From NCBI RefSeq assembly GCF_008035925.1, contig NZ_CP036264.1:7907641-7971640 (forward strand): DNA of 64,000 nucleotides. The letters run 5' to 3'. The notes below the pieces were generated by a model. That model was not told the DNA's origin. It saw nothing but the letters and a program-made list of their open reading frames with translations, and searched no databases. Made by a program: the position numbers and the translations under genes. Shown in pieces: positions 1 through 64,000 of this stretch; within the stretch, counting starts at the first letter, position 1, and each line of letters begins with the position of its first letter. Source of the DNA: Stieleria maiorica (lineage in GTDB: Bacteria > Planctomycetota > Planctomycetia > Pirellulales > Pirellulaceae).

Positions 1-154
1 ACGCTTTGGCAAAGAAAAACTCGAAGAAACGATGTTTGCGGGGCCTCGTTCGCAGTTTTTGGGATTTTCGCATGAAGATTCGCACGGCGAAAGCATCGAA
101 ACCCGCGTCCGGCATCAATGCCATTCGATTCACCGTTGTCCTGCGAGCAAATCT

Positions 155-571
155 ATGACGTCGAAATTACTGCTTTGTCTGGTACTCGGATCCGGGCTAC
201 TTTTTGCTATTTCCGGTTGCAATACTACCGAATCCGATTTTACGGAAACAACAAATCCCGCTGCCCGTACTTTCTCGTCAGATCACCCAGAAACGGAGCA
301 TGACCATTCGGGACACGATCACGGTGACGGGGATCATGCGGGCAAAACCGACATGGAAAAGATGACTGAGGCACTGGCGGACTTCTCCGAAGAAGACCAT
401 AAGTCCGCAATGAAACAGCACTTTTGCCCGGTCAGCGGCGAGATGCTGGGCACGATGGGCGAGCCGGAGAAGGTCAAAGTCCAAGGCCAACAGGTTTGGA
501 TTTGCTGCGACAGCTGCAAGGACAAATTGCTTGCCGATCCGGACAAATATCTCGCCAAGCTAAACGACTAA
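155..571 (+). CDS. His-rich lipoprotein with CC-type metal-binding module
   Basis: A 138-residue lipoprotein, probably exported and lipid-anchored. The signal peptide is residues 1-21 with a lipobox ending in SGC (Cys22). Residues 44-61 are rich in H-D-H pairs. A C-terminal module (about 90-138) starts CPVSG (Cys91) and contains ICCDSC (Cys117, 118, 121), a YHS/TRASH-like arrangement expected to bind soft metals or Zn. The same module occurs twice in the next gene, so the two probably act together. The reading frame is open upstream to base 2, but the signal peptide fixes the ATG at 155. Function is inferred from composition and from the neighbouring metal efflux genes; the exact metal is not readable. 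Confidence 0.8.
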   Translation: MTSKLLLCLVLGSGLLFAISGCNTTESDFTETTNPAARTFSSDHPETEHDHSGHDHGDGDHAGKTDMEKMTEALADFSEEDHKSAMKQHFCPVSGEMLGTMGEPEKVKVQGQQVWICCDSCKDKLLADPDKYLAKLND

Positions 572-630
572 ACAACGTGATGGCCTCCGCCAATCCTTTG
601 TACTTCACTTCTCTCAAGGAAAGACCCAGC

Positions 631-1536
631 ATGTCTTTGAGTAACCTCACCCGCATATCTGCAATGGTCCTCGCAACTCTGGCGATGTCATCAAGTCTCA
701 TTGCCCAACAGCACGACCACGCAGACCACCAGCACGCTACACATAGTCACGATGGCCACGATCATTCTGCCGTAGAGCAGGGGCCGAACGGCGGGACCAT
801 TCAAATCGTAGGAACTCAGCGAATCGAGACGGTCATTGTTCCCAAAGGCATCATGTTCATGCTGCTTGATAGCGACGGGAAGGTAGTTGGTGCTCCGAAG
901 GCGAGCGGGTCACTGAAACTCCGCGTCGGCGAGGGGAAGAAGGATTATCCGTACGAGTTGAAGCCACTAAAAAACAATGCAATTGGCGTCGCGGTCGATC
1001 TCTCGAGTGTGAGCGGCCACCTGCTACATATGGACGTGACGCTCAACGGAGTCGCTTCGCAGCCGGTTTCTTTTCATGCGATGGGCAAAGTTGCTGACGG
1101 AAAGCTCTCTGACGCAGTTTTGATCAGCTTGCAGGCCACATGTCCAGTCAGCGGTAAAAAACTTGGCTCGATGGGGGCACCGCCAAAAGTCATGGTCGAA
1201 GGCAAGCCTCTGTTCGTGTGCTGTGCGGGTTGCAGTGACCGAGTAAAGGCTGCACCGCAGCAGTACCTCGCCAAATACTACACGGCGAAGGGCGAACAGG
1301 TTCGGCCCGGCGTCTTCAAGGCAACGCTGGCCGACGCCAGTGCAATTGCTGCACAAAAGGTCTGTCCCGTGATGGATGAGCCTTTGGGAGGAATGGGGGC
1401 TCCCTTGAAAGTCAACGTGAAAGGCAAGGCAGTCTATATCTGCTGCGTTGGCTGTGCCAAGAAGCTGCACACGCAGCCGGACGAGTACCTTGCAAAGCTC
1501 ACCAAGATGGGCGTCAAACCTCCAGCGATGAAGTAG
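631..1536 (+). CDS. Exported protein with His-rich N-terminus and two CC-type metal-binding modules
   Basis: A 301-residue exported protein. The signal peptide (about 1-25, cleavage after LIA) is followed by a His-rich stretch (about 28-46), a beta-rich domain of roughly 110 residues, and two tandem modules: CPVSG at about 171 with CCAGC at about 197, and CPVMD at about 245 with CCVGC at about 271. Each module matches the one in the lipoprotein upstream. The ATG at 631 has AAGGA about 10 bases upstream. It probably captures metal ions or delivers them to the efflux pumps in the periplasm. The beta domain is not recognised. The open frame continues further upstream, but that part overlaps the previous gene and looks non-coding. 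Confidence 0.78.
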   Translation: MSLSNLTRISAMVLATLAMSSSLIAQQHDHADHQHATHSHDGHDHSAVEQGPNGGTIQIVGTQRIETVIVPKGIMFMLLDSDGKVVGAPKASGSLKLRVGEGKKDYPYELKPLKNNAIGVAVDLSSVSGHLLHMDVTLNGVASQPVSFHAMGKVADGKLSDAVLISLQATCPVSGKKLGSMGAPPKVMVEGKPLFVCCAGCSDRVKAAPQQYLAKYYTAKGEQVRPGVFKATLADASAIAAQKVCPVMDEPLGGMGAPLKVNVKGKAVYICCVGCAKKLHTQPDEYLAKLTKMGVKPPAMK

Positions 1537-1680
1537 GGGGCTGTATGAGTTCGCCCCCAAAGCAGATTCGATGTCGTATCGAACGCACGTGGGCTCGTCT
1601 CAACCTCGAAGGCATTGATGGCGCCGTGGATGAAGACGACAATGTGGAGATTTTGGGTATTTCGAATCTTTACATCGACA

Positions 1681-1711
1681 TTGACTCAGGACGGAAATCG
1701 ACCAATACTAT
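1681..1711 (+). promoter_or_regulatory. Candidate long-spacer (MerR-type) promoter
   Basis: TTGACT at 1681-1686 and TACTAT at 1706-1711 are separated by 19 bases. That is the over-long spacing typical of promoters activated by MerR-family metal sensors. The spacer holds an imperfect dyad (GGACG at 1689-1693, CGACC at 1699-1703). The next start codon is 1763. No MerR gene is in the window, so the regulator would have to be elsewhere. Tentative. Confidence 0.35.
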
Positions 1712-1762
1712 AGGCGTCAGAGTAGATACTCTCTTGAAGTCCAACCTCCCTTTCATTGCTGC

Positions 1763-2149
1763 ATGTTCACCCGTTACATCCACTTGCTGATGTGCCTGAC
1801 CGTGCTGGTTTGTCCAGCGATGGGTGGGGCTTGCTGTGCGGATGTGGGTGATTCTTCGGTTGAGCTTGGAGGTTGCGAGCATCACTGCTGTTGTGATGCA
1901 GAAGGGGAGCAAGCTCCGGCCGCTCCTGATTGTCCTGAGCCGTGCCACGATTGTTTCTGTGCGGGGGCCTTGCCTCCGGGGTTCAATGCGTCGGTCGAAC
2001 TGACAGGAATGGTGGACACGCTCGCAATTGTTGCTGTCAACGATTTGGCAGCAACATCTGTCACTCAGCGTCTCGAATTTGCTTCGCGAGACGAATCGCC
2101 TCCGCAGGGGCGAGCGCTTCTAACGGCTTATTGCAGGTTCCTGCTGTAG
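1763..2149 (+). CDS. Small Cys-rich exported protein
   Basis: A 128-residue protein with an N-terminal hydrophobic signal (about 5-20), then a Cys-dense segment (about 24-67) with GACCAD, HHCCCD and CHDCFC, then a Cys-poor tail. This layout (signal peptide, Cys/His patch, short hydrophobic tail) recurs in the proteins starting at 11260, 13485 and 29448, which suggests a loose family of exported metal-binding proteins. It lies between the CC-module proteins and the RND adaptor on the same strand. A long-spacer promoter candidate lies 52-82 bases upstream. No named family is recognised; a metal-buffering role is inferred. Confidence 0.65.
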   Translation: MFTRYIHLLMCLTVLVCPAMGGACCADVGDSSVELGGCEHHCCCDAEGEQAPAAPDCPEPCHDCFCAGALPPGFNASVELTGMVDTLAIVAVNDLAATSVTQRLEFASRDESPPQGRALLTAYCRFLL

Positions 2150-2290
2150 GACGCTCTTTCAGCCGTTTTTTGGCTGCACTTCGTAGTGACTTTGGTTGCT
2201 TCGTGCTGCGCTGCCTGAGAACGGCTTTGTCGTTTGCTTGGCCACAAGCATCGTTTGAGTGTCACTCTTTGTTACAGCGGACGCAGCACC

Positions 2291-3949
2291 ATGTCGAATG
2301 TCATTACTCAGCCGAAGGTCTCGGCAGAACCCATACCAGTCGATTCAGCGATCGACCAACAACCCACGCCCAATAGCGAGTTATCAGCAGCGGTGCGACC
2401 GCGAAACTCGCGTTTTCGGCGAGTGTTACTTGCGATAGTCGGATGGATTCCGCCTGTCTTGGTCGTTGCCGGTTTAGTGGCGTTGGCTTGGTATGGCCAT
2501 CACAATGACTGGAAGCTGCCGAGTTTTGCGGCCACAGCCTCACCCACAAAAACCGGCCCAGCGTGGTGCGACAGTCACGGAGTACCGGAGGCGGAGTGCA
2601 TCAATTGCGTTCCGGGTTTGATACAAGATTCCCCGAAGTTGACATTTTGCGATGTTCACGGCGTTCACGGCTGTGTGCTGCACAACCCATTGCTCGCCGA
2701 GACCAAGTCACTTGCCGAGATTACCGACAACGATCTTGTCCGAGCGGAACGGGCACTGACGGTGCGTCCTCGTCGGGAAAACTTGGCACTCAGTCAATTA
2801 CCGGGTTCGCGAATCCAATTCGCTTCGCTCGATGCCATGCAGAGTGCAGGCGTTGACGTGGAACCGGTGCAACGCAATGCAATCATCGAAAGTGTCGAGA
2901 CGGCCGGTGAAGTTCGCTATGACGCAACCAAGACTGCTCAGGTCTCTCCACTCGCCGACGGAATCGTGAAGGAAGTGCGGGTCAACGTCGGTGATTGGGT
3001 CGAGGCCGGGCAGGTGTTAGCGGTTGTCGATTCCGAGAAGGTGGGTCGGTTAAAGTCCGATCTTCTGTCAGCGTTGTCTGATGAGCGGCTGAAGCAGGAC
3101 GCCGTTCGTCGCATCGAACCGCTCGCCAATCGCAATGTCATTCCGGGCAAGCGGCTGCTGGAAAGTCAGACTGAACTGCAACAGGCGACGTCGTTGGTGG
3201 AGAAAACCGTTCGATCTCTCAGCAATCTCGGCCTGTCGGTTGATCTGGACCGGCTTCGCTCCCTGGAGCCGGAACAGGCGAAGGACGCCGTACGCAACTT
3301 GGGGACCGACCAGATTGAGGCGCGGGACAGCGACAATCTGATTGTGGTGATCGCCACGTTGGCGGGCCGGGTGGTCGAACGTGAAACGGTAGTCGGCGAA
3401 GTCGTTGATCGTGGCACGCAAATGTTTCGGCTATCCGATACACGAACGGTTTGGCTTGATCTTCGTGTTCCCGCAGAAGAAGCATCGCTTGCGAAAATCG
3501 GACAGGAAGTTCGCTATCGTCCTGATGGACAAGCGACAGAGCATCGGGGCAAAGTCATTTGGATTAGTTCGGACGTTGATCGGCAGACTCGAACGGTACG
3601 AGTGAGAGCAGAGCTTGAGAACGAAGACGGCAGCCTTCGCAACGAGTCATTCGGTTTGGGCCAGATCGTGCTGCGAGACGAACCGGATGCGATCGTGGTG
3701 CCAGACTCGTCGATTCAATGGGACGGCGAAAATACGCTGGTCTTTGTTCGCGACAAGCGATTCTTTGAGAAAGACCGACCGAAGTTCTTTGTGGCTCGCT
3801 CGGTTCGCGTGGGAATCAAGCAGGACGGGTTTACGGAGATTATTGCGGGCGTGCTGCCGGGTGAAGTCGTGGCAAGTAGTGGCAGCGATGTGCTGCGGGC
3901 ACAATTGCTGAAAAACAACTTGGGTGCAGGCTGCACCTGCGGTCACTGA
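2291..3949 (+). CDS. HME-RND efflux periplasmic adaptor (CusB/CzcB-like) with extra metal-binding segment
   Basis: A 552-residue membrane-fusion protein linking the inner-membrane pump encoded next to an outer-membrane channel. One membrane segment lies at about 42-64. A Cys/His segment follows (WCDSHGVPE near 91, then FCDVHG near 119), then the lipoyl/barrel-sandwich part (about 217-247, with PLADGIVKEV), a coiled-coil hairpin and the beta-barrel. The extreme C-terminus is GCTCGH, a further potential metal site. ATG 2291 was chosen; an in-frame ATG at 2234 would add 19 residues without a signal peptide. The pump gene starts 24 bases after the stop. The WC-x-x-HGVPE motif is shared with the lipoprotein at 7233. 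Confidence 0.88.
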   Translation: MSNVITQPKVSAEPIPVDSAIDQQPTPNSELSAAVRPRNSRFRRVLLAIVGWIPPVLVVAGLVALAWYGHHNDWKLPSFAATASPTKTGPAWCDSHGVPEAECINCVPGLIQDSPKLTFCDVHGVHGCVLHNPLLAETKSLAEITDNDLVRAERALTVRPRRENLALSQLPGSRIQFASLDAMQSAGVDVEPVQRNAIIESVETAGEVRYDATKTAQVSPLADGIVKEVRVNVGDWVEAGQVLAVVDSEKVGRLKSDLLSALSDERLKQDAVRRIEPLANRNVIPGKRLLESQTELQQATSLVEKTVRSLSNLGLSVDLDRLRSLEPEQAKDAVRNLGTDQIEARDSDNLIVVIATLAGRVVERETVVGEVVDRGTQMFRLSDTRTVWLDLRVPAEEASLAKIGQEVRYRPDGQATEHRGKVIWISSDVDRQTRTVRVRAELENEDGSLRNESFGLGQIVLRDEPDAIVVPDSSIQWDGENTLVFVRDKRFFEKDRPKFFVARSVRVGIKQDGFTEIIAGVLPGEVVASSGSDVLRAQLLKNNLGAGCTCGH

Positions 3950-3973
3950 GCCTGACGAAAAGGAATTCCCACG

Positions 3974-6900
3974 ATGCTCACTCGCCTGATTGATCTTTCA
4001 CTACATCATCGGTTCGCCGTTTTATTCGGTGTGCTGGTACTCATTGCGGGTGGCGGCTACGCACTGAGCCAGCTTGATGTCGATGCTTTTCCCGACACGA
4101 CGCCAATCATGGTGCAGGTCAACACGACCGCACCTGCATTGTCGCCGGAAGAGATCGAACGCCAGATCACCTATCCAATCGAGCAGTCACTCAGCGGTCT
4201 GCCTTTGCTGGAGAACATTCGCTCGGTTTCGAAGTACGGTTTCTCGCAAGTTGTTGTGACGTTCGAGGATGGCACGGACATATACTTCGCCCGACAGGTT
4301 GTTGGCGAACGACTGGCAACCGTGGAGCTTCCCGGTGGGGTGAGTCGTCCAAAGATGGGACCGGTGGCAACGGGACTCGGCGAAGTTTTTCATTACGTGC
4401 TGACCTATCCGGGCGTGGACTTCACGAAGCTGCCTGAGTCTGAGCGGATGCGAATGCTGACCGAGCTTCGCACCACACACGATTGGGTGGTCAAACCACA
4501 GCTGCGAACCGTAGCGGGCACTGCCGAAATCAACAGTTGGGGTGGCTACGAAAAACAGTTTCAAGTTCGCATTGATCCGGCAGGTTTGGTGTCGCGCGGG
4601 CTGACGTTTGGCGAAGTCGTTGATGCGTTGCAAGAGAACAATCGCAATGTCGGCGGTGGCAACGTCGATCGCATGGGCGAAATGTTGCTCGTTCAGGGAC
4701 TGGGACGCACGACTAATATTTCGCAGATTGAAAACATTGTGATCAAGGCGAGTGATGGTGTGCCGGTCCGGATTCGGGATGTGGCGACCGTTGAAGTCGG
4801 CCATGAAATACGACGTGGTGCAGTGACAGCAGACGGCAATGGTGAAGCTGTCATGGGGCTTGGCTTCATGCTGATGGGAGAGAACACGCATCAGTACACC
4901 GATGCACTGAAACAAAGAGTCGAGGAAATCAAGGCCAACCTGCCGCCGGGTATGACTCTGGTAACGATGTATGACCGCACGGAACTGGTCGATTCCGTGA
5001 TCGACACCGTCCGAAAGAACCTGTTTGAAGGCGGGCTGCTGGTTATCGCCGTGCTGTTCTTCTTTCTCGGCAACCTGCGAGCCGGTCTCATCGTCGCGTT
5101 AGCAATTCCGCTGTCGATGCTGTTTGCATTCAGTGGCATGTGGCGTTTCGGGATTGTTGCCAGCCTACTCAGTCTGGGTGCGATCGACTTTGGGTTGGTC
5201 GTCGATAGTTCGGTCGTGATGGTTGAGAATTGTGTGCGTCATTTGTCGCAGGCCAATCCACTCAATCGCAGTCGATTGGAACGCATCCGTGACGCGGCGG
5301 TTGAAGTTCGCGGCCCGACGATGTTCGGCGAACTCATCATCATGATCGTCTATTTGCCGATCCTGACGCTGGAAGGCATCGAAGGCAAGATGTTCCGTCC
5401 AATGGCACTGACGGTCATCTTCGCCTTGGCCGGTTCGATGCTGCTTTCAATGACGTTAATGCCGGTGCTGGCCAGTCTGCTGCTGCCCAAGAAAATGAGT
5501 CATCGTGAGCCGCTGCTCGTGCGTATCCTCAAGCGGCTCTACCGCCCCGTGTTGCACTTCACGATGCACCAGAAGACAGCCATCATCGGATTCGCGGTGG
5601 CTGTGTTGGTAGTCGCTTTCGGGATGATTGCTCCAAACCTCGGCACCGAGTTCATGCCACAACTTTCGGAAGGCTCGGTTGCAATCAACGTAGTCCGGCT
5701 GGCGGGGACACAACTGGATGAGTCGATGCGTTTCAATACGCAGATGGAAAAGGCGCTTTTGGACGAATTTCCGGATGAAGTGGCTCATGTCTGGAGCCGC
5801 ATCGGTTCGGCAGAAATTGCCACCGATCCAATGGGACTCGAATTGACTGATGTGTTCATCACGCTCAAACCGCGAGACGAATGGAAGAAGGCAGCTACGC
5901 AAGCTGAACTGACGGCGTTGTTCGAGCAGAAGCTGCGAACACTTCCCGGCCAGCGACTCGCCTACACTCAGCCCATTAAACTGCGAATGGACGAATTGGG
6001 AACCGGTAGTCGTAGCGACATTGCAGTCAAACTCTACGGCGATGATCTGGATACGCTTGCCGCCAAGGCCACCGAAATCGAGCGAGTGCTGCTCGACGTT
6101 CCCGGTTCAGCGGATGTCGGTGCGACTCAGTTGACCGGGCAGCCGATGTTGCAAGTGATAATCAAACAGAACGAAATCGCTCGCTACGGAATCCCGGCCT
6201 CCAGCGTCTTGGACTTGGTCGAAGCCGTTGGCAATCGTCCTGTTGGCGACGTGTTTCAAGGACAGCTTCGTTTTCCACTGACCGTTCGACTTCCTGACGA
6301 ATTCCGTGACGACCCGGAGAAGATTGCCTCGATTCCGGTCACAACGCCACGCGGCGAACAGATTCCGCTTGGACGATTGGCCGAAGTGAAGTTCACGAGT
6401 GGCCCATCACAGATCGCCCGCGAATGGGGGCAACGCCGAGTCACTGTATCCGTAAATGTGCGAGGCCGCGATGTCGGCAGCTTCGTTGCAGAAGCGGAGA
6501 GAAAGATCGCGGAACAGGTAACACTGCCCTCGGCAAGATATCACGTCGAATTCGGCGGGCAGTTTGAACACATGATTCAAGCTCGGCAACGGTTGTTTAT
6601 CGTTGTTCCGGTCGCGTTGGTACTGATCTTTTCGCTGCTGTACGTGACCTACGGTAACGCCATCGATACCGTGAGAATCTTCACCGGCATTCCGTTTGCG
6701 TGGACCGGCGGAGTGATCGCGTTGTGGCTGCGAGACATGCCATTCTCTATTTCTGCGGCAGTTGGTTTTGTGGCCTTATCCGGCGTTGCGGTGCTGGATG
6801 ACATGCTGCTGGTCTCCACGATTCGGCAACTACGCCAACGCGGTCGGGATTTGGAATCCGCAGTCGAAGAAGCAGCTTTGACTCGGCTTCGTCCTGTATT

Positions 6901-7204
6901 GATGACAACGCTGGTGGCTGCGTTGGGATTTGTCCCGATGGCCCTCAGCACTGGAATGGGTGCGGAAGTTCAGCGACCGCTCGCAACCGTCGTCATTGGA
7001 GGCGTTGTCAGTGCGATGGTGATGTCGCTGCTGGTCTTGCGAGTGCTTTACATGGTATTTCAAAGCCCATTGGGTTCTGCGGATGAACCGGCTCACGGTG
7101 ATGAGACCCCGCAGAAGATCAATGGCGAACAGGTTGATAGTGAGATGTTCAGCGAGAGTTCCACTCAAAGGCAACCGAGTCGTTTTGGTGCCGACACTCG
7201 CTGA
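3974..7204 (+). CDS. HME-RND heavy-metal efflux pump, CzcA/CusA family (set 1)
   Basis: A 1076-residue inner-membrane proton/metal antiporter of the usual family length. It has TM1 at the N-terminus, two large periplasmic loops and about twelve membrane segments. The TM4 motif is DFGLVVDSSVVMVEN, closer to CzcA-type (Zn/Co/Cd) than to the copper-type CusA pattern, but substrate assignment from this alone is weak. AAAAGGAATT precedes the ATG. It follows its adaptor directly, and a Cys/His lipoprotein follows it at 7233. The C-terminal 50 residues after the last membrane segment are polar and probably cytoplasmic. No tolC gene is adjacent; the nearest on this strand is 11731-13248. Confidence 0.92.
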   Translation: MLTRLIDLSLHHRFAVLFGVLVLIAGGGYALSQLDVDAFPDTTPIMVQVNTTAPALSPEEIERQITYPIEQSLSGLPLLENIRSVSKYGFSQVVVTFEDGTDIYFARQVVGERLATVELPGGVSRPKMGPVATGLGEVFHYVLTYPGVDFTKLPESERMRMLTELRTTHDWVVKPQLRTVAGTAEINSWGGYEKQFQVRIDPAGLVSRGLTFGEVVDALQENNRNVGGGNVDRMGEMLLVQGLGRTTNISQIENIVIKASDGVPVRIRDVATVEVGHEIRRGAVTADGNGEAVMGLGFMLMGENTHQYTDALKQRVEEIKANLPPGMTLVTMYDRTELVDSVIDTVRKNLFEGGLLVIAVLFFFLGNLRAGLIVALAIPLSMLFAFSGMWRFGIVASLLSLGAIDFGLVVDSSVVMVENCVRHLSQANPLNRSRLERIRDAAVEVRGPTMFGELIIMIVYLPILTLEGIEGKMFRPMALTVIFALAGSMLLSMTLMPVLASLLLPKKMSHREPLLVRILKRLYRPVLHFTMHQKTAIIGFAVAVLVVAFGMIAPNLGTEFMPQLSEGSVAINVVRLAGTQLDESMRFNTQMEKALLDEFPDEVAHVWSRIGSAEIATDPMGLELTDVFITLKPRDEWKKAATQAELTALFEQKLRTLPGQRLAYTQPIKLRMDELGTGSRSDIAVKLYGDDLDTLAAKATEIERVLLDVPGSADVGATQLTGQPMLQVIIKQNEIARYGIPASSVLDLVEAVGNRPVGDVFQGQLRFPLTVRLPDEFRDDPEKIASIPVTTPRGEQIPLGRLAEVKFTSGPSQIAREWGQRRVTVSVNVRGRDVGSFVAEAERKIAEQVTLPSARYHVEFGGQFEHMIQARQRLFIVVPVALVLIFSLLYVTYGNAIDTVRIFTGIPFAWTGGVIALWLRDMPFSISAAVGFVALSGVAVLDDMLLVSTIRQLRQRGRDLESAVEEAALTRLRPVLMTTLVAALGFVPMALSTGMGAEVQRPLATVVIGGVVSAMVMSLLVLRVLYMVFQSPLGSADEPAHGDETPQKINGEQVDSEMFSESSTQRQPSRFGADTR

Positions 7205-7232
7205 TGAAAGTTGATTGCAAGGAGAAACTGCA

Positions 7233-7598
7233 ATGCGTTTGGTTTATGGAATGATGTTGTTGGCGATGTTCGGATTCACCACGCTCGGATTGACCGGGTG
7301 TAGTTCCAGCACGGACACAGTCAGCACAGAAGAACATGCTGACCACGATCATGAGGGCGAAGACCACGCTGGACATGATCACAACGGCTGGTGGTGCAAC
7401 GAACACGGTGTTCCCGAAGACGAATGTGCTTTATGCAAGACGTCACTGGTCGCCGACTTCAAAGCGAAAGGCGACTGGTGCGACGAACATGACAGACCTG
7501 AATCGCAGTGCTTTGAGTGCAGCCCGGAAAACTTCGAGAAATTTGCCGCGAGATATGAAGCTAAGTTTGGTGAGCAACCACCGAAGCCAACGGAGTGA
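7233..7598 (+). CDS. Small Cys/His-rich lipoprotein
   Basis: A 121-residue lipoprotein with lipobox LTGC near residue 23, a His/Asp/Glu-rich segment (about 33-55) and two repeats of a Cys/His motif: WCNEHGVPEDECALC and WCDEHDRPESQCFEC. The same motif occurs once in the adaptor at 2291, which ties it functionally to that pump. A good ribosome site (AAGGAGA) sits 8 bases before ATG 7233. It is probably a periplasm-facing metal carrier. It lies between the pump and the P-type ATPase and ends 6 bases before the ATPase start. Confidence 0.8.
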   Translation: MRLVYGMMLLAMFGFTTLGLTGCSSSTDTVSTEEHADHDHEGEDHAGHDHNGWWCNEHGVPEDECALCKTSLVADFKAKGDWCDEHDRPESQCFECSPENFEKFAARYEAKFGEQPPKPTE

Positions 7599-7604
7599 TG
7601 ACGA

Positions 7605-9749
7605 GTGAGTATGGAGAGCAACAAAAAGGAAATCGAGCTGCTCATTCACGGGATGGATTGCGCTGAGGAGGTCACACTCCTCAAACGTGAATTGATTCCG
7701 CTATTGGGCGATGAAGATCGACTCGGTTTTGATTTATTGAATGGCAAGCTGTCCGTTGACACGTCTTCACTAGACGTGTCACGAACGGATGTGCTGGCGG
7801 CAATCGAACGGGCTGGCCTGAAGTCCGAGCCTTGGCAGGACGATGGTGCGACGAGTAACGACCTTTCGTTCTGGCAAAAGCATCAGCGTTCGATACTGAC
7901 TGCGGTGAGTGGTCTGTTCGGACTGAGCGGGTTGGCTTTGCAACTGTGGACGGGTGAGTCGGAATCGGTACCGATTGCATCGATCGTGCTTTACAGCATC
8001 GGCATCGTTGCAGGTCTGCTGATGGTGCTGCCGAAAGCGTGGCGGTCGCTTGTCTCATTGCGTCCCGATATGAACCTGTTGATGTCAGTCGCCGTGATTG
8101 GAGCGGTATTGATTGGCGAATGGTTCGAGGGGGCGACGGTTGCGTTTCTGTTTTCGTTCTCACTACTGCTTGAGTCATGGAGCGTAGGCCGGGCACGTCG
8201 CGCCATCGCTTCATTGATGGACTTGTCACCACCAACCGCTCACCTTCGGGGCGAAGCAGGTGACGTGAACGACGTGGCTCCCGCTGATGTGCCGGTCGGT
8301 TCCACGGTTGTTGTTCGTCCCGGTGAGAAGATTCCGCTTGATGGTCGTGTCCTTAGCGGAATCAGTGGTGTGAATCAGGCACCGATTACCGGAGAAAGTG
8401 TTCCTGTTGAAAAGGAAGCCGATGACGAAGTATTTGCCGGAACTATCAATGGTGATGGCTTGCTGGAAATCGAAACGACCAAAGCTGCTGATGACACGAC
8501 GCTGGCTCGCATCATCAAGATGGTTGGTGACGCCGGGTCCAAACGTGCTCCGTCGGAAAAGTGGGTCGAGAAGTTTGCCGCCATCTATACACCTGTGGTC
8601 ATGATCGTCGCCTTCCTGATGCTGGTGATTCCACCGCTGGTTTTCGGGGGAGAGTGGTCAGTCTGGCTCTACCGTTCGCTGGTATTGCTGGTCATCGCTT
8701 GCCCGTGTGCCCTCGTGATTTCAACTCCCGTGAGCGTCGTCGCTGCATTGGCTGCTGCTGCTCGCAATGGCGTACTCATCAAAGGAGGAGTGTTTATTGA
8801 AGTCCCCGCCCACCTCAAGGCGATAGCGATGGACAAGACCGGCACATTGACACGGGGAGAGCCGACAGTTGTCGACGTAGTGCCGATGAACGGACATGAC
8901 GAAGCGGAGCTACTGTTGCGAGCCGGTGCGTTGGAACTCAACAGCAACCATCCTTTGGCTCGTGCGATTGTCGAAGAAGCCAAACGTCGGGAACTGCAGC
9001 TTGTCCCCGCCGGCGAGTTTGAAACCATTCAGGGCAAAGGAGCGGCAGGAATCATCAACGGCAAGCCGTTTTGGTTGGGTTCACATCGCTACTTGGAACA
9101 GCGCCGACAGGAGACACCGGAGGTTCACGAGCAGTTGGAATCGATGACGGAAGCGGGGCGAACCGTGGTGGTGGTTGGAAACGATGAACACGTTTGCGGT
9201 TTCATCACACTGGCCGACGCCATTCGGGAAGAAACCCGCGATGCGATTCGTCAACTTCATGAAGCAGGTGTCGAGCAACTGGTGATGCTGACCGGTGACA
9301 ACGAAGGCACGGCCAAAGCGATCGCGAAGGAAGCAGGCATCGACGAAGTTCACGCTGAGCTATTGCCTGAAGATAAAGTCGTGGCGGTGGAACGGCTGGT
9401 CAAACAATATGAACACGTCGCAATGATTGGCGATGGCGTTAACGACGCCCCAGCACTTGCTCGTGCGTCACTCGGGCTTGCGATGGGGGCCGCGGGGAGC
9501 GATGCGGCCATCGAAACGGCTGACATTGCTTTGATGTCCGATGACCTTTCTAAGCTACCGTGGCTGATTCACCATTCACGACGAACGCTCAGTATCATTC
9601 GTCAGAACATCGCGTTCTCGCTGGCCGTCAAAGCTCTGTTCGTCGTGTTGACGTTCGCCGGGTTCGCATCGCTGTGGGCCGCGATCGCAGCCGACATGGG
9701 AGCCTCACTGCTTGTGATTGGGAATGGTCTACGACTGCTCAAATCGTGA
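7605..9749 (+). CDS. P1B-type heavy-metal translocating ATPase (ZntA/CadA-like)
   Basis: A 714-residue cytoplasmic-membrane ATPase exporting divalent soft metals (Zn, Cd or Pb most likely). Features in order: a degenerate HMA domain with GMDCAEE (a single Cys in place of CxxC), the membrane metal site CPC at about 366-368, the phosphorylation motif DKTGTLT near 410, the SNHP nucleotide-site motif, MLTGDN and GDGVNDAPAL, and a last membrane helix with ADMGAS, the Asp position that favours the ZntA class over copper ATPases. GTG at 7605 is taken as the start; ATG 7611 is an alternative. It follows the small lipoprotein by 6 bases, so they are probably cotranscribed. Complete, with no missing catalytic residue. 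Confidence 0.93.
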   Translation: MSMESNKKEIELLIHGMDCAEEVTLLKRELIPLLGDEDRLGFDLLNGKLSVDTSSLDVSRTDVLAAIERAGLKSEPWQDDGATSNDLSFWQKHQRSILTAVSGLFGLSGLALQLWTGESESVPIASIVLYSIGIVAGLLMVLPKAWRSLVSLRPDMNLLMSVAVIGAVLIGEWFEGATVAFLFSFSLLLESWSVGRARRAIASLMDLSPPTAHLRGEAGDVNDVAPADVPVGSTVVVRPGEKIPLDGRVLSGISGVNQAPITGESVPVEKEADDEVFAGTINGDGLLEIETTKAADDTTLARIIKMVGDAGSKRAPSEKWVEKFAAIYTPVVMIVAFLMLVIPPLVFGGEWSVWLYRSLVLLVIACPCALVISTPVSVVAALAAAARNGVLIKGGVFIEVPAHLKAIAMDKTGTLTRGEPTVVDVVPMNGHDEAELLLRAGALELNSNHPLARAIVEEAKRRELQLVPAGEFETIQGKGAAGIINGKPFWLGSHRYLEQRRQETPEVHEQLESMTEAGRTVVVVGNDEHVCGFITLADAIREETRDAIRQLHEAGVEQLVMLTGDNEGTAKAIAKEAGIDEVHAELLPEDKVVAVERLVKQYEHVAMIGDGVNDAPALARASLGLAMGAAGSDAAIETADIALMSDDLSKLPWLIHHSRRTLSIIRQNIAFSLAVKALFVVLTFAGFASLWAAIAADMGASLLVIGNGLRLLKS

Positions 9750-9768
9750 TGGAGTTATATTGAGTTGC

Positions 9769-10449
9769 TTAGACAGTTGACGGTGGTGGAACATCGACGG
9801 GCTTTGAATTGTCGCTAGGTGGTAGAGACGGCGAGCTTGGGTCAAACGACGACGGTGGGGGACCGTCCATCCGAATCGAATCATCCTGTTGTGGTTGTTC
9901 ACGGCGGAAGCCCTGTTGCGGCTGATAGTCTCTTACTGAATTGCGAGGCAACGATGGCGGTGCGAGGTAACCTCGATCAGATGGTGCAACGTGACGACTG
10001 GGAAGTTGACGATCATGAGCGTGGCCATCGTGTGAATGTTCGCTGTAGCTATCTCCGGTGTGTGAGTGGGCTTCGCCGGGCGATGACAAGCCAAAACCGG
10101 GTTGGTATTCGTCGGTCAACAGGTTCGAATACGTTCGGCCACGTTGAAGTGGACAACCAATCGGTTCGCTGCAGATGGGGTCATTTCCGTAAGGACACGC
10201 AGCCTCAGCGTAAATGGGAATCGCATGATGCCGACTCAGGGCTGTGGTCGGATAAGCGGTGCGGCCATACTCATAGTAGTCGCCGTGGCCGTAATGATGT
10301 CGGTGGCCATGATCATGGTGGCTGTAGGAATGGCCGTAAGCGTTGCCGCCGTGGAGGTCTCCATACAGGTATTGGGCTGACGCGGGAGTTGCGATGCAGC
10401 CGGAAAGTGCCAACACGGATAAAGTTGCCAGCGTGGTCGTGCGAAACAT
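9769..10449 (-). CDS. His-rich exported protein with Pro-rich tail
   Basis: A 226-residue protein. The signal peptide includes ALSGC, so it may be a lipoprotein; ATPASA further on also allows signal peptidase I cleavage. His/Gly/Tyr-rich segments follow (SHHDHGHRHHYGHGDY and a second HSHDGHAHD block), then a long Pro/Ser/Gln-rich tail ending VPPPSTV. Low complexity prevents a family call; a periplasmic or surface metal sponge is inferred. ATG 10449 is chosen because it starts the signal peptide and has AGGAT upstream. It is transcribed against the P-type ATPase gene, with which it converges. Confidence 0.68.
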   Translation of the reverse strand: MFRTTTLATLSVLALSGCIATPASAQYLYGDLHGGNAYGHSYSHHDHGHRHHYGHGDYYEYGRTAYPTTALSRHHAIPIYAEAACPYGNDPICSEPIGCPLQRGRTYSNLLTDEYQPGFGLSSPGEAHSHTGDSYSEHSHDGHAHDRQLPSRHVAPSDRGYLAPPSLPRNSVRDYQPQQGFRREQPQQDDSIRMDGPPPSSFDPSSPSLPPSDNSKPVDVPPPSTV

Positions 10450-10548
10450 GGTTTGATCCTGTTGGCTTGGTTGATATGCCGTCAAAGGCGAGCCGTCGAG
10501 ATTCCGACGACTCACGGAGTTAGAATTGGAGAACGTGTGAGCAGCCGA

Positions 10549-10899
10549 TTAGTGATGTCCGCCGACGCCTATGACGTGAAAGCGTCCAATATCAACATGC
10601 AGGCCACCGTGCTGATGACCGCTGTACGATCGGTGGCGGGGAGCATATCTCTGCTGAAACCGAGGCTGATAGCCATACCCATTGCCGTATCCGTAGGACT
10701 GGCCACCGTAGTATCCCCCATAACCGTAGTTGGAATACGCCGAGCGACCATAGCCGCTGTGGCCGTGAGCGTAACCGTGCCCGCCGTGGTGACCATGATG
10801 AACTCCGTGGCCACCGTGATGCCAGTCACCGGCTTCCGAGGTCGAGGCAATGAGACTGAATCCGACAACAAGTGCCACAAAAGTGAGAAGACGCGTCAT
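10549..10899 (-). CDS. Small His/Gly/Tyr-rich exported protein
   Basis: A 116-residue protein with a clean signal peptide (about 1-23, cleavage after SEA) followed by HHGGHGVHHGHHGGHG-type repeats and a Gly/Tyr-rich middle. AAGGATC precedes ATG 10899. It is similar in style to the His-rich protein just downstream on the same strand (stop to start about 100 bases) and may be its partner. His-rich low-complexity exported proteins of this kind commonly chelate Ni, Zn or Cu; which metal cannot be told here. Confidence 0.65.
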   Translation of the reverse strand: MTRLLTFVALVVGFSLIASTSEAGDWHHGGHGVHHGHHGGHGYAHGHSGYGRSAYSNYGYGGYYGGQSYGYGNGYGYQPRFQQRYAPRHRSYSGHQHGGLHVDIGRFHVIGVGGHH

Positions 10900-11259
10900 G
10901 GGGCTGATCCTTCGTGGGAGGTTGAGAGCGTAGATGCGGTCGGGCCGCGATTGCCTCAAGTTGCACGGCGTGTGCCAAACGGAAAATACAGGCGATTTCT
11001 GCCGAAGCTGGGACTGAGGCGCACTCGCATTGACAACAGCCCGTGTCAACCTGATGACGATTCAGTTGTTGCCAAGTGTGTTGCTAGCGGAAAAGCTTTG
11101 CCGATTATTCCGGTGAAGCCGTCCCTCCAATCAGAACGGGTGATTCGTCCCGCATAGGTCGATAATCCTGAAGAACCGTTGCTGTCTGACAAAGTAAACC
11201 ATCCTTTCGATGTCTCACAGCGGATTCCAAACAGAACCTTCACCGACAAGGAAGTCCCG

Positions 11260-11670
11260 GTGTTTCTCCGTATTGCCACATCAACGCTCTTGGCTGCACT
11301 GCTGATTCTTCAGTCAGTTGTGCCATGCTGTGCCATCAGCAAACTGCTGGCAGGCGGCGGTAGTCCGGAATCTGTGGCAACACACGTATCTCATCCTTGT
11401 TCTTGTTGCCCGCATTCACAATCGCAGCAGGAAAAGGTTCCTTCGGACGATGGCCATTCACCGGATGGCAAGTGTCCATACTGTGGCGGTCTGCTTTTTC
11501 ATTCGGGTTTGAATGATGCGGCACCGATATCCGAAGGCCATTTGGTTCTAGCGTTCCTCGGTGATGCACCCAAGCACGTGAGCGAGCAAGCTCCCCTCTT
11601 CCCTCAATTACTTCGGCGACAGGTTATTGGGCAACCATTTCTGAACATCGGTATGCGTCTTCTGATCTAG
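11260..11670 (+). CDS. Small Cys/His-containing exported protein
   Basis: A 136-residue protein with an N-terminal hydrophobic signal (about 5-23) ending near VVPCCAI, then CSCCPHS and CPYCGG, then a Cys-free C-terminal half. GTG 11260 is preferred because AAGGAAG lies just upstream; the in-frame ATG at 11179 would add 27 polar residues before the signal peptide. It precedes a TolC gene on the same strand. It resembles the other small Cys-patch exported proteins of this cluster in layout rather than in alignable sequence. Function unknown, probably metal binding. Confidence 0.55.
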   Translation: MFLRIATSTLLAALLILQSVVPCCAISKLLAGGGSPESVATHVSHPCSCCPHSQSQQEKVPSDDGHSPDGKCPYCGGLLFHSGLNDAAPISEGHLVLAFLGDAPKHVSEQAPLFPQLLRRQVIGQPFLNIGMRLLI

Positions 11671-11730
11671 CCGTCTTCCGCGACTGGAAGTCCGTGCCTG
11701 TTCAGAATGTTTGATTCACCGCCCTCAGAG

Positions 11731-13248
11731 ATGATTGCCATGTGTTTTCCGCAACGATTCCTCCTGCTCGCTTTGACGGCCTTACCGCTGGTCAGCATTG
11801 GCTGTTCCACTTCTCGACAGCATCTGGCCCAGCGTGATTCGTCTACAACGCGAATCCGTCAAGCCGAACCGTCGCCCGGCACGGTTGCATCACCTGAATC
11901 CTGCGAAGTACCGGAAGTTCTGACCGTTGCTTTTCGCGATGATGAGGCGGATGAAGTAACTGGCGATTTGGTTGATTCCGCGATTCAGCTTGCTGTTCCC
12001 GTTGAAGTTGGAGGGTTCGCAATGGGTGAATCCGGCTTGACGCTCGAAGCCATTGAACGGTTGGCATTGGCGAACAATCCCGCCATTCAGCAGGCGATTG
12101 CGGCATCGGCGCGAGCCGGTGGCATACGAACTCAGGTTGGACTCAAGCCAAATCCGACGATTGGCTACTTCGGCGAAGAAATTGGCAACGACGGAGCGGG
12201 AGGACTCCACGGAGCATTTGTCTCGCAGACATTTGTTCGCGGTGACAAACTCGCATGGAATCGTCAGGTTCACGGACACGATGTGAACGCGATGAACTGG
12301 CAGATTGAAACGCAGCGACAACGAGTTCTCACGGACATTCGGCTTGCCTTCTACGATGCATTGGCTGCTCAGAAACGCCTGCAACTCGCTAGGGACTTTC
12401 GCAGCGTTGCCAAAGAAGGAGTGACAGTTTCGGACGAACGAGTTAATGCAAAGATCGGTACAAGGCCCGATGTGTTGCAATCCGAAATCCAACTCAACGA
12501 AGTTGATCTTTCCATTCAGCAGGCTGAATTTGAATTGTCAGCGGCTTTGAACGAGCTGGCGGCGTTGGCGGGAGTTCCCGATCTTGGAACCACAGCATTG
12601 ATTGGAGACTTGGACGTCGCAGTCAATGCGCGCGACGCGGAAACTGAGTTTGCACAGATTGTGGCAATGAGTCCGCAGTTGGCGGCTGCTCAGGCTCGGG
12701 TTGATCGGGCGCGAGCGAACATCCAGCGTCAGCAGGTGCAGCCGATTCCGAACGTGACAGCAAATCTTGGGGCGGGTGGGGATGACGGGACTGGAAATGC
12801 ATTTGCCAATGTTCAGTTGAGTCTTCCTGTTCCGGTCCACAACAAGAATCAGGGCAACATTCGAGCCGCTCAGGCCGAGTACTGTGCCGCTACGCAAAAC
12901 GTACAGCGAATTCGTCAGAGCATTCGCCGCGATCTGGCTCAAGTCATGCGGGAATACAACATTGCCCAAGCCACAGTTCAGCAGTACGAGAATTCGATTC
13001 TTCCCAAAGCAGACGAAACGTTGAAGCTGATGCAGGAAGCCAGGGACGCCGGAGAATTCGACTTCCTGCGTGTGCTGACGGCGCGACGAGCCTACTTCGA
13101 TGCAAACCTGAAGTACGTGGCTGCGATGGGCCGACTGGCTCAGGCGAATGCAAAGATCGACGGGTTACTGCTGACTGGCGGACTGTCGAATGTCGTGACT
13201 TACAGCGTTGGAGACGACCTACGAGGTCAGGCTTTGAGTGGTCAGTAG
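11731..13248 (+). CDS. TolC/CusC-family outer-membrane efflux channel
   Basis: About 505 residues, an outer-membrane factor completing RND or other tripartite export. The N-terminal signal has a lipobox-like SIGC, so the protein is probably lipidated as CusC is. Two repeated helical OEP domains follow; [10 protein letters not shown] near the start of the first is a typical signature. Starts at 11707, 11731 and 11740 are all possible; 11731 is a compromise. It sits between set-1 and set-2 pumps and is the only channel on this strand, so it may serve both. Confidence 0.85.
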
Positions 13249-13267
13249 AGTGTCGAACGGACGACAC

Positions 13268-13294
13268 TTACAATCAAAGTGAATACTTTACAAT
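13268..13294. promoter_or_regulatory. Direct repeat TTACAAT x2, spaced two helical turns
   Basis: TTACAAT occurs at 13268-13274 and again at 13288-13294, starts exactly 20 bases apart, in an AT-rich stretch upstream of the second efflux operon. Same-face repeats like this often bind a dimeric regulator. No regulator is identified and no promoter hexamers are convincing, so this is a candidate only. Confidence 0.25.
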
Positions 13295-13484
13295 TTTCGT
13301 AGCTGAGACCGATTGCGATTTCCACAGCGTTTTTGGGTACTAAGAGACCAATTTGGATTCGGCACACGACTTGCAAGATGATTTAGCCAAGGTGAATCAC
13401 TGTAGACCGTCACCGAAATAACCGATAAAACTCCCACCGGCGGGACCATTGCGCCCGCAATTCAGAGAATCAAGCCTCAAGCCC

Positions 13485-13961
13485 ATGTTTCACAGCATCA
13501 TCACCATCCTGACGACGGCAGCGGTTGCGTTACACGCAATGCTGGGATGCTGTGCGCACCATGATCATTCATGCTGCGAAACTCACGGGTTGACGGCAGT
13601 GATTCATCAGTCTGGCGAGCACTGTCACGATCACGATTTGCACGGACACGAGCATCATCACCACGGTGACGCCGACTCATCCAGCGAAGACACTGAGAAC
13701 GACTGCGGCCATCAGCAGAAGCATGACGGTGGTCAGCCTCACGGATGCGATGAGGGAGATTGCAGCTTCACTTCGGTGCTGCGAACAAGCGATCTTGAAC
13801 TAATGCTGACGTTCTCGATGTGGTGCCAAAGTCTCTTCGATGTGGCTCACACCGACGCAATGGACAGTTTGGTTGCGTTGAACTTGGCAGCCGAATCGCC
13901 ACCCGATCCGCTCTCCGACTCGGGTACTGCACGCGCCATTTCTCAGGTCTGGCGGCTGTAA
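13485..13961 (+). CDS. Small Cys/His-rich exported protein
   Basis: A 158-residue protein with a signal peptide (about 1-20), MLGCCAHHDHSCC just after it, then long H-D-H and Cys patches to about residue 100 (including HGHEHHHHGD and CGHQQKHDGG) and a less unusual hydrophobic C-terminal third. ATG 13485 opens the signal peptide; an upstream TTG is less likely. It lies ahead of the second adaptor-pump pair on the same strand. Probably exported and metal-binding; no named family recognised. Confidence 0.62.
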   Translation: MFHSIITILTTAAVALHAMLGCCAHHDHSCCETHGLTAVIHQSGEHCHDHDLHGHEHHHHGDADSSSEDTENDCGHQQKHDGGQPHGCDEGDCSFTSVLRTSDLELMLTFSMWCQSLFDVAHTDAMDSLVALNLAAESPPDPLSDSGTARAISQVWRL

Positions 13962-14173
13962 CAGCACGCGACCAAGGCTTTCACCGGCTCCGGCACGTGA
14001 CGACCAGTGGCTCTCCACGCCGCTGACGCACTCGTCTCGTTGCCAATGCCGGATGCTCTCTTTGCCTTGGTCTGATCCCCCGCGATTGATTGATCGCTTT
14101 CCGCTGCGCTTGTCTCAGGCATGAGGCATGTCGCACGCAGGTTGGATGATTCCCGTGTGCTGGATATTGAACA

Positions 14174-15673
14174 ATGAAGATACGTTTTCCCAAAATCCCA
14201 ATGAAGTGGGTCTGGATCGCCGGACTCCTGATCGTTGCCGTTGTCGGCGGTGCGACGTGGAGCCGCTGGTTTCCCGCAGCGACATCGTGGGTCGATAGCA
14301 CTGTGACCGCGTTTCGTGGCGGCGGTGAATCCGGCACTGAGGCGGCTCACGCAGAGGAAGACCCGCATGCCGGGCATGACCACGGTGCCCACGAGGGACA
14401 CAGCGAAGACACATCGCTGGAGCTGTCAGACCAAGCTCTGCGAAACATCGGTTTGTCTGACAAGACGATTCAACCAATCAGGTTGGAGACGTTTCGCAGG
14501 TCGATCACCGTTCCTGCACTCGTCGTCGAACGCCCCGGTCGCACGCGGGTGCAGGTGGCAACACCGATGACCGGCGTTGTCACTCACGTTCACGCTGTTC
14601 AGGGAGAAGCTGTCGAACCGGGAACGCTGCTCTTTCAGATTCGCCTGACGCATGAAGACCTCGTGAACGCACAAACCGAATTTGTTAAGACTCTGGGCGA
14701 ACTGGAAGTAGAAGAGAAAGAGATTGATCGACTTCAAAGCGTCACACGCAGCGGTGCCGTTGCCGGGAAACTGTTGCTAGATCGCGAATACGCTCGTGAT
14801 AAGCTGACTGCCTTGCTACGTGCCCAACGGGAAGCTCTGCGGCTACACGGACTCTCGGACAAGCAAGTTGATCAAATTGCCAACGAACGTCGACTGTTGC
14901 GTGAGTTGCAGATTTTCGCTCCGTCCATTGACGGTCACGGTGACGAGGAACTCAAGCTCACGCAAACATTCATCAGTCAAGCCAATTACCAGCAACCAAC
15001 ACAACAACGAGAACCCGAAGTTCACGCGGGTCCTCTGATTCTCCAGCAGCTAGATGTTCACAAAGGTCAATCGGTCAACGCGGGTGAGACACTCTGCATC
15101 CTGACGGACTACGACGAATTGTTCATCGAAGGCATGGCGTTTGAACAGGATGTGAGCCAGCTTCGACAGGCGTCCGAGAAAGACTGGACCATCGATGCGA
15201 TCTTCCAACAACCGGGTGAGGGAACGCAGGTGGTCGAAGGTCTGAAGATCGCCTATCTCGCGAATACGGTGGATACCGATTCGCGAACGCTGCACTTCTA
15301 CGTTCGCTTGCCCAATGAAGTTACCAAGGACCGTCGTGAACAGGGTAATCGCTATGTCGAATGGAAATATCTGCCCGGGCAACGATTGCAGTTGCGAGTT
15401 CCGGTTGAGCAATGGCCGGACCAGATTGTGTTGCCGGTTGATGCCGTCGCTCGCGAAGGAGCCGAGTCGTTTGTCTTTCAGCAGAACGGCGATCATTTCG
15501 ATCGCGTTCCGGTGCATGTGAAGTACCGCGATCAGTATTCAGCGGTGATTGACAACGACGGTTCGTTGTTTCCGGGTGATGTAGTGGCACTTCGTGGTGC
15601 TCACCAGATGCAAATGGCCCTCAAGAACAAGGCTGGTGGTGGAGTTGATCCACACGCCGGTCACAACCACTAA
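14174..15673 (+). CDS. HME-RND efflux periplasmic adaptor (set 2)
   Basis: A 499-residue membrane-fusion protein. A single membrane anchor (about 11-28) precedes a His/Asp/Glu-rich insert (about 58-80, with HAGHDHGAHEGH), then the adaptor body: barrel-sandwich around TPMTGVVTHV, a coiled-coil hairpin of about 100 residues, the second lipoyl half and the beta-barrel. The C-terminus DPHAGHNH repeats the His theme. The pump gene begins 12 bases after its stop, so it is certainly an operon partner. It differs from the set-1 adaptor in lacking the WC-HGVPE segment. Confidence 0.9.
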   Translation: MKIRFPKIPMKWVWIAGLLIVAVVGGATWSRWFPAATSWVDSTVTAFRGGGESGTEAAHAEEDPHAGHDHGAHEGHSEDTSLELSDQALRNIGLSDKTIQPIRLETFRRSITVPALVVERPGRTRVQVATPMTGVVTHVHAVQGEAVEPGTLLFQIRLTHEDLVNAQTEFVKTLGELEVEEKEIDRLQSVTRSGAVAGKLLLDREYARDKLTALLRAQREALRLHGLSDKQVDQIANERRLLRELQIFAPSIDGHGDEELKLTQTFISQANYQQPTQQREPEVHAGPLILQQLDVHKGQSVNAGETLCILTDYDELFIEGMAFEQDVSQLRQASEKDWTIDAIFQQPGEGTQVVEGLKIAYLANTVDTDSRTLHFYVRLPNEVTKDRREQGNRYVEWKYLPGQRLQLRVPVEQWPDQIVLPVDAVAREGAESFVFQQNGDHFDRVPVHVKYRDQYSAVIDNDGSLFPGDVVALRGAHQMQMALKNKAGGGVDPHAGHNH

Positions 15674-15684
15674 GGGGCCACATC

Positions 15685-18600
15685 ATGCTAAACGCAATTA
15701 TTCGATTCGCACTGAGACAGCGTTTGCTTGTCATTGCTGTTGCCCTGCTCCTTGTTGGTTATGGCACGTGGCAGGCAACGCAGTCACAGATTGACGTTTT
15801 CCCGGACCTCAACCGTCCCCGTGTGGTCATCATGACCGAAGCACCGGGGCTGGCACCGGAGGAAGTCGAAACGCTGATCACGTTTCCCATTGAGACCACG
15901 ATGAACGGCGCGAATGGTGTTCAGGCTGTTCGCAGTTCATCGGGCGTCGGGATTTCGGTGATCTACGTCGAGTTCGATTGGGGAACCGACATCTACAACG
16001 ACCGGCAGATCGTCAACGAGCGGCTGCAACTTGTTCAGGAGCGGATGCCGGATGGTGTGAAACCAACCCTGGCACCGATCTCGTCCATCATGGGCCAGAT
16101 TCTGATGCTCGGCATGTGGAGCGACGACAGGGAAACCGAACCACTTGAACTGCGAACACTTGGCGATTGGGTTGTGCGGCAACGACTGCTGACGATCCCC
16201 GGCGTGTCGCAAGTGTTCACGATGGGGGGAGGTCGAAAGCAGTTTCAGGTTTTGGTCGATCCAGATGCGATGCTGCGTTACGGGGTGACGCTGCACGAGG
16301 TCAAAGAGGCTGTTCAGAACAGCAACGAGAATGCAACTGGCGGCTATCTCGATGAACAGGGGCCGAATGAACTGTTGGTCCGGGCGTTGGGCCGAGTCAA
16401 GTCGATTGGAGACTTGCAGAAGGTCGTCGTCACAATGCGTGAAGGCCGACCCATCGCGTTGGCTCAGATTGCTCGCGTCGTAGAAGGCCCGCAAGTCAAA
16501 CGCGGCGACAGTTCTGCGTTCGTTCGAGGCAATGAAGGCAACTTCTCCGGTGGTCCGGCGGTCATCCTCACCATCAACAAACAGCCGGGAGCTGACACGC
16601 GGCGTGTGACAGATGATGTTATGGCCGCGATCGACGAACTGCGACCATCGCTGCCAAGTGATTTGCGAATTGAACCACTCTATACGCAGAAGTCGTTTAT
16701 TGACCGAGCGATTGAAAACGTCGTCGAAGCATTGCGAGACGGCGGCATCCTCGTCGTCATTATCTTGTTTCTGTTTCTGATGAATTTTCGCACGACATTC
16801 ATCACCTTGACGGCGATTCCGCTGTCACTGCTGATGTCGATCATCGTGTTCTCGTTCTTCGGCCTCTCAATCAACACGATGACGCTCGGTGGTTTCGCGG
16901 TTGCCATTGGGGAACTGGTCGATGACGCCATCGTCGATGTCGAAAACATCTTCCGGCGACTCAAGGAAAACCGAAGTCGAACGAATCCAAAGAGCCCGCT
17001 GCTGGTTGTGTTTCAGGCCAGTGTCGAAATTCGCAACTCGATCGTCTTCGGCACAATGATCGTGATTCTGGTGTTCGTTCCGCTGTTCGCACTGTCGGGA
17101 ATGGAAGGCCGTTTATTTGCTCCGCTCGGTGTTGCCTACATCGTCTCGATTGTCTCTTCATTGTTGGTGTCGCTTACGGTGACTCCCGTGTTGTCGTACT
17201 GGCTGCTGGGAAGTCGCAAACTCACCGCACATGAAAAAGACGGCTTCGTGCTTCGAGGAGTCAAATGGGTCGGTAACAAAGTCATTCGATTTAGCCTGTT
17301 GTTTCCTCGATTCAATCTGGCTGTGACCGCAGTCCTCGTTGCATTGGCAGCGTTGTTCGTCTTCAGACTCGAACGCGACTTCCTGCCGCCTTTCAACGAG
17401 GGCGCTGTGCAACTGAATGTCGTGCTCCCACCGGGCACATCGCTCGAAACCTCCAACGATATTGCTGGGCGAGTAGAGAATCGACTCAAGCAAATCGAGG
17501 ACATCGAGCAGTTCGTTCGCCGAACGGGAAGAGCGGAACTTGATGAACATGCCGAAGGCGTGAACATGAGCGAGTTCATTCTGGAACTGGATCCTGAGTC
17601 ACCTCGATCACGGGAAGAACAACTCGAAGAAATTCGCGAAGCGATGGCTGATATTCCGGGCATCGTGACGGCTGTGGAACAGCCCTTGGCTCACTTGATC
17701 TCACACATGCTTTCCGGTGTGAAAGCACAGATTGGGATGAAGATTTACGGTGACGATCTGGATACTCTGCGTCGCAAAGCGGAGGAAATGAAGTCGGCTA
17801 TGCAATCAGTGCCGGGCGTAAAGGACTTGCTCGTTGAACCACAGGTCACCATCCCACAGCTTCGCATCGAGCTGGACCGCGATCAGTTGTTGCAATATGG
17901 ACTGACTGCGGTGGAGGTCAACGAGTTCATCGAAACGGCGATGAACGGACAAGTTGTTTCGGAAGTTTTGATTGGACAGCGCACCTTCGATCTACTGATT
18001 CGTCTGGATGAAGATTACCGCGAGAACCTTCAGTCGTTGCGACGGCTGACAATCGACCTTAAAGACGGTGGAAAACTTCCTTTGGAGTCGGTGGCGACAA
18101 TCTATGAGTCGGGCGGACCGAACACTGTCAATCGTGAAAATGTGCGTCGTCGCATAGTTTTGCAATGCAACGTGTCGGAACGCGGCGTAGTGGACGTCGT
18201 GCAGGACATTCAAAAACGCGTGCGCCCGGTCGTCGAATCGCTTCCGCCCGGATATTTCGTCGAGTACAGCGGTCAGTTTGAAAGTCAGCAATCGGCATCA
18301 CGAATCATCGGAGCATTGTTCGCCGTCTCGATGATCGGCGTGTTCCTCGTGCTGTTCACCATGTTCCGCTCCATCAATCTGTCTTTGCAGGTGATGATGG
18401 CTTTACCAATGGCGTTCATTGGCTCAGTTATTGCACTGGTCGTCACCGGTCAAACACTGACGGTGGCCGCGATGGTTGGCTTTATCTCGCTGGCGGGTAT
18501 CGCGACGCGGAATGGCATTCTGTTGCTCAATCACTATCTGCATCTGGTCAAGTACGAAGGCGAAAGCTGGACCAAAGAAATGATCGTCCGTGCGGGACTG

Positions 18601-18939
18601 GAACGTCTGGCTCCTGTATTGATGACAGCACTTACGACCGGCATCGGACTGGTACCGCTGGTGCTGGCGGCAGGCGAACCGGGCAAGGAAATCCTTTATC
18701 CAGTGGCCACGGTCATTCTTGGCGGACTCATTAGTTCCACGCTGCTCGACTTCTTCGTGCATCCGGCTTTGTTCTGGCTGATTGGTCTGAATGAAGCCGA
18801 ACGGGTCGTCAACGAATCGAATACGGAAGTTGCTCTCGTCGAGGAAGCTGAGGAACCGCACTTCACCAATGAATCAAATCCCACTTCGTCCGGGACGACG
18901 GAGAACACTGAACCTGTTACCGCTTCTGCTGCCCAATGA
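15685..18939 (+). CDS. HME-RND heavy-metal efflux pump (set 2)
   Basis: A 1084-residue RND pump of full family length. The TM4 motif is GELVDDAIVDVEN, unlike the DFG-type motif of sets 1 and 3, so it belongs to another HME subgroup and probably moves another metal. The large periplasmic loops and twelve membrane segments are complete. AAGGGG precedes the ATG. The C-terminus has an acidic 45-residue cytoplasmic tail. It overlaps no neighbour; the duplicated His-rich protein follows within 40 bases. Confidence 0.92.
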   Translation: MLNAIIRFALRQRLLVIAVALLLVGYGTWQATQSQIDVFPDLNRPRVVIMTEAPGLAPEEVETLITFPIETTMNGANGVQAVRSSSGVGISVIYVEFDWGTDIYNDRQIVNERLQLVQERMPDGVKPTLAPISSIMGQILMLGMWSDDRETEPLELRTLGDWVVRQRLLTIPGVSQVFTMGGGRKQFQVLVDPDAMLRYGVTLHEVKEAVQNSNENATGGYLDEQGPNELLVRALGRVKSIGDLQKVVVTMREGRPIALAQIARVVEGPQVKRGDSSAFVRGNEGNFSGGPAVILTINKQPGADTRRVTDDVMAAIDELRPSLPSDLRIEPLYTQKSFIDRAIENVVEALRDGGILVVIILFLFLMNFRTTFITLTAIPLSLLMSIIVFSFFGLSINTMTLGGFAVAIGELVDDAIVDVENIFRRLKENRSRTNPKSPLLVVFQASVEIRNSIVFGTMIVILVFVPLFALSGMEGRLFAPLGVAYIVSIVSSLLVSLTVTPVLSYWLLGSRKLTAHEKDGFVLRGVKWVGNKVIRFSLLFPRFNLAVTAVLVALAALFVFRLERDFLPPFNEGAVQLNVVLPPGTSLETSNDIAGRVENRLKQIEDIEQFVRRTGRAELDEHAEGVNMSEFILELDPESPRSREEQLEEIREAMADIPGIVTAVEQPLAHLISHMLSGVKAQIGMKIYGDDLDTLRRKAEEMKSAMQSVPGVKDLLVEPQVTIPQLRIELDRDQLLQYGLTAVEVNEFIETAMNGQVVSEVLIGQRTFDLLIRLDEDYRENLQSLRRLTIDLKDGGKLPLESVATIYESGGPNTVNRENVRRRIVLQCNVSERGVVDVVQDIQKRVRPVVESLPPGYFVEYSGQFESQQSASRIIGALFAVSMIGVFLVLFTMFRSINLSLQVMMALPMAFIGSVIALVVTGQTLTVAAMVGFISLAGIATRNGILLLNHYLHLVKYEGESWTKEMIVRAGLERLAPVLMTALTTGIGLVPLVLAAGEPGKEILYPVATVILGGLISSTLLDFFVHPALFWLIGLNEAERVVNESNTEVALVEEAEEPHFTNESNPTSSGTTENTEPVTASAAQ

Positions 18940-18976
18940 CGGGGAACAGTCGGTGAATCTCTTGAAGGAGAGAACG

Positions 18977-19651
18977 ATGTTGAACTTTACCAAAACCGTC
19001 GTCTGCTGTTTGGCAGTCGTAGCTCTGTCGAGTGTGTCAGAAGCAGGCGAGGCGATCGCCTACCGCCTGAGCAAGACGAAGGAAATGCACTTTGATGATG
19101 GACGCAAGGCCGAACAGCACTTGGCGGCTGTCAAAAAGCTCGGATGCGAAGCCCGTATGGACTCGCACGGCGGTCACACGGATGTCATTTATCGCTCTGC
19201 TAAATGGCAGGTCATGGAAGTTGCCAACGACAAGCTGGTTCACCAGTGGGAAGACTGGTTGAAGAAAGCCGGGTTCGAGACGGTCCACGGCCACGCTGCC
19301 GATCACGGTTCGGGGCATGACGCTCACGATGGTCACGATCTTTCCGGCCATGACCATGCCGGACACAGTCACGAAGGGCACAGCCACAGTCCCGGCAAAG
19401 CGGAAGAAGTCTCCTACGTGATGCAGAACTGGAAAACGATTCACTCGCAAGACGCCACTCAGATGTCTGAACTAGTCGCGTTAATGAAAGGCCTCGGCTG
19501 CGAAGTGCGAACCGAAGACCACGGAGGTCACAAAGATGTCAGTGTCCGTTGTCCACAGTGGAAACACGTCGAAGTCGCATCCCACGAAGCTGCCGCAGGC
19601 TGGCAGGACTGGCTGCGAAAAAACGGCTTCGAGACACGTCACGAACACTGA
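18977..19651 (+). CDS. Exported protein with two copies of a 70-residue domain and a His-rich linker
   Basis: A 224-residue protein with a signal peptide (about 1-22), domain copy 1 (about 24-98), a His-rich linker (about 100-140) and domain copy 2 (about 145-224). Both copies share LGCE-A/V-R, HGGH-x-DV and WxDWLxKxGFET, so the gene arose by internal duplication. GAAGGAGA lies 8 bases before ATG 18977. The conserved HGGH with one Cys per repeat suggests a metal site. The gene directly follows the set-2 pump, so a periplasmic accessory role is likely. Domain family not recognised. Confidence 0.72.
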   Translation: MLNFTKTVVCCLAVVALSSVSEAGEAIAYRLSKTKEMHFDDGRKAEQHLAAVKKLGCEARMDSHGGHTDVIYRSAKWQVMEVANDKLVHQWEDWLKKAGFETVHGHAADHGSGHDAHDGHDLSGHDHAGHSHEGHSHSPGKAEEVSYVMQNWKTIHSQDATQMSELVALMKGLGCEVRTEDHGGHKDVSVRCPQWKHVEVASHEAAAGWQDWLRKNGFETRHEH

Positions 19652-19742
19652 TCAATACAACAACCAACACGGCTGGCAGTCGCCCAAATACGTTCAATCG
19701 GTTGCCAGGCTCTATTCACCACAACCCCCACCGGAGAATTCG

Positions 19743-20273
19743 ATGAAAACCGTTTCTACTTCCCTCACGCTGTCGTTAGCGTTGATGGCTATGATTGTCG
19801 CTGGCTGTTCCAACGATAATTCCACTGGCCCCGAAACTGCCGGTCCGCCGAACACGATGAACGCCCACGATGACCACACTGGTCATGCTCATCCGTCTGA
19901 GGGTCCGCATCATGGCGACCTGATTGAGCTGGGCAACGAAGAATATCACGCTGAAGTTCTTCACGATGAAGACGCAGGAACCGTCACCATCTATGTCCTC
20001 AACGGGGCTGCCACCGAACAGGTTCCGATTGATGCAACGGAAGTCACGATCAACGCCAAGCACGACGGCAAGCCGGAACAATTCACGCTGACCGCTTCGC
20101 CGGATGCAAACGACCCGCAAGGCAAATCCTCTCGCTTCGTCTCCAAAGATGAAGAACTCGCTCATCATCTCGATGAAGAAGGGGCAGAACCACGTCTGGT
20201 CCTGACCATCAACGGCAAATCCTATCGCGGCACGATCTCGCACGATCACGACCACGAAGGACACGACCACTGA
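19743..20273 (+). CDS. His-rich lipoprotein, hypothetical
   Basis: A 176-residue protein. Lipobox VAGC lies near residue 22; HDDHTGHAH and GPHHGD follow, then a beta-rich domain of about 110 residues (with YHAEVLHDE and LTINGKSYRG) and a His/Asp C-terminus HDHDHEGHDH. The beta domain resembles in outline the one in the protein at 631-1536 (hypothetical exported proteins of metal clusters), though I cannot confirm homology. Probably a periplasmic metal binder in the set-2 transcription unit. Confidence 0.68.
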   Translation: MKTVSTSLTLSLALMAMIVAGCSNDNSTGPETAGPPNTMNAHDDHTGHAHPSEGPHHGDLIELGNEEYHAEVLHDEDAGTVTIYVLNGAATEQVPIDATEVTINAKHDGKPEQFTLTASPDANDPQGKSSRFVSKDEELAHHLDEEGAEPRLVLTINGKSYRGTISHDHDHEGHDH

Positions 20274-20406
20274 TTTCAAACTGAGGATTGTCGACTGGAG
20301 ACTTCAAATCACCAGTCTGCAATCAGCAACTTCCAACGGCCCGTGTTTGCCAGCCGAGCGAACACAACGGCACACTGAACCTTCGGCAATCAAATGGAGT
20401 TTCCCA

Positions 20407-21180
20407 ATGACAAGGATCGTCTCAACCTACGGACTGACCGTCGCGCTGCTGAGTGCTTTTCTGACCGTTAGCCCTTCAGCAGACGCGGCCAGTCCCGGCG
20501 AGCAAGCCGTCGCGGCTGCCGCACAAAACAATCAGTTCGCTTTCGTAATGTTCTATCGCAGCAACGACACTGCCGCTCAGACCATGCACGGAACCATCAA
20601 GTCCGCGTTGGCCGAACGACGTGACGCCATGATTGTACCAGTGCAAGTCAGCGACAAAGCCGAACAGGCACTGATCAAGCAATTCGATGCGACTCGTATT
20701 CCAATGCCCGCTGTCGCCGTTCTGGCTCCCAACGGGGCTGTATGCAGCGTCTTTCCCCAGAAAGTCAGTTCGCATCAGTTGACCGCCGCCATCGTCTCAT
20801 CCGGACAGGCCAGTTGCCTCAAGGCACTGCAAGACAAAAAGATTGTCGTCCTGTGTGCTCAACCTACACCTTCAACAGAGATTCCTGTCGGCGTCCGTCA
20901 GTTTCAGGCAGACAAGCTGTATTCCGATCGAACGGAAATCGTGACGGTGTCGGCCAGCGACCCAAACGAGGCCAAGTTTCTGAAGCAATTGCGCGTCCCT
21001 ACAAATCAACCCACGCCAGTCGTTGCCTTCATGGCTCCTCCGGGTGTGATGATCGGCGTGTTCAACGGCAATATCACCCACGGCGAGTTGGCTCAGAAAC
21101 TGGCGGCGGCCGGAAAGTGCTGCGACGACGAGAGCTGCAAGCATCATCAGGCCACAGGCAAGCAACCCTCACGACGCTAG
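20407..21180 (+). CDS. Exported protein, possibly two thioredoxin-like domains, Cys-rich C-terminus
   Basis: A 257-residue protein with a signal peptide (about 1-27, cleavage after ADA) and two weakly similar halves, each with a beta-alpha-beta pattern ending in a conserved Pro strand (MPAVAVLAPNG and TPVVAFMAPPG), which hints at two thioredoxin-like folds without CxxC catalytic pairs. The C-terminus carries CCDDESCKHH. It lies 120 bases upstream of an ABC permease, suggesting it is the exported partner of that transporter. The fold call is my inference; function unknown. Confidence 0.6.
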   Translation: MTRIVSTYGLTVALLSAFLTVSPSADAASPGEQAVAAAAQNNQFAFVMFYRSNDTAAQTMHGTIKSALAERRDAMIVPVQVSDKAEQALIKQFDATRIPMPAVAVLAPNGAVCSVFPQKVSSHQLTAAIVSSGQASCLKALQDKKIVVLCAQPTPSTEIPVGVRQFQADKLYSDRTEIVTVSASDPNEAKFLKQLRVPTNQPTPVVAFMAPPGVMIGVFNGNITHGELAQKLAAAGKCCDDESCKHHQATGKQPSRR

Positions 21181-21301
21181 GAATCGAACTGAACAATCAC
21201 AGAGTTGAGAGATGAGAGTCCAAAGCAACTCCCCTTGGACTCGACTCTCTCAGCTTTGCACTCATAAAGACAACCGACAAATTCAACAAGGAACGGATTC
21301 C

Positions 21302-22528
21302 ATGAAACTACGATCTATGATTTGGAAAGAACTCTGGCAACGACCGACGCCGATGCTGACCAGTTTACTGGCTGTCACTTTGGGTGTGACTGCAATGGTG
21401 GCGATTCAAAACATCACGGTCTTCTCTGAACAGAAGATCGCCGGTGATATGGAATCGCTCGGGGCGAATGTGCTCGTGCTGCCGCCCGCCGTCACGTTGC
21501 AGGATTACTACTCCGCCGATATGCACGGCCACACGATGCCGGAGGAATACGTGTCGCGATTGGCTTTGGCTCGGATGCCAGGCGTTGAAAACCTTGCACC
21601 GAAACTGTGTGTGGAATCGAATGTCGATTCGATTCCGGTCACGGTCACCGGCATCCTGCCGCAGTCGGAATTTCAGGCGAAGGCGGCGTGGCAGGGCTTG
21701 GGGTTGATCAGTCCTGTCGGCTCCGACCGAGGTTGTTGTGCAACCAAGGCCAATGTGGACGCCGGAGCTGACGACCCAAACTCACTGGCGACCACAAGGA
21801 CCGTTCAGGAACTCGATGACCGCGATGTGATTCTTGGACACGATCTGGCGGCTCAGCTAGGAGCCAAAGCTGGCGATGAGTTGGCAGTACTCGGCGAAGA
21901 CTTCAGCGTCTTGACCGTTCTTCCTGCCACAGGCACAATCGACGACAGCCGCATGTTCGCTCACCTGCACAGCGTGCAAGATTTGTCCGGTGCCGGGCCG
22001 GTTGTCAATGTTATCGAGATCATGGCGTGTTGTGAAGACGCGGCAGGCAGTCTCATTACGAATCTGTCTGCGGAATTACCAGACACGCGAATTATCACCA
22101 TCGCTCAGGTTGTGGAAACGCAGGTCGCCGTCAACGGCCTGATGTCACGATTGTCATGGGTCTTCCTGTCAATCCTGTTGCTGGTCGGTGGAGCCAGTAT
22201 TGCCAGCGTCATGTACGCCAACGTCACTGAACGCCGAAAAGAGATCGGCACGCTCATGGCCTTGGGTGCCAGCCGCAGTTTCGTGACGCGGATGTTCCTC
22301 GGCAAAGCGACGCTGCTCGGTTTGGCTGGCGGATTGGGCGGCTTTGTTGTCGGCACGATCGTTGCTACCGTTCTGGGTCCGCAACTGCTGGGTATCTCAG
22401 TTCAGCCGATGCCGCACTTGCTGGCCGTTGGCATGGTCGCCGCAACCGTCGTCGCTGTTGCCGCGAGCTTCCTGCCCGCAAGACGCGCCGCAGGACTCGA
22501 TCCGTGTCTCGTCTTCAATGACGCCTGA
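21302..22528 (+). CDS. ABC transporter permease, FtsX/MacB type
   Basis: A 408-residue inner-membrane protein with the MacB/LolC/FtsX layout: one membrane segment at about 20-40, a large extracytoplasmic domain (about 40-275), then three membrane segments to the C-terminus, with the usual ERRKEIG motif after TM2. The periplasmic domain contains two Cys pairs (RGCCATK and MACCED), unusual for the family and possibly metal-related. AAGGAACGG precedes ATG 21302. The ATPase partner follows 55 bases after the stop. Such pairs export or extract lipoproteins or peptides, or act as mechanotransmitters; the substrate here is unknown. Confidence 0.88.
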
Positions 22529-22583
22529 AACTGTCGGCTCAATCACCCAACTCCAACATATTCACACGCGAAAAGGACTTCTC

Positions 22584-23267
22584 ATGTACCAACTTCAATC
22601 CGTCACCCAAACCTACGAGCGTCGCGGTAACGTCGTAACAGCACTCGACAACTGCAACCTCGAAATCCCGGACAACGACTTCATCGCGATCGTCGGCCCC
22701 AGCGGCAGCGGTAAAACAACACTACTGTCGATCCTCGGCGGAATGATGGCTCCATCGACCGGAAACGTCACTCTCGATGGCAAGTCATTGTATGACCTGT
22801 CAATTGACGAACGAACAAAACTGCGAGGCAAGAAAATCGGCTTCGTCTTTCAGTCGTTCAACCTCGTGGCATGGTTGTCGGCCTGCGAAAACGTTCAGAT
22901 TCCGCTCATGCTGTCCGGCAGGTCTGCCAACGAACAGCGCGAACGGGCACTCGAACTTCTCGACCGTGTCGGTCTTTCAGATCGTGCCTACCATCTGCCG
23001 TCTGAGCTGAGCCAAGGCCAACAGCAGCGAGTCGCACTGGCCCGCACTTTGGCAAACGACCCGCAGGTGATCCTAGCCGACGAACCTACCGGCAATCTTG
23101 ATTCTGGAACGCGACAGCAGGTAATGAACTATCTGAACGAGTTCCACAATGACGGACGAACGATCGTCATGGTCACTCACGACGCAGACACCGCTGCATT
23201 CGCCAAGCGGACGATTCGACTTGTCGAAGGCGTAACGCAGGAAGTCGTTTCTGCAAAGGCAGCGTAA
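22584..23267 (+). CDS. ABC transporter ATP-binding protein (MacB/LolD type)
   Basis: A 227-residue nucleotide-binding subunit: Walker [10 protein letters not shown] near 39-47, Q-loop FQSFN, signature LSQGQQQR (LSGGQ variant), Walker [14 protein letters not shown] and switch His in VTHD. Length and motifs fit the LolD/MacB family that pairs with FtsX-type permeases, here the gene immediately upstream. AAAAGGA precedes ATG 22584. It ends the plus-strand block and converges with the third RND operon, with about 100 bases between. Confidence 0.92.
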
Positions 23268-23373
23268 ATGGTGTGACGCATTTGCAAGGAAACGAACAGT
23301 GCCTGTGGATGAAACTGCTCCAATTCTGCCGACGCACGCCGCGATTTATCGGCCCCAAGTCATTCACAACGAC

Positions 23374-26300
23374 TTAGTCGAGCGATTGTCCGTCGTCAGC
23401 ACGGTGAAACGTCGCGTACAGGGTTGGGAGCAACAAGAGTGTGAGAATTGTCGCCGAGATAATCCCTCCAATAACGACGGTTGCCAACGGACGTTGCACC
23501 TCAGCACCGGTACCCATCGCTAGGGCCATCGGAATAAATCCTAGCGCGTCGGTGACGGCAGTCATCAGTACCGGGCGAAGGCGTGTCACCGCTCCGTCAA
23601 CGACAGCGGTGCGAATGTCTTTCCCTTCCTCCAATAGCTGCCGTATGAAGCTCACCATCACGACACCGTTCAGCACTGCAACACCGGAAAGGGCGATGAA
23701 GCCGACTCCTGCGGAGATTGAGAAAGGGATGTCTCGGATCGCAAGAGAAATAACTCCACCGGTCAAGGCAAACGGGACGCCTGAGAAAATCAGGAGCGCG
23801 TCACGGGTTGAATTGAAAGTCGAAAACAGAATGACAAAGATAAGCAGCAGGGCGACCGGGACGACGACCATCAGTCGATTTGAGGCTCGTTCCAGATTCT
23901 CGAACTGTCCGCCCCAACGGTACCAGTATCCGGATGGGAACTGGACCCGCTGCTCGATCAACTTGGACGCGTCAGCCACGAACGATCCCATGTCGCGCCC
24001 CCGCACATTGGCCTGAACCACGATTCGCCGCTTGGCATTCTCGCGGCTTACCTGATTCTGCCCCTCGACGACGGAAATATCCGCCAGTTGTTTCAGTGCG
24101 ACAACACGGGCCTCGTAAACCGGATTGTGAGCTTCTTCCTCTGTCGCTCTCTCATCGTCACTGGGCAATGGAATCGGCAACTGCTCAATCATCCGCAGGT
24201 TTTCTCGCAGTGATTCCGGTAGTCGCAGGACGATATCGAAACGTTGATCGCCCTCGAAGACTTGGCCGACGGTTCTTCCACCAATCGCCATCGAAACGAC
24301 TTCCTGCACGTCTGCCACGTCCAACCCAAACCGTGCAAGCTTCTCACGGTCCATGTCAATGCGTAGTGTCGGTAGTCCGCTGACTTGTTCGACCTTCACG
24401 TCACTTGCACCCTCAATTTGGCTCAATAGCTTGCTGACTTCGTTCGCTTTCGCCTGCATGACGCTCATGTCGTCACCGAAGATTTTGAAGGCCACATCAC
24501 TGCGAACGCCGGATATCAGCTCGTTGAAGCGAAGCTCAATCGGTTGAGAGATTTCGTATGCGTTGCCCGGAATCTCTTCGATCGCCTCCTCGACCTCGGC
24601 GATCAACTCAGCTTTCGATTTGCTCGGGTCCGGCCACTCGTTTTTTGGCTTAACGATGATGTAGCCATCAGCAATGTTGGGAGGCATGGGGTCGGTCGCA
24701 ACTTCCGCCGTTCCGATGCGAGCGAAGACAGTTTCAATCTCCGGAAAATCAAGCAACCGCCTTTCGAGTCTCTTTTGCATCTCAATGGACTGGCTGAGCG
24801 ACGTCGCGGGAATGCGCAGCGACTGAATGGCAAAGTCCTGTTCATCGAGCGATGGGACAAATTCGCTTCCAAGCCCGGTTGCAATCCAGCCTGAGAGTAG
24901 GAGTATGGCGATTGCAACGCCAATAAACGCCTTCTTGAATCGAAGGGATGCCAACAATGTTCGACGGTACCAGTGTTTGGCAAATGACATAACGCGTCCA
25001 TCGCCTTCGCTGACTTTTCCGGTCAGAAACAATGCTGCCATTGCCGGAATGAACGTGAAAGAGAGAATCAGCGAGCCAAGCAGAGCGAGCAAGACAACTT
25101 TGGCCATCGGTACGAACATCTTTCCTTCGATGCCGGTCAAAGTCAGGATCGGAAGGTAGACAATCATGATGATGCCCACGCCGGAAAGCACAGGTGGCGC
25201 GACTTCGCGAGCGGCTTCATATGTCTCTGTGAGCCGTTCAGAGCGGGTCAGGGTTCTCCCAAGGGCATGCTGCTTCTCTGAAAAGCGGCGAATGATGTTT
25301 TCGGCCATTACGACCGAGCCGTCGATGATGATCCCGAAGTCGATGGCCCCCAAGCTCAGCAGATTCCCGCTAATCTTACTGCTGACCATCCCGGTGACCG
25401 CAAACAACATGGAGAGCGGTATAGAGAGAGCGACAAATAGCGCCACTTTGAAGTTTCCAAGAATGGCAAACAACACGGCGATGACAAGAATCGCTCCTTC
25501 CATTAGGTTGTTTTGGATCGTCTCGATAGTTGCATCAACCAGTCGCGTTCGGTTGTAGACAGTTTTTGCATGGACACCGGCTGGCAAAGTGCGATTGACT
25601 TGTTGCATCGCTTCGTCGACCGCCTTCGCCACGGTGCGACTGTTCTCACCGACTAGCATCATGGCGGTGCCGACAACGGATTCCTCTCCATCAAGTGTTG
25701 CCGCGCCAGTCCGAAGCTCTTTTCCGTATGAAACTCCAGCGACATCCTCGACGAGAATCGGAATGCTGTCCCGGGTCACAATGGGAATCTTTCGTATCTG
25801 TTCCAGCGTGGAGACAAGTCCGCTCATCTTGACGATGTACTGCTCGCCGCGATGCTCGATATAGCCACCTCCCGCGAATGCATTGTTACGTTCAAGTGCC
25901 TCTGACACGTCCTGAAAAGTCAAGCCAAGTGAGAGTAGGCGAGTCGGATGGGGCGTAATGTGAAACTCTTTGGCAAATCCACCAATTGAATTGACTTCTG
26001 CTACGCCGGGAACGGTTAATAGTTGCGGGCGGATGATCCAGTCCTGAATCGTTCGCAGGTCAGTTGGCGTGTAGGCCGTGCCGTCAGGTTTCTTCGCGTC
26101 GGGTTCCGCTTCAACGGCCCACATATAGATTTCACCAAGCCCGGTGCTGATTGGACTCATCGATGGTTCAGCCAGTCCGCGGGGCAGCGAATCTTTCGCA
26201 GTCTGCAAGCGTTCGCTAACCAATTGGCGAGCCAGATACAGGTCGGTGTCGTCGTCGAAAACAACAGTGACCTGAGACAGTCCGTATCGCGAAATTGAGC

Positions 26301-26547
26301 GAAGCTCTTCCAAGTGAGGCAGGCCGCTCATGGAAACTTCGATCGGGAACGTGACTCGTTTTTCTATCTCGATCGGGGACAGCGCGGGAACCGATGTGTT
26401 GATTTGCACCTGCACGTTCGTAATGTCAGGGACGGCGTCTATCGGAAGCCGAGTGAAATTGTAGGCACCAAGAGCTGCGATGAAGACGGATGCGAGGACG
26501 ACAAGAATGCGATGTTTAATCGAAAATCGAATGATTGCTGTAAGCAC
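23374..26547 (-). CDS. HME-RND heavy-metal efflux pump, CzcA-like (set 3)
   Basis: A 1057-residue full-length RND pump. The TM4 motif DFGIIIDGSVVMAEN is the CzcA-type pattern linked in known members to Zn/Co/Cd export. All periplasmic and membrane blocks are present (for example LPIDAVPDIT in the first loop and SISAGVGFIALSGVAVLN late). It is the last gene of a minus-strand operon tolC-adaptor-pump, starting 8 bases after the adaptor stop. Set 3 reads in the opposite direction to sets 1 and 2 and by eye is slightly more AT-rich in its upstream genes, so it may have been acquired separately. Confidence 0.92.
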   Translation of the reverse strand: MLTAIIRFSIKHRILVVLASVFIAALGAYNFTRLPIDAVPDITNVQVQINTSVPALSPIEIEKRVTFPIEVSMSGLPHLEELRSISRYGLSQVTVVFDDDTDLYLARQLVSERLQTAKDSLPRGLAEPSMSPISTGLGEIYMWAVEAEPDAKKPDGTAYTPTDLRTIQDWIIRPQLLTVPGVAEVNSIGGFAKEFHITPHPTRLLSLGLTFQDVSEALERNNAFAGGGYIEHRGEQYIVKMSGLVSTLEQIRKIPIVTRDSIPILVEDVAGVSYGKELRTGAATLDGEESVVGTAMMLVGENSRTVAKAVDEAMQQVNRTLPAGVHAKTVYNRTRLVDATIETIQNNLMEGAILVIAVLFAILGNFKVALFVALSIPLSMLFAVTGMVSSKISGNLLSLGAIDFGIIIDGSVVMAENIIRRFSEKQHALGRTLTRSERLTETYEAAREVAPPVLSGVGIIMIVYLPILTLTGIEGKMFVPMAKVVLLALLGSLILSFTFIPAMAALFLTGKVSEGDGRVMSFAKHWYRRTLLASLRFKKAFIGVAIAILLLSGWIATGLGSEFVPSLDEQDFAIQSLRIPATSLSQSIEMQKRLERRLLDFPEIETVFARIGTAEVATDPMPPNIADGYIIVKPKNEWPDPSKSKAELIAEVEEAIEEIPGNAYEISQPIELRFNELISGVRSDVAFKIFGDDMSVMQAKANEVSKLLSQIEGASDVKVEQVSGLPTLRIDMDREKLARFGLDVADVQEVVSMAIGGRTVGQVFEGDQRFDIVLRLPESLRENLRMIEQLPIPLPSDDERATEEEAHNPVYEARVVALKQLADISVVEGQNQVSRENAKRRIVVQANVRGRDMGSFVADASKLIEQRVQFPSGYWYRWGGQFENLERASNRLMVVVPVALLLIFVILFSTFNSTRDALLIFSGVPFALTGGVISLAIRDIPFSISAGVGFIALSGVAVLNGVVMVSFIRQLLEEGKDIRTAVVDGAVTRLRPVLMTAVTDALGFIPMALAMGTGAEVQRPLATVVIGGIISATILTLLLLPTLYATFHRADDGQSLD

Positions 26548-26555
26548 GTTACCTC

Positions 26556-27695
26556 TTAGTGGCTATGTTCTGCAGAAGACTTGCCCATCTCCGCTTTGAG
26601 TAAAAAAGTGTTGCCTGCTGCTACAACCTCCTTCAGTTTCAGTCCGTCTAGAATCTCCACCCAGCGTCCATCTGAGCGCCCCGTTTTTAGGTGCCGTATT
26701 TCGAAACCTTCGTCGCCATCGGGAGCTTTCGCTTTTACGAACACTGAAGGCTTGTTCTCAACTAGAAGGATTGAGCTCTCGGGGACGGCCAGTTGGACGG
26801 CAATTTCGTTCAAGACAACTTCCACCGTGACGAACATACCTGGCGGCCACTTCAGTTGATTGTTCGGAAGTTCCAGGCGTGCTTGGCCCGAGCGGGTTGC
26901 CTCGGACAAGATTGGGCGAACGTAGGTGATCTTTGTATCGAGCCGAGCATCTGTTGACTGCGAAATCACAGTTGCAGGTGCGCCGACTTTGAGAGATGCA
27001 AGAAGCCTTGGCGGTACAGAAATATTGGCCCAAGTTGTTTCGAGGTTGGCTAGCTTGAAAAGCACTTTTTCACTAGATACAAACTCACCTTTCGTTGCAT
27101 CCTGGTCGATGATCACGCCGCTGATTTCTGCTCTTACCTTGTAATTTGAAAGGCTCTCATTGCTTTCGACAATCGCCAAGACCTCACCTGCCTGAACGGA
27201 ATCTCCCAGCATTTTCAAAACTGTTTTTAGTGTCCCAGAGAATCGCGGTAGTACGTGAACCAGCGTATTGCCATTTATGACCGTCTCGCCATAGAAACTC
27301 TGTTTCTCTTTAATAACAGCGGGGCCAACGCTGGTCATTTCAACACCTTCACGCTGCAGCTTGCCCCATGGAAACTCCAGAAACTCCTCTGATCGCTCGC
27401 TGTGTTCATCGTGACCATGTCCACTGTGCTTCTCGTCTTCGTCAGAATGAGAGTCATGATCGTGGCCGGTGTCCAGGTCGCTATGATCGGCATGTAAGTC
27501 TTGTTGATTGGTGCGTGCCTCTCCTTGATCATGATCCCGCTCCCGGTGCTCACTATCATCGTGTTTCGCGTGCGAGTCCTGATGATGGCCTGCGTGCTTT
27601 GTGTCTTCTTCAGCACGGATGCATGTTGCCGTTACAAATACAAAACAAGAAAGAAGCAATAGGTTTAGTGAATTTTCTAGCGGTCTATCGATCAT
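26556..27695 (-). CDS. HME-RND efflux periplasmic adaptor, CzcB-like (set 3)
   Basis: A 379-residue protein with an N-terminal membrane or signal segment (about 9-26), then a very His/Asp/Glu-rich stretch of about 75 residues (repeats of HxDxxH), then a compact CzcB-type adaptor body (barrel-sandwich around LPRFSGTLKTV, no long coiled-coil hairpin). It ends with SAEHSH. A strong ribosome site AAGGAGA lies just upstream of ATG 27695. The start overlaps the end of the TolC gene by 11 bases, indicating translational coupling. Confidence 0.9.
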   Translation of the reverse strand: MIDRPLENSLNLLLLSCFVFVTATCIRAEEDTKHAGHHQDSHAKHDDSEHRERDHDQGEARTNQQDLHADHSDLDTGHDHDSHSDEDEKHSGHGHDEHSERSEEFLEFPWGKLQREGVEMTSVGPAVIKEKQSFYGETVINGNTLVHVLPRFSGTLKTVLKMLGDSVQAGEVLAIVESNESLSNYKVRAEISGVIIDQDATKGEFVSSEKVLFKLANLETTWANISVPPRLLASLKVGAPATVISQSTDARLDTKITYVRPILSEATRSGQARLELPNNQLKWPPGMFVTVEVVLNEIAVQLAVPESSILLVENKPSVFVKAKAPDGDEGFEIRHLKTGRSDGRWVEILDGLKLKEVVAAGNTFLLKAEMGKSSAEHSH

Positions 27696-29004
27696 GGCAT
27701 TCTCCTTGGTCCATTTGAGTGAGTCGTTCTAGAAGTGTTCCATCTAGTTTCTGAATTGCGACTTGATTGCGGATCGCTGAAAGGGTGACTGTGACAAGTC
27801 GCTCGCGTCGTTCGAGATACGTCTTCTGAGCGTCCAAATAGTCGAGATAACTAATTCGTCCTAACCGGTAGGCTTCTGTTGCCGACGACAGCACCTTCTC
27901 TGTTTGCGGCAACAGTCGCTGCTCAAGGAGTTCCCGTTCACGCAATTGCAATCGCAGTCGATCACGACGGGAACTGAGTTCGGTATTGACCTCGACTTGT
28001 GTATTGGCGAGATCGAATTGACTTGCCCTCAGTTTTTCACGTGCTCTTTTTGTCGCGAATTGATTGCGATCAAAGACTGGTAAAGGAACGGAAATATCCG
28101 CTACAAATGCATGTTCGTCGGTTGCATCAAATCGCCTATAGCCGGCTGATACAGTCACATCGGGCACCGCCAAGGAATGTTGAAGCTCGGCGGATTTAGT
28201 TGCCGCCTCTCGCTTCGCGTGTGCATATGCGACACCAGGAATCGCCTGAACATTCGGCGTGAACAGCTCTGCCTCAGGATCGTCGAGTCGCAGTTCATGG
28301 GCGGAGAAGATTAAATCGGACGTGTTGGCGCCCCACAGCGACGCCACCTTGCGTTTCGCAACGTGTAACTCCTGTACTCGCTGGTCTCGAACGACTTGTG
28401 CAGACTGCAGCGACACGTCGGCCTTGTCAACTTCGAACTGCAACGCACCACCGTGATGGAATTTGCGAGAGATGAGTCGCTTGGCTTTCCTGCGAATTGC
28501 GACTTCATCTTTAGACAGAGCCAGTAGAGATTTCGCAGCAATCACTTCCGCATAGGCCACGCGCGCATCTGCAACTATCTCGGCGATAGTGATGTCGCGA
28601 CGGATTTCAAAGGCTTTGGCATGCGCTTTAGCAAGCTCTGTGCGCGCCTGTCGCTTGCCAGCTGTCTCAATGAGCTGAGAAAGTCCGGCTGTGTATTCCA
28701 TGTTGTCATCAGACTGATTTCCTCCAAAATTTTCAGCCTCCAATGCAATAACGGGATTGGGGAATAGCGCTGCTTGCCTAGTCTGAGCATGCTTTGACCT
28801 AAGCAATGCCGACTCGCTTTTTAGCCGAGGATTTCCTGCAAGCACCCTTTCTTTGACTTGCGAGAAACACGAAATGGTGGCAGTTGCTTGCTCACCAGAG
28901 GACAAGGCGGAGTTTTCTGAAAGGCTCTGTGCCTGAGTCGTATTTGAGAAGGTCAAGACAAACACCCCAGACGCCAGCAACCCGAATTTCGGATACTGTT
29001 TCAT
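27685..29004 (-). CDS. TolC/CzcC-family outer-membrane channel (set 3)
   Basis: A 439-residue outer-membrane factor. The signal peptide (about 1-25) ends near TTQAQ, followed by two OEP repeats (first with NPRLKSESALLRSK, second with VPDVTVSAGYRR). ATG 29004 opens the signal peptide; the frame also allows 29061. It is the first gene of the three-gene set-3 operon and completes a full CBA-type tripartite pump with the two genes downstream. A small Cys-containing protein gene lies just upstream on the same strand. Confidence 0.88.
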   Translation of the reverse strand: MKQYPKFGLLASGVFVLTFSNTTQAQSLSENSALSSGEQATATISCFSQVKERVLAGNPRLKSESALLRSKHAQTRQAALFPNPVIALEAENFGGNQSDDNMEYTAGLSQLIETAGKRQARTELAKAHAKAFEIRRDITIAEIVADARVAYAEVIAAKSLLALSKDEVAIRRKAKRLISRKFHHGGALQFEVDKADVSLQSAQVVRDQRVQELHVAKRKVASLWGANTSDLIFSAHELRLDDPEAELFTPNVQAIPGVAYAHAKREAATKSAELQHSLAVPDVTVSAGYRRFDATDEHAFVADISVPLPVFDRNQFATKRAREKLRASQFDLANTQVEVNTELSSRRDRLRLQLRERELLEQRLLPQTEKVLSSATEAYRLGRISYLDYLDAQKTYLERRERLVTVTLSAIRNQVAIQKLDGTLLERLTQMDQGECHDR

Positions 29005-29082
29005 AGTCGGATTCACAATCGAATAAGTTGACAAACCGGGAGATGTTTCTCCCGAGTACAAGCTTTTGCATGCGAAAGTAAA

Positions 29083-29448
29083 TCAGATGAGAATGACAGT
29101 GACTCGCTGGGCGCGTAAATGCGGCGACGCAGTGTTTTCAGGGAATAGAAAAGGCCGCATTAAATGTGTTGGATCTGAAACTGGCAGTTTGCATTGCGAA
29201 TCGTTTGCAAACACTATTGGTTGATCGCAATCGCCAGTCGCTTTCGAGTATACGGCAAACTGCTTTTCGCTAATGGAGCACGGACAGTTCTCGCACTCGC
29301 AGAGCTGAACTTCATGAGCATGTGATAGGCTTTGCCATTGGCTTTCGTGAGCACTATGCGAAGCGCATAGAAGGTGTAACAACGTTACAGAAAGAACGAT
29401 GAAAGCGGATAGAATCGCCGTAGGGCGCTTTAGGAACCGGAATGACAT
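29083..29448 (-). CDS. Small exported or membrane protein with Cys patch
   Basis: A 121-residue protein with an N-terminal hydrophobic segment (about 10-28), then HSAHES and CECENCPCS in the middle and a C-terminal third without special features. It resembles the other small Cys/His-patch exported proteins in this cluster in layout and is placed just upstream of the set-3 operon, with which it may be cotranscribed. No named family recognised. It marks the last metal-associated gene before the recombinase. Confidence 0.55.
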   Translation of the reverse strand: MSFRFLKRPTAILSAFIVLSVTLLHLLCASHSAHESQWQSLSHAHEVQLCECENCPCSISEKQFAVYSKATGDCDQPIVFANDSQCKLPVSDPTHLMRPFLFPENTASPHLRAQRVTVILI

Positions 29449-29531
29449 AAGTCCTCACGGCATAGCACGCCTAGACGTCCTATTGCAAGAAAAGATCGCG
29501 TTGCCGGCGCGATCACGGTTTGAAATAGAAC

Positions 29532-29555
29532 GGGCGACTATATAGGCAGTCGCCC
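29532..29555. terminator. 8-bp perfect hairpin at the boundary of metal cluster and recombinase
   Basis: GGGCGACT (29532-29539) and AGTCGCCC (29548-29555) form a perfect stem with an 8-base loop; on the plus strand TTTTT follows at 29561-29565. It lies between two minus-strand genes, so as a factor-independent terminator it has the wrong polarity for either. It could serve as a bidirectional terminator, or be a recombinase-related site near the end of the integrase gene. Confidence 0.4.
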
Positions 29556-29674
29556 AACGGTTTTTGTGGCCTTTCTATCGGATTCCCATGAATAGATCGA
29601 ACGGCTGTTCGGGCTGCTGTAGCTGATCGACGTCTTTTGAGTGTTATTGAAATGTCGCAAGAGTGGTTCAAGAC

Positions 29675-30670
29675 TCATATCGAGATCCGTTCCACAATGT
29701 TTCGGGTTATGCGTCGTTGACGACGGTCGTAGAGTCTGGTTGTCCGAGGATCTGCATGACCCGCCAAGTTTTGCACGTCTTCCAGTGGTACTCCTTGACT
29801 CAGTAGATCGGTAATGGTTGTGACACGAAACGAATGAGGGGATAGTCCATTTGGCAGTCCTCCTTGCCGCATTCGCCGCTTTACCATACGTCCCATGTCG
29901 CCCGGCGTCATTCGATTGCGTGTTAACGACTTGGTCCTGCGTACAGTCGTCCGGAAAAGGGGAGCCTTCCTGTCGGAATCGTTGAGCCCTCCCGCCGTAA
30001 GATAGTCTCGGATAAACCCCCGGAGGTCGTGCCGAGTTGGTATCTGCCGGACTTTCCCTCGTTTCTCCGTGAATCGAAGGCAGTATTGATCACCGAGGCT
30101 AAAGAAGTCCTGGTGATTGAGGCTGGACACCGCACCAACCCGTGCAGCTGTGTAAATGAGAATTCCGATGATTGCCCGGTCGCGTAGGCCCACAACGTTT
30201 GACACATCGATGCTATGGATTAGCTGCCTGGCCTGAATAATTGAGATTTCAGGCGTTTTTCCTTCGACAACTTGCAATCGTTCGCTGCGAACCGCGGTGG
30301 CTGGATTTAGAAAAACCACGTGGCGCGTAACTAGCACGTCAAAAAAATGTCGTAGGCCGGATAGGTGCAGTTTCTTCGTTGAAGTCGCATAGTCGAGATG
30401 ATCCAGATACGTCGAAACATCACGAGGCGTCACAGTCGATAGATCACGACCTAGACGTTCACAGTATCGCAAGAATTGCCGCACTGCTTGGCCGTAGGCC
30501 TTTCGCGTGTGTGGGTTGCGAATTCGACCGTAGACGAACTCTTCCCAGGCAAATCGAGCTGCTGGACCTGATTCGTCTACCAATGCCGGCGTCTCGATAA
30601 CAGGCACCGAATTGGTGAAAGATTCGATGTCGGTTTGCCAAGGAGGCGCTTTGCTTAGCAAGTAACTCAC
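29675..30670 (-). CDS. Tyrosine recombinase / integrase
   Basis: A 331-residue site-specific recombinase. The SAM-like N-terminal core-binding domain spans about 35-125 and the catalytic domain about 140-331. Catalytic residues visible: Arg in YTAARVGAV, Lys in TEKRGKVRQ, H-x-x-R in HSFRVTT, His in GHADPRTT and the nucleophile Tyr in RLYDRR. The start is GTG at 30670 (no in-frame ATG upstream). It is transcribed away from hamA. It may mobilise the island or a sub-element; its closest possible att features are the hairpin at 29532 and the distant tRNA-like scar at 60816. Confidence 0.9.
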   Translation of the reverse strand: MSYLLSKAPPWQTDIESFTNSVPVIETPALVDESGPAARFAWEEFVYGRIRNPHTRKAYGQAVRQFLRYCERLGRDLSTVTPRDVSTYLDHLDYATSTKKLHLSGLRHFFDVLVTRHVVFLNPATAVRSERLQVVEGKTPEISIIQARQLIHSIDVSNVVGLRDRAIIGILIYTAARVGAVSSLNHQDFFSLGDQYCLRFTEKRGKVRQIPTRHDLRGFIRDYLTAGGLNDSDRKAPLFRTTVRRTKSLTRNRMTPGDMGRMVKRRMRQGGLPNGLSPHSFRVTTITDLLSQGVPLEDVQNLAGHADPRTTRLYDRRQRRITRNIVERISI

Positions 30671-30772
30671 GGTGCATCCATGCAGATCCTCGATTCATCA
30701 ACTCATCAATTCACGAATACGGCCCATCGGGAATTGGATTCCAATAGTTTTTCAACTCCGCAACTTTAATGC

Positions 30773-31684
30773 ATGATAATGTCCTTTGTCATGCACTATT
30801 TTGTATGCTGTTTACCTTTAATGTTCTTGGTATTCTTCGAGCTGATGTTTGAACGCTATGTGCTACTGAAATGGGAGATCGAGACAACGCGAAAATCGGG
30901 GCATGGAAACTTGAGCAATAACCTCTTCAATAAATGGTTTCAGACAGAGGAATCTAATTCCGACCAGGTGCTGGTGTTGCATGAGCGTGACGGAGGCCGA
31001 GAGTTGGTGATGAGCTCCATTGTCGAGACTGTGGCAGATCATTTGGTTGACCTCGAGATCATTGAAAAGATGGGGGGATTTACCAAATCCGCCGCCTTCG
31101 TGCGCAACCGCTTACCAGAGGGCGTGAAGCAACGCTCAGGAGACATGGGGGAAATATTGGCAACCGAATTCGTCAACCAGAAAACCAAGTTCTCGGCTTT
31201 TGTAAAACGGCTTCGCTACAAAGACGATCGTAACCTAGCCATGCGTGGTGACGATGTGCTTGGATTCCGACAGGCGAAATCAAAAGTCAAGGTGCTAAAG
31301 GTTGAAGCAAAGAGTCGCGCAAAACTGTCTCCATCGGTAATTAGAGAAGCTCGCGACGGTTTGGCGAAATACCGTGGTCGGCCAAATCCAGGAACGCTGG
31401 GTTTCCTCGAATACATCCTCCGCAAGGAGAATCGTGATACAGAGGCAGAGCTGATTGCACGTCTTCAGCGAGACACAATTAGGGCTCGAGATATTCGCCA
31501 TTTGGTTTTCACTCTTTCGGGGAACGATCCGACACGCTTCCTGGAGAGCCACACTGAGTGCGTTCAGGATGGTATTCCGTTGTCGCTGTGTGGATGTCGC
31601 GTTTCAAGGCACGGTGCATTCATCAAGGACGTTTTCGATTCATGCCTTAGCCTAATCGAGCCAGAGAAAGATGGAGTCAGCTGA
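30773..31684 (+). CDS. hamA: HamA, Hachiman anti-phage effector nuclease (DUF1837)
   Basis: A 303-residue protein matching the DUF1837/HamA layout. It has SGDMGEILATEFV near 122, then a PD-(D/E)xK-type site with RGDDVLGF (Asp about 160) and KVEAKS (Glu and Lys about 178-180), followed by helices with IREARDGLAKY. In known systems HamA is a nuclease held inactive by HamB and released when DNA is damaged or foreign. The hamB start overlaps its end by 14 bases. Oddity: with ATG 30773 the first 34 residues are strongly hydrophobic, which I do not expect for HamA; starts at 30845 or later are possible. Confidence 0.85.
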   Translation: MIMSFVMHYFVCCLPLMFLVFFELMFERYVLLKWEIETTRKSGHGNLSNNLFNKWFQTEESNSDQVLVLHERDGGRELVMSSIVETVADHLVDLEIIEKMGGFTKSAAFVRNRLPEGVKQRSGDMGEILATEFVNQKTKFSAFVKRLRYKDDRNLAMRGDDVLGFRQAKSKVKVLKVEAKSRAKLSPSVIREARDGLAKYRGRPNPGTLGFLEYILRKENRDTEAELIARLQRDTIRARDIRHLVFTLSGNDPTRFLESHTECVQDGIPLSLCGCRVSRHGAFIKDVFDSCLSLIEPEKDGVS

Positions 31685-34600
31685 AGAGTTAACGAGTCGG
31701 CTTAATGACCTTATTCAAAGCGGTACTCGGGGAAAACTCCTGTCCCGGGGGCTGGCTCGTGGAATGGTTTGGTCAAACGGGGAATTGCCACCCGACAGCC
31801 CAAATTTTTCTGCAGATCTCACAGTCGATTTACTTGATCACGGCTATTCTGTGCTCGCATGTGCACTGCGATTGCGATCTATTGATCGCGACGCCCAGAT
31901 TCTCGACGACAGTTTTCGAGTGGCAGCCGAGTCCATAGAAGCTGCAGTTCGGCGCGGCGTTCGCGATACGGATCGTGGGTTTCATTTGACAGTTGCTGGT
32001 GCTTCTTTTCATCTTGGCCATTTTGCTGCCAGGTCATTTTCGTTACTGGCAGAAGAAAGAGAAAGACTCAATCTGTCGAGTGTAGAGCGATTGTTAGTTG
32101 CTCTTATGCAGCGGCAATTAGGGGAGTTAGAAACACTTTGTTTGAACTGGCTGTCAAGTGAGGAACATAGTGACGACGGAGTGCTCGATGCGCTCGAAAA
32201 TGACAGCGAATTCTTGACATCAGATGCCTCTCGGATTGTCGTTGCAAGAGTATTCCACCAAGCAATCGCCGAGTTTGAGTTTGCGATTCGCACTGGAGAT
32301 AGTCAATTTGTTGAGTCTGCAATTTCCTCGCTTGATGAGTGTATCGAAGCGTCTGAAAAGCTGCTGCATGTACCCCTTTTTTGGAGCAGCATACTGGCTC
32401 GGCACTTGATCGATGATCTTTGGGACCGAAGTCTACACATGCGATTGCCGATTGGCCCAGATGGAGATGATCGATGGCGAGAACTCCGGAAGAACTTTAT
32501 CGATATTTTGAGCCAACGAGATGTCGCCGAGATTGACCTTTGGCCATCTCAACTCACGGCGGCGACGAGAGTTACAGACGAGTCGGACAGCCTTGTTGTA
32601 GCGCTTCCAACAAGTAGTGGGAAAACGAGAATTGCGGAACTTTGTATTCTGAAATGTCTGGCTAATGGGCGTCGGGTCGTTTACGTCACTCCGTTGCGAG
32701 CACTGTCAGCGCAAGTGGAAGTGGCTCTTGGACGAACGTTTCGGCCGCTTGGGTTTTCCGTAACTAGTGTTTATGGCGCAAGCGGGGTAGGTGCATCAGA
32801 TGTTGACACACTGCAGTCAGCAGACATTGTGGTCGCAACTCCCGAAAAGCTAGATTTCGCGGTAAGGCAGTCTCCAGATGTAATAGACGATATTGCCTTG
32901 ATCGTACTTGACGAAGGTCACATGATTGGTCTCAACGAACGAGAGATTCGCTATGAAGTTCTCGTGCAACGATTGCTACGAAGGTCGGACGCTGGCGATC
33001 GTCGCATCGTTTGTCTTTCGGCAATATTTACGGAAGGTGATCCGTTCGATTCCTTTACGGCATGGATTCGAGCTGACCGACCGGGTGATGCAATTCGTTC
33101 AAAATGGCGTCCTACACGGCAACGCTCAGCAACTTTGGAATGGCAAACATCTTCTGCAAGACTGGAGTACCGTGTCCTAGGTGAAGAAGTATTTGTGCAC
33201 CGATTTATCGAACCGGAGCCTCCTAAGGGTAAGCGGAAAAACTCCTTCCCTCAGAACCGGCGTGAATTATTGGTTGCGACCATTGGTCGATTTCATGCTG
33301 AAGGGCATTCGGTTCTTCTCTATTGCCCCGAGAAACGGTCAGTGGAAAGTGTTGCGAGCTCCTACCTGTTGGCAGTAAAGCAAGGGCATGCCAGTCCGTT
33401 GACAACTGAAAAGGCCCATTCGGAAATTGAAACGGCTTTGCGAATTGGGGCAGAATGGCTAGGTGAGGACCACCCAGCGATGCAGGCACTTAAAGTAGGG
33501 ATTGCTGTTCATCACGGGCAATTGCCGAGACCTTTCTTGGGAGAGCTTGAACGGTTACTTCGCCGCAAGGTGATAAGCGTTGCTATTTCCTCTCCAACAC
33601 TTGCCCAGGGCGTTGACCTTTCGTTCAGCGTTCTCATATTCAACTCGCTGGCTCGTCACGGAAAAACCTTGCCAGCGAAAGAATTTGCGAACGTTGTAGG
33701 AAGAGTTGGGCGGGCGTATGTGGATTTGGACGGGATCTACGTGCTTCCTGTCTGGGAGGACAAAACCAAAAACAAGACTGTCAGATTGTTGCGACAACAG
33801 AACCGAATTAGAGGGTTCTACAAGCTCGTCAACGAAGCTCACAGCCGACACATGGAAAGCGGCTTGTACTTGTTGATTAAGCTCTGTCTTTACCTGTTGA
33901 CAGATCGTTTCGGAATCGAAGGTGACAGTCTCGCCGAATACGTGCTCAATCAACAGCCATCGGTAGATGAGCTAACGCAAACGGAGGATGAGGAGGCAAA
34001 AATTCTCGGGGTGGTATTGGCCGAGTTAGACGCAGGGGTACTTGCGTTACTGGAAGACTTGAATTGCGATACTGACGATGTCGCCGGTCTACTGGATGAA
34101 GCGCTTAAAAGCTCCTATTGGGAGCGACGACTCGCTGTGATGGGCCTAGAAAAAGAGAAACAAACGGCACTTTTGCACGGTCGGGCGAGACATATTTGGA
34201 GGCAAACTAGCAATGTGCAAAGGAAAGGTTTTTTCGCGGCGAGTGTAGGCACGAAGGCTGGCTTGTATATTTCTGAAAACGCCAAGAGCCTAGACGATTT
34301 GCTTGAGATCTGCGCCGCTGCAATCGAAAACAATGAGCCTTCGGCGTTGGCTAAAGGGTGTTGCGACTTGGCAAGCAAACTGTTTGATGTTTACCCTTTC
34401 CAACCCTCGACACTAAGCGATGACTGGAGTGAAAGTGAGTGGCAATCGATTCTAATAACGTGGATCAGCGGAGAGCCGCTTGCAGGTGTCACTGATTCAT
34501 CTGGAATCGCATTTGTGCAGGAAGGCTTAGTGTTTCGACTTGTTTGGGCCATTGAGGCAGTTCGAATTGTCCTTGCTGCATTAAATGAGAATCCAGCATT

Positions 34601-35159
34601 AGAAGAAGATGACGCCAGTGATGAACGGCAAACATACGTTGCGATTTGCCTTACCTATGGCGTGCCTGCAATGGCTGCTGCAAGAATGCTTGAAGCGGGA
34701 ATGGAAAGCCGATTACTTGCCGTTCGTATCGTCAACGAGTTGGACCTTCAGTTCACTACGCGAGATTCGATGCTGCTGTGGCTTGAGTCATCTACAGAGT
34801 CAGAGCCACTGGAGTTCTCAGAAAACGAGCGAAAAATTTGGCGAAAGTTTTTGGCAAGCAATGAACAGGATTCCAAAACTTGGTCACGACAAGTTGAGCA
34901 AGTTCAGTTTGAGCTTTCCGAAGATTGGGAAGTCGAAGTCGGTCTTCCCGTGAGAGTTATGTCAGATAGCGATGGAAACGCAAATGTCTACGCGAGTGAT
35001 TTTGAGTGGCTGGGAAAGATTGCGTCTTCGGTAAACAGCGACTCTTCGACAATCGGAGTTGTTCAGAGTGACACTTTGATTCAGATGCAAAGATACGGTC
35101 CTCTTGAACTATCAATACCAAACTGGATGCTGGAGCTTTTCTCGACAGAATCTAGTTGA
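31671..35159 (+). CDS. hamB: HamB, Hachiman superfamily-2 helicase
   Basis: A 1162-residue DExH helicase of the Ski2-like/HamB type. The N-terminal helical region is about 1-290. Motif I is LPTSSGKTR near 311-319, motif Ia is VTPLRALSAQ, motif II is DEGH near 414, and motifs V-VI include QGVDLSF and NVVGRVGRAY. A long C-terminal region of about 500 residues follows. In characterised systems HamB surveys DNA for damage and controls HamA. Overlap with hamA and the following hairpin (35195-35227) delimit a two-gene unit. Full length, no frameshift seen. Confidence 0.88.
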   Translation: MESAEELTSRLNDLIQSGTRGKLLSRGLARGMVWSNGELPPDSPNFSADLTVDLLDHGYSVLACALRLRSIDRDAQILDDSFRVAAESIEAAVRRGVRDTDRGFHLTVAGASFHLGHFAARSFSLLAEERERLNLSSVERLLVALMQRQLGELETLCLNWLSSEEHSDDGVLDALENDSEFLTSDASRIVVARVFHQAIAEFEFAIRTGDSQFVESAISSLDECIEASEKLLHVPLFWSSILARHLIDDLWDRSLHMRLPIGPDGDDRWRELRKNFIDILSQRDVAEIDLWPSQLTAATRVTDESDSLVVALPTSSGKTRIAELCILKCLANGRRVVYVTPLRALSAQVEVALGRTFRPLGFSVTSVYGASGVGASDVDTLQSADIVVATPEKLDFAVRQSPDVIDDIALIVLDEGHMIGLNEREIRYEVLVQRLLRRSDAGDRRIVCLSAIFTEGDPFDSFTAWIRADRPGDAIRSKWRPTRQRSATLEWQTSSARLEYRVLGEEVFVHRFIEPEPPKGKRKNSFPQNRRELLVATIGRFHAEGHSVLLYCPEKRSVESVASSYLLAVKQGHASPLTTEKAHSEIETALRIGAEWLGEDHPAMQALKVGIAVHHGQLPRPFLGELERLLRRKVISVAISSPTLAQGVDLSFSVLIFNSLARHGKTLPAKEFANVVGRVGRAYVDLDGIYVLPVWEDKTKNKTVRLLRQQNRIRGFYKLVNEAHSRHMESGLYLLIKLCLYLLTDRFGIEGDSLAEYVLNQQPSVDELTQTEDEEAKILGVVLAELDAGVLALLEDLNCDTDDVAGLLDEALKSSYWERRLAVMGLEKEKQTALLHGRARHIWRQTSNVQRKGFFAASVGTKAGLYISENAKSLDDLLEICAAAIENNEPSALAKGCCDLASKLFDVYPFQPSTLSDDWSESEWQSILITWISGEPLAGVTDSSGIAFVQEGLVFRLVWAIEAVRIVLAALNENPALEEDDASDERQTYVAICLTYGVPAMAAARMLEAGMESRLLAVRIVNELDLQFTTRDSMLLWLESSTESEPLEFSENERKIWRKFLASNEQDSKTWSRQVEQVQFELSEDWEVEVGLPVRVMSDSDGNANVYASDFEWLGKIASSVNSDSSTIGVVQSDTLIQMQRYGPLELSIPNWMLELFSTESS

Positions 35160-35194
35160 GATGTTCATTGCTCGTAATAGGGCCGCCAAAAAAA

Positions 35195-35227
35195 GGCCCT
35201 GCCTACACACGAGGTGTAGACAGGGCT
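35195..35227 (-). terminator. Rho-independent terminator, minus strand
   Basis: A 14-bp imperfect stem: CCCTGCCTACAC (35197-35208) against GTGTAGACAGGG (35214-35225), loop ACGAG, extended by G-C and G-T pairs. Read on the minus strand it is followed by seven T residues (35188-35194), so it should end transcription of the minus-strand gene at 35242-35586. The stem would also hinder converging transcripts from hamB. Confidence 0.75.
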
Positions 35228-35241
35228 GGTTGTCGGCGATT

Positions 35242-35586
35242 CTATCCGTCGAGGTCGGGGCTCAGTAGCTCCCAACAGTCACCTGTGCAGCGCCAAGTTT
35301 GTACCACGTTACCGTTATCAACCACGACGACATCGCCGATCGAGGTTGAGCGGTTTGGTCGGAGCAAGTCCAACCATTCCACGCGCACTTCGTCGTCCCT
35401 GGAAAGTTCGATACCTTGAGTCAGCCGAAAGACCTCCTCAAGATCGATTTCCAAGACTTGAGCCACCGGCTCATAGTCAAAGGGCCACCGAGGCTGAACA
35501 CCAAAGTAGTGAAGCCCCATGAAGTGTGGATGAAAGTGATACACAGTTGACATTACCGCACGATCGTGTTTTTTTGAGTAGTTCAT
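35242..35586 (-). CDS. Small plasmid/ICE-type protein (YodL-like pattern)
   Basis: A 114-residue protein. It has a pattern (LEEVFRLTQ, then RSTSIGDVVVV, then a Trp-containing C-terminus) reminiscent of small YodL-type or accessory proteins found on plasmids and integrative elements; I do not know a proven function. ATG 35586 is preferred over an earlier one at 35694 because GAGG lies 9 bases upstream and because the 5-prime hairpin leader (35608-35661) would otherwise be inside the gene. It is followed by a strong terminator. Confidence 0.6.
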   Translation of the reverse strand: MNYSKKHDRAVMSTVYHFHPHFMGLHYFGVQPRWPFDYEPVAQVLEIDLEEVFRLTQGIELSRDDEVRVEWLDLLRPNRSTSIGDVVVVDNGNVVQTWRCTGDCWELLSPDLDG

Positions 35587-35607
35587 TTGATTGAACCTCA
35601 AATGGTG

Positions 35608-35661
35608 GCCGGTATCTCCCGGAAGTTGCCGTACAACTTCCAGAGAAAGGTGGATACCGGC
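35608..35661 (-). promoter_or_regulatory. Nested double-hairpin leader upstream of the small minus-strand gene
   Basis: Outer arms GCCGGTATC (35608-35616) and GATACCGGC (35653-35661) enclose inner arms GGAAGTTG (35621-35628) and CAACTTCC (35634-35641). On the minus transcript the structure ends 22 bases before ATG 35586, suggesting a structured 5-prime leader. Read the other way, TTTTTCT follows the outer stem, so a terminator for plus-strand transcripts is possible. A transfer-origin-type structure is another option. Confidence 0.55.
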
Positions 35662-35998
35662 TTTTTCTATTACGTCCTTCCTCCTTAAAACCAAAAAGCT
35701 CTAAGCAAGAATTGCGAAACAGACCCAACGCGACCGCGGTGATGCGGATGTGGAATCGTCCATAGCCCGTTACAAAGCCCAGGCTGCGGCATAGAAATTC
35801 GGTTAATTGCCAATGAACGGTGTGAGCTCCCGCTTGGGAGCAAAGTTCATTTTAGTCGAATGAGTCGATGGTGAAGGGTTGCTGGGAAGAATTTTTGAGC
35901 AATTTGAAATTAAGAGGTCCTCGGTAGTCCGAAAACAATTGAAAACCTCCGTACTCTGAACCTCTCGGTTCATTTGCCATGGTCGAGCGACAATTAGT
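35662..35998. other. Non-coding stretch
   Basis: No supported gene. Frames here are short and lack conserved features. The stretch separates the leader of the gene at 35586 from the minus-strand gene ending at 35999. No repeat or promoter stands out. Confidence 0.5.
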
Positions 35999-36244
35999 TT
36001 ATTCGCCCGAATTGGTTGCCTGCTCGAAGATCCAGCTATGCGCTTGATCTGCGACTTTGGCAACAAGCGGAAGATCGTCTCTTCCAAAAGACGTTGAATC
36101 CTTCCATTGCTCGCCATCCTTGTAGATCCTGGTCACTGTCACGTTGTGCCGTGTGCCGTTCTGGGTTTCGTTTTCCCAGATGGCTGCTTTGATGCGTCCC
36201 AAACGCACCTCGTGAACAGGTCGAACTTTTGGCTTTGACGCCAT
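35999..36244 (-). CDS. Small conserved mobile-element protein (paralogue of 46987-47214)
   Basis: An 81-residue protein with the blocks HEVRLGRIKAAIWENET, RHNVTVTRIYKDG and FGRDDLPLVAKVADQAH. The protein at 46987-47214 shares all three blocks, so the element carries two copies of one family. GGAGGAAT precedes ATG 36244. It is compact and probably cytoplasmic, with beta strands then a helix. Its presence next to DUF932 and MT-A70 genes fits the accessory gene set of planctomycete and proteobacterial integrative elements. Function unknown. Confidence 0.78.
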   Translation of the reverse strand: MASKPKVRPVHEVRLGRIKAAIWENETQNGTRHNVTVTRIYKDGEQWKDSTSFGRDDLPLVAKVADQAHSWIFEQATNSGE

Positions 36245-36298
36245 GGGCAGATTCCTCCAAACGAGTAAAGAAACAAAACAGGATTTGCGCGCCGGCGT

Positions 36299-37318
36299 TT
36301 ACACTGCCAGACTCAAGAGTTGACCGATCTTGGCGTCCAGCTCGGTACGTGTGCCGGCTAGTTGAATTTCTTGCGATCGCCGCGTGAGCGCATCAACCAG
36401 CGAATAGATGGTAAATGCTCCTGCATTCTGGGCATCCTTAAGAGCTTCCTTGATCAGATTGCGAGGAATACCGTGTTTGGCAAGTTGCTTGGTTGCCTCC
36501 TCGGCATCGTCGCCGAGTTTTTCGGTCATCGCATTTTGCATCACTTGTACAAAGCCGTCGCGACGTTCATCGCGTTTTGCGACAAGCCGCTCGATAATGG
36601 AGCGGATTTCATCAAGCCCTTTACGCACATTTGCAGTGTGCTTACGCGTAAACTCAACGACCTCTGTCGCATCCCAGACGATGTGGTTCTGGCAAATCCG
36701 TTGGAACCAGAACGTTTGAATGCCGAGAGTGCGGCGTCCAACTTCTGAATTCCAGAGGAAGAAACCAGGCGCGAACGCTTCACCGTCGATTTCCGCCCAA
36801 CCGGTTGGGTCGATCATGAATGCAAACATGTCTTGTTCGCCACAGTAGAGCCCGGTGCTGACGCCATCCATCGCGGTTTGCGGCGGAGTGAAGTCCGATG
36901 CAAACTCCTGGACAACGTCAAGCAATTCCGTGTTCCACAGCCGAGTGTAGGAAACACCGTGGACCGATCGGATTTGCTCATCACTGGTGAGAAACTGAAG
37001 CGGCTTTTCAGTGCTTGGCAGTGTCTCACTAAGAGCCTTGCTTGCTGTCTTGGGAGTCAATCGATTGATCGTGTCCTTGCTCACGCCGGCCATGCGGCAG
37101 AGCTGGGAGAACGACCAGTCATTGAGCTGAAAATCCGGGGCATCGCCAAGACAGAACGTTAGATCATGCGTCAAAACAAGCTCTTCCGGCCGAAGCCAGC
37201 GATCTGTGCTTTGTTCGCGATCCTGTTTGCATCGCCGATACAGTGCATCGAATGAATCAAAGCACTCATCGGGCGACCTGCGAAACAATTCCTGGTGTGC
37301 TCTTGTGAGCGTAGCCAT
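36299..37318 (-). CDS. DUF932 phage/plasmid-type protein
   Basis: A 339-residue member of the DUF932 family found on phages, plasmids and ICEs. Visible features: a winged or helical N-terminus (WSFSQLCRMAGVSKDT), the central beta-rich core with GLYCGEQDMFAFMID and FFLWNSEVGRRTLG, and ICQNHIVWD, typical of the family. ATG 37318 (MATLTRAH) is favoured over 37351. It is the first gene of a short minus-strand group with the 81-residue protein. The biochemical role of the family is not established. Confidence 0.82.
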   Translation of the reverse strand: MATLTRAHQELFRRSPDECFDSFDALYRRCKQDREQSTDRWLRPEELVLTHDLTFCLGDAPDFQLNDWSFSQLCRMAGVSKDTINRLTPKTASKALSETLPSTEKPLQFLTSDEQIRSVHGVSYTRLWNTELLDVVQEFASDFTPPQTAMDGVSTGLYCGEQDMFAFMIDPTGWAEIDGEAFAPGFFLWNSEVGRRTLGIQTFWFQRICQNHIVWDATEVVEFTRKHTANVRKGLDEIRSIIERLVAKRDERRDGFVQVMQNAMTEKLGDDAEEATKQLAKHGIPRNLIKEALKDAQNAGAFTIYSLVDALTRRSQEIQLAGTRTELDAKIGQLLSLAV

Positions 37319-38118
37319 GGCAGTCACTCTTGCTTTCGTGTCAAAAAACACCCTCCCAAACGTTGGTCAGGATCCGGGCCGCCTCGATCGCAGAGACAGT
37401 CCAGATCCCAACCAAGCTGAAGAAGAAAGCGGAGTGGCTGAGATGAATTACTCAGTAGCGTTAAAAACCTTTTAGACCACCGACCTCATGAGTCAGGCCT
37501 GTACCTGAATCATGAGATCTGAATCACTCTACCCAGTTTCGTGCTGTAATCTTCGATCCATTAACACAGTGACCGGGCAAAGTCATCCGAAAGAACTTGG
37601 TGATTTAAATTGGTCGCGTTGGCTTCGTCGTCTTTCATCCGTCGGGGCTCGCCCCGCGACCTGTGGCCCCGCACGGTGAAAGATGGCGAAGCCGGCATGA
37701 GCGATGAAGGGCTGTATGTAGCTGCACGCAAGCCGTTGGCTTTGTTGCTCGGATTCTCTGAGCGGGCTTTTCGCAGGTGTTGCTGACGGAACAACCAGTT
37801 GACCATTGAGGGCGAAGATGTGTCGGCGGTTGCAGCTTGTCTGTCAACGGCCGCACAGCGAAGCCTCATTCTGCTGTCGAGCGACATGGCTCTCAAATTG
37901 GATCATACAAATCGCCCTGTTTGCCCAGGCGGCTGAGCCAAGTTGAGTACCATGTTGCGGACCACTGCCCTGAGCAAGGTCGGCGTCTGCGAACTTGGTC
38001 AGCGCATAAAAAATCCCACCTTATATTGTTACTGCCCGGTGGGAGGGGACAGTCCGCCTTATTGTTCTCCCGGCGGAGGGGGAGGTGTGCTCTATTGTAA
38101 GCGTCGCTTTGGCAAACG
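37319..38118. repeat. Gene-free stretch with hairpins and imperfect tandem repeats
   Basis: About 800 bases without a credible gene. It contains a palindrome (GTC-GGGGC-TC-GCCCC-GC-GAC, 37641-37660), an AAGCC-GTT-GGCTT hairpin near 37730-37742, and two to three imperfect copies of a CTTATTGTT-C-CCCGGCGG-type unit between about 38021 and 38100. Minus-strand frames of 111 and 81 codons here are Arg/Ser-rich and look like readings of a repeat. I interpret the stretch as a dispersed intergenic repeat. Confidence 0.45.
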
Positions 38119-39432
38119 TCACTTGGCAAGTGTGCCATTTTCGACCATTAGTTCACCGAATTTGATCAGGAATTGCTGGGCTTTCTCGATGGCGGCGATT
38201 TTGTCGTTCTTCCCAGTGACATTGACGGAGTTGAAATAAAAGAACTCGGGCAGTGCCCCCCGTGGGCGGTCGTTGTAGTAGGAGCCCAAGGAGAGCAGTT
38301 CTTCAAGCCCGGTGTTGCTGGGCGTCAATGCACCTTTGCCCACCAGGTAACTCAATGAGGCGGGGCCACTGCCGGCGGTGCGAAGTTTACGTCCGTCAGC
38401 AAGAAAAGCCTGCAGGTATTGTTTGACCTGCGGCAATTCGCGATTGTATTCACGAACGAGCTGGGCCTTAGCTTCTGCCGCAGCCCGTACAGCCTTGGCC
38501 GCATCGATCTCAGCTTTGATGGATTTGGCATCGGCCAGAATTTTGGCTGCAGTCTCATCACCGACCATTTCTGCGGCCTTTCGTTCGGCTTCGGCAATCT
38601 TTGCGCGATTCTCTGCTTCTTGAGCAGCAAGTTTTTCTGCCGCTTCTTTCTTCGCCTGTTCGACTTGCCCGCTCACCAACTCACGACGCTTGGCATCTTG
38701 AGCTTGGGAGAGAATGCTGATGGCTTGTGCAAGCGTCTGGCTTTCATTTGGTTGAAGGCTTTGTGCCTGCTGCACGATGGCTTCAATATCGGAAGTGACG
38801 CGGTCTAGCGCCGCCAACGCATCTGAGACTTGCGATTCAATGGATGCCAGTGAGGATTGCAGAGCACCTGAGGGCACATATCCGCCGACTTTTTCATCAA
38901 TGGCCTTTGCGGGGGCAATCATAAGCCGATCCAATCGCGATGAAAGGCTTGAGCATATCGTTGGGCCGGGCAAGGTCACATCCAACGCGGCGTTGTACTC
39001 TGCGACAAGCTTGGGGCTGGCAGCAATTTTGCGCCCCACATCGCCTTTTTCGAGTTCAGAGATGCGTTTCGAAAGAGCTGACTGCTTTTGGCTAAGCAAG
39101 TCGATCTGTGCGGAGACCAATTCGCCCTGTTCGATCACTGCCATGGAGTTGACCTGCGAGATGGATTTTTCTTGTTCTTCATAAACCTTTGCGGTCCTGA
39201 GATCCTCCATTACGGTCTGCAAATTCGCCATCTGCTTTTGCAACTCCATGTTCTGGTTGGTTTGCTCGGCGAGTCTTGACTCAGCATTTTCAGCTTCTTG
39301 CAGAGACTTGAGATAGGCAAATCCGCCGAAACCAACAACAAGTACAAGCGCACCAATAGGAAGCAGGCGCCCGAGGTCGAGGCGTGATTCATCGGGGTTT
39401 CGAGCAGGGGCGGGGTCGGTCTGCTGATTCAT
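38119..39432 (-). CDS. Membrane-anchored coiled-coil protein of the transfer cassette
   Basis: A 437-residue protein with a short cytoplasmic N-terminus, one membrane segment (about 23-42), then coiled coil (about 45-115) and a long Ala/Glu/Lys-rich helical region (about 225-330) with a globular C-terminus. It starts 18 bases after the stop of the TraG-like ATPase, so it is the last gene of that minus-strand operon. It may be a structural partner of the ATPase at the envelope. No enzyme motif or known family seen. Confidence 0.72.
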   Translation of the reverse strand: MNQQTDPAPARNPDESRLDLGRLLPIGALVLVVGFGGFAYLKSLQEAENAESRLAEQTNQNMELQKQMANLQTVMEDLRTAKVYEEQEKSISQVNSMAVIEQGELVSAQIDLLSQKQSALSKRISELEKGDVGRKIAASPKLVAEYNAALDVTLPGPTICSSLSSRLDRLMIAPAKAIDEKVGGYVPSGALQSSLASIESQVSDALAALDRVTSDIEAIVQQAQSLQPNESQTLAQAISILSQAQDAKRRELVSGQVEQAKKEAAEKLAAQEAENRAKIAEAERKAAEMVGDETAAKILADAKSIKAEIDAAKAVRAAAEAKAQLVREYNRELPQVKQYLQAFLADGRKLRTAGSGPASLSYLVGKGALTPSNTGLEELLSLGSYYNDRPRGALPEFFYFNSVNVTGKNDKIAAIEKAQQFLIKFGELMVENGTLAK

Positions 39433-39450
39433 GGCGTCAGTGGTGTGAAT

Positions 39451-42400
39451 TCAGTTAGAGGAACGGGGAGGTTTTTTGGTTTGCTTCTTCTTACGTTTTG
39501 TGCTGGTGGGTTTTGCCGACTTGAATTGGTCTTCGGTGATTTCCTTGGCTCCGCTGGAGCTTGCCGGAGAATCGGGAGGAGAGTCTGGCAGTGGTTTGAC
39601 CGGATCAAATTGGTCGAGGGGACTTGAGAGTTCGACTTCTGTTCCAACCACGGTTTCATCGCTGGGCTCGGGCCAGGATTGCTCTTTTCGGTGGCTGTAT
39701 TCGTCTGCTGAAATATGGAATTTGGAACGCATGATAAAAGGGAAACCACCGTATTGAGCATAGCCAGCACCACGCCGTATCTGGACGATGCTTTGGTCCT
39801 CCGCATCGGTTGCCAATAGGACATCATTGGTGCGCAATCGCGGTGTGGTCGACTCACTTTGATTGAGGTTCAGAATGCCGCCACCAAATGGGCCGGCCAT
39901 TCCCACTTTTTGACCGTAAGAACGGGTATGCACGAGTGCTTCCCCGGAAACTTCGACTAGTTCACGCAAGTCTTCGATGTTGGAAGCCGCAAAAACTTGC
40001 TTGTAGCGAGTATTGGTGCGAACCGTTGGCATGAGATCGATGCCCGGCTTTTTTAGGTCATAGATTGATTGGTTGGCCAGGATAAGTCCCATCTTCATGC
40101 TGCGGGCGGTCTGCATGAGCAGTTCGAGATTGTTTGCGACAAGTCGCTGAAACTCGTCGATGAAGACAAAGGTCTGAACACGTTTTGCATCGGGGGTTTG
40201 TCTGGCAGAGCCGATCATGGAATAGAGTGCAATCCGAGCGATCTCGGCAGAGGAGGCGGTGCCAAGTGAGGATGGAAGCTGTAAGTAGATGACCTGCGGT
40301 CTGCGAAAAACGTCTGCAAAATCGATTTGATGATCGATCACGGATTTTGGATACTCGTCGTTGTCGATCACATTGAGTGCCTCTGTTGAGGCAAGCCGCT
40401 GTGAAATACTGACCAGGTGACTTGCATTCTTGCGGACTTCGGCAGCATAAGGTACGTCGATGCCGGTGGGCAGAATCTCGGCAAGCTGTTTGAAGGAGCG
40501 AATGTGTCGATGAGCCTGCAAGGTGCGATAGAGGTAGTCGGCATTCGCATCAGCGTAGAAGCCTCGGCCATAATCCGTCCCGTACTGCAAACCCAAGGCG
40601 GCAGTGATGACGTCAGTCTTTTGGTAAAGGGAAAGGCCGTCGAAGTACTCCTGAGTGAAGGGATTGAAGGCGTAGGAGCTTTTGCCAAGTTCATTGGTGA
40701 ACCAACGAAATGGTTTACCGGCTGATTCGGCGTCCATTCTTGTGCCGGAGAACAGCGCAGAGTCATCTCCCTTAAGATCGATGACAACGATGGAACAATC
40801 CTGTTGGCGAATCAGCTGATTGAGAATCAAGGATATCCCAAGCGAAGTTTTCCCAGACCCGGAGTCACCAAGGATGTGGGCATGTTCTTCAAATACGGAA
40901 CGGGGCACCATGATTGGCGAACCATCGGAAACGTTTGTGCCTAGCAGCAAACTCTTCTGTTCTGTCTCGTCCCCGGATTTAACAACGTCGTCGACCAGGC
41001 GGTTCCAATTCCCAAATGAGAGAATGGTGTCGGGGTGGGCTTCCAATTGTTCTCGCAAGTTGGCTGCCACACGAACGCTTGCAGCGTAGAGAAACGCAAT
41101 TGGAAAGCTAAACGCGAGCAACAACATGATGGCCTGCTCCAGGCCGAGGATGAGAAAGATTTGTGCAAAGACAAATCCCTCACGAGCCTGTGGCTTTCCA
41201 AAATTAGTGACATCATTCTCATAAGGATGCTCGATTTTGGAGAACAGCAGAAAAATTGGTCGATCTTGCGCAGCACTCTTTGCTACCTGTTCTTCCGGTG
41301 CTGGATCGTGCGGCTGTGTCGACATGGGGACGCGAAGAGGTGCGTCGATAAGACCAAGCATCTCGCGAACTTGCTGGCGGCGATTCTCTTGGGGTAATCG
41401 CTCAAGAAGTTTTAGCTGGAACGGTTCGAGGTCGTGGGCAAGTGTTGGAATTGCGTCCAAATCGCCGGACCACGAATCAAACTCTCTCTCTAAGGCTAAT
41501 TGCTTTTTAAACTCGGCTTGCCTACTAGCAAAGTCCGGTGGGCGGATGAACTCTCTGAGTCTTTTCTCCTGTGCTTGTCGCGCTTGCTCATCATCGGTCC
41601 GCTGTTTCACCGATGCACTGGTGCGCGCGTAGGCCAGTCTTTCGTGCATGGCATGGCGATAGCTCACCAAGGGAATCAATGCTGCCGCCCAGAGATAGAT
41701 GACACCAAGCAACATCTTTCTACGAGACGTGGCATGACCTACCGGTGAGCGAAGGATTCCTGGCGCAGCAACCTCGCGGCTGTTGTAACAATTCCAGTCG
41801 ACAAAGCTTCGCTTAAAGGCCCGCCAAGCAAGTGTGACCCGTAGCGGACGGCGACCGTAGAAAACTGCCGCCAGTAATTCCACGGCAACGGGAAGCAGAA
41901 CGATGACACCAAGAGTTGCCAGCGAGGCTGCAAAATGAAGCGATCCGCCCTCTGGATTTGCCGCGGTATCCAAGCCATCAACGATAAAGGGCGCAGCGAC
42001 TAAGACCAATACAATGAGCCCATAGAACTCCATGCCGCGAATGGTGTTCAGGCTAAACAGTCGGCTTGGCCATTTTGAACGTACAAAGCGGGCGCGATCC
42101 CTAGGAAAAGGCGTCGTTGTTCCTAAGTAAAGCGTCAGTTTGGTAAAACGATCGGCGACAATAGCCGTAAACGCCGATGCCAGCAGAAGGAGTGCAAACA
42201 GCGATCTCAAGTAGAGGATGTAGAGCAGTAGCGCCGGCAGAGCTACGAAGTAGAGCGGATAGTGCCACCACTTTGATGGCCAACCAATCAGAGTGGCGGT
42301 CACTGTGAATGCAGCAAGGCATGCCAGCACTCCGTAAAGATCGTATGCCCAGGGAATTGGTAGAAAGTGTTCGGGGATGCTTCGAAGTAGGCAAATAAAA

Positions 42401-42594
42401 ACAGCGACAATCAGCGTTCTGCGAATGGTCTTTTTGGCCGCAGCACGTGATTCCGAGTATGCAGGAAACTCGGTTTGAATTCCCGATGTGTCAGGCAAAC
42501 GCTCGACCTGCACTGGGTTTTCAAAGGATTGTCGCAAACTCTGCGGGAGCCCAGGGACTCGATCTATGAGTCTCTTGAATTGATCATAGAGCAT
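39451..42594 (-). CDS. TraG/VirD4-like membrane ATPase
   Basis: A 1047-residue protein with several membrane segments in the first 480 residues (for example about 30-130, 190-260, 290-315, 470-500), then a hexameric-ATPase-like domain: Walker A GDSGSGKTSL near 573, VVIDLKGDDS just after, and Walker B VFIDEFQRL near 810. The C-terminal tail is Pro/Ser/Lys-rich. This layout is that of type IV coupling proteins that pump DNA, but no relaxase or VirB-type channel gene is in the window. ATG 42594 directly abuts the upstream stop (TAAATG), so translation is coupled. Confidence 0.85.
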   Translation of the reverse strand: MLYDQFKRLIDRVPGLPQSLRQSFENPVQVERLPDTSGIQTEFPAYSESRAAAKKTIRRTLIVAVFICLLRSIPEHFLPIPWAYDLYGVLACLAAFTVTATLIGWPSKWWHYPLYFVALPALLLYILYLRSLFALLLLASAFTAIVADRFTKLTLYLGTTTPFPRDRARFVRSKWPSRLFSLNTIRGMEFYGLIVLVLVAAPFIVDGLDTAANPEGGSLHFAASLATLGVIVLLPVAVELLAAVFYGRRPLRVTLAWRAFKRSFVDWNCYNSREVAAPGILRSPVGHATSRRKMLLGVIYLWAAALIPLVSYRHAMHERLAYARTSASVKQRTDDEQARQAQEKRLREFIRPPDFASRQAEFKKQLALEREFDSWSGDLDAIPTLAHDLEPFQLKLLERLPQENRRQQVREMLGLIDAPLRVPMSTQPHDPAPEEQVAKSAAQDRPIFLLFSKIEHPYENDVTNFGKPQAREGFVFAQIFLILGLEQAIMLLLAFSFPIAFLYAASVRVAANLREQLEAHPDTILSFGNWNRLVDDVVKSGDETEQKSLLLGTNVSDGSPIMVPRSVFEEHAHILGDSGSGKTSLGISLILNQLIRQQDCSIVVIDLKGDDSALFSGTRMDAESAGKPFRWFTNELGKSSYAFNPFTQEYFDGLSLYQKTDVITAALGLQYGTDYGRGFYADANADYLYRTLQAHRHIRSFKQLAEILPTGIDVPYAAEVRKNASHLVSISQRLASTEALNVIDNDEYPKSVIDHQIDFADVFRRPQVIYLQLPSSLGTASSAEIARIALYSMIGSARQTPDAKRVQTFVFIDEFQRLVANNLELLMQTARSMKMGLILANQSIYDLKKPGIDLMPTVRTNTRYKQVFAASNIEDLRELVEVSGEALVHTRSYGQKVGMAGPFGGGILNLNQSESTTPRLRTNDVLLATDAEDQSIVQIRRGAGYAQYGGFPFIMRSKFHISADEYSHRKEQSWPEPSDETVVGTEVELSSPLDQFDPVKPLPDSPPDSPASSSGAKEITEDQFKSAKPTSTKRKKKQTKKPPRSSN

Positions 42595-43311
42595 TTAGAA
42601 TTCTGCCCCCGGAAGTTGGCCTTTCTGTGCGGAGGCTGTCAACAAAGGGCGAAGTCCTTTGACCACTTCTACTCGAAAAAAGACCTTCCATTCTTGGCGG
42701 GAGATGCAATCTTCGATTTGCGTCTTCTTATCATCAAACGCGGTGAGAATTGTCAGCATAAAACTCTTCTGGTGTATCAGCGAAGCAATTCCCGGATTTG
42801 CAACTACCCGCTCCAAGTATTCGCGTGAACGACGAAGGAGGTGTGCGGGGGAGCTGCCGTGATCAACTCGCATCGCCGCTAGACGAGATTGGCCACCTTG
42901 ATAGTCGATGTAGAACATCCCTGGGCGGAGCTTCTTTCCTCGGATACCACCGATGTATTGCTTTAGCTCGCTGACAAGCAAGCGTTCTCTGGGCACAGCT
43001 CCGTTGCAGCAGAACTGCAAAGCCGCATAGTTATCGATCAAGGCTTGCGGTCCATGGGCAGAGGCTTTTGAAGCTGATAGGCCGTGGAGTTTGGCAGCTA
43101 CCTCGCCAAGACCGAAGTAGACGCGATCGGCATCGAGAGCGTATTTCTGCAACACGTTCATCTGGATCAAACGCGATGTGACCTTGCTAACGGCACTGAT
43201 GTCCGAGTCCGCAAAGAAGAGTTTTTGCAGAACATCCCGCGTGGTCATGCGGTAGCGTTTGATGTGGTCGAGGATTTCATAATCTCGATCGCTTAGCCGA
43301 GTCTTGCTCAC
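42595..43311 (-). CDS. Replication-relaxation-like winged-helix protein
   Basis: A 238-residue protein. The N-terminal winged helix (LSDRDYEILDHIKRYRMTT, about 5-75) matches the replication-relaxation family carried by plasmids and ICEs, followed by an alpha/beta C-terminal domain. GTG 43311 is chosen because GGTGAGAAA precedes it and the upstream gene stops 5 bases before; extending upstream would run through the neighbouring gene. Second gene of the cassette, immediately before the TraG-like ATPase. Probably binds DNA at the origin of transfer or replication. Confidence 0.72.
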   Translation of the reverse strand: MSKTRLSDRDYEILDHIKRYRMTTRDVLQKLFFADSDISAVSKVTSRLIQMNVLQKYALDADRVYFGLGEVAAKLHGLSASKASAHGPQALIDNYAALQFCCNGAVPRERLLVSELKQYIGGIRGKKLRPGMFYIDYQGGQSRLAAMRVDHGSSPAHLLRRSREYLERVVANPGIASLIHQKSFMLTILTAFDDKKTQIEDCISRQEWKVFFRVEVVKGLRPLLTASAQKGQLPGAEF

Positions 43312-43315
43312 TTTC

Positions 43316-43954
43316 TCACCAAATTTCGTAGGGCAGGGCGTTTGCACTGCACTCCTGGTGAAAAGCCAGCAGACGTGCCTTGTCATACGCTCCACCGAAT
43401 TCCAGGACAAGCTGAGGAGTGGCACCCGGCAGCGATGCGATGACGGCATCAGGTAGTTTCTGCCTGCGGCGATGGGGAGCGAGGATATCTTCGCCAACCC
43501 AATATTGTATCAGATCGGCGCGAGATTTCCTTAGCTGCAAGTACATTTCGGCAACCCCGATGTCGTGCGTTGCTTGGTAGTGGTGCTTGAGTCTTCCTGT
43601 GGCAGCACCACCGAATTGTTTTGCAGCCGCCTTGGTCGCGATGTAGGCCGAGACAGGACGCGGCGTGGCGTGCCAACGACTTTGCATTTTCCACGCCGCA
43701 GAGCCCAGATTGGGTTGGTCCTGACCAGGTGCCCAGGTAACGATGGGCGATGAAAGTTCGTGCAGCTCGACTACAGTAAGGCGAATCCTTCTGAGCAACA
43801 GTTCGTCTTCAAGTTGCTTGAGGCGTTTGCGTGCCTGGTCGTGTGAGTGTTTGCTAGAGGCCCACCAAGTTCGTGCGATCTGATTGAGTGTAAACAGCCG
43901 CACTCGGGCAGCAAGCGTTGAGACGATTTCACTATCACGGTCAGTAAGCCTCAT
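43316..43954 (-). CDS. Winged-helix protein, replication-relaxation-like
   Basis: A 212-residue protein. The N-terminus (LTDRDSEIVSTLAARVRLFT) is similar in pattern to that of the next gene, followed by a helix-rich DNA-binding part and a C-terminal alpha/beta domain with VLEFGGAYDKARL that recalls the family's nuclease-like fold. Both proteins probably derive from one ancestral family. First gene of the four-gene minus-strand cassette; its 3-prime end lies 5 bases from the next start. No strong ribosome site before ATG 43954. Confidence 0.66.
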   Translation of the reverse strand: MRLTDRDSEIVSTLAARVRLFTLNQIARTWWASSKHSHDQARKRLKQLEDELLLRRIRLTVVELHELSSPIVTWAPGQDQPNLGSAAWKMQSRWHATPRPVSAYIATKAAAKQFGGAATGRLKHHYQATHDIGVAEMYLQLRKSRADLIQYWVGEDILAPHRRRQKLPDAVIASLPGATPQLVLEFGGAYDKARLLAFHQECSANALPYEIW

Positions 43955-44166
43955 GCAATCGTTGCGCCTTGGTCAGTGAAGAAGCCGGGGGAGTGAACGC
44001 ATCACAGTATTCAACGCACAACGTGTTAGAACATACCCATAGGTGACACCTTGAATGACATGTAGTCGATTGACCCAACAATTCGTTGGGCATCCGCGTC
44101 TGCACGAGGCATGTTGACAGGCACGTGCCACGTTAAACCGCGGTGCCATCCATGGACTAGGGCGTC
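43955..44166. other. Upstream region of the transfer cassette
   Basis: No gene seen. This stretch holds the presumed promoter of the minus-strand cassette, but no convincing hexamer pair stands out. The hairpin array begins immediately beyond it. Confidence 0.4.
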
Positions 44167-44373
44167 GCGCCAGCGGCGCCCCACGCGGGCGTTCAGCCCG
44201 CGTAAAAAGGCCGGAGCGTACAGCGCAGGCCGTTAACAGTTTGCACCCGACCCCAGTCGGGTCAAACTGGGGCGAGCGGCCAAGCGAGCCCAAGCGACCG
44301 TACAGGTCGCAAGCGTGCACCGGCCCAAGCCGGTCACGCGCAAAGCCGTTCAGGCTAAGCCGCGTACAGCGGC
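44167..44373. repeat. Dense array of about eight hairpins with shared pentaloops
   Basis: Consecutive stem-loops occupy this stretch: 44167-44179, 44183-44203 (ACGCGGGC/GCCCGCGT), 44209-44231, 44237-44269 (14-bp stem with one bulge), 44294-44310 (GCGACC/GGTCGC), 44314-44340, 44344-44356 and 44359-44373. Five of them carry the loop GTTCA or GTACA closed by a C-G pair. No frame is coding. It looks like a structured intergenic repeat rather than a terminator cluster, since only one stem is followed by a homopolymer run, and that run is A. Confidence 0.7.
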
Positions 44374-44502
44374 GCGCGATTTAGCAACCATCCTAATCGG
44401 AAATTCTTGGTCTGAAGTCAGCACCGAGAGTTTCGGCGTGGTGTTGTTAGACTGCCAAAAGGGTGCGGAGCAATCGCTCCGCACGTTTCTGAGTGATAGT
44501 CT

Positions 44503-44886
44503 TTATGAAAGCAGTCGCAGCCACACAATGCGGCGGTCTCGTTTCCTGATCCAGCGGCGAGCAAGTCGCAGTCCCCGCAATGCGTCGCCAAGATCATCAG
44601 TGCTCAGTAGCTGGTAGACTGTTGCTCCCCATTCACCAAGGCCCATACGGCGTTGATCCACTCTCCAAGCGTTTTGTGGATGGTCGTTGGAATCGTACCA
44701 GATTCGCGTGATGACCATACCAACGCTAAAGATGCGAACCGGGTGACGCACCTCGTTTCCCAGCTGTCCTGGCTCATCTTGCTGGACCTCCACGTTGCTT
44801 TGCGCCCCAACAAAGGTTTCTGTTTCATAGGGGTGCGCGCCCGAGGGTAGCACGCTGAGGTTGTCTCGAATGTGTTTTAGGTTCAT
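44503..44886 (-). CDS. Hypothetical small protein
   Basis: A 127-residue, Arg-rich C-terminal protein (ARRWIRKRDRRIVW). The middle reads VGMVITRIWYDSNDHPQNAWR and GEWGATVYQLLS. AAGGATTCGAG precedes ATG 44886, a good ribosome site. It forms a pair with the next minus-strand gene upstream (45220), 37 bases away. No named family recognised; position among DUF932, MT-A70 and relaxation genes suggests an accessory protein of the integrative element. Confidence 0.6.
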   Translation of the reverse strand: MNLKHIRDNLSVLPSGAHPYETETFVGAQSNVEVQQDEPGQLGNEVRHPVRIFSVGMVITRIWYDSNDHPQNAWRVDQRRMGLGEWGATVYQLLSTDDLGDALRGLRLARRWIRKRDRRIVWLRLLS

Positions 44887-44923
44887 GTCTCGAATCCTTT
44901 CGTTTGATTGGCTAATTTTGGGG

Positions 44924-45220
44924 TTAATACTCAGAGGGATACAGAACGGTCGTTGCACTGCGGTCGGCTTCGGTGATGATCCAAATCTTATCTCCGCTTT
45001 TGCTTCGATAGACGGAGAGCAAACGGGCTCCCGTCTTGAGCGCCTGTTGATTGGCTAATTTGTCTTCTTGGCAACAGATTCCCCAGTCTCCGCAGGCGTG
45101 ACGTGCGACCATTGCAAACATCTCTTGGCGGTCGAGCGATTCATTGATACCTCGTGTCGAATAGAGGTTACCGAGTGGAAACAGGCTGTAAGGCATAGTT
45201 GGTTTTCGTTTTATTTTCAT
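44924..45220 (-). CDS. Small plasmid-type protein, often labelled restriction-related
   Basis: A 98-residue protein. The signatures FPLGNLYSTRGINE, HACGDWGICCQED and GDKIWIITEADRSATT match a family common on plasmids and ICEs that databases often mislabel as a type I restriction subunit. GGAGAGA precedes ATG 45220. It has no methylase or helicase motif, so no restriction function should be read into it. It precedes the 127-residue gene on the same strand. Confidence 0.78.
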   Translation of the reverse strand: MKIKRKPTMPYSLFPLGNLYSTRGINESLDRQEMFAMVARHACGDWGICCQEDKLANQQALKTGARLLSVYRSKSGDKIWIITEADRSATTVLYPSEY

Positions 45221-45842
45221 CGTTGTCTCTCCTGCTAACGGGCGCGGTACTGCCCGCGTTTAATCAGTGGCCCCTGCGGCATGTTTTTGTGCCGAGTAGG
45301 CCTTTCACTCACCGATGAAGGCGTACTCGGAGCGAAAACAAGACAAATCCAGGCAACGCGAGAGGTGCCGGGCGAAAGCCCGGTGCTGCGAGCGACCTTG
45401 TTGGCAGGAATTTGGATCGAGGAAGGAAATGCAAGCCAATGGACGATGGTACGGCGAGAACCACCAATGGGAGAAATCACTGCCGCAGGCTGGAGCGATC
45501 GCCGGAAGTCGGAGCGAAAACAGCAAGCAGCATGACAGTCGTAGGCTGGCATGATGCTTGCTCGCTTCGGCGCCCCGAGTGATTTCTGCAGCTTGTGACA
45601 AAATGTCAAACATTTTTGCAGTAAAGCTGAACTGAGCGTTTGAAACGGATGCTTTGAATCGAGGCAAGGTGTCAGTACAAGGTGTCACTTTGCTGCGAAC
45701 TTCTGCGCAAAGCATAGCGTTGCTAAATCGCATTTACACTTGCAAGGGCTAGTGCCGTTTCGAGTGTGACTTTCATCGAGAAACGGCTTTCCTCCACTAC
45801 TCTTGTCGCTTCGTTATTAACTTCGAAGCGTTCCGTAAGTAG
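45221..45842. other. Divergent intergenic region, about 620 bases, with GNRA hairpin
   Basis: No supported gene. The region lies between the minus-strand group and the plus-strand MT-A70 group and should hold both promoters. Hairpins: CGGGC/GCCCG (45239-45256), and GCCGGGC-GAAA-GCCCGGT (45367-45384), a 7-bp stem with a stable GAAA tetraloop. Open frames in several directions are Arg/Ser/Cys-rich and appear non-coding. A replication or transfer origin could lie here but nothing proves it. Confidence 0.45.
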
Positions 45843-47006
45843 ATGGAGAACATGATTGTGAGTTGGTTCAACAAGCCGGAGGATTCTGCACCGGCTCCCG
45901 TTGAGGAATCTTCTGTACCGACCGATGAAACGGTGGTGGAGGTAACTTCTGGGGAGCAGCAGGAAGGGACTGAGGATTGTGAGGAAGCAGAAGTCAGCAG
46001 ATCGTTGGCACTGCTTTCGCAAGCCCACCAGGCAATCTCCGAGGCTCGCTCGCTTAATGAGCTAAAAGACATTCGTGATAAAGCCGAGGCGGCGCGCAAG
46101 TACGCGCAGGCGGCAGGAATGGGACTGGAGATTCAGAACTATGCAGCGGAGGTCAAACTTCGCGCAGAGCGACGAGCTGGGAAGCTGTTGGGAAAACTGA
46201 AGTTACACGGTGGTGACCGTAGCGATGAGTCCGCTTCGCACCGTGTCACGTTAAGTGACATCGGTGTAACAAAAGATCAATCCTCGCGGTGGCAACTGAC
46301 AGCCATCGTTCCGGAAAAAGAGTTTGAACGATACGTCGATACGACGCGTGCTGATTGTGGCGAGGTGACAACGGCGGGGCTCGTGCGAATTGCACGCAAG
46401 ATTAGGTCAAAAAAGAAGAATCGCAGCGTAAACGGTGTTGAGGCTGATATCACCAATTGTGTGGTGATCAACAATGTCGAGCAGTTGACTGGTGACAACA
46501 AATTCTCCTGCATCTATGTCGACCCACCGTGGTCAGGTGATGGGGAAGGCAACGACGGTCTGGTGCGTTCGCTTGGTGAACTGCCGATTCCAACAGTGGC
46601 AGAAGACAACGCCCACCTCCATATCTGGGCAACTAATGCGACTTTCAGCGAAGCCAAGCAAGTCTTGGAGAGTTGGGGTTTTTCATATCAGGCGTGCTTG
46701 ATTTGTCTAAATCCCGATGGGCAGTCAACGGACTACTGGATTGAAGCCCACGAGTTCCTGCTGTTAGGAATCCGCGGCGAACTTCCGTTTGCCGAAACCA
46801 CGCTCAACAGTTGGATGCGTGCGGTGCGCGAATCCGATGGTCGGGCTCCAGAGCGGGTACGCAAGATCATTGAGCGGGTCAGTCCAGGGCCATATCTGGA
46901 ACTTTTTGGGCGAAACAAAGTCAGCGGCTGGACTATCTACAGCACGGATATCGAGAGCGACAACATTGAAGTAGAGGAAAAGAGCAATGAAGAAACCGAT
47001 GCATGA
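45843..47006 (+). CDS. MT-A70 family adenine methyltransferase-like protein
   Basis: A 387-residue protein. The acidic N-terminus (about 10-50) and a helical region with RAERRAGKLLG (about 115-125) precede the MT-A70 domain, with catalytic DPPW near 227, then HLHIWATNA, HEFLLLGIRG and a C-terminal SPGPYLELFGR. Members methylate N6 of adenine in DNA or RNA. Oddity: after DPPW the usual region ending in NHY is replaced by a short GEGNDG-containing segment, so substrate or activity may differ. It is a paralogue of the interrupted gene at 47762-51098. First gene of a plus-strand group; the end overlaps the next gene by 20 bases. Confidence 0.85.
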   Translation: MENMIVSWFNKPEDSAPAPVEESSVPTDETVVEVTSGEQQEGTEDCEEAEVSRSLALLSQAHQAISEARSLNELKDIRDKAEAARKYAQAAGMGLEIQNYAAEVKLRAERRAGKLLGKLKLHGGDRSDESASHRVTLSDIGVTKDQSSRWQLTAIVPEKEFERYVDTTRADCGEVTTAGLVRIARKIRSKKKNRSVNGVEADITNCVVINNVEQLTGDNKFSCIYVDPPWSGDGEGNDGLVRSLGELPIPTVAEDNAHLHIWATNATFSEAKQVLESWGFSYQACLICLNPDGQSTDYWIEAHEFLLLGIRGELPFAETTLNSWMRAVRESDGRAPERVRKIIERVSPGPYLELFGRNKVSGWTIYSTDIESDNIEVEEKSNEETDA

Positions 47007-47214
47007 GATCCGGTTTGGGTTGGTCAAAGCCGTGATCTGGAGAAACCAGACAAAGTCGGGTCAGCGACACAACGTCACTGTCTGCCGTTTATTCAAGAAC
47101 GGTGATGTATGGAAAGAATCAGCGCAGTTTGGTCGTGACGACCTTCCGCTCTTGGCAAAGGTCGTCGACTTGGCTCACACGTGGATTTTCGTCCACGGTG
47201 ATGATGCTGAGTAA
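46987..47214 (+). CDS. Small conserved mobile-element protein (paralogue of 35999-36244)
   Basis: A 75-residue protein with the same three blocks as the 81-residue protein on the other strand at 35999: HEIRFGLVKAVIWRNQT, RHNVTVCRLFKNG and FGRDDLPLLAKVVDLAH. It overlaps the MT-A70 gene by 20 bases and is followed closely by a helix-turn-helix gene, so it is part of one transcription unit. Function unknown; a widespread accessory protein of integrative elements. Confidence 0.78.
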   Translation: MKKPMHEIRFGLVKAVIWRNQTKSGQRHNVTVCRLFKNGDVWKESAQFGRDDLPLLAKVVDLAHTWIFVHGDDAE

Positions 47215-47245
47215 ACAAGTGTTCCAGCAGGAAGAGGAAATAAGT

Positions 47246-47512
47246 ATGGCAGACGGAGAAGTAGCAATGCGACTTGAGCGGATTGAACGTCTGCTTGAGT
47301 CGCTCATCGAGCAGAAGAGAACGAAGGAATATTACTCAACAGCTGAGGTCGCTCAGATCCTGAATCGAGCTGAGTTCACCGTTCGGGAATGGTGCCGCCA
47401 CGGTCGAGTGTGGGCCGAAAAGCGAGGGACAGGTCGTGGGTTAAGCAAAGAGTGGATGATTTCCCGCGAAGAGTTGGAGCGAATCGAAAACGAAGGGTTG
47501 CTGCCCATATGA
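47246..47512 (+). CDS. Excisionase/MerR-like helix-turn-helix protein
   Basis: An 88-residue protein. After a short coiled N-terminus, YSTAEVAQILNRAEFTVREW (about 28-47) is a winged-helix/DNA-binding excisionase-type motif, followed by a basic wing and ISREELERIE. AGGAAGAGG lies just before ATG 47246. It is likely either an excisionase for the recombinase or a local repressor. The stop overlaps the start of the next gene (ATGA). Confidence 0.76.
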   Translation: MADGEVAMRLERIERLLESLIEQKRTKEYYSTAEVAQILNRAEFTVREWCRHGRVWAEKRGTGRGLSKEWMISREELERIENEGLLPI

Positions 47513-47712
47513 GCGAGCCGGATTCAAGGAGCGAACAAGAGCTGCACCGGTGGTACTTCGTTTGCGATTCTTGCGATGCGAAATTCTTCAGCATCAAGCA
47601 AACGGCAGACTGCCCGAGATGCTCGGATTGCGTTCATTCAACGACGCAAGAGATTCCTCCTTGGTTCAGGCAATGTGATCAAAGTCGGGATCGGCAAAAC
47701 GATCCCAGATGA
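47509..47712 (+). CDS. Small zinc-ribbon protein
   Basis: A 67-residue protein with CDSC at about 19-22 and CPRCSDC at about 35-41, which form a treble-clef/zinc-ribbon pattern. It starts with ATGA overlapping the helix-turn-helix gene's stop, so it is translationally coupled. Too short for a function call; probably nucleic-acid binding. Confidence 0.6.
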   Translation: MSEPDSRSEQELHRWYFVCDSCDAKFFSIKQTADCPRCSDCVHSTTQEIPPWFRQCDQSRDRQNDPR

Positions 47713-47761
47713 CGGGAACTGATGACATCTGTGTCGACCACATAGTATTCAAGAGCATTCG

Positions 47762-48529
47762 ATGATGGATCTAACTCACCTGATATTGGACCTGCCATGC
47801 GGACGCCGTGGCGCGATGTTGCAAGCAGCCGTTTCGTTTCGCGACGACCTTGTGAGCGACCGAGTTGATGACATTGAATCGCTGCGAACGGCATTTGCAA
47901 TCGAATGGAAGCGTCAATATGAATGCCCAGTCCCGGTGAAAGGGCTTCAAGAGACGATGCAGCCGCCATTGCCCATCGGCACGGTGCTTGAGTTCAATAA
48001 GCTCATGCTGATGGACAGCGAAGCTGACATCGAGGCCGCGCTATCCGAGCTCATGGAGTTGCTTCACTCGAAAGTGTGCAAGGACGAAACGGCTGCGAAG
48101 CAATTGGTTCTGTTTCCGGTTGCCGAATCCTCCGACAACGATAGACAACAGCCAACTGCGAGCGTGGGAACGAACGTCAGCGAGTTGCAAACGCTGGTGA
48201 AATCGGGACATCGATTCTCGACGATCTATGCCGATCCTCCCTGGGCATACGACAACACCAGTTCACGTGGCGCGGCAGAGAATCACTACCAGACAATGAC
48301 CGTGGACGAAATATGCGCCGAGCCGGTCAGAGAGATTGTCGCCGAAAATGCCCATTTGCATCTGTGGACGACGAACGCCTTCTTGCGTGAGTCGTTTGAC
48401 GTGATCGAATCCTGGGGATTTAAGTTCAAATCGTGCTTTGTGTGGACGAAGCCAGATATCGGCATGGGGAATTATTGGCGCGTGTCCCACGAATTCCTGC
48501 TGCTGGGTGTGCGGGGCGCGCTGACCTTT
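47762..48529 (+). pseudogene. MT-A70 methyltransferase, 5-prime part, interrupted by IS66
   Basis: This codes for the first 256 residues of a canonical MT-A70 protein: an N-terminal region of about 145 residues, then DPPWAYDN near 159, the expected NHY motif, HLHLWTTNA and HEFLLLGVRG, ending at GALTF where the IS begins. The remaining C-terminus is at 50913-51098 in the right frame (RDNTMKSWIE onward to SPGPYLEMYGR). Unlike the paralogue at 45843, this copy had all catalytic motifs. The gene as it stands makes a truncated product adding VSAR from the IS end. Confidence 0.85.
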
Positions 48530-48547
48530 GTAAGCGCACGGTGAAGT
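48530..48547 (+). repeat. IS66 left inverted repeat
   Basis: An 18-base end, GTAAGCGCACGGTGAAGT, the exact reverse complement of 50888-50905. Confidence 0.95.
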
Positions 48548-48596
48548 CCATGTTGACGGCAGAACTAGTTTATTGGATTTCCTTGGAGGAGGTCCG

Positions 48597-48893
48597 ATGC
48601 GAAAACGATTTTCTGCCCCTCAGTGGGCTGCGTGGATGGAGCAGTTCGAATCCAGTGAACTGACGGTTGCCGAGTTTTGCCAACAGATCCATGTCAGCGT
48701 CAACTCGTTCTATGTTTGGCGACGGAAGCTCAAGGCGTCGCCCGTCGATCTGTTTGTTCCTGTTGTCGTCAAGCCAAACAGCCAAGTTTGCGTCGACTTC
48801 CCTTGCGGAGCCGTTCTCCGTGTCGACAACCAAATCGAATCGTTGCGACCCGTCTTGGAGACACTCGCTCAGATTCAAGGGGCGGAGGCATGA
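48597..48893 (+). CDS. tnpA: IS66 TnpA-type helix-turn-helix protein
   Basis: A 98-residue protein. The N-terminal helix-turn-helix (WAAWMEQFESS through VNSFYVWRRKL) is typical of the first orf of IS66 elements, which is needed for transposition, probably by binding the ends. A strong ribosome site GGAGGAGG lies 4-11 bases before ATG 48597. Its stop overlaps the tnpB start (ATGA). Confidence 0.88.
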   Translation: MRKRFSAPQWAAWMEQFESSELTVAEFCQQIHVSVNSFYVWRRKLKASPVDLFVPVVVKPNSQVCVDFPCGAVLRVDNQIESLRPVLETLAQIQGAEA

Positions 48894-49261
48894 TCGGGAT
48901 CCAAACCGGCTTCAAGATCTTTCTGTGCACGCAACCGGCAGACATGCGCCGCTCTTTCGATGGTCTCTCTGGCATGGTCACAACGATCATTGAGCAAGAT
49001 CCTCTGAGCGGCCAGTTGTTTGTTTTCCGCAATCGAAATCGTGACCGGCTGAAGATCTTGTACTGGGACCGAGATGGACTGGCCATTTGGTACAAGCGAC
49101 TCGAAAAGGGAACGTTTCAGTTTCCAACCGATCTTGTCGGCAAAGATACACGTCCTGAGAAGGCTGAGATTACAGCGCAACAGCTCTCGCTCCTGCTCGG
49201 TGGAATCGATTTGAGAAGCATCGAGCACCGCAAACGCTATCGACCGAAAAAAACTCGTTGA
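48890..49261 (+). CDS. tnpB: IS66 accessory protein TnpB
   Basis: A 123-residue protein. The IS66 TnpB signature is clear: MRRSFDGLSGMV, FVFRNRNRDRLKILYWD and GLAIWYKRLEKG, then PKKTR at the end. The length is normal. It is coupled to tnpA by an ATGA overlap and followed by tnpC after about 50 bases. Its exact role in transposition is not known; it is required in related elements. Confidence 0.93.
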   Translation: MIGIQTGFKIFLCTQPADMRRSFDGLSGMVTTIIEQDPLSGQLFVFRNRNRDRLKILYWDRDGLAIWYKRLEKGTFQFPTDLVGKDTRPEKAEITAQQLSLLLGGIDLRSIEHRKRYRPKKTR

Positions 49262-49311
49262 ATTTTTCATCGTCGGTCGAACGATATTGGGTTGGTTGTC
49301 ATATTAACGGC

Positions 49312-50883
49312 ATGAACATGGATGAATTGCCTGCCGATATCGACGAGCTACGCGAACTCGTGTTGAAGCTCGCTTCTTCCAACGATCAACTTGCCCAAAC
49401 GGTCTCCACGCAGCAAGCGAAGCTTGAAAAGCAGGAGCACAGAATTGCCGAGCTTCTCGCGGCTCTTCGCGGAAAGCAACGAGAGCGGATCGATCCCGAT
49501 CAACTGCTGCTCTTTGAGATCGGTGAGCTTGAGAAGCTGATCGAAGAAGAGCTGGAGGAATCCAAGCCCAGACGCGGACGAAAGAAGCGTCGTTCCCGGC
49601 GAATGATTCCCGACAACTTGCCACACGTGGAAGTCCTTCACGAACTTCCCGAGCAGGAGCGTCTCTGTCCGATCGATGGCAAACCGATGCCGGTGATTCG
49701 GTACGAGATCAGCAAGCAACTCGACTACGTTGCGGCGCAGATGCGAGTGATCGTGCACAAGCGAGCTGTGTACGCTTGCCCGGAAAAGCATGATCAGGCA
49801 ACCCTGCTGACCGCCCCCAAGCCGCCTGAGCCGATCGCCAAGGGCTTGGCCACCGCAGGCCTTCTTGCCCAAGTCGTCGTCGGCAAATTCGGTGACCACT
49901 TGCCCGGTTATCGACTCGAAGACATCTTCTCACGTCATGGCGTGCACATCCGCCGCAGCACGATCTACGATTGGCTGGCGGCCGTATCGGACCTTGTTGA
50001 GCCGCTTTACGAGCTGATGAAGTCGCGCTGCCTGCAGTCTCGCGTGATCCACACCGACGACACGCAGGTCAAGCTGATCGATCACGCGATCGGCGGTACA
50101 CGTATGGCACGGTTCTGGGCGTATCTTGGCGATCGCGGACACCCATACACGGTCTATGACTTCACGCAGACGCGAGAGCGGGCCGGGCCAGAACAATTTT
50201 TGAAAAACTACGAAGGTTACCTCCAAGCGGATGCTTACGGTGGCTATGACGGAATCTACTTGCAATCGCAAGGCAAGATCGCCGAAGTATCCTGCTGGGC
50301 GCACTGTCGTCGCTACTGGCACAAGGCGCGTGAGCAAGATCCTGCGCGAGCCCATCATGTCCTTGGCGTGATCGCGCGTCTTTACGAAGTGGAGCGTGCA
50401 GCGAGCGAATCTGATCGTGAGATCCTCCGGTCGATACGAGAGCAGCACGCGCTACCGCTGCTGAGGGACCTGAAGCGTTGGCTGGACGACGAGGAGTTCT
50501 TGCCGAAGAGTTTAATCGGCAAGGCGGCAACCTACACACGCAACCAATGGGAAGGGCTGAATCGCTATATCGAAAGCGGCGAGCTATCGATCGACAACAA
50601 CCGAGCCGAACGGGCGATGAAAAACGTCGCCCTTGGCCGCAAGGCCTGGCTATTCGTTGGAAGCACCGAAGCGGGGCATCGGGCGTCGCGACTGATGTCG
50701 CTGATCGCCAGTTGCAAAGAGAACCATGTGGAACCGTGGGCGTACATGCGGGCAGTCATCAGCGGGCTTCCCCGGGGAGTCGCAGTAGAAACACTGCTTC
50801 CAGATCGCTGGCTGGCTGACAATCCCGAGCATCGTTGGGAAATCGCTGACCAGCGAAAAAAGGAACGAGAAGCAAAGAGCTAG
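49312..50883 (+). CDS. tnpC: IS66 transposase (DDE), TnpC
   Basis: A 523-residue transposase. The N-terminal leucine-zipper-like region (about 5-70) precedes a zinc-finger-like part (RLCPIDGKPM and YACPEKH) and the DDE core: HTDDTQVKL (first D), LQADAYGGYDG (second D) and NNRAERAMKNVALGRK (E), followed by the IS66 C-terminal helix. ATG 49312 or 49318; an in-frame TTG at 49258 is less likely. No frameshift, so the product should be functional. Confidence 0.93.
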   Translation: MNMDELPADIDELRELVLKLASSNDQLAQTVSTQQAKLEKQEHRIAELLAALRGKQRERIDPDQLLLFEIGELEKLIEEELEESKPRRGRKKRRSRRMIPDNLPHVEVLHELPEQERLCPIDGKPMPVIRYEISKQLDYVAAQMRVIVHKRAVYACPEKHDQATLLTAPKPPEPIAKGLATAGLLAQVVVGKFGDHLPGYRLEDIFSRHGVHIRRSTIYDWLAAVSDLVEPLYELMKSRCLQSRVIHTDDTQVKLIDHAIGGTRMARFWAYLGDRGHPYTVYDFTQTRERAGPEQFLKNYEGYLQADAYGGYDGIYLQSQGKIAEVSCWAHCRRYWHKAREQDPARAHHVLGVIARLYEVERAASESDREILRSIREQHALPLLRDLKRWLDDEEFLPKSLIGKAATYTRNQWEGLNRYIESGELSIDNNRAERAMKNVALGRKAWLFVGSTEAGHRASRLMSLIASCKENHVEPWAYMRAVISGLPRGVAVETLLPDRWLADNPEHRWEIADQRKKEREAKS

Positions 50884-50887
50884 CCGC

Positions 50888-50905
50888 ACTTCACCGTGCG
50901 CTTAC
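50888..50905 (+). repeat. IS66 right inverted repeat
   Basis: An 18-base end, the exact reverse complement of 48530-48547, followed by the second copy of the target repeat GACCTTT (50906-50912). Confidence 0.95.
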
Positions 50906-51098
50906 GACCTTTCGCGACAACACAATGAAAAGCTGGATCGAGTCACACCGAGGTCAACACAGCCGAAAGCCAGGCGTGATCAGGTCGATTGTCGAAAAGG
51001 TGAGTCCCGGCCCCTACTTGGAGATGTATGGCCGCGAAGAGCTTCCGCACTCCCAGTGGACGGTTTACGGTAACCAGGTTGAGAAGCGGCTGTTTTAG
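50906..51098 (+). pseudogene. MT-A70 methyltransferase, 3-prime part
   Basis: The C-terminal 61 residues (from codon 50913 after the target repeat) of the gene broken by IS66. They align with the C-terminus of the paralogue at 45843: NTMKSWIE with TLNSWMR, and VEKVSPGPYLEMYGR with IERVSPGPYLELFGR. The stop is TAG at 51096-51098. No start of its own is evident. Confidence 0.85.
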
Positions 51099-51162
51099 TA
51101 CATGCCCGCTGCAGCAAGTTCCAAAGACGCCTCTGCTGCGACCCGTTCATCGACTAGAGGGA

Positions 51163-51675
51163 CTAAATCAGATCTCCAAAACTCGCGATCTTTAGCCTGA
51201 AGCAATGGTTGGTTTCCCAGTCAAGCTTGATGGCGTCGGCTTCCGCGATCGTAAGAACTTCTGCTTGAATTAGGTCAACGACAAGCGATTGTGTGCAATG
51301 CAGTTGTATGCCGGGGGCGAATTTGGTGGCACGTTTTCGTGCGTTGCGATCGTCAATGGCAAGGGCAATTGAGCGGTTCTTAGCGAGTGAGATTGCAGAA
51401 CACTCGCCCGTTCCAAGTCGCTTTTCACCGACTAGTGTGACAAAATCAGATAGTTCTGCTGGATCGTCTGCCGCGGTTTCAGCAAGCACACCATCCGCCA
51501 ACGCACTGTTGACAGCTTCGAATTGTTCGAGGAAATGCTCTTTAACTTCGTCTCTAACGTGGTCGCAAATCAAGAAATCGTATGACGGATGGGATTCAAG
51601 CAGATCAATTCTTCGGATCCTGGCAAAGTTAATGAGCACAGATGTGTCGAGGATCACTGTTGTCTTTGCATCCAT
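51163..51675 (-). CDS. PIN-domain protein
   Basis: A 170-residue protein with the PIN nuclease layout: ILDTSVLINFA (first Asp, about 9), DHVRDEV (acidic, about 38), GTGECSAISLA (Glu about 91) and IDDRNARKRA (Asp about 108-109). These four acidic positions bind Mg in PIN RNases. It follows the XRE/ImmA-IrrE gene by 32 bases on the same strand, so the two form a unit. It could be a toxin of a TA pair or a nuclease controlled by the peptidase-regulator. Confidence 0.82.
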   Translation of the reverse strand: MDAKTTVILDTSVLINFARIRRIDLLESHPSYDFLICDHVRDEVKEHFLEQFEAVNSALADGVLAETAADDPAELSDFVTLVGEKRLGTGECSAISLAKNRSIALAIDDRNARKRATKFAPGIQLHCTQSLVVDLIQAEVLTIAEADAIKLDWETNHCFRLKIASFGDLI

Positions 51676-51707
51676 TGCTAAAAGTCATTCCTCGACTACT
51701 AACTGCG

Positions 51708-52955
51708 CTATGCCGCCTCGGCAAGTTCCAACAAATCTGCTGCTTTGATGCCAAGCATCGAACTGAAGTCGCGTAGTCGCCCTTGCGACAATTCCTCGCG
51801 ACGATAAGCTTCGACGACAAGATTCAATACCTGCAGCCGAAGTACATCTTCGTCAAACTGGCTATCGTTTTCGCCTTCATCCTTAGCTTCGTCGAACAAT
51901 TGCAAAACAGTGAACACCGTTTTGGCAAGTGCTTCTTTTTCGAGCAGTTCAGATAGCTCATCTTTGGTGATAAACTCAAGTGACCGAAGCCGATAGCAAG
52001 TTGCCTGGTAGCTTGTACGAAAATAGCACATCAGGGATGCGACATCTTGATAGGTGACTTTGCTATTGCTGGCCTTGACGCGTTGCTTCGCTGCAACAAA
52101 TTCTTCCCCATGTGCAGAAGGATCGTAGACAATCTGTTCTATTCGGCTTGGGACAGTTTTTCTTCTATGCAACAAGAAGGAGTGGATCCCATCTGCTGGA
52201 AGTAGAAATGCTGCCGAAAAGGCATTTGCTCTTACTTCTCTAAGGTCCTTTCTGTTTCTGCTACTGCTTATGGTCGCGGTCGAGTTTCGGTCAAGCAGTG
52301 CATGAGCATATTCGTGGGCAAACGAAAACCGGCGTCTTGAAAGCGGATGATGTTGGTTGATGAGAATCGCGGAACCAAAAGTCGGGTGAAGGAGAAACAT
52401 CCCGGACATTTCGTCGGGAAGAGAAACTTTTGCCGCCCAAATGCCTTGTGCAGCTATCAGCTTTGCAAGATCTGGAAGCGGATTGCTTCCAAGAGAAAGT
52501 CTACGGCGTTCTTGAACGGCGACTTCAGCACCTTGTTCTACGGCCTCAATGGTCGATTGCGGTTCTGGCATCGCGTATTCTGGCGATGCATCCTCACTGG
52601 AAATTCCAAGTATCTCTTTTAAGTCATGCCCCTCGCGACAGATCGCAACATGGTTATTGACTTCTCGGCGTACCTCTGAGTCTTCAGAAAACTCTTCGTC
52701 GAGTCGATGAAGAACGACAAAGATATCTTCATTGGACGACGATTCTTCATCGAGAAGCTCAGAAACGGAGCGACCGAAGAATCGTGCAAGCTTGGTAAGT
52801 TCGCGAGTGCTGATGGATCGCTGTCCAGCCTCAATATTGACTACAGCGGTGCGTTGAATGCCAAGTTCGTCAGCAACTTGCTGCTGAGTGAATCCAGCAC
52901 TCTTTCGAGCTTCTTGAATCTGACGCCCCAGTAAAACGGTGTCGATCTTTGCCAT
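51708..52955 (-). CDS. XRE-type regulator fused to ImmA/IrrE metallopeptidase
   Basis: A 415-residue protein. The N-terminal helix-turn-helix (FTQQQVADELGIQRTAV, about 22-40) is followed by a linker and a zinc-peptidase domain with HEYAH near 212, the HExxH motif of the ImmA/IrrE family, then a helical C-terminus. Related proteins cut or act as repressors upon DNA damage or phage entry. GGAGGC precedes ATG 52955. Transcribed divergently from the sigma/ubiquitin-like operon; the shared palindrome (53104-53120) is the probable operator, making this the likely master regulator of both. Confidence 0.85.
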   Translation of the reverse strand: MAKIDTVLLGRQIQEARKSAGFTQQQVADELGIQRTAVVNIEAGQRSISTRELTKLARFFGRSVSELLDEESSSNEDIFVVLHRLDEEFSEDSEVRREVNNHVAICREGHDLKEILGISSEDASPEYAMPEPQSTIEAVEQGAEVAVQERRRLSLGSNPLPDLAKLIAAQGIWAAKVSLPDEMSGMFLLHPTFGSAILINQHHPLSRRRFSFAHEYAHALLDRNSTATISSSRNRKDLREVRANAFSAAFLLPADGIHSFLLHRRKTVPSRIEQIVYDPSAHGEEFVAAKQRVKASNSKVTYQDVASLMCYFRTSYQATCYRLRSLEFITKDELSELLEKEALAKTVFTVLQLFDEAKDEGENDSQFDEDVLRLQVLNLVVEAYRREELSQGRLRDFSSMLGIKAADLLELAEAA

Positions 52956-53081
52956 GCGATGCCTCCAGCCAGCGATTTTTCGAGCTGACAATAGCTTGAA
53001 AAAAACTGGCAGCCAAATGTCCATCCAATGATGAGGGAAAGGTCAATTTGTGAAAATTCTCCGATCTCTCATCTCAGATCC

Positions 53082-53142
53082 ATAGTACCTTATCAGGACA
53101 TGCAAGTCAAGATTTGACTTAAAAGTCCGATTGCGGTAAATT
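53082..53142. promoter_or_regulatory. Overlapping divergent promoters sharing one palindromic operator
   Basis: The perfect palindrome AAGTCAA-GAT-TTGACTT (53104-53120) supplies a -35 box in both directions. Plus: TTGACT (53114-53119), 17 bases, TAAATT (53137-53142), leading to the operon starting 53224. Minus: TTGACT (53110-53105), 17 bases, TACTAT (53087-53082), leading to the XRE/ImmA-IrrE gene at 52955. A dimer binding here would block both promoters, the classic layout for an autoregulating repressor. Confidence 0.75.
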
Positions 53143-53223
53143 CTACGTAAGCGGCAATGTCGCACACCTCTCTTGGGTGGCCTCAAGCTGCAAGTTGTTG
53201 AAATGAAAAGGACTTTTTAGCTC

Positions 53224-53466
53224 ATGGTTGCATCATTGGACTATTCACCTCGGTCGGCAGGAATCGAGTTGCGAGGGGGCTTAGGCAGTCGAAAACTGCC
53301 AGATTCCGAGTATGGCTGCCGGTGGGACAGCCCTTTCATCATTGAGAAGGTGGAATCGCGGCTATCCGGTCCCGAGAAGACGGCAACGGTCTACGACGAA
53401 CAAATGTCACGGCTAATTCGCAACCGAGTTCATTCGGAGAACCTTACGGTGAGGGCAAGACAATGA
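53224..53466 (+). CDS. Small protein leading the sigma/ubiquitin-like operon
   Basis: An 80-residue protein with no recognisable domain; it is polar, with YGCRWDSPFIIEKVE in the middle and a basic C-terminus. AAAAGG lies upstream of ATG 53224, and its stop overlaps the sigma factor start (ATGA), arguing that it is a real gene. An even shorter frame of five codons (53203-53220) lies between ribosome site and start. Position as first gene of the operon hints at a regulatory or antirepressor role, which is speculative. Confidence 0.5.
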   Translation: MVASLDYSPRSAGIELRGGLGSRKLPDSEYGCRWDSPFIIEKVESRLSGPEKTATVYDEQMSRLIRNRVHSENLTVRARQ

Positions 53467-54275
53467 CGAAAGAGCCGATCAGGGTTGCGACAGCCGTGCC
53501 CCCGCTTCGCAAACGCAAGCAATCAACGGGCGAGGTTTATTCGCGCCGTACACCAGTCGAACAACTGCTTGCTGCACTTCATGAGATTTCAATCGAAGAA
53601 GTTGCTAGGCGCTCGGAGATCTTGGATTCAGCTGATCCCGAATATATTCCGCCGGAAGCTGTCATGCATTTTGTTCGATTCGCGAAGAATTGCAGTGATC
53701 AGTTAGCCTACAAATCTCTTTTCCGTAGCCTTCGTCAACGTTTTCTTCAACTCCTACGGGTGAATCGGAAATCTCTGGGCGGCGATCGATATATCGAGGA
53801 CTCGTATCAAGCCGCAGTCAGAGACGCCGTTGTCGACAACGTAACGGAGAAGCTCTGTCATGATCGCAATGCCTACGATGATCGATTGGACTATTTCGAA
53901 ATCAATTTCAATAGTGCGGTAGCCAGGGCGCGGCGCACGGCAAAGCGTGACTCGTCCGAGAATCGAAAACGGGAGAATTGTCAGTCACTTGAGGCAGTTG
54001 TCGAATCGGCGGATCTTGACGGAGTCGATACGGCTATCAGGTCGCTTCGAGACGTTTCGGAAAAATTTGAAGACTTCTCTTACCGATCAGGCGTGTATTC
54101 TGCGATTAGCCTTCTGCCAGATGAAGAAAGGCAAGTAATTCAACTATTGGTGGAGGGATTCAAGATAAAGGAAATTGCGGAACTTGTTGGTTGCACAGAG
54201 AAGACTGTGTCAGCTCGAAGAAACCGGGCTCGTGCCAAGCTCCGCGAAGAACTGTATTTGGAGGACAGGGTATGA
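53463..54275 (+). CDS. Sigma-70-family RNA polymerase factor, diverged
   Basis: A 270-residue protein. The C-terminal sigma region 4 is clear: LLPDEERQVIQLLVEGF followed by the helix-turn-helix IKEIAELVGCTEKTV and a basic end (about 215-262). The N-terminal half is helical and basic with a region-2-like stretch, but its conserved motifs are weak, so it is a diverged ECF-type factor. It overlaps both neighbours by 4 bases. It should direct RNA polymerase to its own set of promoters, perhaps this operon itself. Confidence 0.78.
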   Translation: MTKEPIRVATAVPPLRKRKQSTGEVYSRRTPVEQLLAALHEISIEEVARRSEILDSADPEYIPPEAVMHFVRFAKNCSDQLAYKSLFRSLRQRFLQLLRVNRKSLGGDRYIEDSYQAAVRDAVVDNVTEKLCHDRNAYDDRLDYFEINFNSAVARARRTAKRDSSENRKRENCQSLEAVVESADLDGVDTAIRSLRDVSEKFEDFSYRSGVYSAISLLPDEERQVIQLLVEGFKIKEIAELVGCTEKTVSARRNRARAKLREELYLEDRV

Positions 54276-54865
54276 GCCACAATCAAAACTTAGAGGAAGT
54301 GCTCGATGCATTTTCAATGGAACTATCACATGATCGCGAAACCCTTGCTCGATACGTAGAGAGTTATCCCGAGTACAAGAATGAGCTTATCGAACTTTCC
54401 TTTGAAATCCGTGCGGTTGAGAATGAAGCTCGATTGAAGCCGGAAGCAATCGATGATCCCACGTTCAGCTCTGCGTGGAATACTCTTCAGGCGGCAGGCT
54501 CATCATCGGCTCGATCTACGAACCCCTTCCGCAAGTTTCAGGGGAAGAAGTTTGCCTCGCTATGTAAATCACTTGGACTCCCGAAGGCCTTTGTTGTTGC
54601 CATTCGCAATAGGCAAGTCGAGTTTGAGAGTCTGCCGGAACGGTTTTTGGTGGCGGCCTCAACTGCACTGGAGTCGACGCTGGAGGATTTGAAGACTTTT
54701 CTGCGAGAGCCGCCGAACGTGCTTCAAACGCTGGAATTCAAGGCAGACAAGAAGCCACAAATCGCTCAGCAGGTTACTTTTCAAGAGTTAATCGAGAACA
54801 CGGAATTGACAGACGAGGAGCGAAAAACAGCAGTGGGGTATCTCGGTCATGACCGATCGAATTGA
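54272..54865 (+). CDS. Putative partner of the sigma factor
   Basis: A 197-residue acidic, mostly helical protein (LARYVESYPEYKNELIEL near the N-terminus; LCKSLGLPKAFVVAIRNR in the middle resembles a helix-turn-helix-like segment). It has no zinc anti-sigma motif and no membrane segment. Start ATGA overlaps the sigma gene; its end overlaps the helicase gene by 17 bases. Being locked to the sigma gene it may be a soluble anti-sigma or co-regulator. No family recognised. Confidence 0.6.
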   Translation: MSHNQNLEEVLDAFSMELSHDRETLARYVESYPEYKNELIELSFEIRAVENEARLKPEAIDDPTFSSAWNTLQAAGSSSARSTNPFRKFQGKKFASLCKSLGLPKAFVVAIRNRQVEFESLPERFLVAASTALESTLEDLKTFLREPPNVLQTLEFKADKKPQIAQQVTFQELIENTELTDEERKTAVGYLGHDRSN

Positions 54866-57800
54866 GCTTGCAAGACGACGAGCAGCAGAGCTTCATGCAG
54901 CCGCAGTTTCTGATGGTGGTGATCCGTCCAAGCCATACGATTTCGTTTGTCGAGAGGCTGCACGACTAGAAATTGATGTTAGCCGAGTTCCTGTGGACGA
55001 TGTGCGACTGTGCGGCGGGCGTGCTTTGTTCGATCCCGAGGCATGGCTAATTCTCCACGAAGACAGCGGCAGCGCTTTCACTGACGCTTTTCTTGTTGCG
55101 CACGAAATTGGGCATGTTGAATTCGGTGGAGAAGCTGAATTCCTCGCTATCACCGACATTGACCCAGAGCGGTCCTCGGGTTCCACCGGCGTTGGAACGG
55201 ACAGGGTGGTTGATTACAGCAACCGCGCACGGCGTGAGGTGCAGATGGACCTCTTCGCTAGAGAGTTGTTATTACCCCGCAATTGGATCCGAACGCTCCA
55301 TCTAGAACAAGAGCAGACCGCTAGTCAGATTGCAGCGTTGATTGATGCTCCACTCCCGGTAGTCTTTCAACAGCTACTTGATGCGATATTTCTGCCAGAG
55401 CTGGTCGAAGAGTATAAGCCGGAAGTCGCTATCAAGTACAACGATCGTCAGCTGGAGGCGATGCGTTTCTCGGGTGAGAACGCGTTTCTACTCAAAGCAG
55501 GACCGGGCACCGGAAAGACGCGGACTCTAATCGGTCGTATTGAGCATTTGGTCAGCACAGGTGTTTCGCCAGAACGCATACTGGTGCTGACGTTTTCTAA
55601 CAAAGCTGCGGGGGAGTTGTCAGATCGCCTCGCGACAATGAATCCAGACGCTGCTGCAAGGGTTTGGGTGGGAACTTTTCACTCATTCGGACTCGATATT
55701 GTCCGACGATTTCATGACCTGCTGAATCTCCCCAGTGACCCTCGGCTTATTGACCGAGCGGAAGCGATAGAAATGCTGGAGGGGGTCTACGCTGGGCTGG
55801 AGCTGAACCACCTAAAGAACCTGCAATATCCTTCACTTGAGATTCGCCGTGCTCTGGACGCTATTTCCCGAGCGCACGATGAAGTGGTTGGGCCGGACCG
55901 CTATCGCTCGTTGGCGGAGACGATGCGGGCAAACGCGAGTGAAGAAAAAGCAATCACTCGCGCAGAAGAGTGCCTTGATGTAGCGACTATTTTTGAGGCC
56001 TATGAGGAGCTGAAAATTTCCCGTGGTGGTGTCGATTTTGGCAACCTTGTTTCGTTGCCGGTGAAGCTTTGTGAGGAAATAAGCGATGTCCAAGAGCACT
56101 TGTCTTCACTTTACGAACACGTTCTCGTTGATGAGTTTCAGGACGTCAATCGAGCAAGCGTGCGACTTCTTAAGGCGTTATCACCATCGGGGAAAAACCT
56201 TTGGGTTGTGGGTGATGCTAGGCAGTCGATCTATCGTTTTCGCGGCGCATCCTTGTTCAATATGCAGAGGTTCTGTGAAGACGATTTTCCAGGTGGCACT
56301 ACGGGCGAGCTCGATCTGAGCTATCGAAGCGTTCCAGAGATTAGCGGAACCGTCTACCAATTTGCCAATTCGATGGTCGACGTGAGCGATGACACGACGT
56401 CTATTGAGACCACGCGCGACTCAATGGAGCACCGTCCAGAACTGCGAGTGGTCGAAAAAAAGACTGATGAAGTTGCCGCGATTGCAGATGCGATTGTAAC
56501 CATGCGAGATGACGGTTACTCCTACCGAAAGCAAGCCGTGCTATGTTCTGGCAATGATCGATTGGCGCAACTTGCCAACGATTTGGAGCATCGCGGTATT
56601 CCGGTTTTGTTCTTGGGAAACGTCTTCGAGAGAAGTGAGATTCGAGACCTGCTGTCGATCGTTTCTCTCATGGCGGATCGACGCGCGATGGGTCTTCTCC
56701 GGATTGCGACAATGAACGAGTTCTCAATGCGGCTATCTGATGCTTCGGCGTTGATCGATCATCTGCGAGCAAGCAGTACGCCGGCAATGAAGTGGCTGTC
56801 TGACTCTTTGGACGATGTAGAACTGACTGAGCAAGGTGTAGCATCTCTGGAAAGACTGCAAGCCGCGCTGGCGGGTTTTCACCCCGGCTCTCATCCTTGG
56901 ATACTTCTGGCAACACTACTATTCGATCGAACACGAATTGCCGCTAACCTGGCCATGGCCGATGATGTCTCAAGCCGAGCACAAGGAATCGCGATCTGGC
57001 AGTTAATGAATTTTGCTCGACTGATTCCTGCTGGAGAAGGGACCCCGACTTTTCGTCTACTGGATCGCATTCGTCATCTTGTCCTCAACTCAGATGATCG
57101 CGAGCTGCGCCAACTTCCCAAAGCGGCAGAGTCTATTGACGCGGTGAGATTGATGACGATGCACGGAAGCAAAGGACTAGAGTCTCCAGTCGTCCACATA
57201 CCAGGCCTCAATTCTTCAAGTATACCTTTGTCGGCTGGATTTCAGCTCTCGCGAAAAATCACACCACCAGATGGGATGATCGAAGGCACGTCCGAATCTG
57301 GCTATGACGCGGTCAAGAACGGTTTGGAAAACGAGCAGGCATGTCTGCTTTTCGTTGCTCTCTCACGAGCGGAAGACCGTCTTTTCCTTTACCGAAACAA
57401 GAAACGCTCCGACGATGCGCGACAATCCCCATCGAAGTTTCTGGAATGTTTGCAAGGGCATGTTGACGAATGGGAGATTGAGGCTGACGGTGAGGTTGCA
57501 GCCGACCAGGAGACTGATGCGTGGAGAGTAACAGTAGAGGAACCAATTTCGGTAACGGATCATCAGGTTCGACTCTACGATAAATGCCCACGCCGATTCC
57601 TCTATTCCCACATTCTTCAGACGGGAGGTCGCAGAACGGAAACGCAATACATGCAGTTGCACGCCGCTGTGCAGGATGTCGTGCAACATGTTGCATCGAA
57701 TCACATCAGTCGGCCCTCTCGCGATGAAGCTGAGAGATTGCTCGAAAATGCGATGGTGCAGCGTGGGTTTTCGGCCGACGCATCGTCGGTGGAGTACCGA

Positions 57801-58268
57801 AAAATCGCTGTTGATCTCGTTCGATTTCTAATCGAATGTGCCTCAGGCGCGGAGACACTACCGCCTGAACCAATGATAGTACAAATTACAGGAGGGACGA
57901 TAGAGATCGTTCCTGACCAGGTCGTTCGACGAGAGGACGGTAGCCTATCGATTCAACGGATTCGCACCGGACATGTTGTCAAAAAGGATGTGGAATCGAT
58001 TGAGTCAAAGGCATTTGTTCTTGGGACAGAAGGGCTCTCCGAACGTACCGTCGCTGAAGTTGTCCACTTGAGCGATGGAAAAGTGACGCCGCTGCCGACG
58101 TCCGCGCGAAAACTCGACAATGCTCAAAAGCGACTGGACGAAATCGGTCTTGAAATCTTATCCGGCAAGTTTGGATTAAAAACTAGCGATACCTGTCCGC
58201 TCTGCCCAGCGTACTTCGTTTGTGGCAAGCTACCGGCTGGGGAATTATCCAAGAAAATCTCTGCCTGA
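54849..58268 (+). CDS. ImmA/IrrE peptidase - UvrD helicase - PD-(D/E)xK-like fusion
   Basis: A 1139-residue three-part protein. First, about 1-195 is a zinc peptidase of the ImmA/IrrE type with HEIGH at about 85-89. Second, about 200-885 is an SF1 UvrD/Rep helicase: motif I GPGTGKT near 218-225, TFSNKAAGEL, motif II DEFQD near 428, GDARQSIYRFRG, HGSKGLE near 772 and VALSRAEDRLF. Third, about 905-1139 is a RecB/AddB-type region with YDKCPRRFLY and a Cys cluster CPLCPAYFVC near 1117, suggesting an iron-sulfur nuclease. In that domain the usual D-x-K step appears as IRTGH after EDGSLS, so cleavage ability is doubtful. Confidence 0.85.
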   Translation: MTDRIELARRRAAELHAAAVSDGGDPSKPYDFVCREAARLEIDVSRVPVDDVRLCGGRALFDPEAWLILHEDSGSAFTDAFLVAHEIGHVEFGGEAEFLAITDIDPERSSGSTGVGTDRVVDYSNRARREVQMDLFARELLLPRNWIRTLHLEQEQTASQIAALIDAPLPVVFQQLLDAIFLPELVEEYKPEVAIKYNDRQLEAMRFSGENAFLLKAGPGTGKTRTLIGRIEHLVSTGVSPERILVLTFSNKAAGELSDRLATMNPDAAARVWVGTFHSFGLDIVRRFHDLLNLPSDPRLIDRAEAIEMLEGVYAGLELNHLKNLQYPSLEIRRALDAISRAHDEVVGPDRYRSLAETMRANASEEKAITRAEECLDVATIFEAYEELKISRGGVDFGNLVSLPVKLCEEISDVQEHLSSLYEHVLVDEFQDVNRASVRLLKALSPSGKNLWVVGDARQSIYRFRGASLFNMQRFCEDDFPGGTTGELDLSYRSVPEISGTVYQFANSMVDVSDDTTSIETTRDSMEHRPELRVVEKKTDEVAAIADAIVTMRDDGYSYRKQAVLCSGNDRLAQLANDLEHRGIPVLFLGNVFERSEIRDLLSIVSLMADRRAMGLLRIATMNEFSMRLSDASALIDHLRASSTPAMKWLSDSLDDVELTEQGVASLERLQAALAGFHPGSHPWILLATLLFDRTRIAANLAMADDVSSRAQGIAIWQLMNFARLIPAGEGTPTFRLLDRIRHLVLNSDDRELRQLPKAAESIDAVRLMTMHGSKGLESPVVHIPGLNSSSIPLSAGFQLSRKITPPDGMIEGTSESGYDAVKNGLENEQACLLFVALSRAEDRLFLYRNKKRSDDARQSPSKFLECLQGHVDEWEIEADGEVAADQETDAWRVTVEEPISVTDHQVRLYDKCPRRFLYSHILQTGGRRTETQYMQLHAAVQDVVQHVASNHISRPSRDEAERLLENAMVQRGFSADASSVEYRKIAVDLVRFLIECASGAETLPPEPMIVQITGGTIEIVPDQVVRREDGSLSIQRIRTGHVVKKDVESIESKAFVLGTEGLSERTVAEVVHLSDGKVTPLPTSARKLDNAQKRLDEIGLEILSGKFGLKTSDTCPLCPAYFVCGKLPAGELSKKISA

Positions 58269-58353
58269 CTTACCGATTTTGCTGATCTCACGCGATTAAC
58301 TCTTCAGACCGAGGCAATTCCGCCTTCGGCAAACCTCTGAGGAGATTTTTGAA

Positions 58354-59055
58354 GTGAGTGATAGAAATACAAAAAACAAAGGCTTTCGTGTGTTGGTCGC
58401 AAATGACCAGCTGAAATTCAAACCTTATCAAGTCGACGATCCTGTTCCACTGGGTCGTCAGATTCTGGAAATCGCAGGCTACGACTCGGACGGTGATGCG
58501 AGTCTTGCTGCAATCCTAGATAACGGTGACTTCGAGGACATCCGTCTGGATGAAAAAGTCGACCTGCAAAAGCGTGGAGCTGAGCGGTTTATTGCCTTTC
58601 GCAGTGACCGAAGCTTTCGTTTCGAGGTCGAGAAAGACCAGCAGCACTGGGGAAAGCCACTAATCAGTGGTCAGGTTCTGCGGCGACTTGCGAAGGCAAG
58701 TGATGGCGAAGTCGTTTTTCTGTCAGTACCTGGCGGTCAAGATCGTGTAATCGATCGCACTGAACTGGTTGATTTGAATGAGCCTGGGGTGGAGCGGTTC
58801 TTTAAGGGTCCCAAGCCCGATCCGAGCGTCCAGATCATTGTCAACACTCGCGAAAAGACTGTTCCGTCGAAAGACGTTACTTTTGATCAAATCGTTCAAC
58901 TTGCGTTTCCTGGAAACCACGGTGAGAACGAGGAGTTCACGATTACCTATGACGGTGCATTGTCGTGTCCGTCTGACGGCAATCTTGGTGCTGGTGGAAC
59001 TGTTCAGGTTAAACATGGGACGATTTTCAATGTCAAACGAGCTATTCGATCGTAG
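58354..59055 (+). CDS. Triple ubiquitin-like protein (Multi_ubiq family)
   Basis: A 233-residue protein made of three consecutive ubiquitin-like beta-grasp repeats (about 11-87, 88-158 and 159-230). Each begins with a beta strand (RVLVAND, FRFEVEK, VQIIVNT) and has the helix with a Q-I-L/V core, and the first two end in ERF-type blocks. The C-terminus is NVKRAIRS without the usual diglycine. GTG start at 58354 with GAGGAG 10-15 bases upstream. It sits after the helicase gene (86-base gap) and overlaps the E1-like gene by 26 bases. It should be the modifier of the conjugation system. Confidence 0.82.
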   Translation: MSDRNTKNKGFRVLVANDQLKFKPYQVDDPVPLGRQILEIAGYDSDGDASLAAILDNGDFEDIRLDEKVDLQKRGAERFIAFRSDRSFRFEVEKDQQHWGKPLISGQVLRRLAKASDGEVVFLSVPGGQDRVIDRTELVDLNEPGVERFFKGPKPDPSVQIIVNTREKTVPSKDVTFDQIVQLAFPGNHGENEEFTITYDGALSCPSDGNLGAGGTVQVKHGTIFNVKRAIRS

Positions 59056-60205
59056 TGCCGACCTGAAACGCCTGCGTGAGGAGGGATACTGCGTCGAGAA
59101 AAACGGCGGATTCCTTCTCATGCGGGACGTTCCTTACGTCGATGCGGACCGAAACGTCCGTCACGGAACTTTGGTTTCCGAGTTGAGCGAGTCGGGCAAC
59201 CAGACTCACAAACCCAGGAATCACCAAGTGCATTTTGCTGGTGAGTCTCCCTGCGATACTTCTGGAAAGCCGCTAAACATCAATGATCGTGGTGCGAATA
59301 TCAAACTCGCCAACGGGATGGTGGCTACGCACTCGTTCTCTTGTAAGCCGCAAGGTGGGTATTCTGACTACTACGAGAAGATGACTACGTACGCAAATAT
59401 TCTGGCTGGTCCCGCATCAGTGATTCGCCCTGGCATTTCGCCAAAGTCACTGCGTGTACCCTCCGATGACGAAGACACGGTGTTTAACTACACCGAAACG
59501 GCCTCCGATCGTGTTGGCATAGGCGAACTGACGCGGAAGTTGTCGAGCGAAGTGATCGCGATTATTGGTCTCGGGGGCACTGGCTCGTACGTGTTGGATG
59601 GTGTTGCCAAGACGCCCGTACGTGAAATTCACTTGTTCGACGATGATGTGTTTCTTCAGCACAATGCCTTTCGTGCTCCCGGAGCGGCTTCGATTGAGCA
59701 ACTTCGTGAGGTCATTCCGAAGGTCGAATACTTTTCCAGAATGTATTCACAAATGCGTCGCGGCATTGTGCCGCACAAAGTGGCGATCGGGCCGTCTAAT
59801 GTGAATTTGCTTGATGGTGTGACATTCGCATTCCTGTGCATGGACGCTGGCGAAGCAAAGAAAGCGGCTATCGAGAAGCTTGAAGCAATGGATGCATCGT
59901 TCATCGATGTTGGCATGGGGATCGACTTAGAAGGCGAGTCGCTTAGCGGAATCTTGCGTGTTGCTGCAAGTGTGCCTAACAGGCGAGACCATGTTCACAA
60001 GGGTGCTGTGCCGTTTAAGGCCGACGCCGAGGCGGACTTGTACGCCTCAAATATTCAGGTCGCTGAGCTGAATGCTCTAAACGCGATGTTGGTAATCGTA
60101 AAGTGGAAACAGATTCTGAATTTCTATTGCGATCTGAAAGGAGAGCTCTATTCAACCTACACCCTTGATACGAACAAAATAAATAATGGATTTAACGGCT
60201 CATGA
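59030..60205 (+). CDS. ThiF/E1-like enzyme with N-terminal (possible E2-like) domain
   Basis: A 391-residue protein. The N-terminal part (about 1-165; DUF6791-like pattern with RDVPYVD, GESPCDTSG and DYYEKMTTYA) precedes a ThiF/E1 adenylation domain: nucleotide loop GLGGTGSYV near 180-188, acidic LFDDDVF near 205, NAFRAP, and FLCMDAG with Cys about 270. E1 proteins activate a ubiquitin-like C-terminus with ATP. The N-terminal domain holds a conserved-looking Cys (about 75) in a context that could be an E2 site, an inference from fold patterns only. ATG 59030 overlaps the modifier gene; its stop overlaps the next gene by 4 bases. Confidence 0.82.
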   Translation: MSNELFDRSADLKRLREEGYCVEKNGGFLLMRDVPYVDADRNVRHGTLVSELSESGNQTHKPRNHQVHFAGESPCDTSGKPLNINDRGANIKLANGMVATHSFSCKPQGGYSDYYEKMTTYANILAGPASVIRPGISPKSLRVPSDDEDTVFNYTETASDRVGIGELTRKLSSEVIAIIGLGGTGSYVLDGVAKTPVREIHLFDDDVFLQHNAFRAPGAASIEQLREVIPKVEYFSRMYSQMRRGIVPHKVAIGPSNVNLLDGVTFAFLCMDAGEAKKAAIEKLEAMDASFIDVGMGIDLEGESLSGILRVAASVPNRRDHVHKGAVPFKADAEADLYASNIQVAELNALNAMLVIVKWKQILNFYCDLKGELYSTYTLDTNKINNGFNGS

Positions 60206-60642
60206 AGTATTCAACACTGAAACACAGATTCGTCGTTCATTTCCCGGACGAACTTGAGCCCGGTGTGCTGTACATTTCGATCGAGTTTAAGAGTGTGTCG
60301 CACCTTTGCTGTTGCGGCTGTGGCGAAGAGGTCGTCACGCCACTGAGTCCAGCTGATTGGCGAATCATCTATGACGGCGAATCGGTTTCACTAAACCCAT
60401 CGGTTGGGAGCTGGACGCTGGCGTGCCGTTCGCACTACGTGATCACCCGCGGGCAAGTTCGGGTTGCAGGGCAATGGACTGATGAGCAAATCGCCGCGGG
60501 AAGAAGAAGGGATCGCCTGGCCACAGAGCGGCAATTCGGAAATGCAGTTCAACAGCCAGCTAGTCGAGAGTCGAACAATCAAGTCGTGGAAAAGCCGCGC
60601 TCGTGGTTTGCAAGATTTGGTTCCTGGATTTTCGGTGGATAG
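60202..60642 (+). CDS. DUF6527 (BubE-like) protein of ubiquitin-like systems
   Basis: A 146-residue protein. The DUF6527 pattern is plain: GVLYISIEFKS, HLCCCGCGEEVVTPLSP, then SLNPSVGSW and CRSHYVI, with Cys/His residues that probably bind zinc or form a catalytic site. This family accompanies E1/multi-ubiquitin genes and, as I recall, has been proposed to act as the system's peptidase. It starts ATGA over the E1 stop. The last 40 residues are basic with RSWFARFGSWIF, a possible membrane-proximal tail. It ends the operon; a tRNA-like scar follows 174 bases later. Confidence 0.8.
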   Translation: MKYSTLKHRFVVHFPDELEPGVLYISIEFKSVSHLCCCGCGEEVVTPLSPADWRIIYDGESVSLNPSVGSWTLACRSHYVITRGQVRVAGQWTDEQIAAGRRRDRLATERQFGNAVQQPASRESNNQVVEKPRSWFARFGSWIFGG

Positions 60643-60815
60643 GTTGCGATGCCAGTTTTTAGCGCTCAGTGCCCGGGGCATTTCCGGGGCAGAGTTGGCA
60701 ATTTGAAGCCAATTTGAGTAACATTGAACAAGCGTTGATAAGCGATGCAACTCCCCGCAATATCCAGTGTCCTAAACGTAAAATAAGCGTTAGTTCAATT
60801 GAGCCTGACTAGATT

Positions 60816-60855
60816 CGGGACGTAGAGGTCGCTAGTTCGAATCTAGTCGCCCCGA
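60816..60855 (+). other. tRNA-like remnant, probable att scar
   Basis: CGGGACG (60816-60822) can pair with CGCCCCG (60848-60854), six of seven, as an acceptor stem. TAG follows as tRNA positions 8-10. The T-arm is GCTAG-TTCGAAT-CTAGT (60831-60847), and A60855 would be the discriminator. No D-arm or anticodon arm is present, so it cannot be a working tRNA. It resembles a tRNA-Pro-type end, and a 3-prime fragment of this kind is what integration of an island at a tRNA leaves. Confidence 0.6.
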
Positions 60856-60857
60856 CT

Positions 60858-60872
60858 GCCGGAGAATCCGGC
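60858..60872. terminator. Short hairpin after the tRNA-like remnant
   Basis: GCCGG-AGAAT-CCGGC (60858-60872) is a perfect 5-bp stem directly behind the remnant, followed by AATTTCTGG, weakly terminator-like. It may be the original terminator of the tRNA whose end forms the scar. Confidence 0.4.
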
Positions 60873-61251
60873 AATTTCTGGACTTTTCTGGTCCGATACT
60901 CGGGCAGTGTGGCCCTCTTGTCACTTTTTCTGCCGATCACTGGACAACGTAATTGTGTCCGTGAGGATCGGCGGGCTTTGTGGGCCGGGGGCGGAGGTCG
61001 CGGGACCGTCGTCACTGGTTGCACATTTTCTCGGGCATCGTGGAAGCGGGAATCGATTTCGAGACTGACCAATGAGCGCTACAAAGGGGGCATCGTGCCG
61101 GAAAGCGATTTGGTCTGGATTGTCTGGTTGGGCGATCGACCGAGATTCACGCGGTGCGCGATCGTATGCTGGACGAAGCGTGAGGCCGCTGAAAGCGGAC
61201 ATCGCGACAATCGCAGGCTGATGTGAGAGACCAAAAACGGTTGGTCGGAGC
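60873..61251. other. Non-coding chromosomal flank
   Basis: No supported gene. A minus-strand frame (61072-60809) ends in RFELATS, which is simply the reverse reading of the T-arm, a known source of false proteins. No promoter or repeat stands out. Confidence 0.5.
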
Positions 61252-61545
61252 TTAGCGTGCCGGCGAGGACCAGCTTGAGCGTAACGCCAATCCGTGCTCC
61301 CCCAACACCTGAATGATTCGTTCGACACTCTTGGATCCGAAGTTTGGGATCCTGTCGAGCTCTGCGCGCGTTAACTCAATGAGTTCGCTGACGTACAAGA
61401 CGCCGGCTTCCTCCAGTCCGTTCACCGTTCGGACATCCAATTCAAGCTCCGCAACCGCGGACGCTAGCATTCTTGTTTTTTTCTGCTCGGCGACCCACTG
61501 TTGGTCTAACGGAATCCGTGTCCTTGCCATCTCGCATCGCTCCAT
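61252..61545 (-). CDS. Stand-alone RNA polymerase alpha C-terminal-domain-like protein
   Basis: A 97-residue protein. Residues about 35-90 (LELDVRTVNGLEEAGV, then LTRAELDRIPNFGSKSVERI and GLALR) follow the pattern of the alpha-subunit C-terminal domain, including the NFGxKS helix-hairpin-helix that contacts DNA. The alpha N-terminal assembly domain is absent, so this is a free alpha-CTD-like protein. A similar helix-hairpin-helix fold in another protein cannot be excluded. It lies outside the island. The start is 61545 or the ATG six codons in. Confidence 0.75.
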   Translation of the reverse strand: MERCEMARTRIPLDQQWVAEQKKTRMLASAVAELELDVRTVNGLEEAGVLYVSELIELTRAELDRIPNFGSKSVERIIQVLGEHGLALRSSWSSPAR

Positions 61546-61913
61546 CGGCCATGAAGTAGTTTCGTCCCCTAGTCATCGCCAGCTTGTACCACACGATGGC
61601 CGAAAACCGATGCAATTTTCAACCGTTTTTTGGATCTTTTTGGGGGCGTGTCACGATGGCCCGCTTGAAGTTTTTGTCGCCGCTAATCACGCGACGGTGG
61701 AGTCGAATTCCCAGGGAGGAGAACAGCGCCGCACAGGCCTGGCGAACTCCTTCGGATGCGCGAGTTCCGCATTCTCTGGCGTGCAACGAGTTTGTGCCTG
61801 GCTGTCGAACACCTTATGCTGAATACTCGTCGTGATGGCAAACGTATCCTTGTCGAGTACCGAAAGAACTGGTGGCGGAAAAGGGCACAAGCACAAAGCG
61901 GTTTGGTTAATAA
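61546..61913. other. Gene-free stretch
   Basis: No supported coding region; overlapping frames on both strands lack signals and conserved patterns. No hairpin or repeat of note. Confidence 0.4.
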
Positions 61914-62300
61914 ATGGGTTTGTTGACCCTCGCGATCGGTGCCGGCGTCGGTCGCTACTTGAACTATCGACAAGCGACTCAGTGTCAACGAGCGCTCACG
62001 GCAGTGAGCGGCTTCGTCGGCTTTTTCTTCTGGATGCTGATGGCTCAGATCGCATTTCGCTCAAGTCAACATGACATCGCCACAGAGCATTTCGGATTCT
62101 TCTTGGGCGGAGTTTCGCTCGGTATGTTTTCCCGTTACATCGTCTCTCGAGGATCGGGAATAGACAGAGGCAAGGCAAAAGCCCTGCGGCGACCGAGGAC
62201 CCACGCGATCGGCCGACGGAACAGCCATGGTTGCCGTTGCGGGCCCAGTGGATCGTGCCGGCATATTGGCTCGCCTGCCTTTACGCTTTCTATCGATTGA
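61914..62300 (+). CDS. Possible small membrane protein
   Basis: A 128-residue frame. The first 85 residues contain two to three hydrophobic segments (about 2-14, 30-48, 62-78), but the last 40 residues are Arg/Cys/His-rich and look like out-of-frame reading, so a frameshift or wrong end is possible. No strong ribosome site. Low certainty that it is a real gene. Confidence 0.35.
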   Translation: MGLLTLAIGAGVGRYLNYRQATQCQRALTAVSGFVGFFFWMLMAQIAFRSSQHDIATEHFGFFLGGVSLGMFSRYIVSRGSGIDRGKAKALRRPRTHAIGRRNSHGCRCGPSGSCRHIGSPAFTLSID

Positions 62301-62581
62301 CCTCGTAGCAAGCTGCGGTTCGCGTTCCTCGGCAACGAAAACAGGTCGGCTGTGATTAATACCTCAGCTGTCGGCGGAATCGCTGGCCGAAGTGGCCGCA
62401 TTCCTGCTCGTCCACATCTCGGTCACCGTCGGTATCGCCGTTGTAGCGATTGCGACACCCCGATGCTTGACTTTCGGTGGTTAGGTGCAACAAACTGGCC
62501 TTTGGCGGTCGGTGCCGGATCGGCTGCCATGGGACGAAGGCAGTTCTCATATGCTGTTGAATTGGGTCGGGGGTCAAGCCA

Positions 62582-63253
62582 TTGCGATACGAACTTCAAA
62601 CCCTTCTGTTCATCACCGCCTGCTCCGCGGTGCTTGCTTCGTGGGGTTCGAGTGCGTTCACTGCCACCTATCGAGGCAGCGCTCCCGCGTCATTGCTCTC
62701 GCCGATTCAAACACAAATCACGGTTCATCCAAATGGAAACGTGCAATCGAGACGAATCACGTATTCGCTAGCGAATTACGGGATTTCTGAATTCGGCAAG
62801 ATTCGACTTGCCGTCGCGGACAAGCCGTTTTCGGGCAAGTCATCAGGCACGTTGATTCTCTCACCAAGCCCGGCGCTTGCAAACGCGATCGCAAACTCGG
62901 CCACCGGTGGTGCGGTCAGCTACACCGGTGTGGGCAACCGTCGATTCGAGAAAAAGATCATTGCCGGTGGGGCTTCGTGCCGATTTGGCGGCCTATCGTT
63001 CCAGATCGTGGATTGTGAGTTGCATTTGCTCGATGAAACCTTTCCGGTTGACGGCGACCCCACGCTGATCGTTGTCGACGCAAAGGGCCGGATCGAAGCT
63101 GTTGTCGAGATCCCGGTGCGTGCCGGCGCAGACGCCGCCCCAGGCATCGGAGCTGACCGGGCCGGATCCGATGCGTCAGGGGATCTGGGAAATGGTCGGG
63201 AAGGAAAAACGGGTGACGCGGACGATCCTTTCGGCGGCAGCCCGTTTGAATAG
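62582..63253 (+). CDS. Hypothetical exported or membrane-anchored protein
   Basis: A 223-residue protein with an N-terminal hydrophobic segment (about 7-22, with ACSAVLASWG), then a beta-rich region with ITVHPNGNV and a C-terminal Gly/Asp/Ala-rich low-complexity tail (GADAAPGIGADRAGSD). The start is TTG at 62582, since no ATG or GTG is suitable; the beginning is therefore uncertain. No family recognised. It may be pilin-like in layout but lacks a clear type IV pilin cleavage site. Confidence 0.5.
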   Translation: MRYELQTLLFITACSAVLASWGSSAFTATYRGSAPASLLSPIQTQITVHPNGNVQSRRITYSLANYGISEFGKIRLAVADKPFSGKSSGTLILSPSPALANAIANSATGGAVSYTGVGNRRFEKKIIAGGASCRFGGLSFQIVDCELHLLDETFPVDGDPTLIVVDAKGRIEAVVEIPVRAGADAAPGIGADRAGSDASGDLGNGREGKTGDADDPFGGSPFE

Positions 63254-63646
63254 ACGCGTTTGTTCCTGACTCAACCGCGGCGAGCGCCGTTCGACTCGCG
63301 AATTCCGGAATAAGATCCAACGCTGTTTATCGGAGCTCGACGTTGCAAGCTCGTTTCGCGAAAGCCGCTTGCGGTAGAAGTGCCTGGCGTGTCCATTCGG
63401 GAAGCCATGTCGAGTGTCGAATCGGATTCGTGCATCGGTTTCTTCTGAAACCGAGAAATGTCGATCTGAGAACTCGGCACACGGAAGGGGGTTCCCTGTT
63501 AACATGACTGGCCGGGCTGGCCGTGATGGATCCATCGCTGTGTGACCAGAGGTTTGGGATCGCCTCCGGCGCTTCCGAATTGGATCATGAGACTTTGATT
63601 ACTTGGTGTTGAGCAAGAATCCGTAACAAAAGCAGGGGTAAATGTC
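63254..63646. other. Intergenic stretch of about 390 bases
   Basis: No supported gene; short minus-strand frames here are Arg/Ser-rich and seem spurious. It should contain the promoter for the gene starting at 63647, but no hexamer pair is convincing. Confidence 0.4.
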
Positions 63647-64000
63647 ATGATGATGACCATTGCAAAGTCGGTTGGCAAAGGCGGTATCAACCGGGAGCCC
63701 GACGCGATGACGGTTCAAAGTTTGCTGAATCTGAATCTCAGTACACTCAACGCGAAGCTGGCCGCAAAAGGCCAGCCGAGGTTGGCTGCGCTGGCGGAGG
63801 ACGGCAAGGTTGGGACCAAAACAAAAGACGCGATCGGCGCGTACCAGCAGTACGTCATGGGCACGAAATCTCCCGATCAACGCGTTGATCCGAACGGCGA
63901 GACGCTGAAGCAGCTGAACCGGGTCACGGCAACACTGCCAGCGATCACCAACCTGACTGCCGTGTTCGAAAAGACGTTCCAGGCGAAGAAGCTGAACCAG
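63647..64000 (+). CDS. Peptidoglycan-binding-like protein, partial (runs off the end)
   Basis: 118 codons are visible and the frame stays open at 64000. After ATG triplets at 63647-63655 (AGGGG upstream), the sequence shows the fold pattern of the peptidoglycan-binding domain: SVGKGGINREPDAMTVQSLLN, then DGKVGTKTKDAIGAYQQY and VDPNGETLKQLN. Such domains are often at the N-terminus of lysozyme-like or secreted effector proteins, including those linked to contractile secretion systems. The C-terminal part that would decide the function is outside the window. Confidence 0.75.
   Translation, partial: MMMTIAKSVGKGGINREPDAMTVQSLLNLNLSTLNAKLAAKGQPRLAALAEDGKVGTKTKDAIGAYQQYVMGTKSPDQRVDPNGETLKQLNRVTATLPAITNLTAVFEKTFQAKKLNQ

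Follow-up and report, generated by a model that had tools for sequence, protein, structure and literature searches.

The window, the 64,000-nucleotide stretch of Stieleria maiorica DNA analysed here, carries a compact unit of six genes, together with two candidate promoters, a predicted leader hairpin and the neighbouring features collected in Table 1. The junctions of the six genes are tight, as the earlier note had read them: SIG/PAR and E1/ZNF share an ATGA, PAR/HEL and MUB/E1 overlap by 17 and 26 nt, and HEL/MUB is the sole junction with a gap, of 85 nt. That note had counted seven genes in one transcription unit; six of them hold, whereas tblastn against 104 loci (L018-L121) turned up no relative of the 80-aa "small protein" (ORF 53224-53466), which is unlikely to be a gene. 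A weak PADLOC IetS match (7.7e-5) was observed for this ORF. The linkage within the unit is as close as proposed, but a single transcript is not the only one to be expected: a conserved sigma-type pattern lies in the 85-nt gap, and therefore the Ubl genes may be transcribed separately from P2, while read-through from upstream may occur beside the start at P2.

Table 1. Coordinates of the unit and neighbouring features in the window.
Feature	Position	Strand	Description or basis
SIG	53463..54275	+	sigma-70/ECF-type sigma factor
PAR	54272..54865	+	partner protein of 197 aa; anti-sigma/HTH role and cleavage by the M78 domain both predicted
HEL	54849..58268	+	M78 (IrrE-like) metallopeptidase, SF1A UvrD helicase and PDDEXK-type C-terminus
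MUB	58354..59055	+	three tandem Ubl domains; GTG start
E1	59030..60205	+	DUF6791-ThiF protein; ATG at 59030
ZNF	60202..60642	+	DUF6527 protein
P1, candidate promoter within SIG coding sequence	54080..54108	+	-35 TTACCG 54080-54085, -10 CGATT 54103-54107
P2, candidate promoter before Ubl cassette	58270..58298	+	-35 TTACCG 58270-58275, -10 CGATT 58293-58297
Leader, predicted hairpin near MUB ribosome-binding site	58298..58353	+	folding z-scores
Neighbour (non-core), XRE-M78 repressor/antitoxin-like	51708..53024	-	domain matches
Neighbour (non-core), PIN-domain-like, adjoins XRE-M78	51163..51675	-	weak Pfam PIN 0.055; PADLOC PDC-S70 1.7e-11
tRNA-Pro 3' part, 44-bp copy	60814..60857	+	probable right end of ~106.7-kb integrated element

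The divergent XRE-M78/PIN pair is also present, but the controlling role once suggested for it did not survive the comparison, as its relatives lie beside the operon at only 2 of 104 loci (L048 and L049), which are near-copies of each other though titled Gemmataceae and Acidobacteria. Control by a peptidase would more probably fall to the M78 domain that HEL itself carries.

Recurrence and mobility of the unit

When the gene order was searched for in other genomes, the sigma-UvrD-Ubl arrangement was found to recur in several phyla. SIG, PAR and the M78-UvrD fusion occur together, by profile matches, in 101/101 related loci, 21 of which are hand-picked plasmid loci (five of them reached via an E1 query), and the Ubl and E1 genes lie within the stretch in 92 of the 97 loci having a near-full HEL, so that the two gene groups do not occur only separately. 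By record titles, some of them of MAGs, the order is present in Pseudomonadota, Planctomycetota, Acidobacteriota, Myxococcota, Verrucomicrobiota and on a cyanobacterial plasmid. Judged by gene content, the sigma, helicase and Ubl genes are a single recurring system, whose cassettes are of several kinds (A, B, J and M types) and are exchanged between loci.

Additionally, 92 plasmid records matched at 1e-80, of which 71 are conjugative or mobilizable, and 21 loci were opened out of the plasmid matches listed. Two scans of viral contigs gave one E1 match (L018) and two weak M78 matches, and an E. coli chromosomal locus (L176) was found by blastn with one Kluyvera helicase gene as the query, a search that may miss divergent copies. 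In S. maiorica the operon probably sits at the right end of an integrated element of ~106.7 kb. The six-gene unit is, as far as its genomic contexts tell, mobile and common to several phyla.

Proteins of the control module and of the Ubl cassette

SIG meets the curated sigma-70 superfamily model TIGR02937 (48.5 bits against a cut-off of 42.9, residues 122-264) and matches Pfam Sigma70_r4_2 (2.8e-12), a domain matched by 24 of 32 SIG members, while no separate sigma region-2 Pfam match was obtained in SIG at 0.01. The AF2 model of PAR (pLDDT 86) has an HTH at about 81-149, which aligns weakly with the N-terminal domains of DdrO (VIA Z 5.0) and CapH (VIA Z 4.9), values of Z about 5 being common among HTHs; the Foldseek matches are likewise weak (best E 0.39), and the PAR profile found one match in the PDB by sequence (E 0.95). 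These weak matches are consistent with a Cro/C1-type HTH in PAR like that of DdrO and CapH.

HEL matches the Pfam families M78 (1.6e-8), UvrD (3.6e-57) and PDDEXK_1 (6.4e-7). The HExxH and Glu130 of its M78 domain, features of a CapH/CapP-like controller, are kept in 102/102 HEL, and the UvrD/PcrA-like motor motifs are intact. As in helicase-nucleases of the AddAB/RecB/Cas4 type, the UvrD motor is joined to a C-terminal PDDEXK domain with four cysteines (C...CxxC...C), presumably resembling an Fe-S site; HEL differs in its added N-terminal M78 domain and in the loss of the catalytic (D/E)xK. With the motif placed by hand in the alignment, the D...(D/E)xK active site of AddB/RecB is absent, as an acidic residue at 1037 occurs in 0/98, Lys at 1039 in 16/98 and both together never, by which the nuclease motif is lost. 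The lost nuclease motif and the intact peptidase motif together indicate sensing and signalling, and HEL is most likely a DNA-sensing helicase-protease.

In the cassette, MUB has three PF14452 matches, PDB relatives 9cd2 (3.9e-29) and Ubl-BilA 8u38 (7.8e-20), and a C-terminal Ser in 54/54 A-type sequences. E1 matches DUF6791 (1.8e-54) and ThiF (4.7e-8), and its AF2 model, of middling quality (pLDDT 72), matches BubCD with Z 21.8 over the ThiF part, the fold search barely covering the DUF6791 part. In the model, DUF6791 shows a helix-strands-helix order, and His67 and Cys77, ten apart, are invariant (numbered as in the model, in which two codons ahead of ATG 59030 are included); this order and these residues suggest an E2 fold. 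The DUF7665/E2-like protein of the type B locus L034 found nothing relevant in the PDB. ZNF matches PF20137 (1.3e-23), keeps Cys36-38, Cys40, Cys75 and His78 in 52/52 A-type sequences, and probably binds metal. As a secondary claim, a leader hairpin is predicted (z -4.4 in the window, z < -2 in 37 of 46 distinct A-type leaders); consensus RNA folding of 38 leaders, whose alignment had slipped, yielded no pairs, and that of 18 leaders chosen from the 46 yielded 12 pairs, 4 of them changed on both sides.

The earlier note had taken the combination of a sigma factor and a helicase with a ubiquitin-like system to be non-standard. The trio of Ubl, E1 and DUF6527 genes is by itself already known: it resembles operon class 6e, described as polyUbl with JAB-E1 or X-E1 and a metal-binding protein, with Mesorhizobium mlr6139 as the named type of the triple-Ubl family (Iyer et al., 2006; PMC1779556). 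As in that description, the window has a triple Ubl (three PF14452 against two to three tandem domains), an E1 with a non-JAB N-terminal domain and a cysteine-rich partner; the fused E1 is DUF6791-ThiF in the window and Prok-JAB-ThiF in the J-type L022, and we infer that domain X is DUF6791. From the published motif C-x3-C-x(35-38)-H-x2-C, ZNF keeps C36-x3-C40 and has C75-x2-H78 as its second pair (52/52), and the inactive E2/RWD-like domain of the class has no separate gene in the window's unit. For the control module, no published description was found: the main text of that paper has 0 mentions of 'uvrd', 'helicase' and 'sigma', and a literature search, part of which was swamped by unrelated words, did not find a sigma/UvrD/Ubl module described. 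The L022 E1 resembles Citrobacter BubCD (3.9e-23), and the window Ubl resembles Ubl-BilA; Bub, by its PDB entry names, combines an E1-JAB fusion (BubCD) with a separate E2 (BubB), whereas the window's unit gave no JAB or E2 match in Pfam, in E1 or elsewhere.

The TTACCG-N17-CGATT element

The core TACCG-N17-CGATT lies in the HEL-Ubl gap of 80/97 regions, against ~0.5 expected, with a spacer of 17 in 80/80 gap pairs, and the exact core lies inside the SIG gene in 79/97, always in the same reading frame; many loci are near-copies which inflate these counts, the distinct sites being 66 of the 80 and 63 of the 79, respectively. Among 85 A/J loci, the last codon of P1 is ATT in 83 (against 34% of Ile codons in the rest of these genes), its Tyr codon is TAC in 82/82 (49% elsewhere) and the preceding codon ends in CG in 84, a codon choice that shows constraint on the P1 copy at the DNA level. 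The 9.9-Mb genome of S. maiorica has four matches, two of them in this locus, and across 33 genomes (218 Mb) 62 of 66 matches fall in these loci, the reversed-pattern control giving 2. In E. coli L176, outside the motif-defining set, exact sites occur at both predicted places.

The element also keeps to the cassette, as it remains beside the Ubl genes in L024, where an IS has come between them and HEL, and in L025, where the cassette is inverted, at both cassettes, one copy reading TTCCG. Two planctomycetes (L040 and L054) have a third copy, located ahead of CBASS genes. The element is missing ahead of the Ubl gene from 9/9 planctomycete stretches that lack a complete SIG-PAR-HEL module, three of which (L124, L125 and L130) have weak SIG-profile matches of 24, 16 and 26 bits. 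Exact P2 is absent from 17/97 regions, among them most type B loci, type M, several J loci and Robbsia L032, in which none was observed; by eye, divergent SIG types have variants, TTCCG...CGATC or GCGACT. Non-palindromic, with a rigid 17-nt spacer and set ahead of the Ubl genes in the manner of a -35/-10 pair, the element would be a sigma-type promoter read by SIG.

That it is instead a DNA/RNA element or the binding site of another host factor, SIG having its targets elsewhere, is the least probable of the alternatives weighed here. The position of P1 in coding sequence and the regions lacking exact P2 would suit it, but the near confinement of matches to SIG loci, the nine planctomycete stretches and the variants that accompany divergent SIG types all argue for SIG.

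Proposed mechanism and its alternatives

Based on these comparisons, we propose that the unit is a mobile, self-contained immune switch, in which HEL senses DNA and cuts PAR, and the freed SIG transcribes immune cassettes (probability about 0.6); a damage- or phage-triggered conjugation system, as first suggested for this DNA, is the best reading of its predicted purpose. At rest, SIG, PAR and HEL would be present at a low level, with SIG held inactive by PAR as an anti-sigma brake. When phage or damage gives rise to abnormal DNA (ssDNA or ends), HEL, a UvrD-type motor with a dead nuclease, would engage it, and its fused M78 peptidase would then cut PAR, by analogy with the cleavage of DdrO by IrrE and of CapH by CapP. 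Freed SIG would direct RNA polymerase to the TTACCG-N17-CGATT promoters, P2 turning on the Ubl, E1 and DUF6527 genes and P1 renewing PAR and HEL for reset and amplification, and E1 would activate the triple Ubl, which would then be conjugated to targets or turned against the invader in some other way. We give even odds to the fuller picture, namely that the helicase with its dead nuclease is a sensor of invaders or damage, that its fused peptidase destroys an HTH-type anti-sigma factor, and that the sigma factor reads near-unique promoters, one in its own gene, to express exchangeable Ubl cassettes and, in some planctomycetes, CBASS.

HTH proteins are cut by M78 peptidases in CapH/CapP, DdrO/IrrE and ImmR/ImmA, and the window likewise has an M78 peptidase and an HTH partner beside an immune-type operon; it differs in the fusion of the peptidase to a helicase and in the proposed output, which would run via a sigma factor that has promoters of its own. 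In ECF sigma/anti-sigma pairs the sigma gene overlaps a small partner gene and a dedicated -35/-10-like element is used, as appears here, whereas the window has a soluble HTH partner without a recognised anti-sigma domain and a candidate promoter within the sigma gene.

Instead of an anti-sigma factor, PAR could be a repressor that binds DNA. A classical Cro/C1-type repressor removed by the HEL peptidase, with SIG merely an amplifying target gene, would accord with the alignment of the PAR HTH to DdrO and CapH and with the removal for which M78 peptidases are known. CapH with CapP is moreover called damage-responsive (PMC13373217). We nevertheless consider it unlikely, given that the conserved element is non-palindromic, with a fixed spacer and a -35/-10-like form before the Ubl genes, and that a shared operator upstream of SIG was not seen by eye among the loci listed. 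A plasmid or ICE maintenance or stress module, responding for example to host DNA damage or conjugation and not immune, would explain the many plasmid copies and the place of the unit at the end of a probable integrated element; it is quite unlikely, as the promoter pattern is common to the CBASS genes of L040/L054, and PMC13373217 treats related Bub/Bil operons as putative immune pathways. Still harder to accept is that HEL is itself the effector acting on invading DNA, regulated or marked by the Ubl system: its motor is intact and PADLOC models of GajB, the helicase of Gabija, match it, but its nuclease motif is gone and its peptidase motif kept throughout.

In conclusion, the proposed switch touches the question of how bacterial ubiquitin-like systems are silenced and triggered, as in several phyla the unit seems to come equipped with a sensor, a brake, a sigma factor and promoters of its own. 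Because it seems self-contained, Ubl triggering is testable with the E. coli chromosomal locus L176. The element is specific enough to seek further regulon members, and the portable sigma/promoter pairs could serve as orthogonal switches. If true, the unit would represent a sigma-factor-run immune regulon, linking Ubl conjugation and CBASS through a shared promoter pattern, and would add a further logic of bacterial immune control.

Conserved gene order and its spread

Comparison of the unit with homologous sequences makes it very probable, at about 0.95, that its gene order and a conserved promoter-like element hold across loci. In the window, the unit comprises genes for the sigma factor (SIG), its partner (PAR), the M78 peptidase-UvrD helicase protein (HEL), the triple Ubl (MUB), the DUF6791-ThiF protein (E1) and the DUF6527 protein. 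The earlier note had counted seven genes; these six are conserved, but the 80-aa ORF before SIG had no tblastn relative in 104 loci. The short overlaps said to join the genes were seen at four junctions, with ATGA common to SIG/PAR and E1/DUF6527 and two further pairs overlapping; HEL and MUB are the only neighbours with a gap between them (85 nt).

Features of the unit, the tRNA gene fragment in the window and the CBASS operons of two homologous loci
Feature	Location	Strand	Basis
SIG	window 53463-54275	+	conserved gene
PAR	window 54272-54865	+	conserved gene
HEL	window 54849-58268	+	conserved gene
MUB	window 58354-59055	+	conserved gene
E1	window 59030-60205	+	conserved gene
DUF6527 (ZNF)	window 60202-60642	+	conserved gene
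tRNA-Pro(cgg) 3'-part copy, 44 bp	window 60814-60857	+	matches intact tRNA gene ~106.7 kb upstream
CBASS operon	L040 15743-18859		PADLOC, Pfam
CBASS operon	L054 15793-18902		PADLOC

Plasmid tblastn gave E1 matches in 115 records and, at 1e-80, HEL matches in 92, of which 71 were typed conjugative or mobilizable; at 1e-5 HEL matched 964 records, mostly partial matches to other UvrD helicases. We chose 21 plasmid loci (16 via HEL, 5 via E1) and added the best 80 of at least 286 relatives found when an alignment of HEL's M78 part was run against 84,980 species genomes, and all 101 loci were searched with home-made profiles. The sigma-UvrD-Ubl-E1 order, which the earlier note had described as one unit and which was sought elsewhere, recurred: SIG and PAR matched in 101/101 loci, HEL was near full length (>1200 bits) in 97, and 92 of these 97 held Ubl and E1 matches within the stretch. 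Among the other five, IS66 lies behind HEL in L031, with a Ubl further on before the stretch ends; L039 has a Ubl only; L041 has JAB and E1 with no Ubl recognised; the contig of L061 ends inside HEL; and in L119 HEL is cut short with other genes behind. Truncated HEL was found in four loci: L066, L076 and, at contig ends, L077 and L103. A single blastn matched 2 of 5426 E. coli genomes, and of these two only CP61_Sichuan carries the full unit, on its chromosome between IS elements near fimH/gntP, with a SIG frame open for 277 codons from TTG. On an 8.9-kb IMG/VR contig (L018), E1 and DUF6527 genes stand at the start.

A putative promoter element at two sites

The HEL-MUB gap was compared in 97 regions (the window and 96 loci, with L025 treated separately), and TACCG-N17-CGATT occurs in 80 of them, the looser T[TA]CCG-N16..18-CGATT in 87, where about 0.5-0.6 gap matches would arise by chance, judged from the remainder of these loci. 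The spacer was 17 in 80/80 pairs of TACCG and CGATT lying 8-28 nt apart. The exact element is absent from 17 regions (L024, L031-L039, L058, L059, L061, L073, L102, L111 and L119), several of which have near variants; in L024 an IS separates HEL from MUB, and the element still lies 80 nt upstream of MUB. In most J-type loci (JAB-ThiF cassettes) the -35 box overlaps the HEL end, and in L025 the element precedes both cassettes, once as TTCCG. In the Robbsia locus L032 no TTACCG element lies between the SIG module and the Ubl cassette; the two are divergent there, with a palindromic stretch, TTTAGAGTGTTTACTCTAAA, between them within 5599-5749.

A second exact copy within SIG occurs in 79/97, always in the same frame (Tyr-Arg...Ala-Ile). 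Its codons were counted in 85 A- or J-type loci, which are not independent, whether or not the motif was intact there. ATT is the final codon in 83/85 (against 34% of all other Ile codons in these genes), the Tyr codon is TAC in 82/82 (49% elsewhere), and the codon preceding Ile ends in CG in 84/85, including three with Ser or Thr replacing Ala. This bias argues that the constraint acts on the DNA and not on the protein.

TTACCG-N17-CGATTR has four matches in the window's genome, the two operon sites and two elsewhere on the other strand, and the reversed pattern has none. Across 33 genomes (218 Mb) that we chose from the 80 genome loci, there were 66 matches, by eye 62 in SIG loci and 4 elsewhere, against 2 for the reversed pattern; one genome had none. 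E. coli CP61_Sichuan, left out of the motif definition, has exact sites 207 nt upstream of PAR and 77 nt upstream of MUB; with one mismatch allowed, 8/200 shuffles gave at least 2 matches.

SIG passes the sigma-70/ECF superfamily cut-off. Among 32 family members, Pfam recognises region 4 (r4_2) in 24, region 2 in none and Sigma70_ECF in the window's SIG alone, while FliA (9.8e-4) was the sole PDB match of the profile at 0.01. SIG is with good confidence predicted to be the factor using the element.

From the -10 box to MUB, the leaders of A-type loci (DUF6791-ThiF cassettes) are more stably folded than shuffled sequences (mean z -2.94 over 46 distinct leaders, with z below -2 in 37), and the last AGG is paired in 27/46. 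The leader may control translation; the hairpin in the window is followed by a T-run, and attenuation or termination may act there.

Control proteins and exchangeable Ubl cassettes

The AF2 model of PAR (pLDDT 86, pTM 0.56, 43 rows) has a helical N-terminus, an HTH at ~81-149, a less confidently modelled linker in which Lys157 and Lys161-Pro162 are conserved, and a C-terminal helix pair. Foldseek matches were weak (best E 0.39), and the VIA matches of the HTH (NGO0477 Z 6.5, DdrO 5.0, CapH 4.9, also SinR and the 434/P22 repressors) have Z values common among small HTH domains. DdrO is a substrate of IrrE, and CapH of CapP. Passages of PMC13373217, an EMBO J paper, call CapH+CapP damage-responsive. 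We lean slightly towards the prediction that PAR is an anti-sigma factor cut by the M78 domain.

In HEL, HExxH and Glu130 are kept in 102/102 rows, the Walker A Lys in 101/101 letters and the four C-terminal Cys in 97/99, 96/96, 97/97 and 96/97. The (D/E)xK motif, as we placed it in the alignment, is lost (acid at 1037 in 0/98, Lys at 1039 in 16/98, never both). In each of the 54 distinct A-type MUB sequences the last residue is Ser, and 37 of them close with TRTVQS. This suggests a protein that requires no processing, in keeping with the absence of a JAB gene. The closest solved structure to E1 is BubCD (Z 21.8 over residues 163-393; model pLDDT 72), a comparison that barely tests the DUF6791 part.

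Classified by best E1 model, with domain make-up taken from Pfam matches of example loci, the cassettes are type A (DUF6791-ThiF) in 62 loci, one without DUF6527, type J (JAB-ThiF) with Ubl in 22 and additionally L041, type B (Ubl, E2-like DUF7665, JAB, ThiF) in 6, and types M and R in one each; L025 has two cassettes. On a FastTree tree of HEL (87 rows; several long branches, the window's included), cassette type changes at least 9 times, or 12 with all groups, and, counting well-supported branches alone, type A must have changed 5 times, J 5 times and B 4 times. Next to the unit, L023, L025, L035, L037 and L041 carry exonuclease/ATPase pairs that look SbcCD-like from their annotation or by eye.

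PF14452 matches occur in 15/392 Planctomycetota genomes, the window's own included. Of 14 stretches from the others, nine (L124-L132; 8-20 kb each) matched the Ubl profile; the profiles found a complete SIG-PAR-HEL module in 0/9, with weak SIG matches in L124 (3428-4060, 24 bits), L125 (11559-12230, 16) and L130 (13727-14458, 26). The element is present within ~350 nt upstream of the Ubl gene in 0/9. Thus, the control module accompanies Ubl cassettes (92/97 loci), yet Ubl cassettes occur without it (0/9 planctomycete stretches).

The MUB/E1/DUF6527 trio is similar to operon class 6e described by Iyer et al. 2006 (PMC1779556), a paper whose main text mentions neither a sigma factor nor a helicase. 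According to passages of PMC13373217, CapW or CapH+CapP accompanies 219/544 Bub operons and CapK+CapS 59/544; these passages and section 7 do not name the SIG-PAR-HEL module.

Genomic setting and link to CBASS

The window's genome is 9.89 Mb in one contig, and its intact tRNA-Pro gene adjoins a tyrosine integrase and parA/parB (contig positions 7861773-7863219). The tRNA fragment behind the unit probably marks the right-hand end of an integrated element of ~106.7 kb, with the unit as its likely last cargo. Just outside lies a stand-alone 97-aa RNA polymerase alpha-CTD-like protein (61252-61545; PF03118 3.8e-16). On the other side, a divergent XRE-M78 and PIN-like pair (51163-53024) is toxin-antitoxin-like, and pairs 44-48% identical adjoin the unit in only L048 and L049 of 104 loci; further upstream, IS66-like genes (48570-50883) directly follow an apparently interrupted MT-A70-like methyltransferase ORF (47762-48544), families being assigned by eye.

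In two of 101 loci, L040 and L054, a third element copy lies behind the DUF6527 gene, and downstream of this copy come genes for an HNH-SAVED protein, a CD-NTase and an E2-like protein. PADLOC matched these as CBASS effector (6e-137 and 1.8e-139), cyclase (8.3e-114 and 2e-111) and E2 (1.3e-57 and 1.4e-55, respectively), and in L040 Pfam matched SAVED (5.8e-48) and DncV-like (2.1e-11). Judged by sequence, these genes are a CBASS operon behind the same putative promoter pattern as the unit. An antiphage purpose of the unit is putative, and we regard it as fairly likely.
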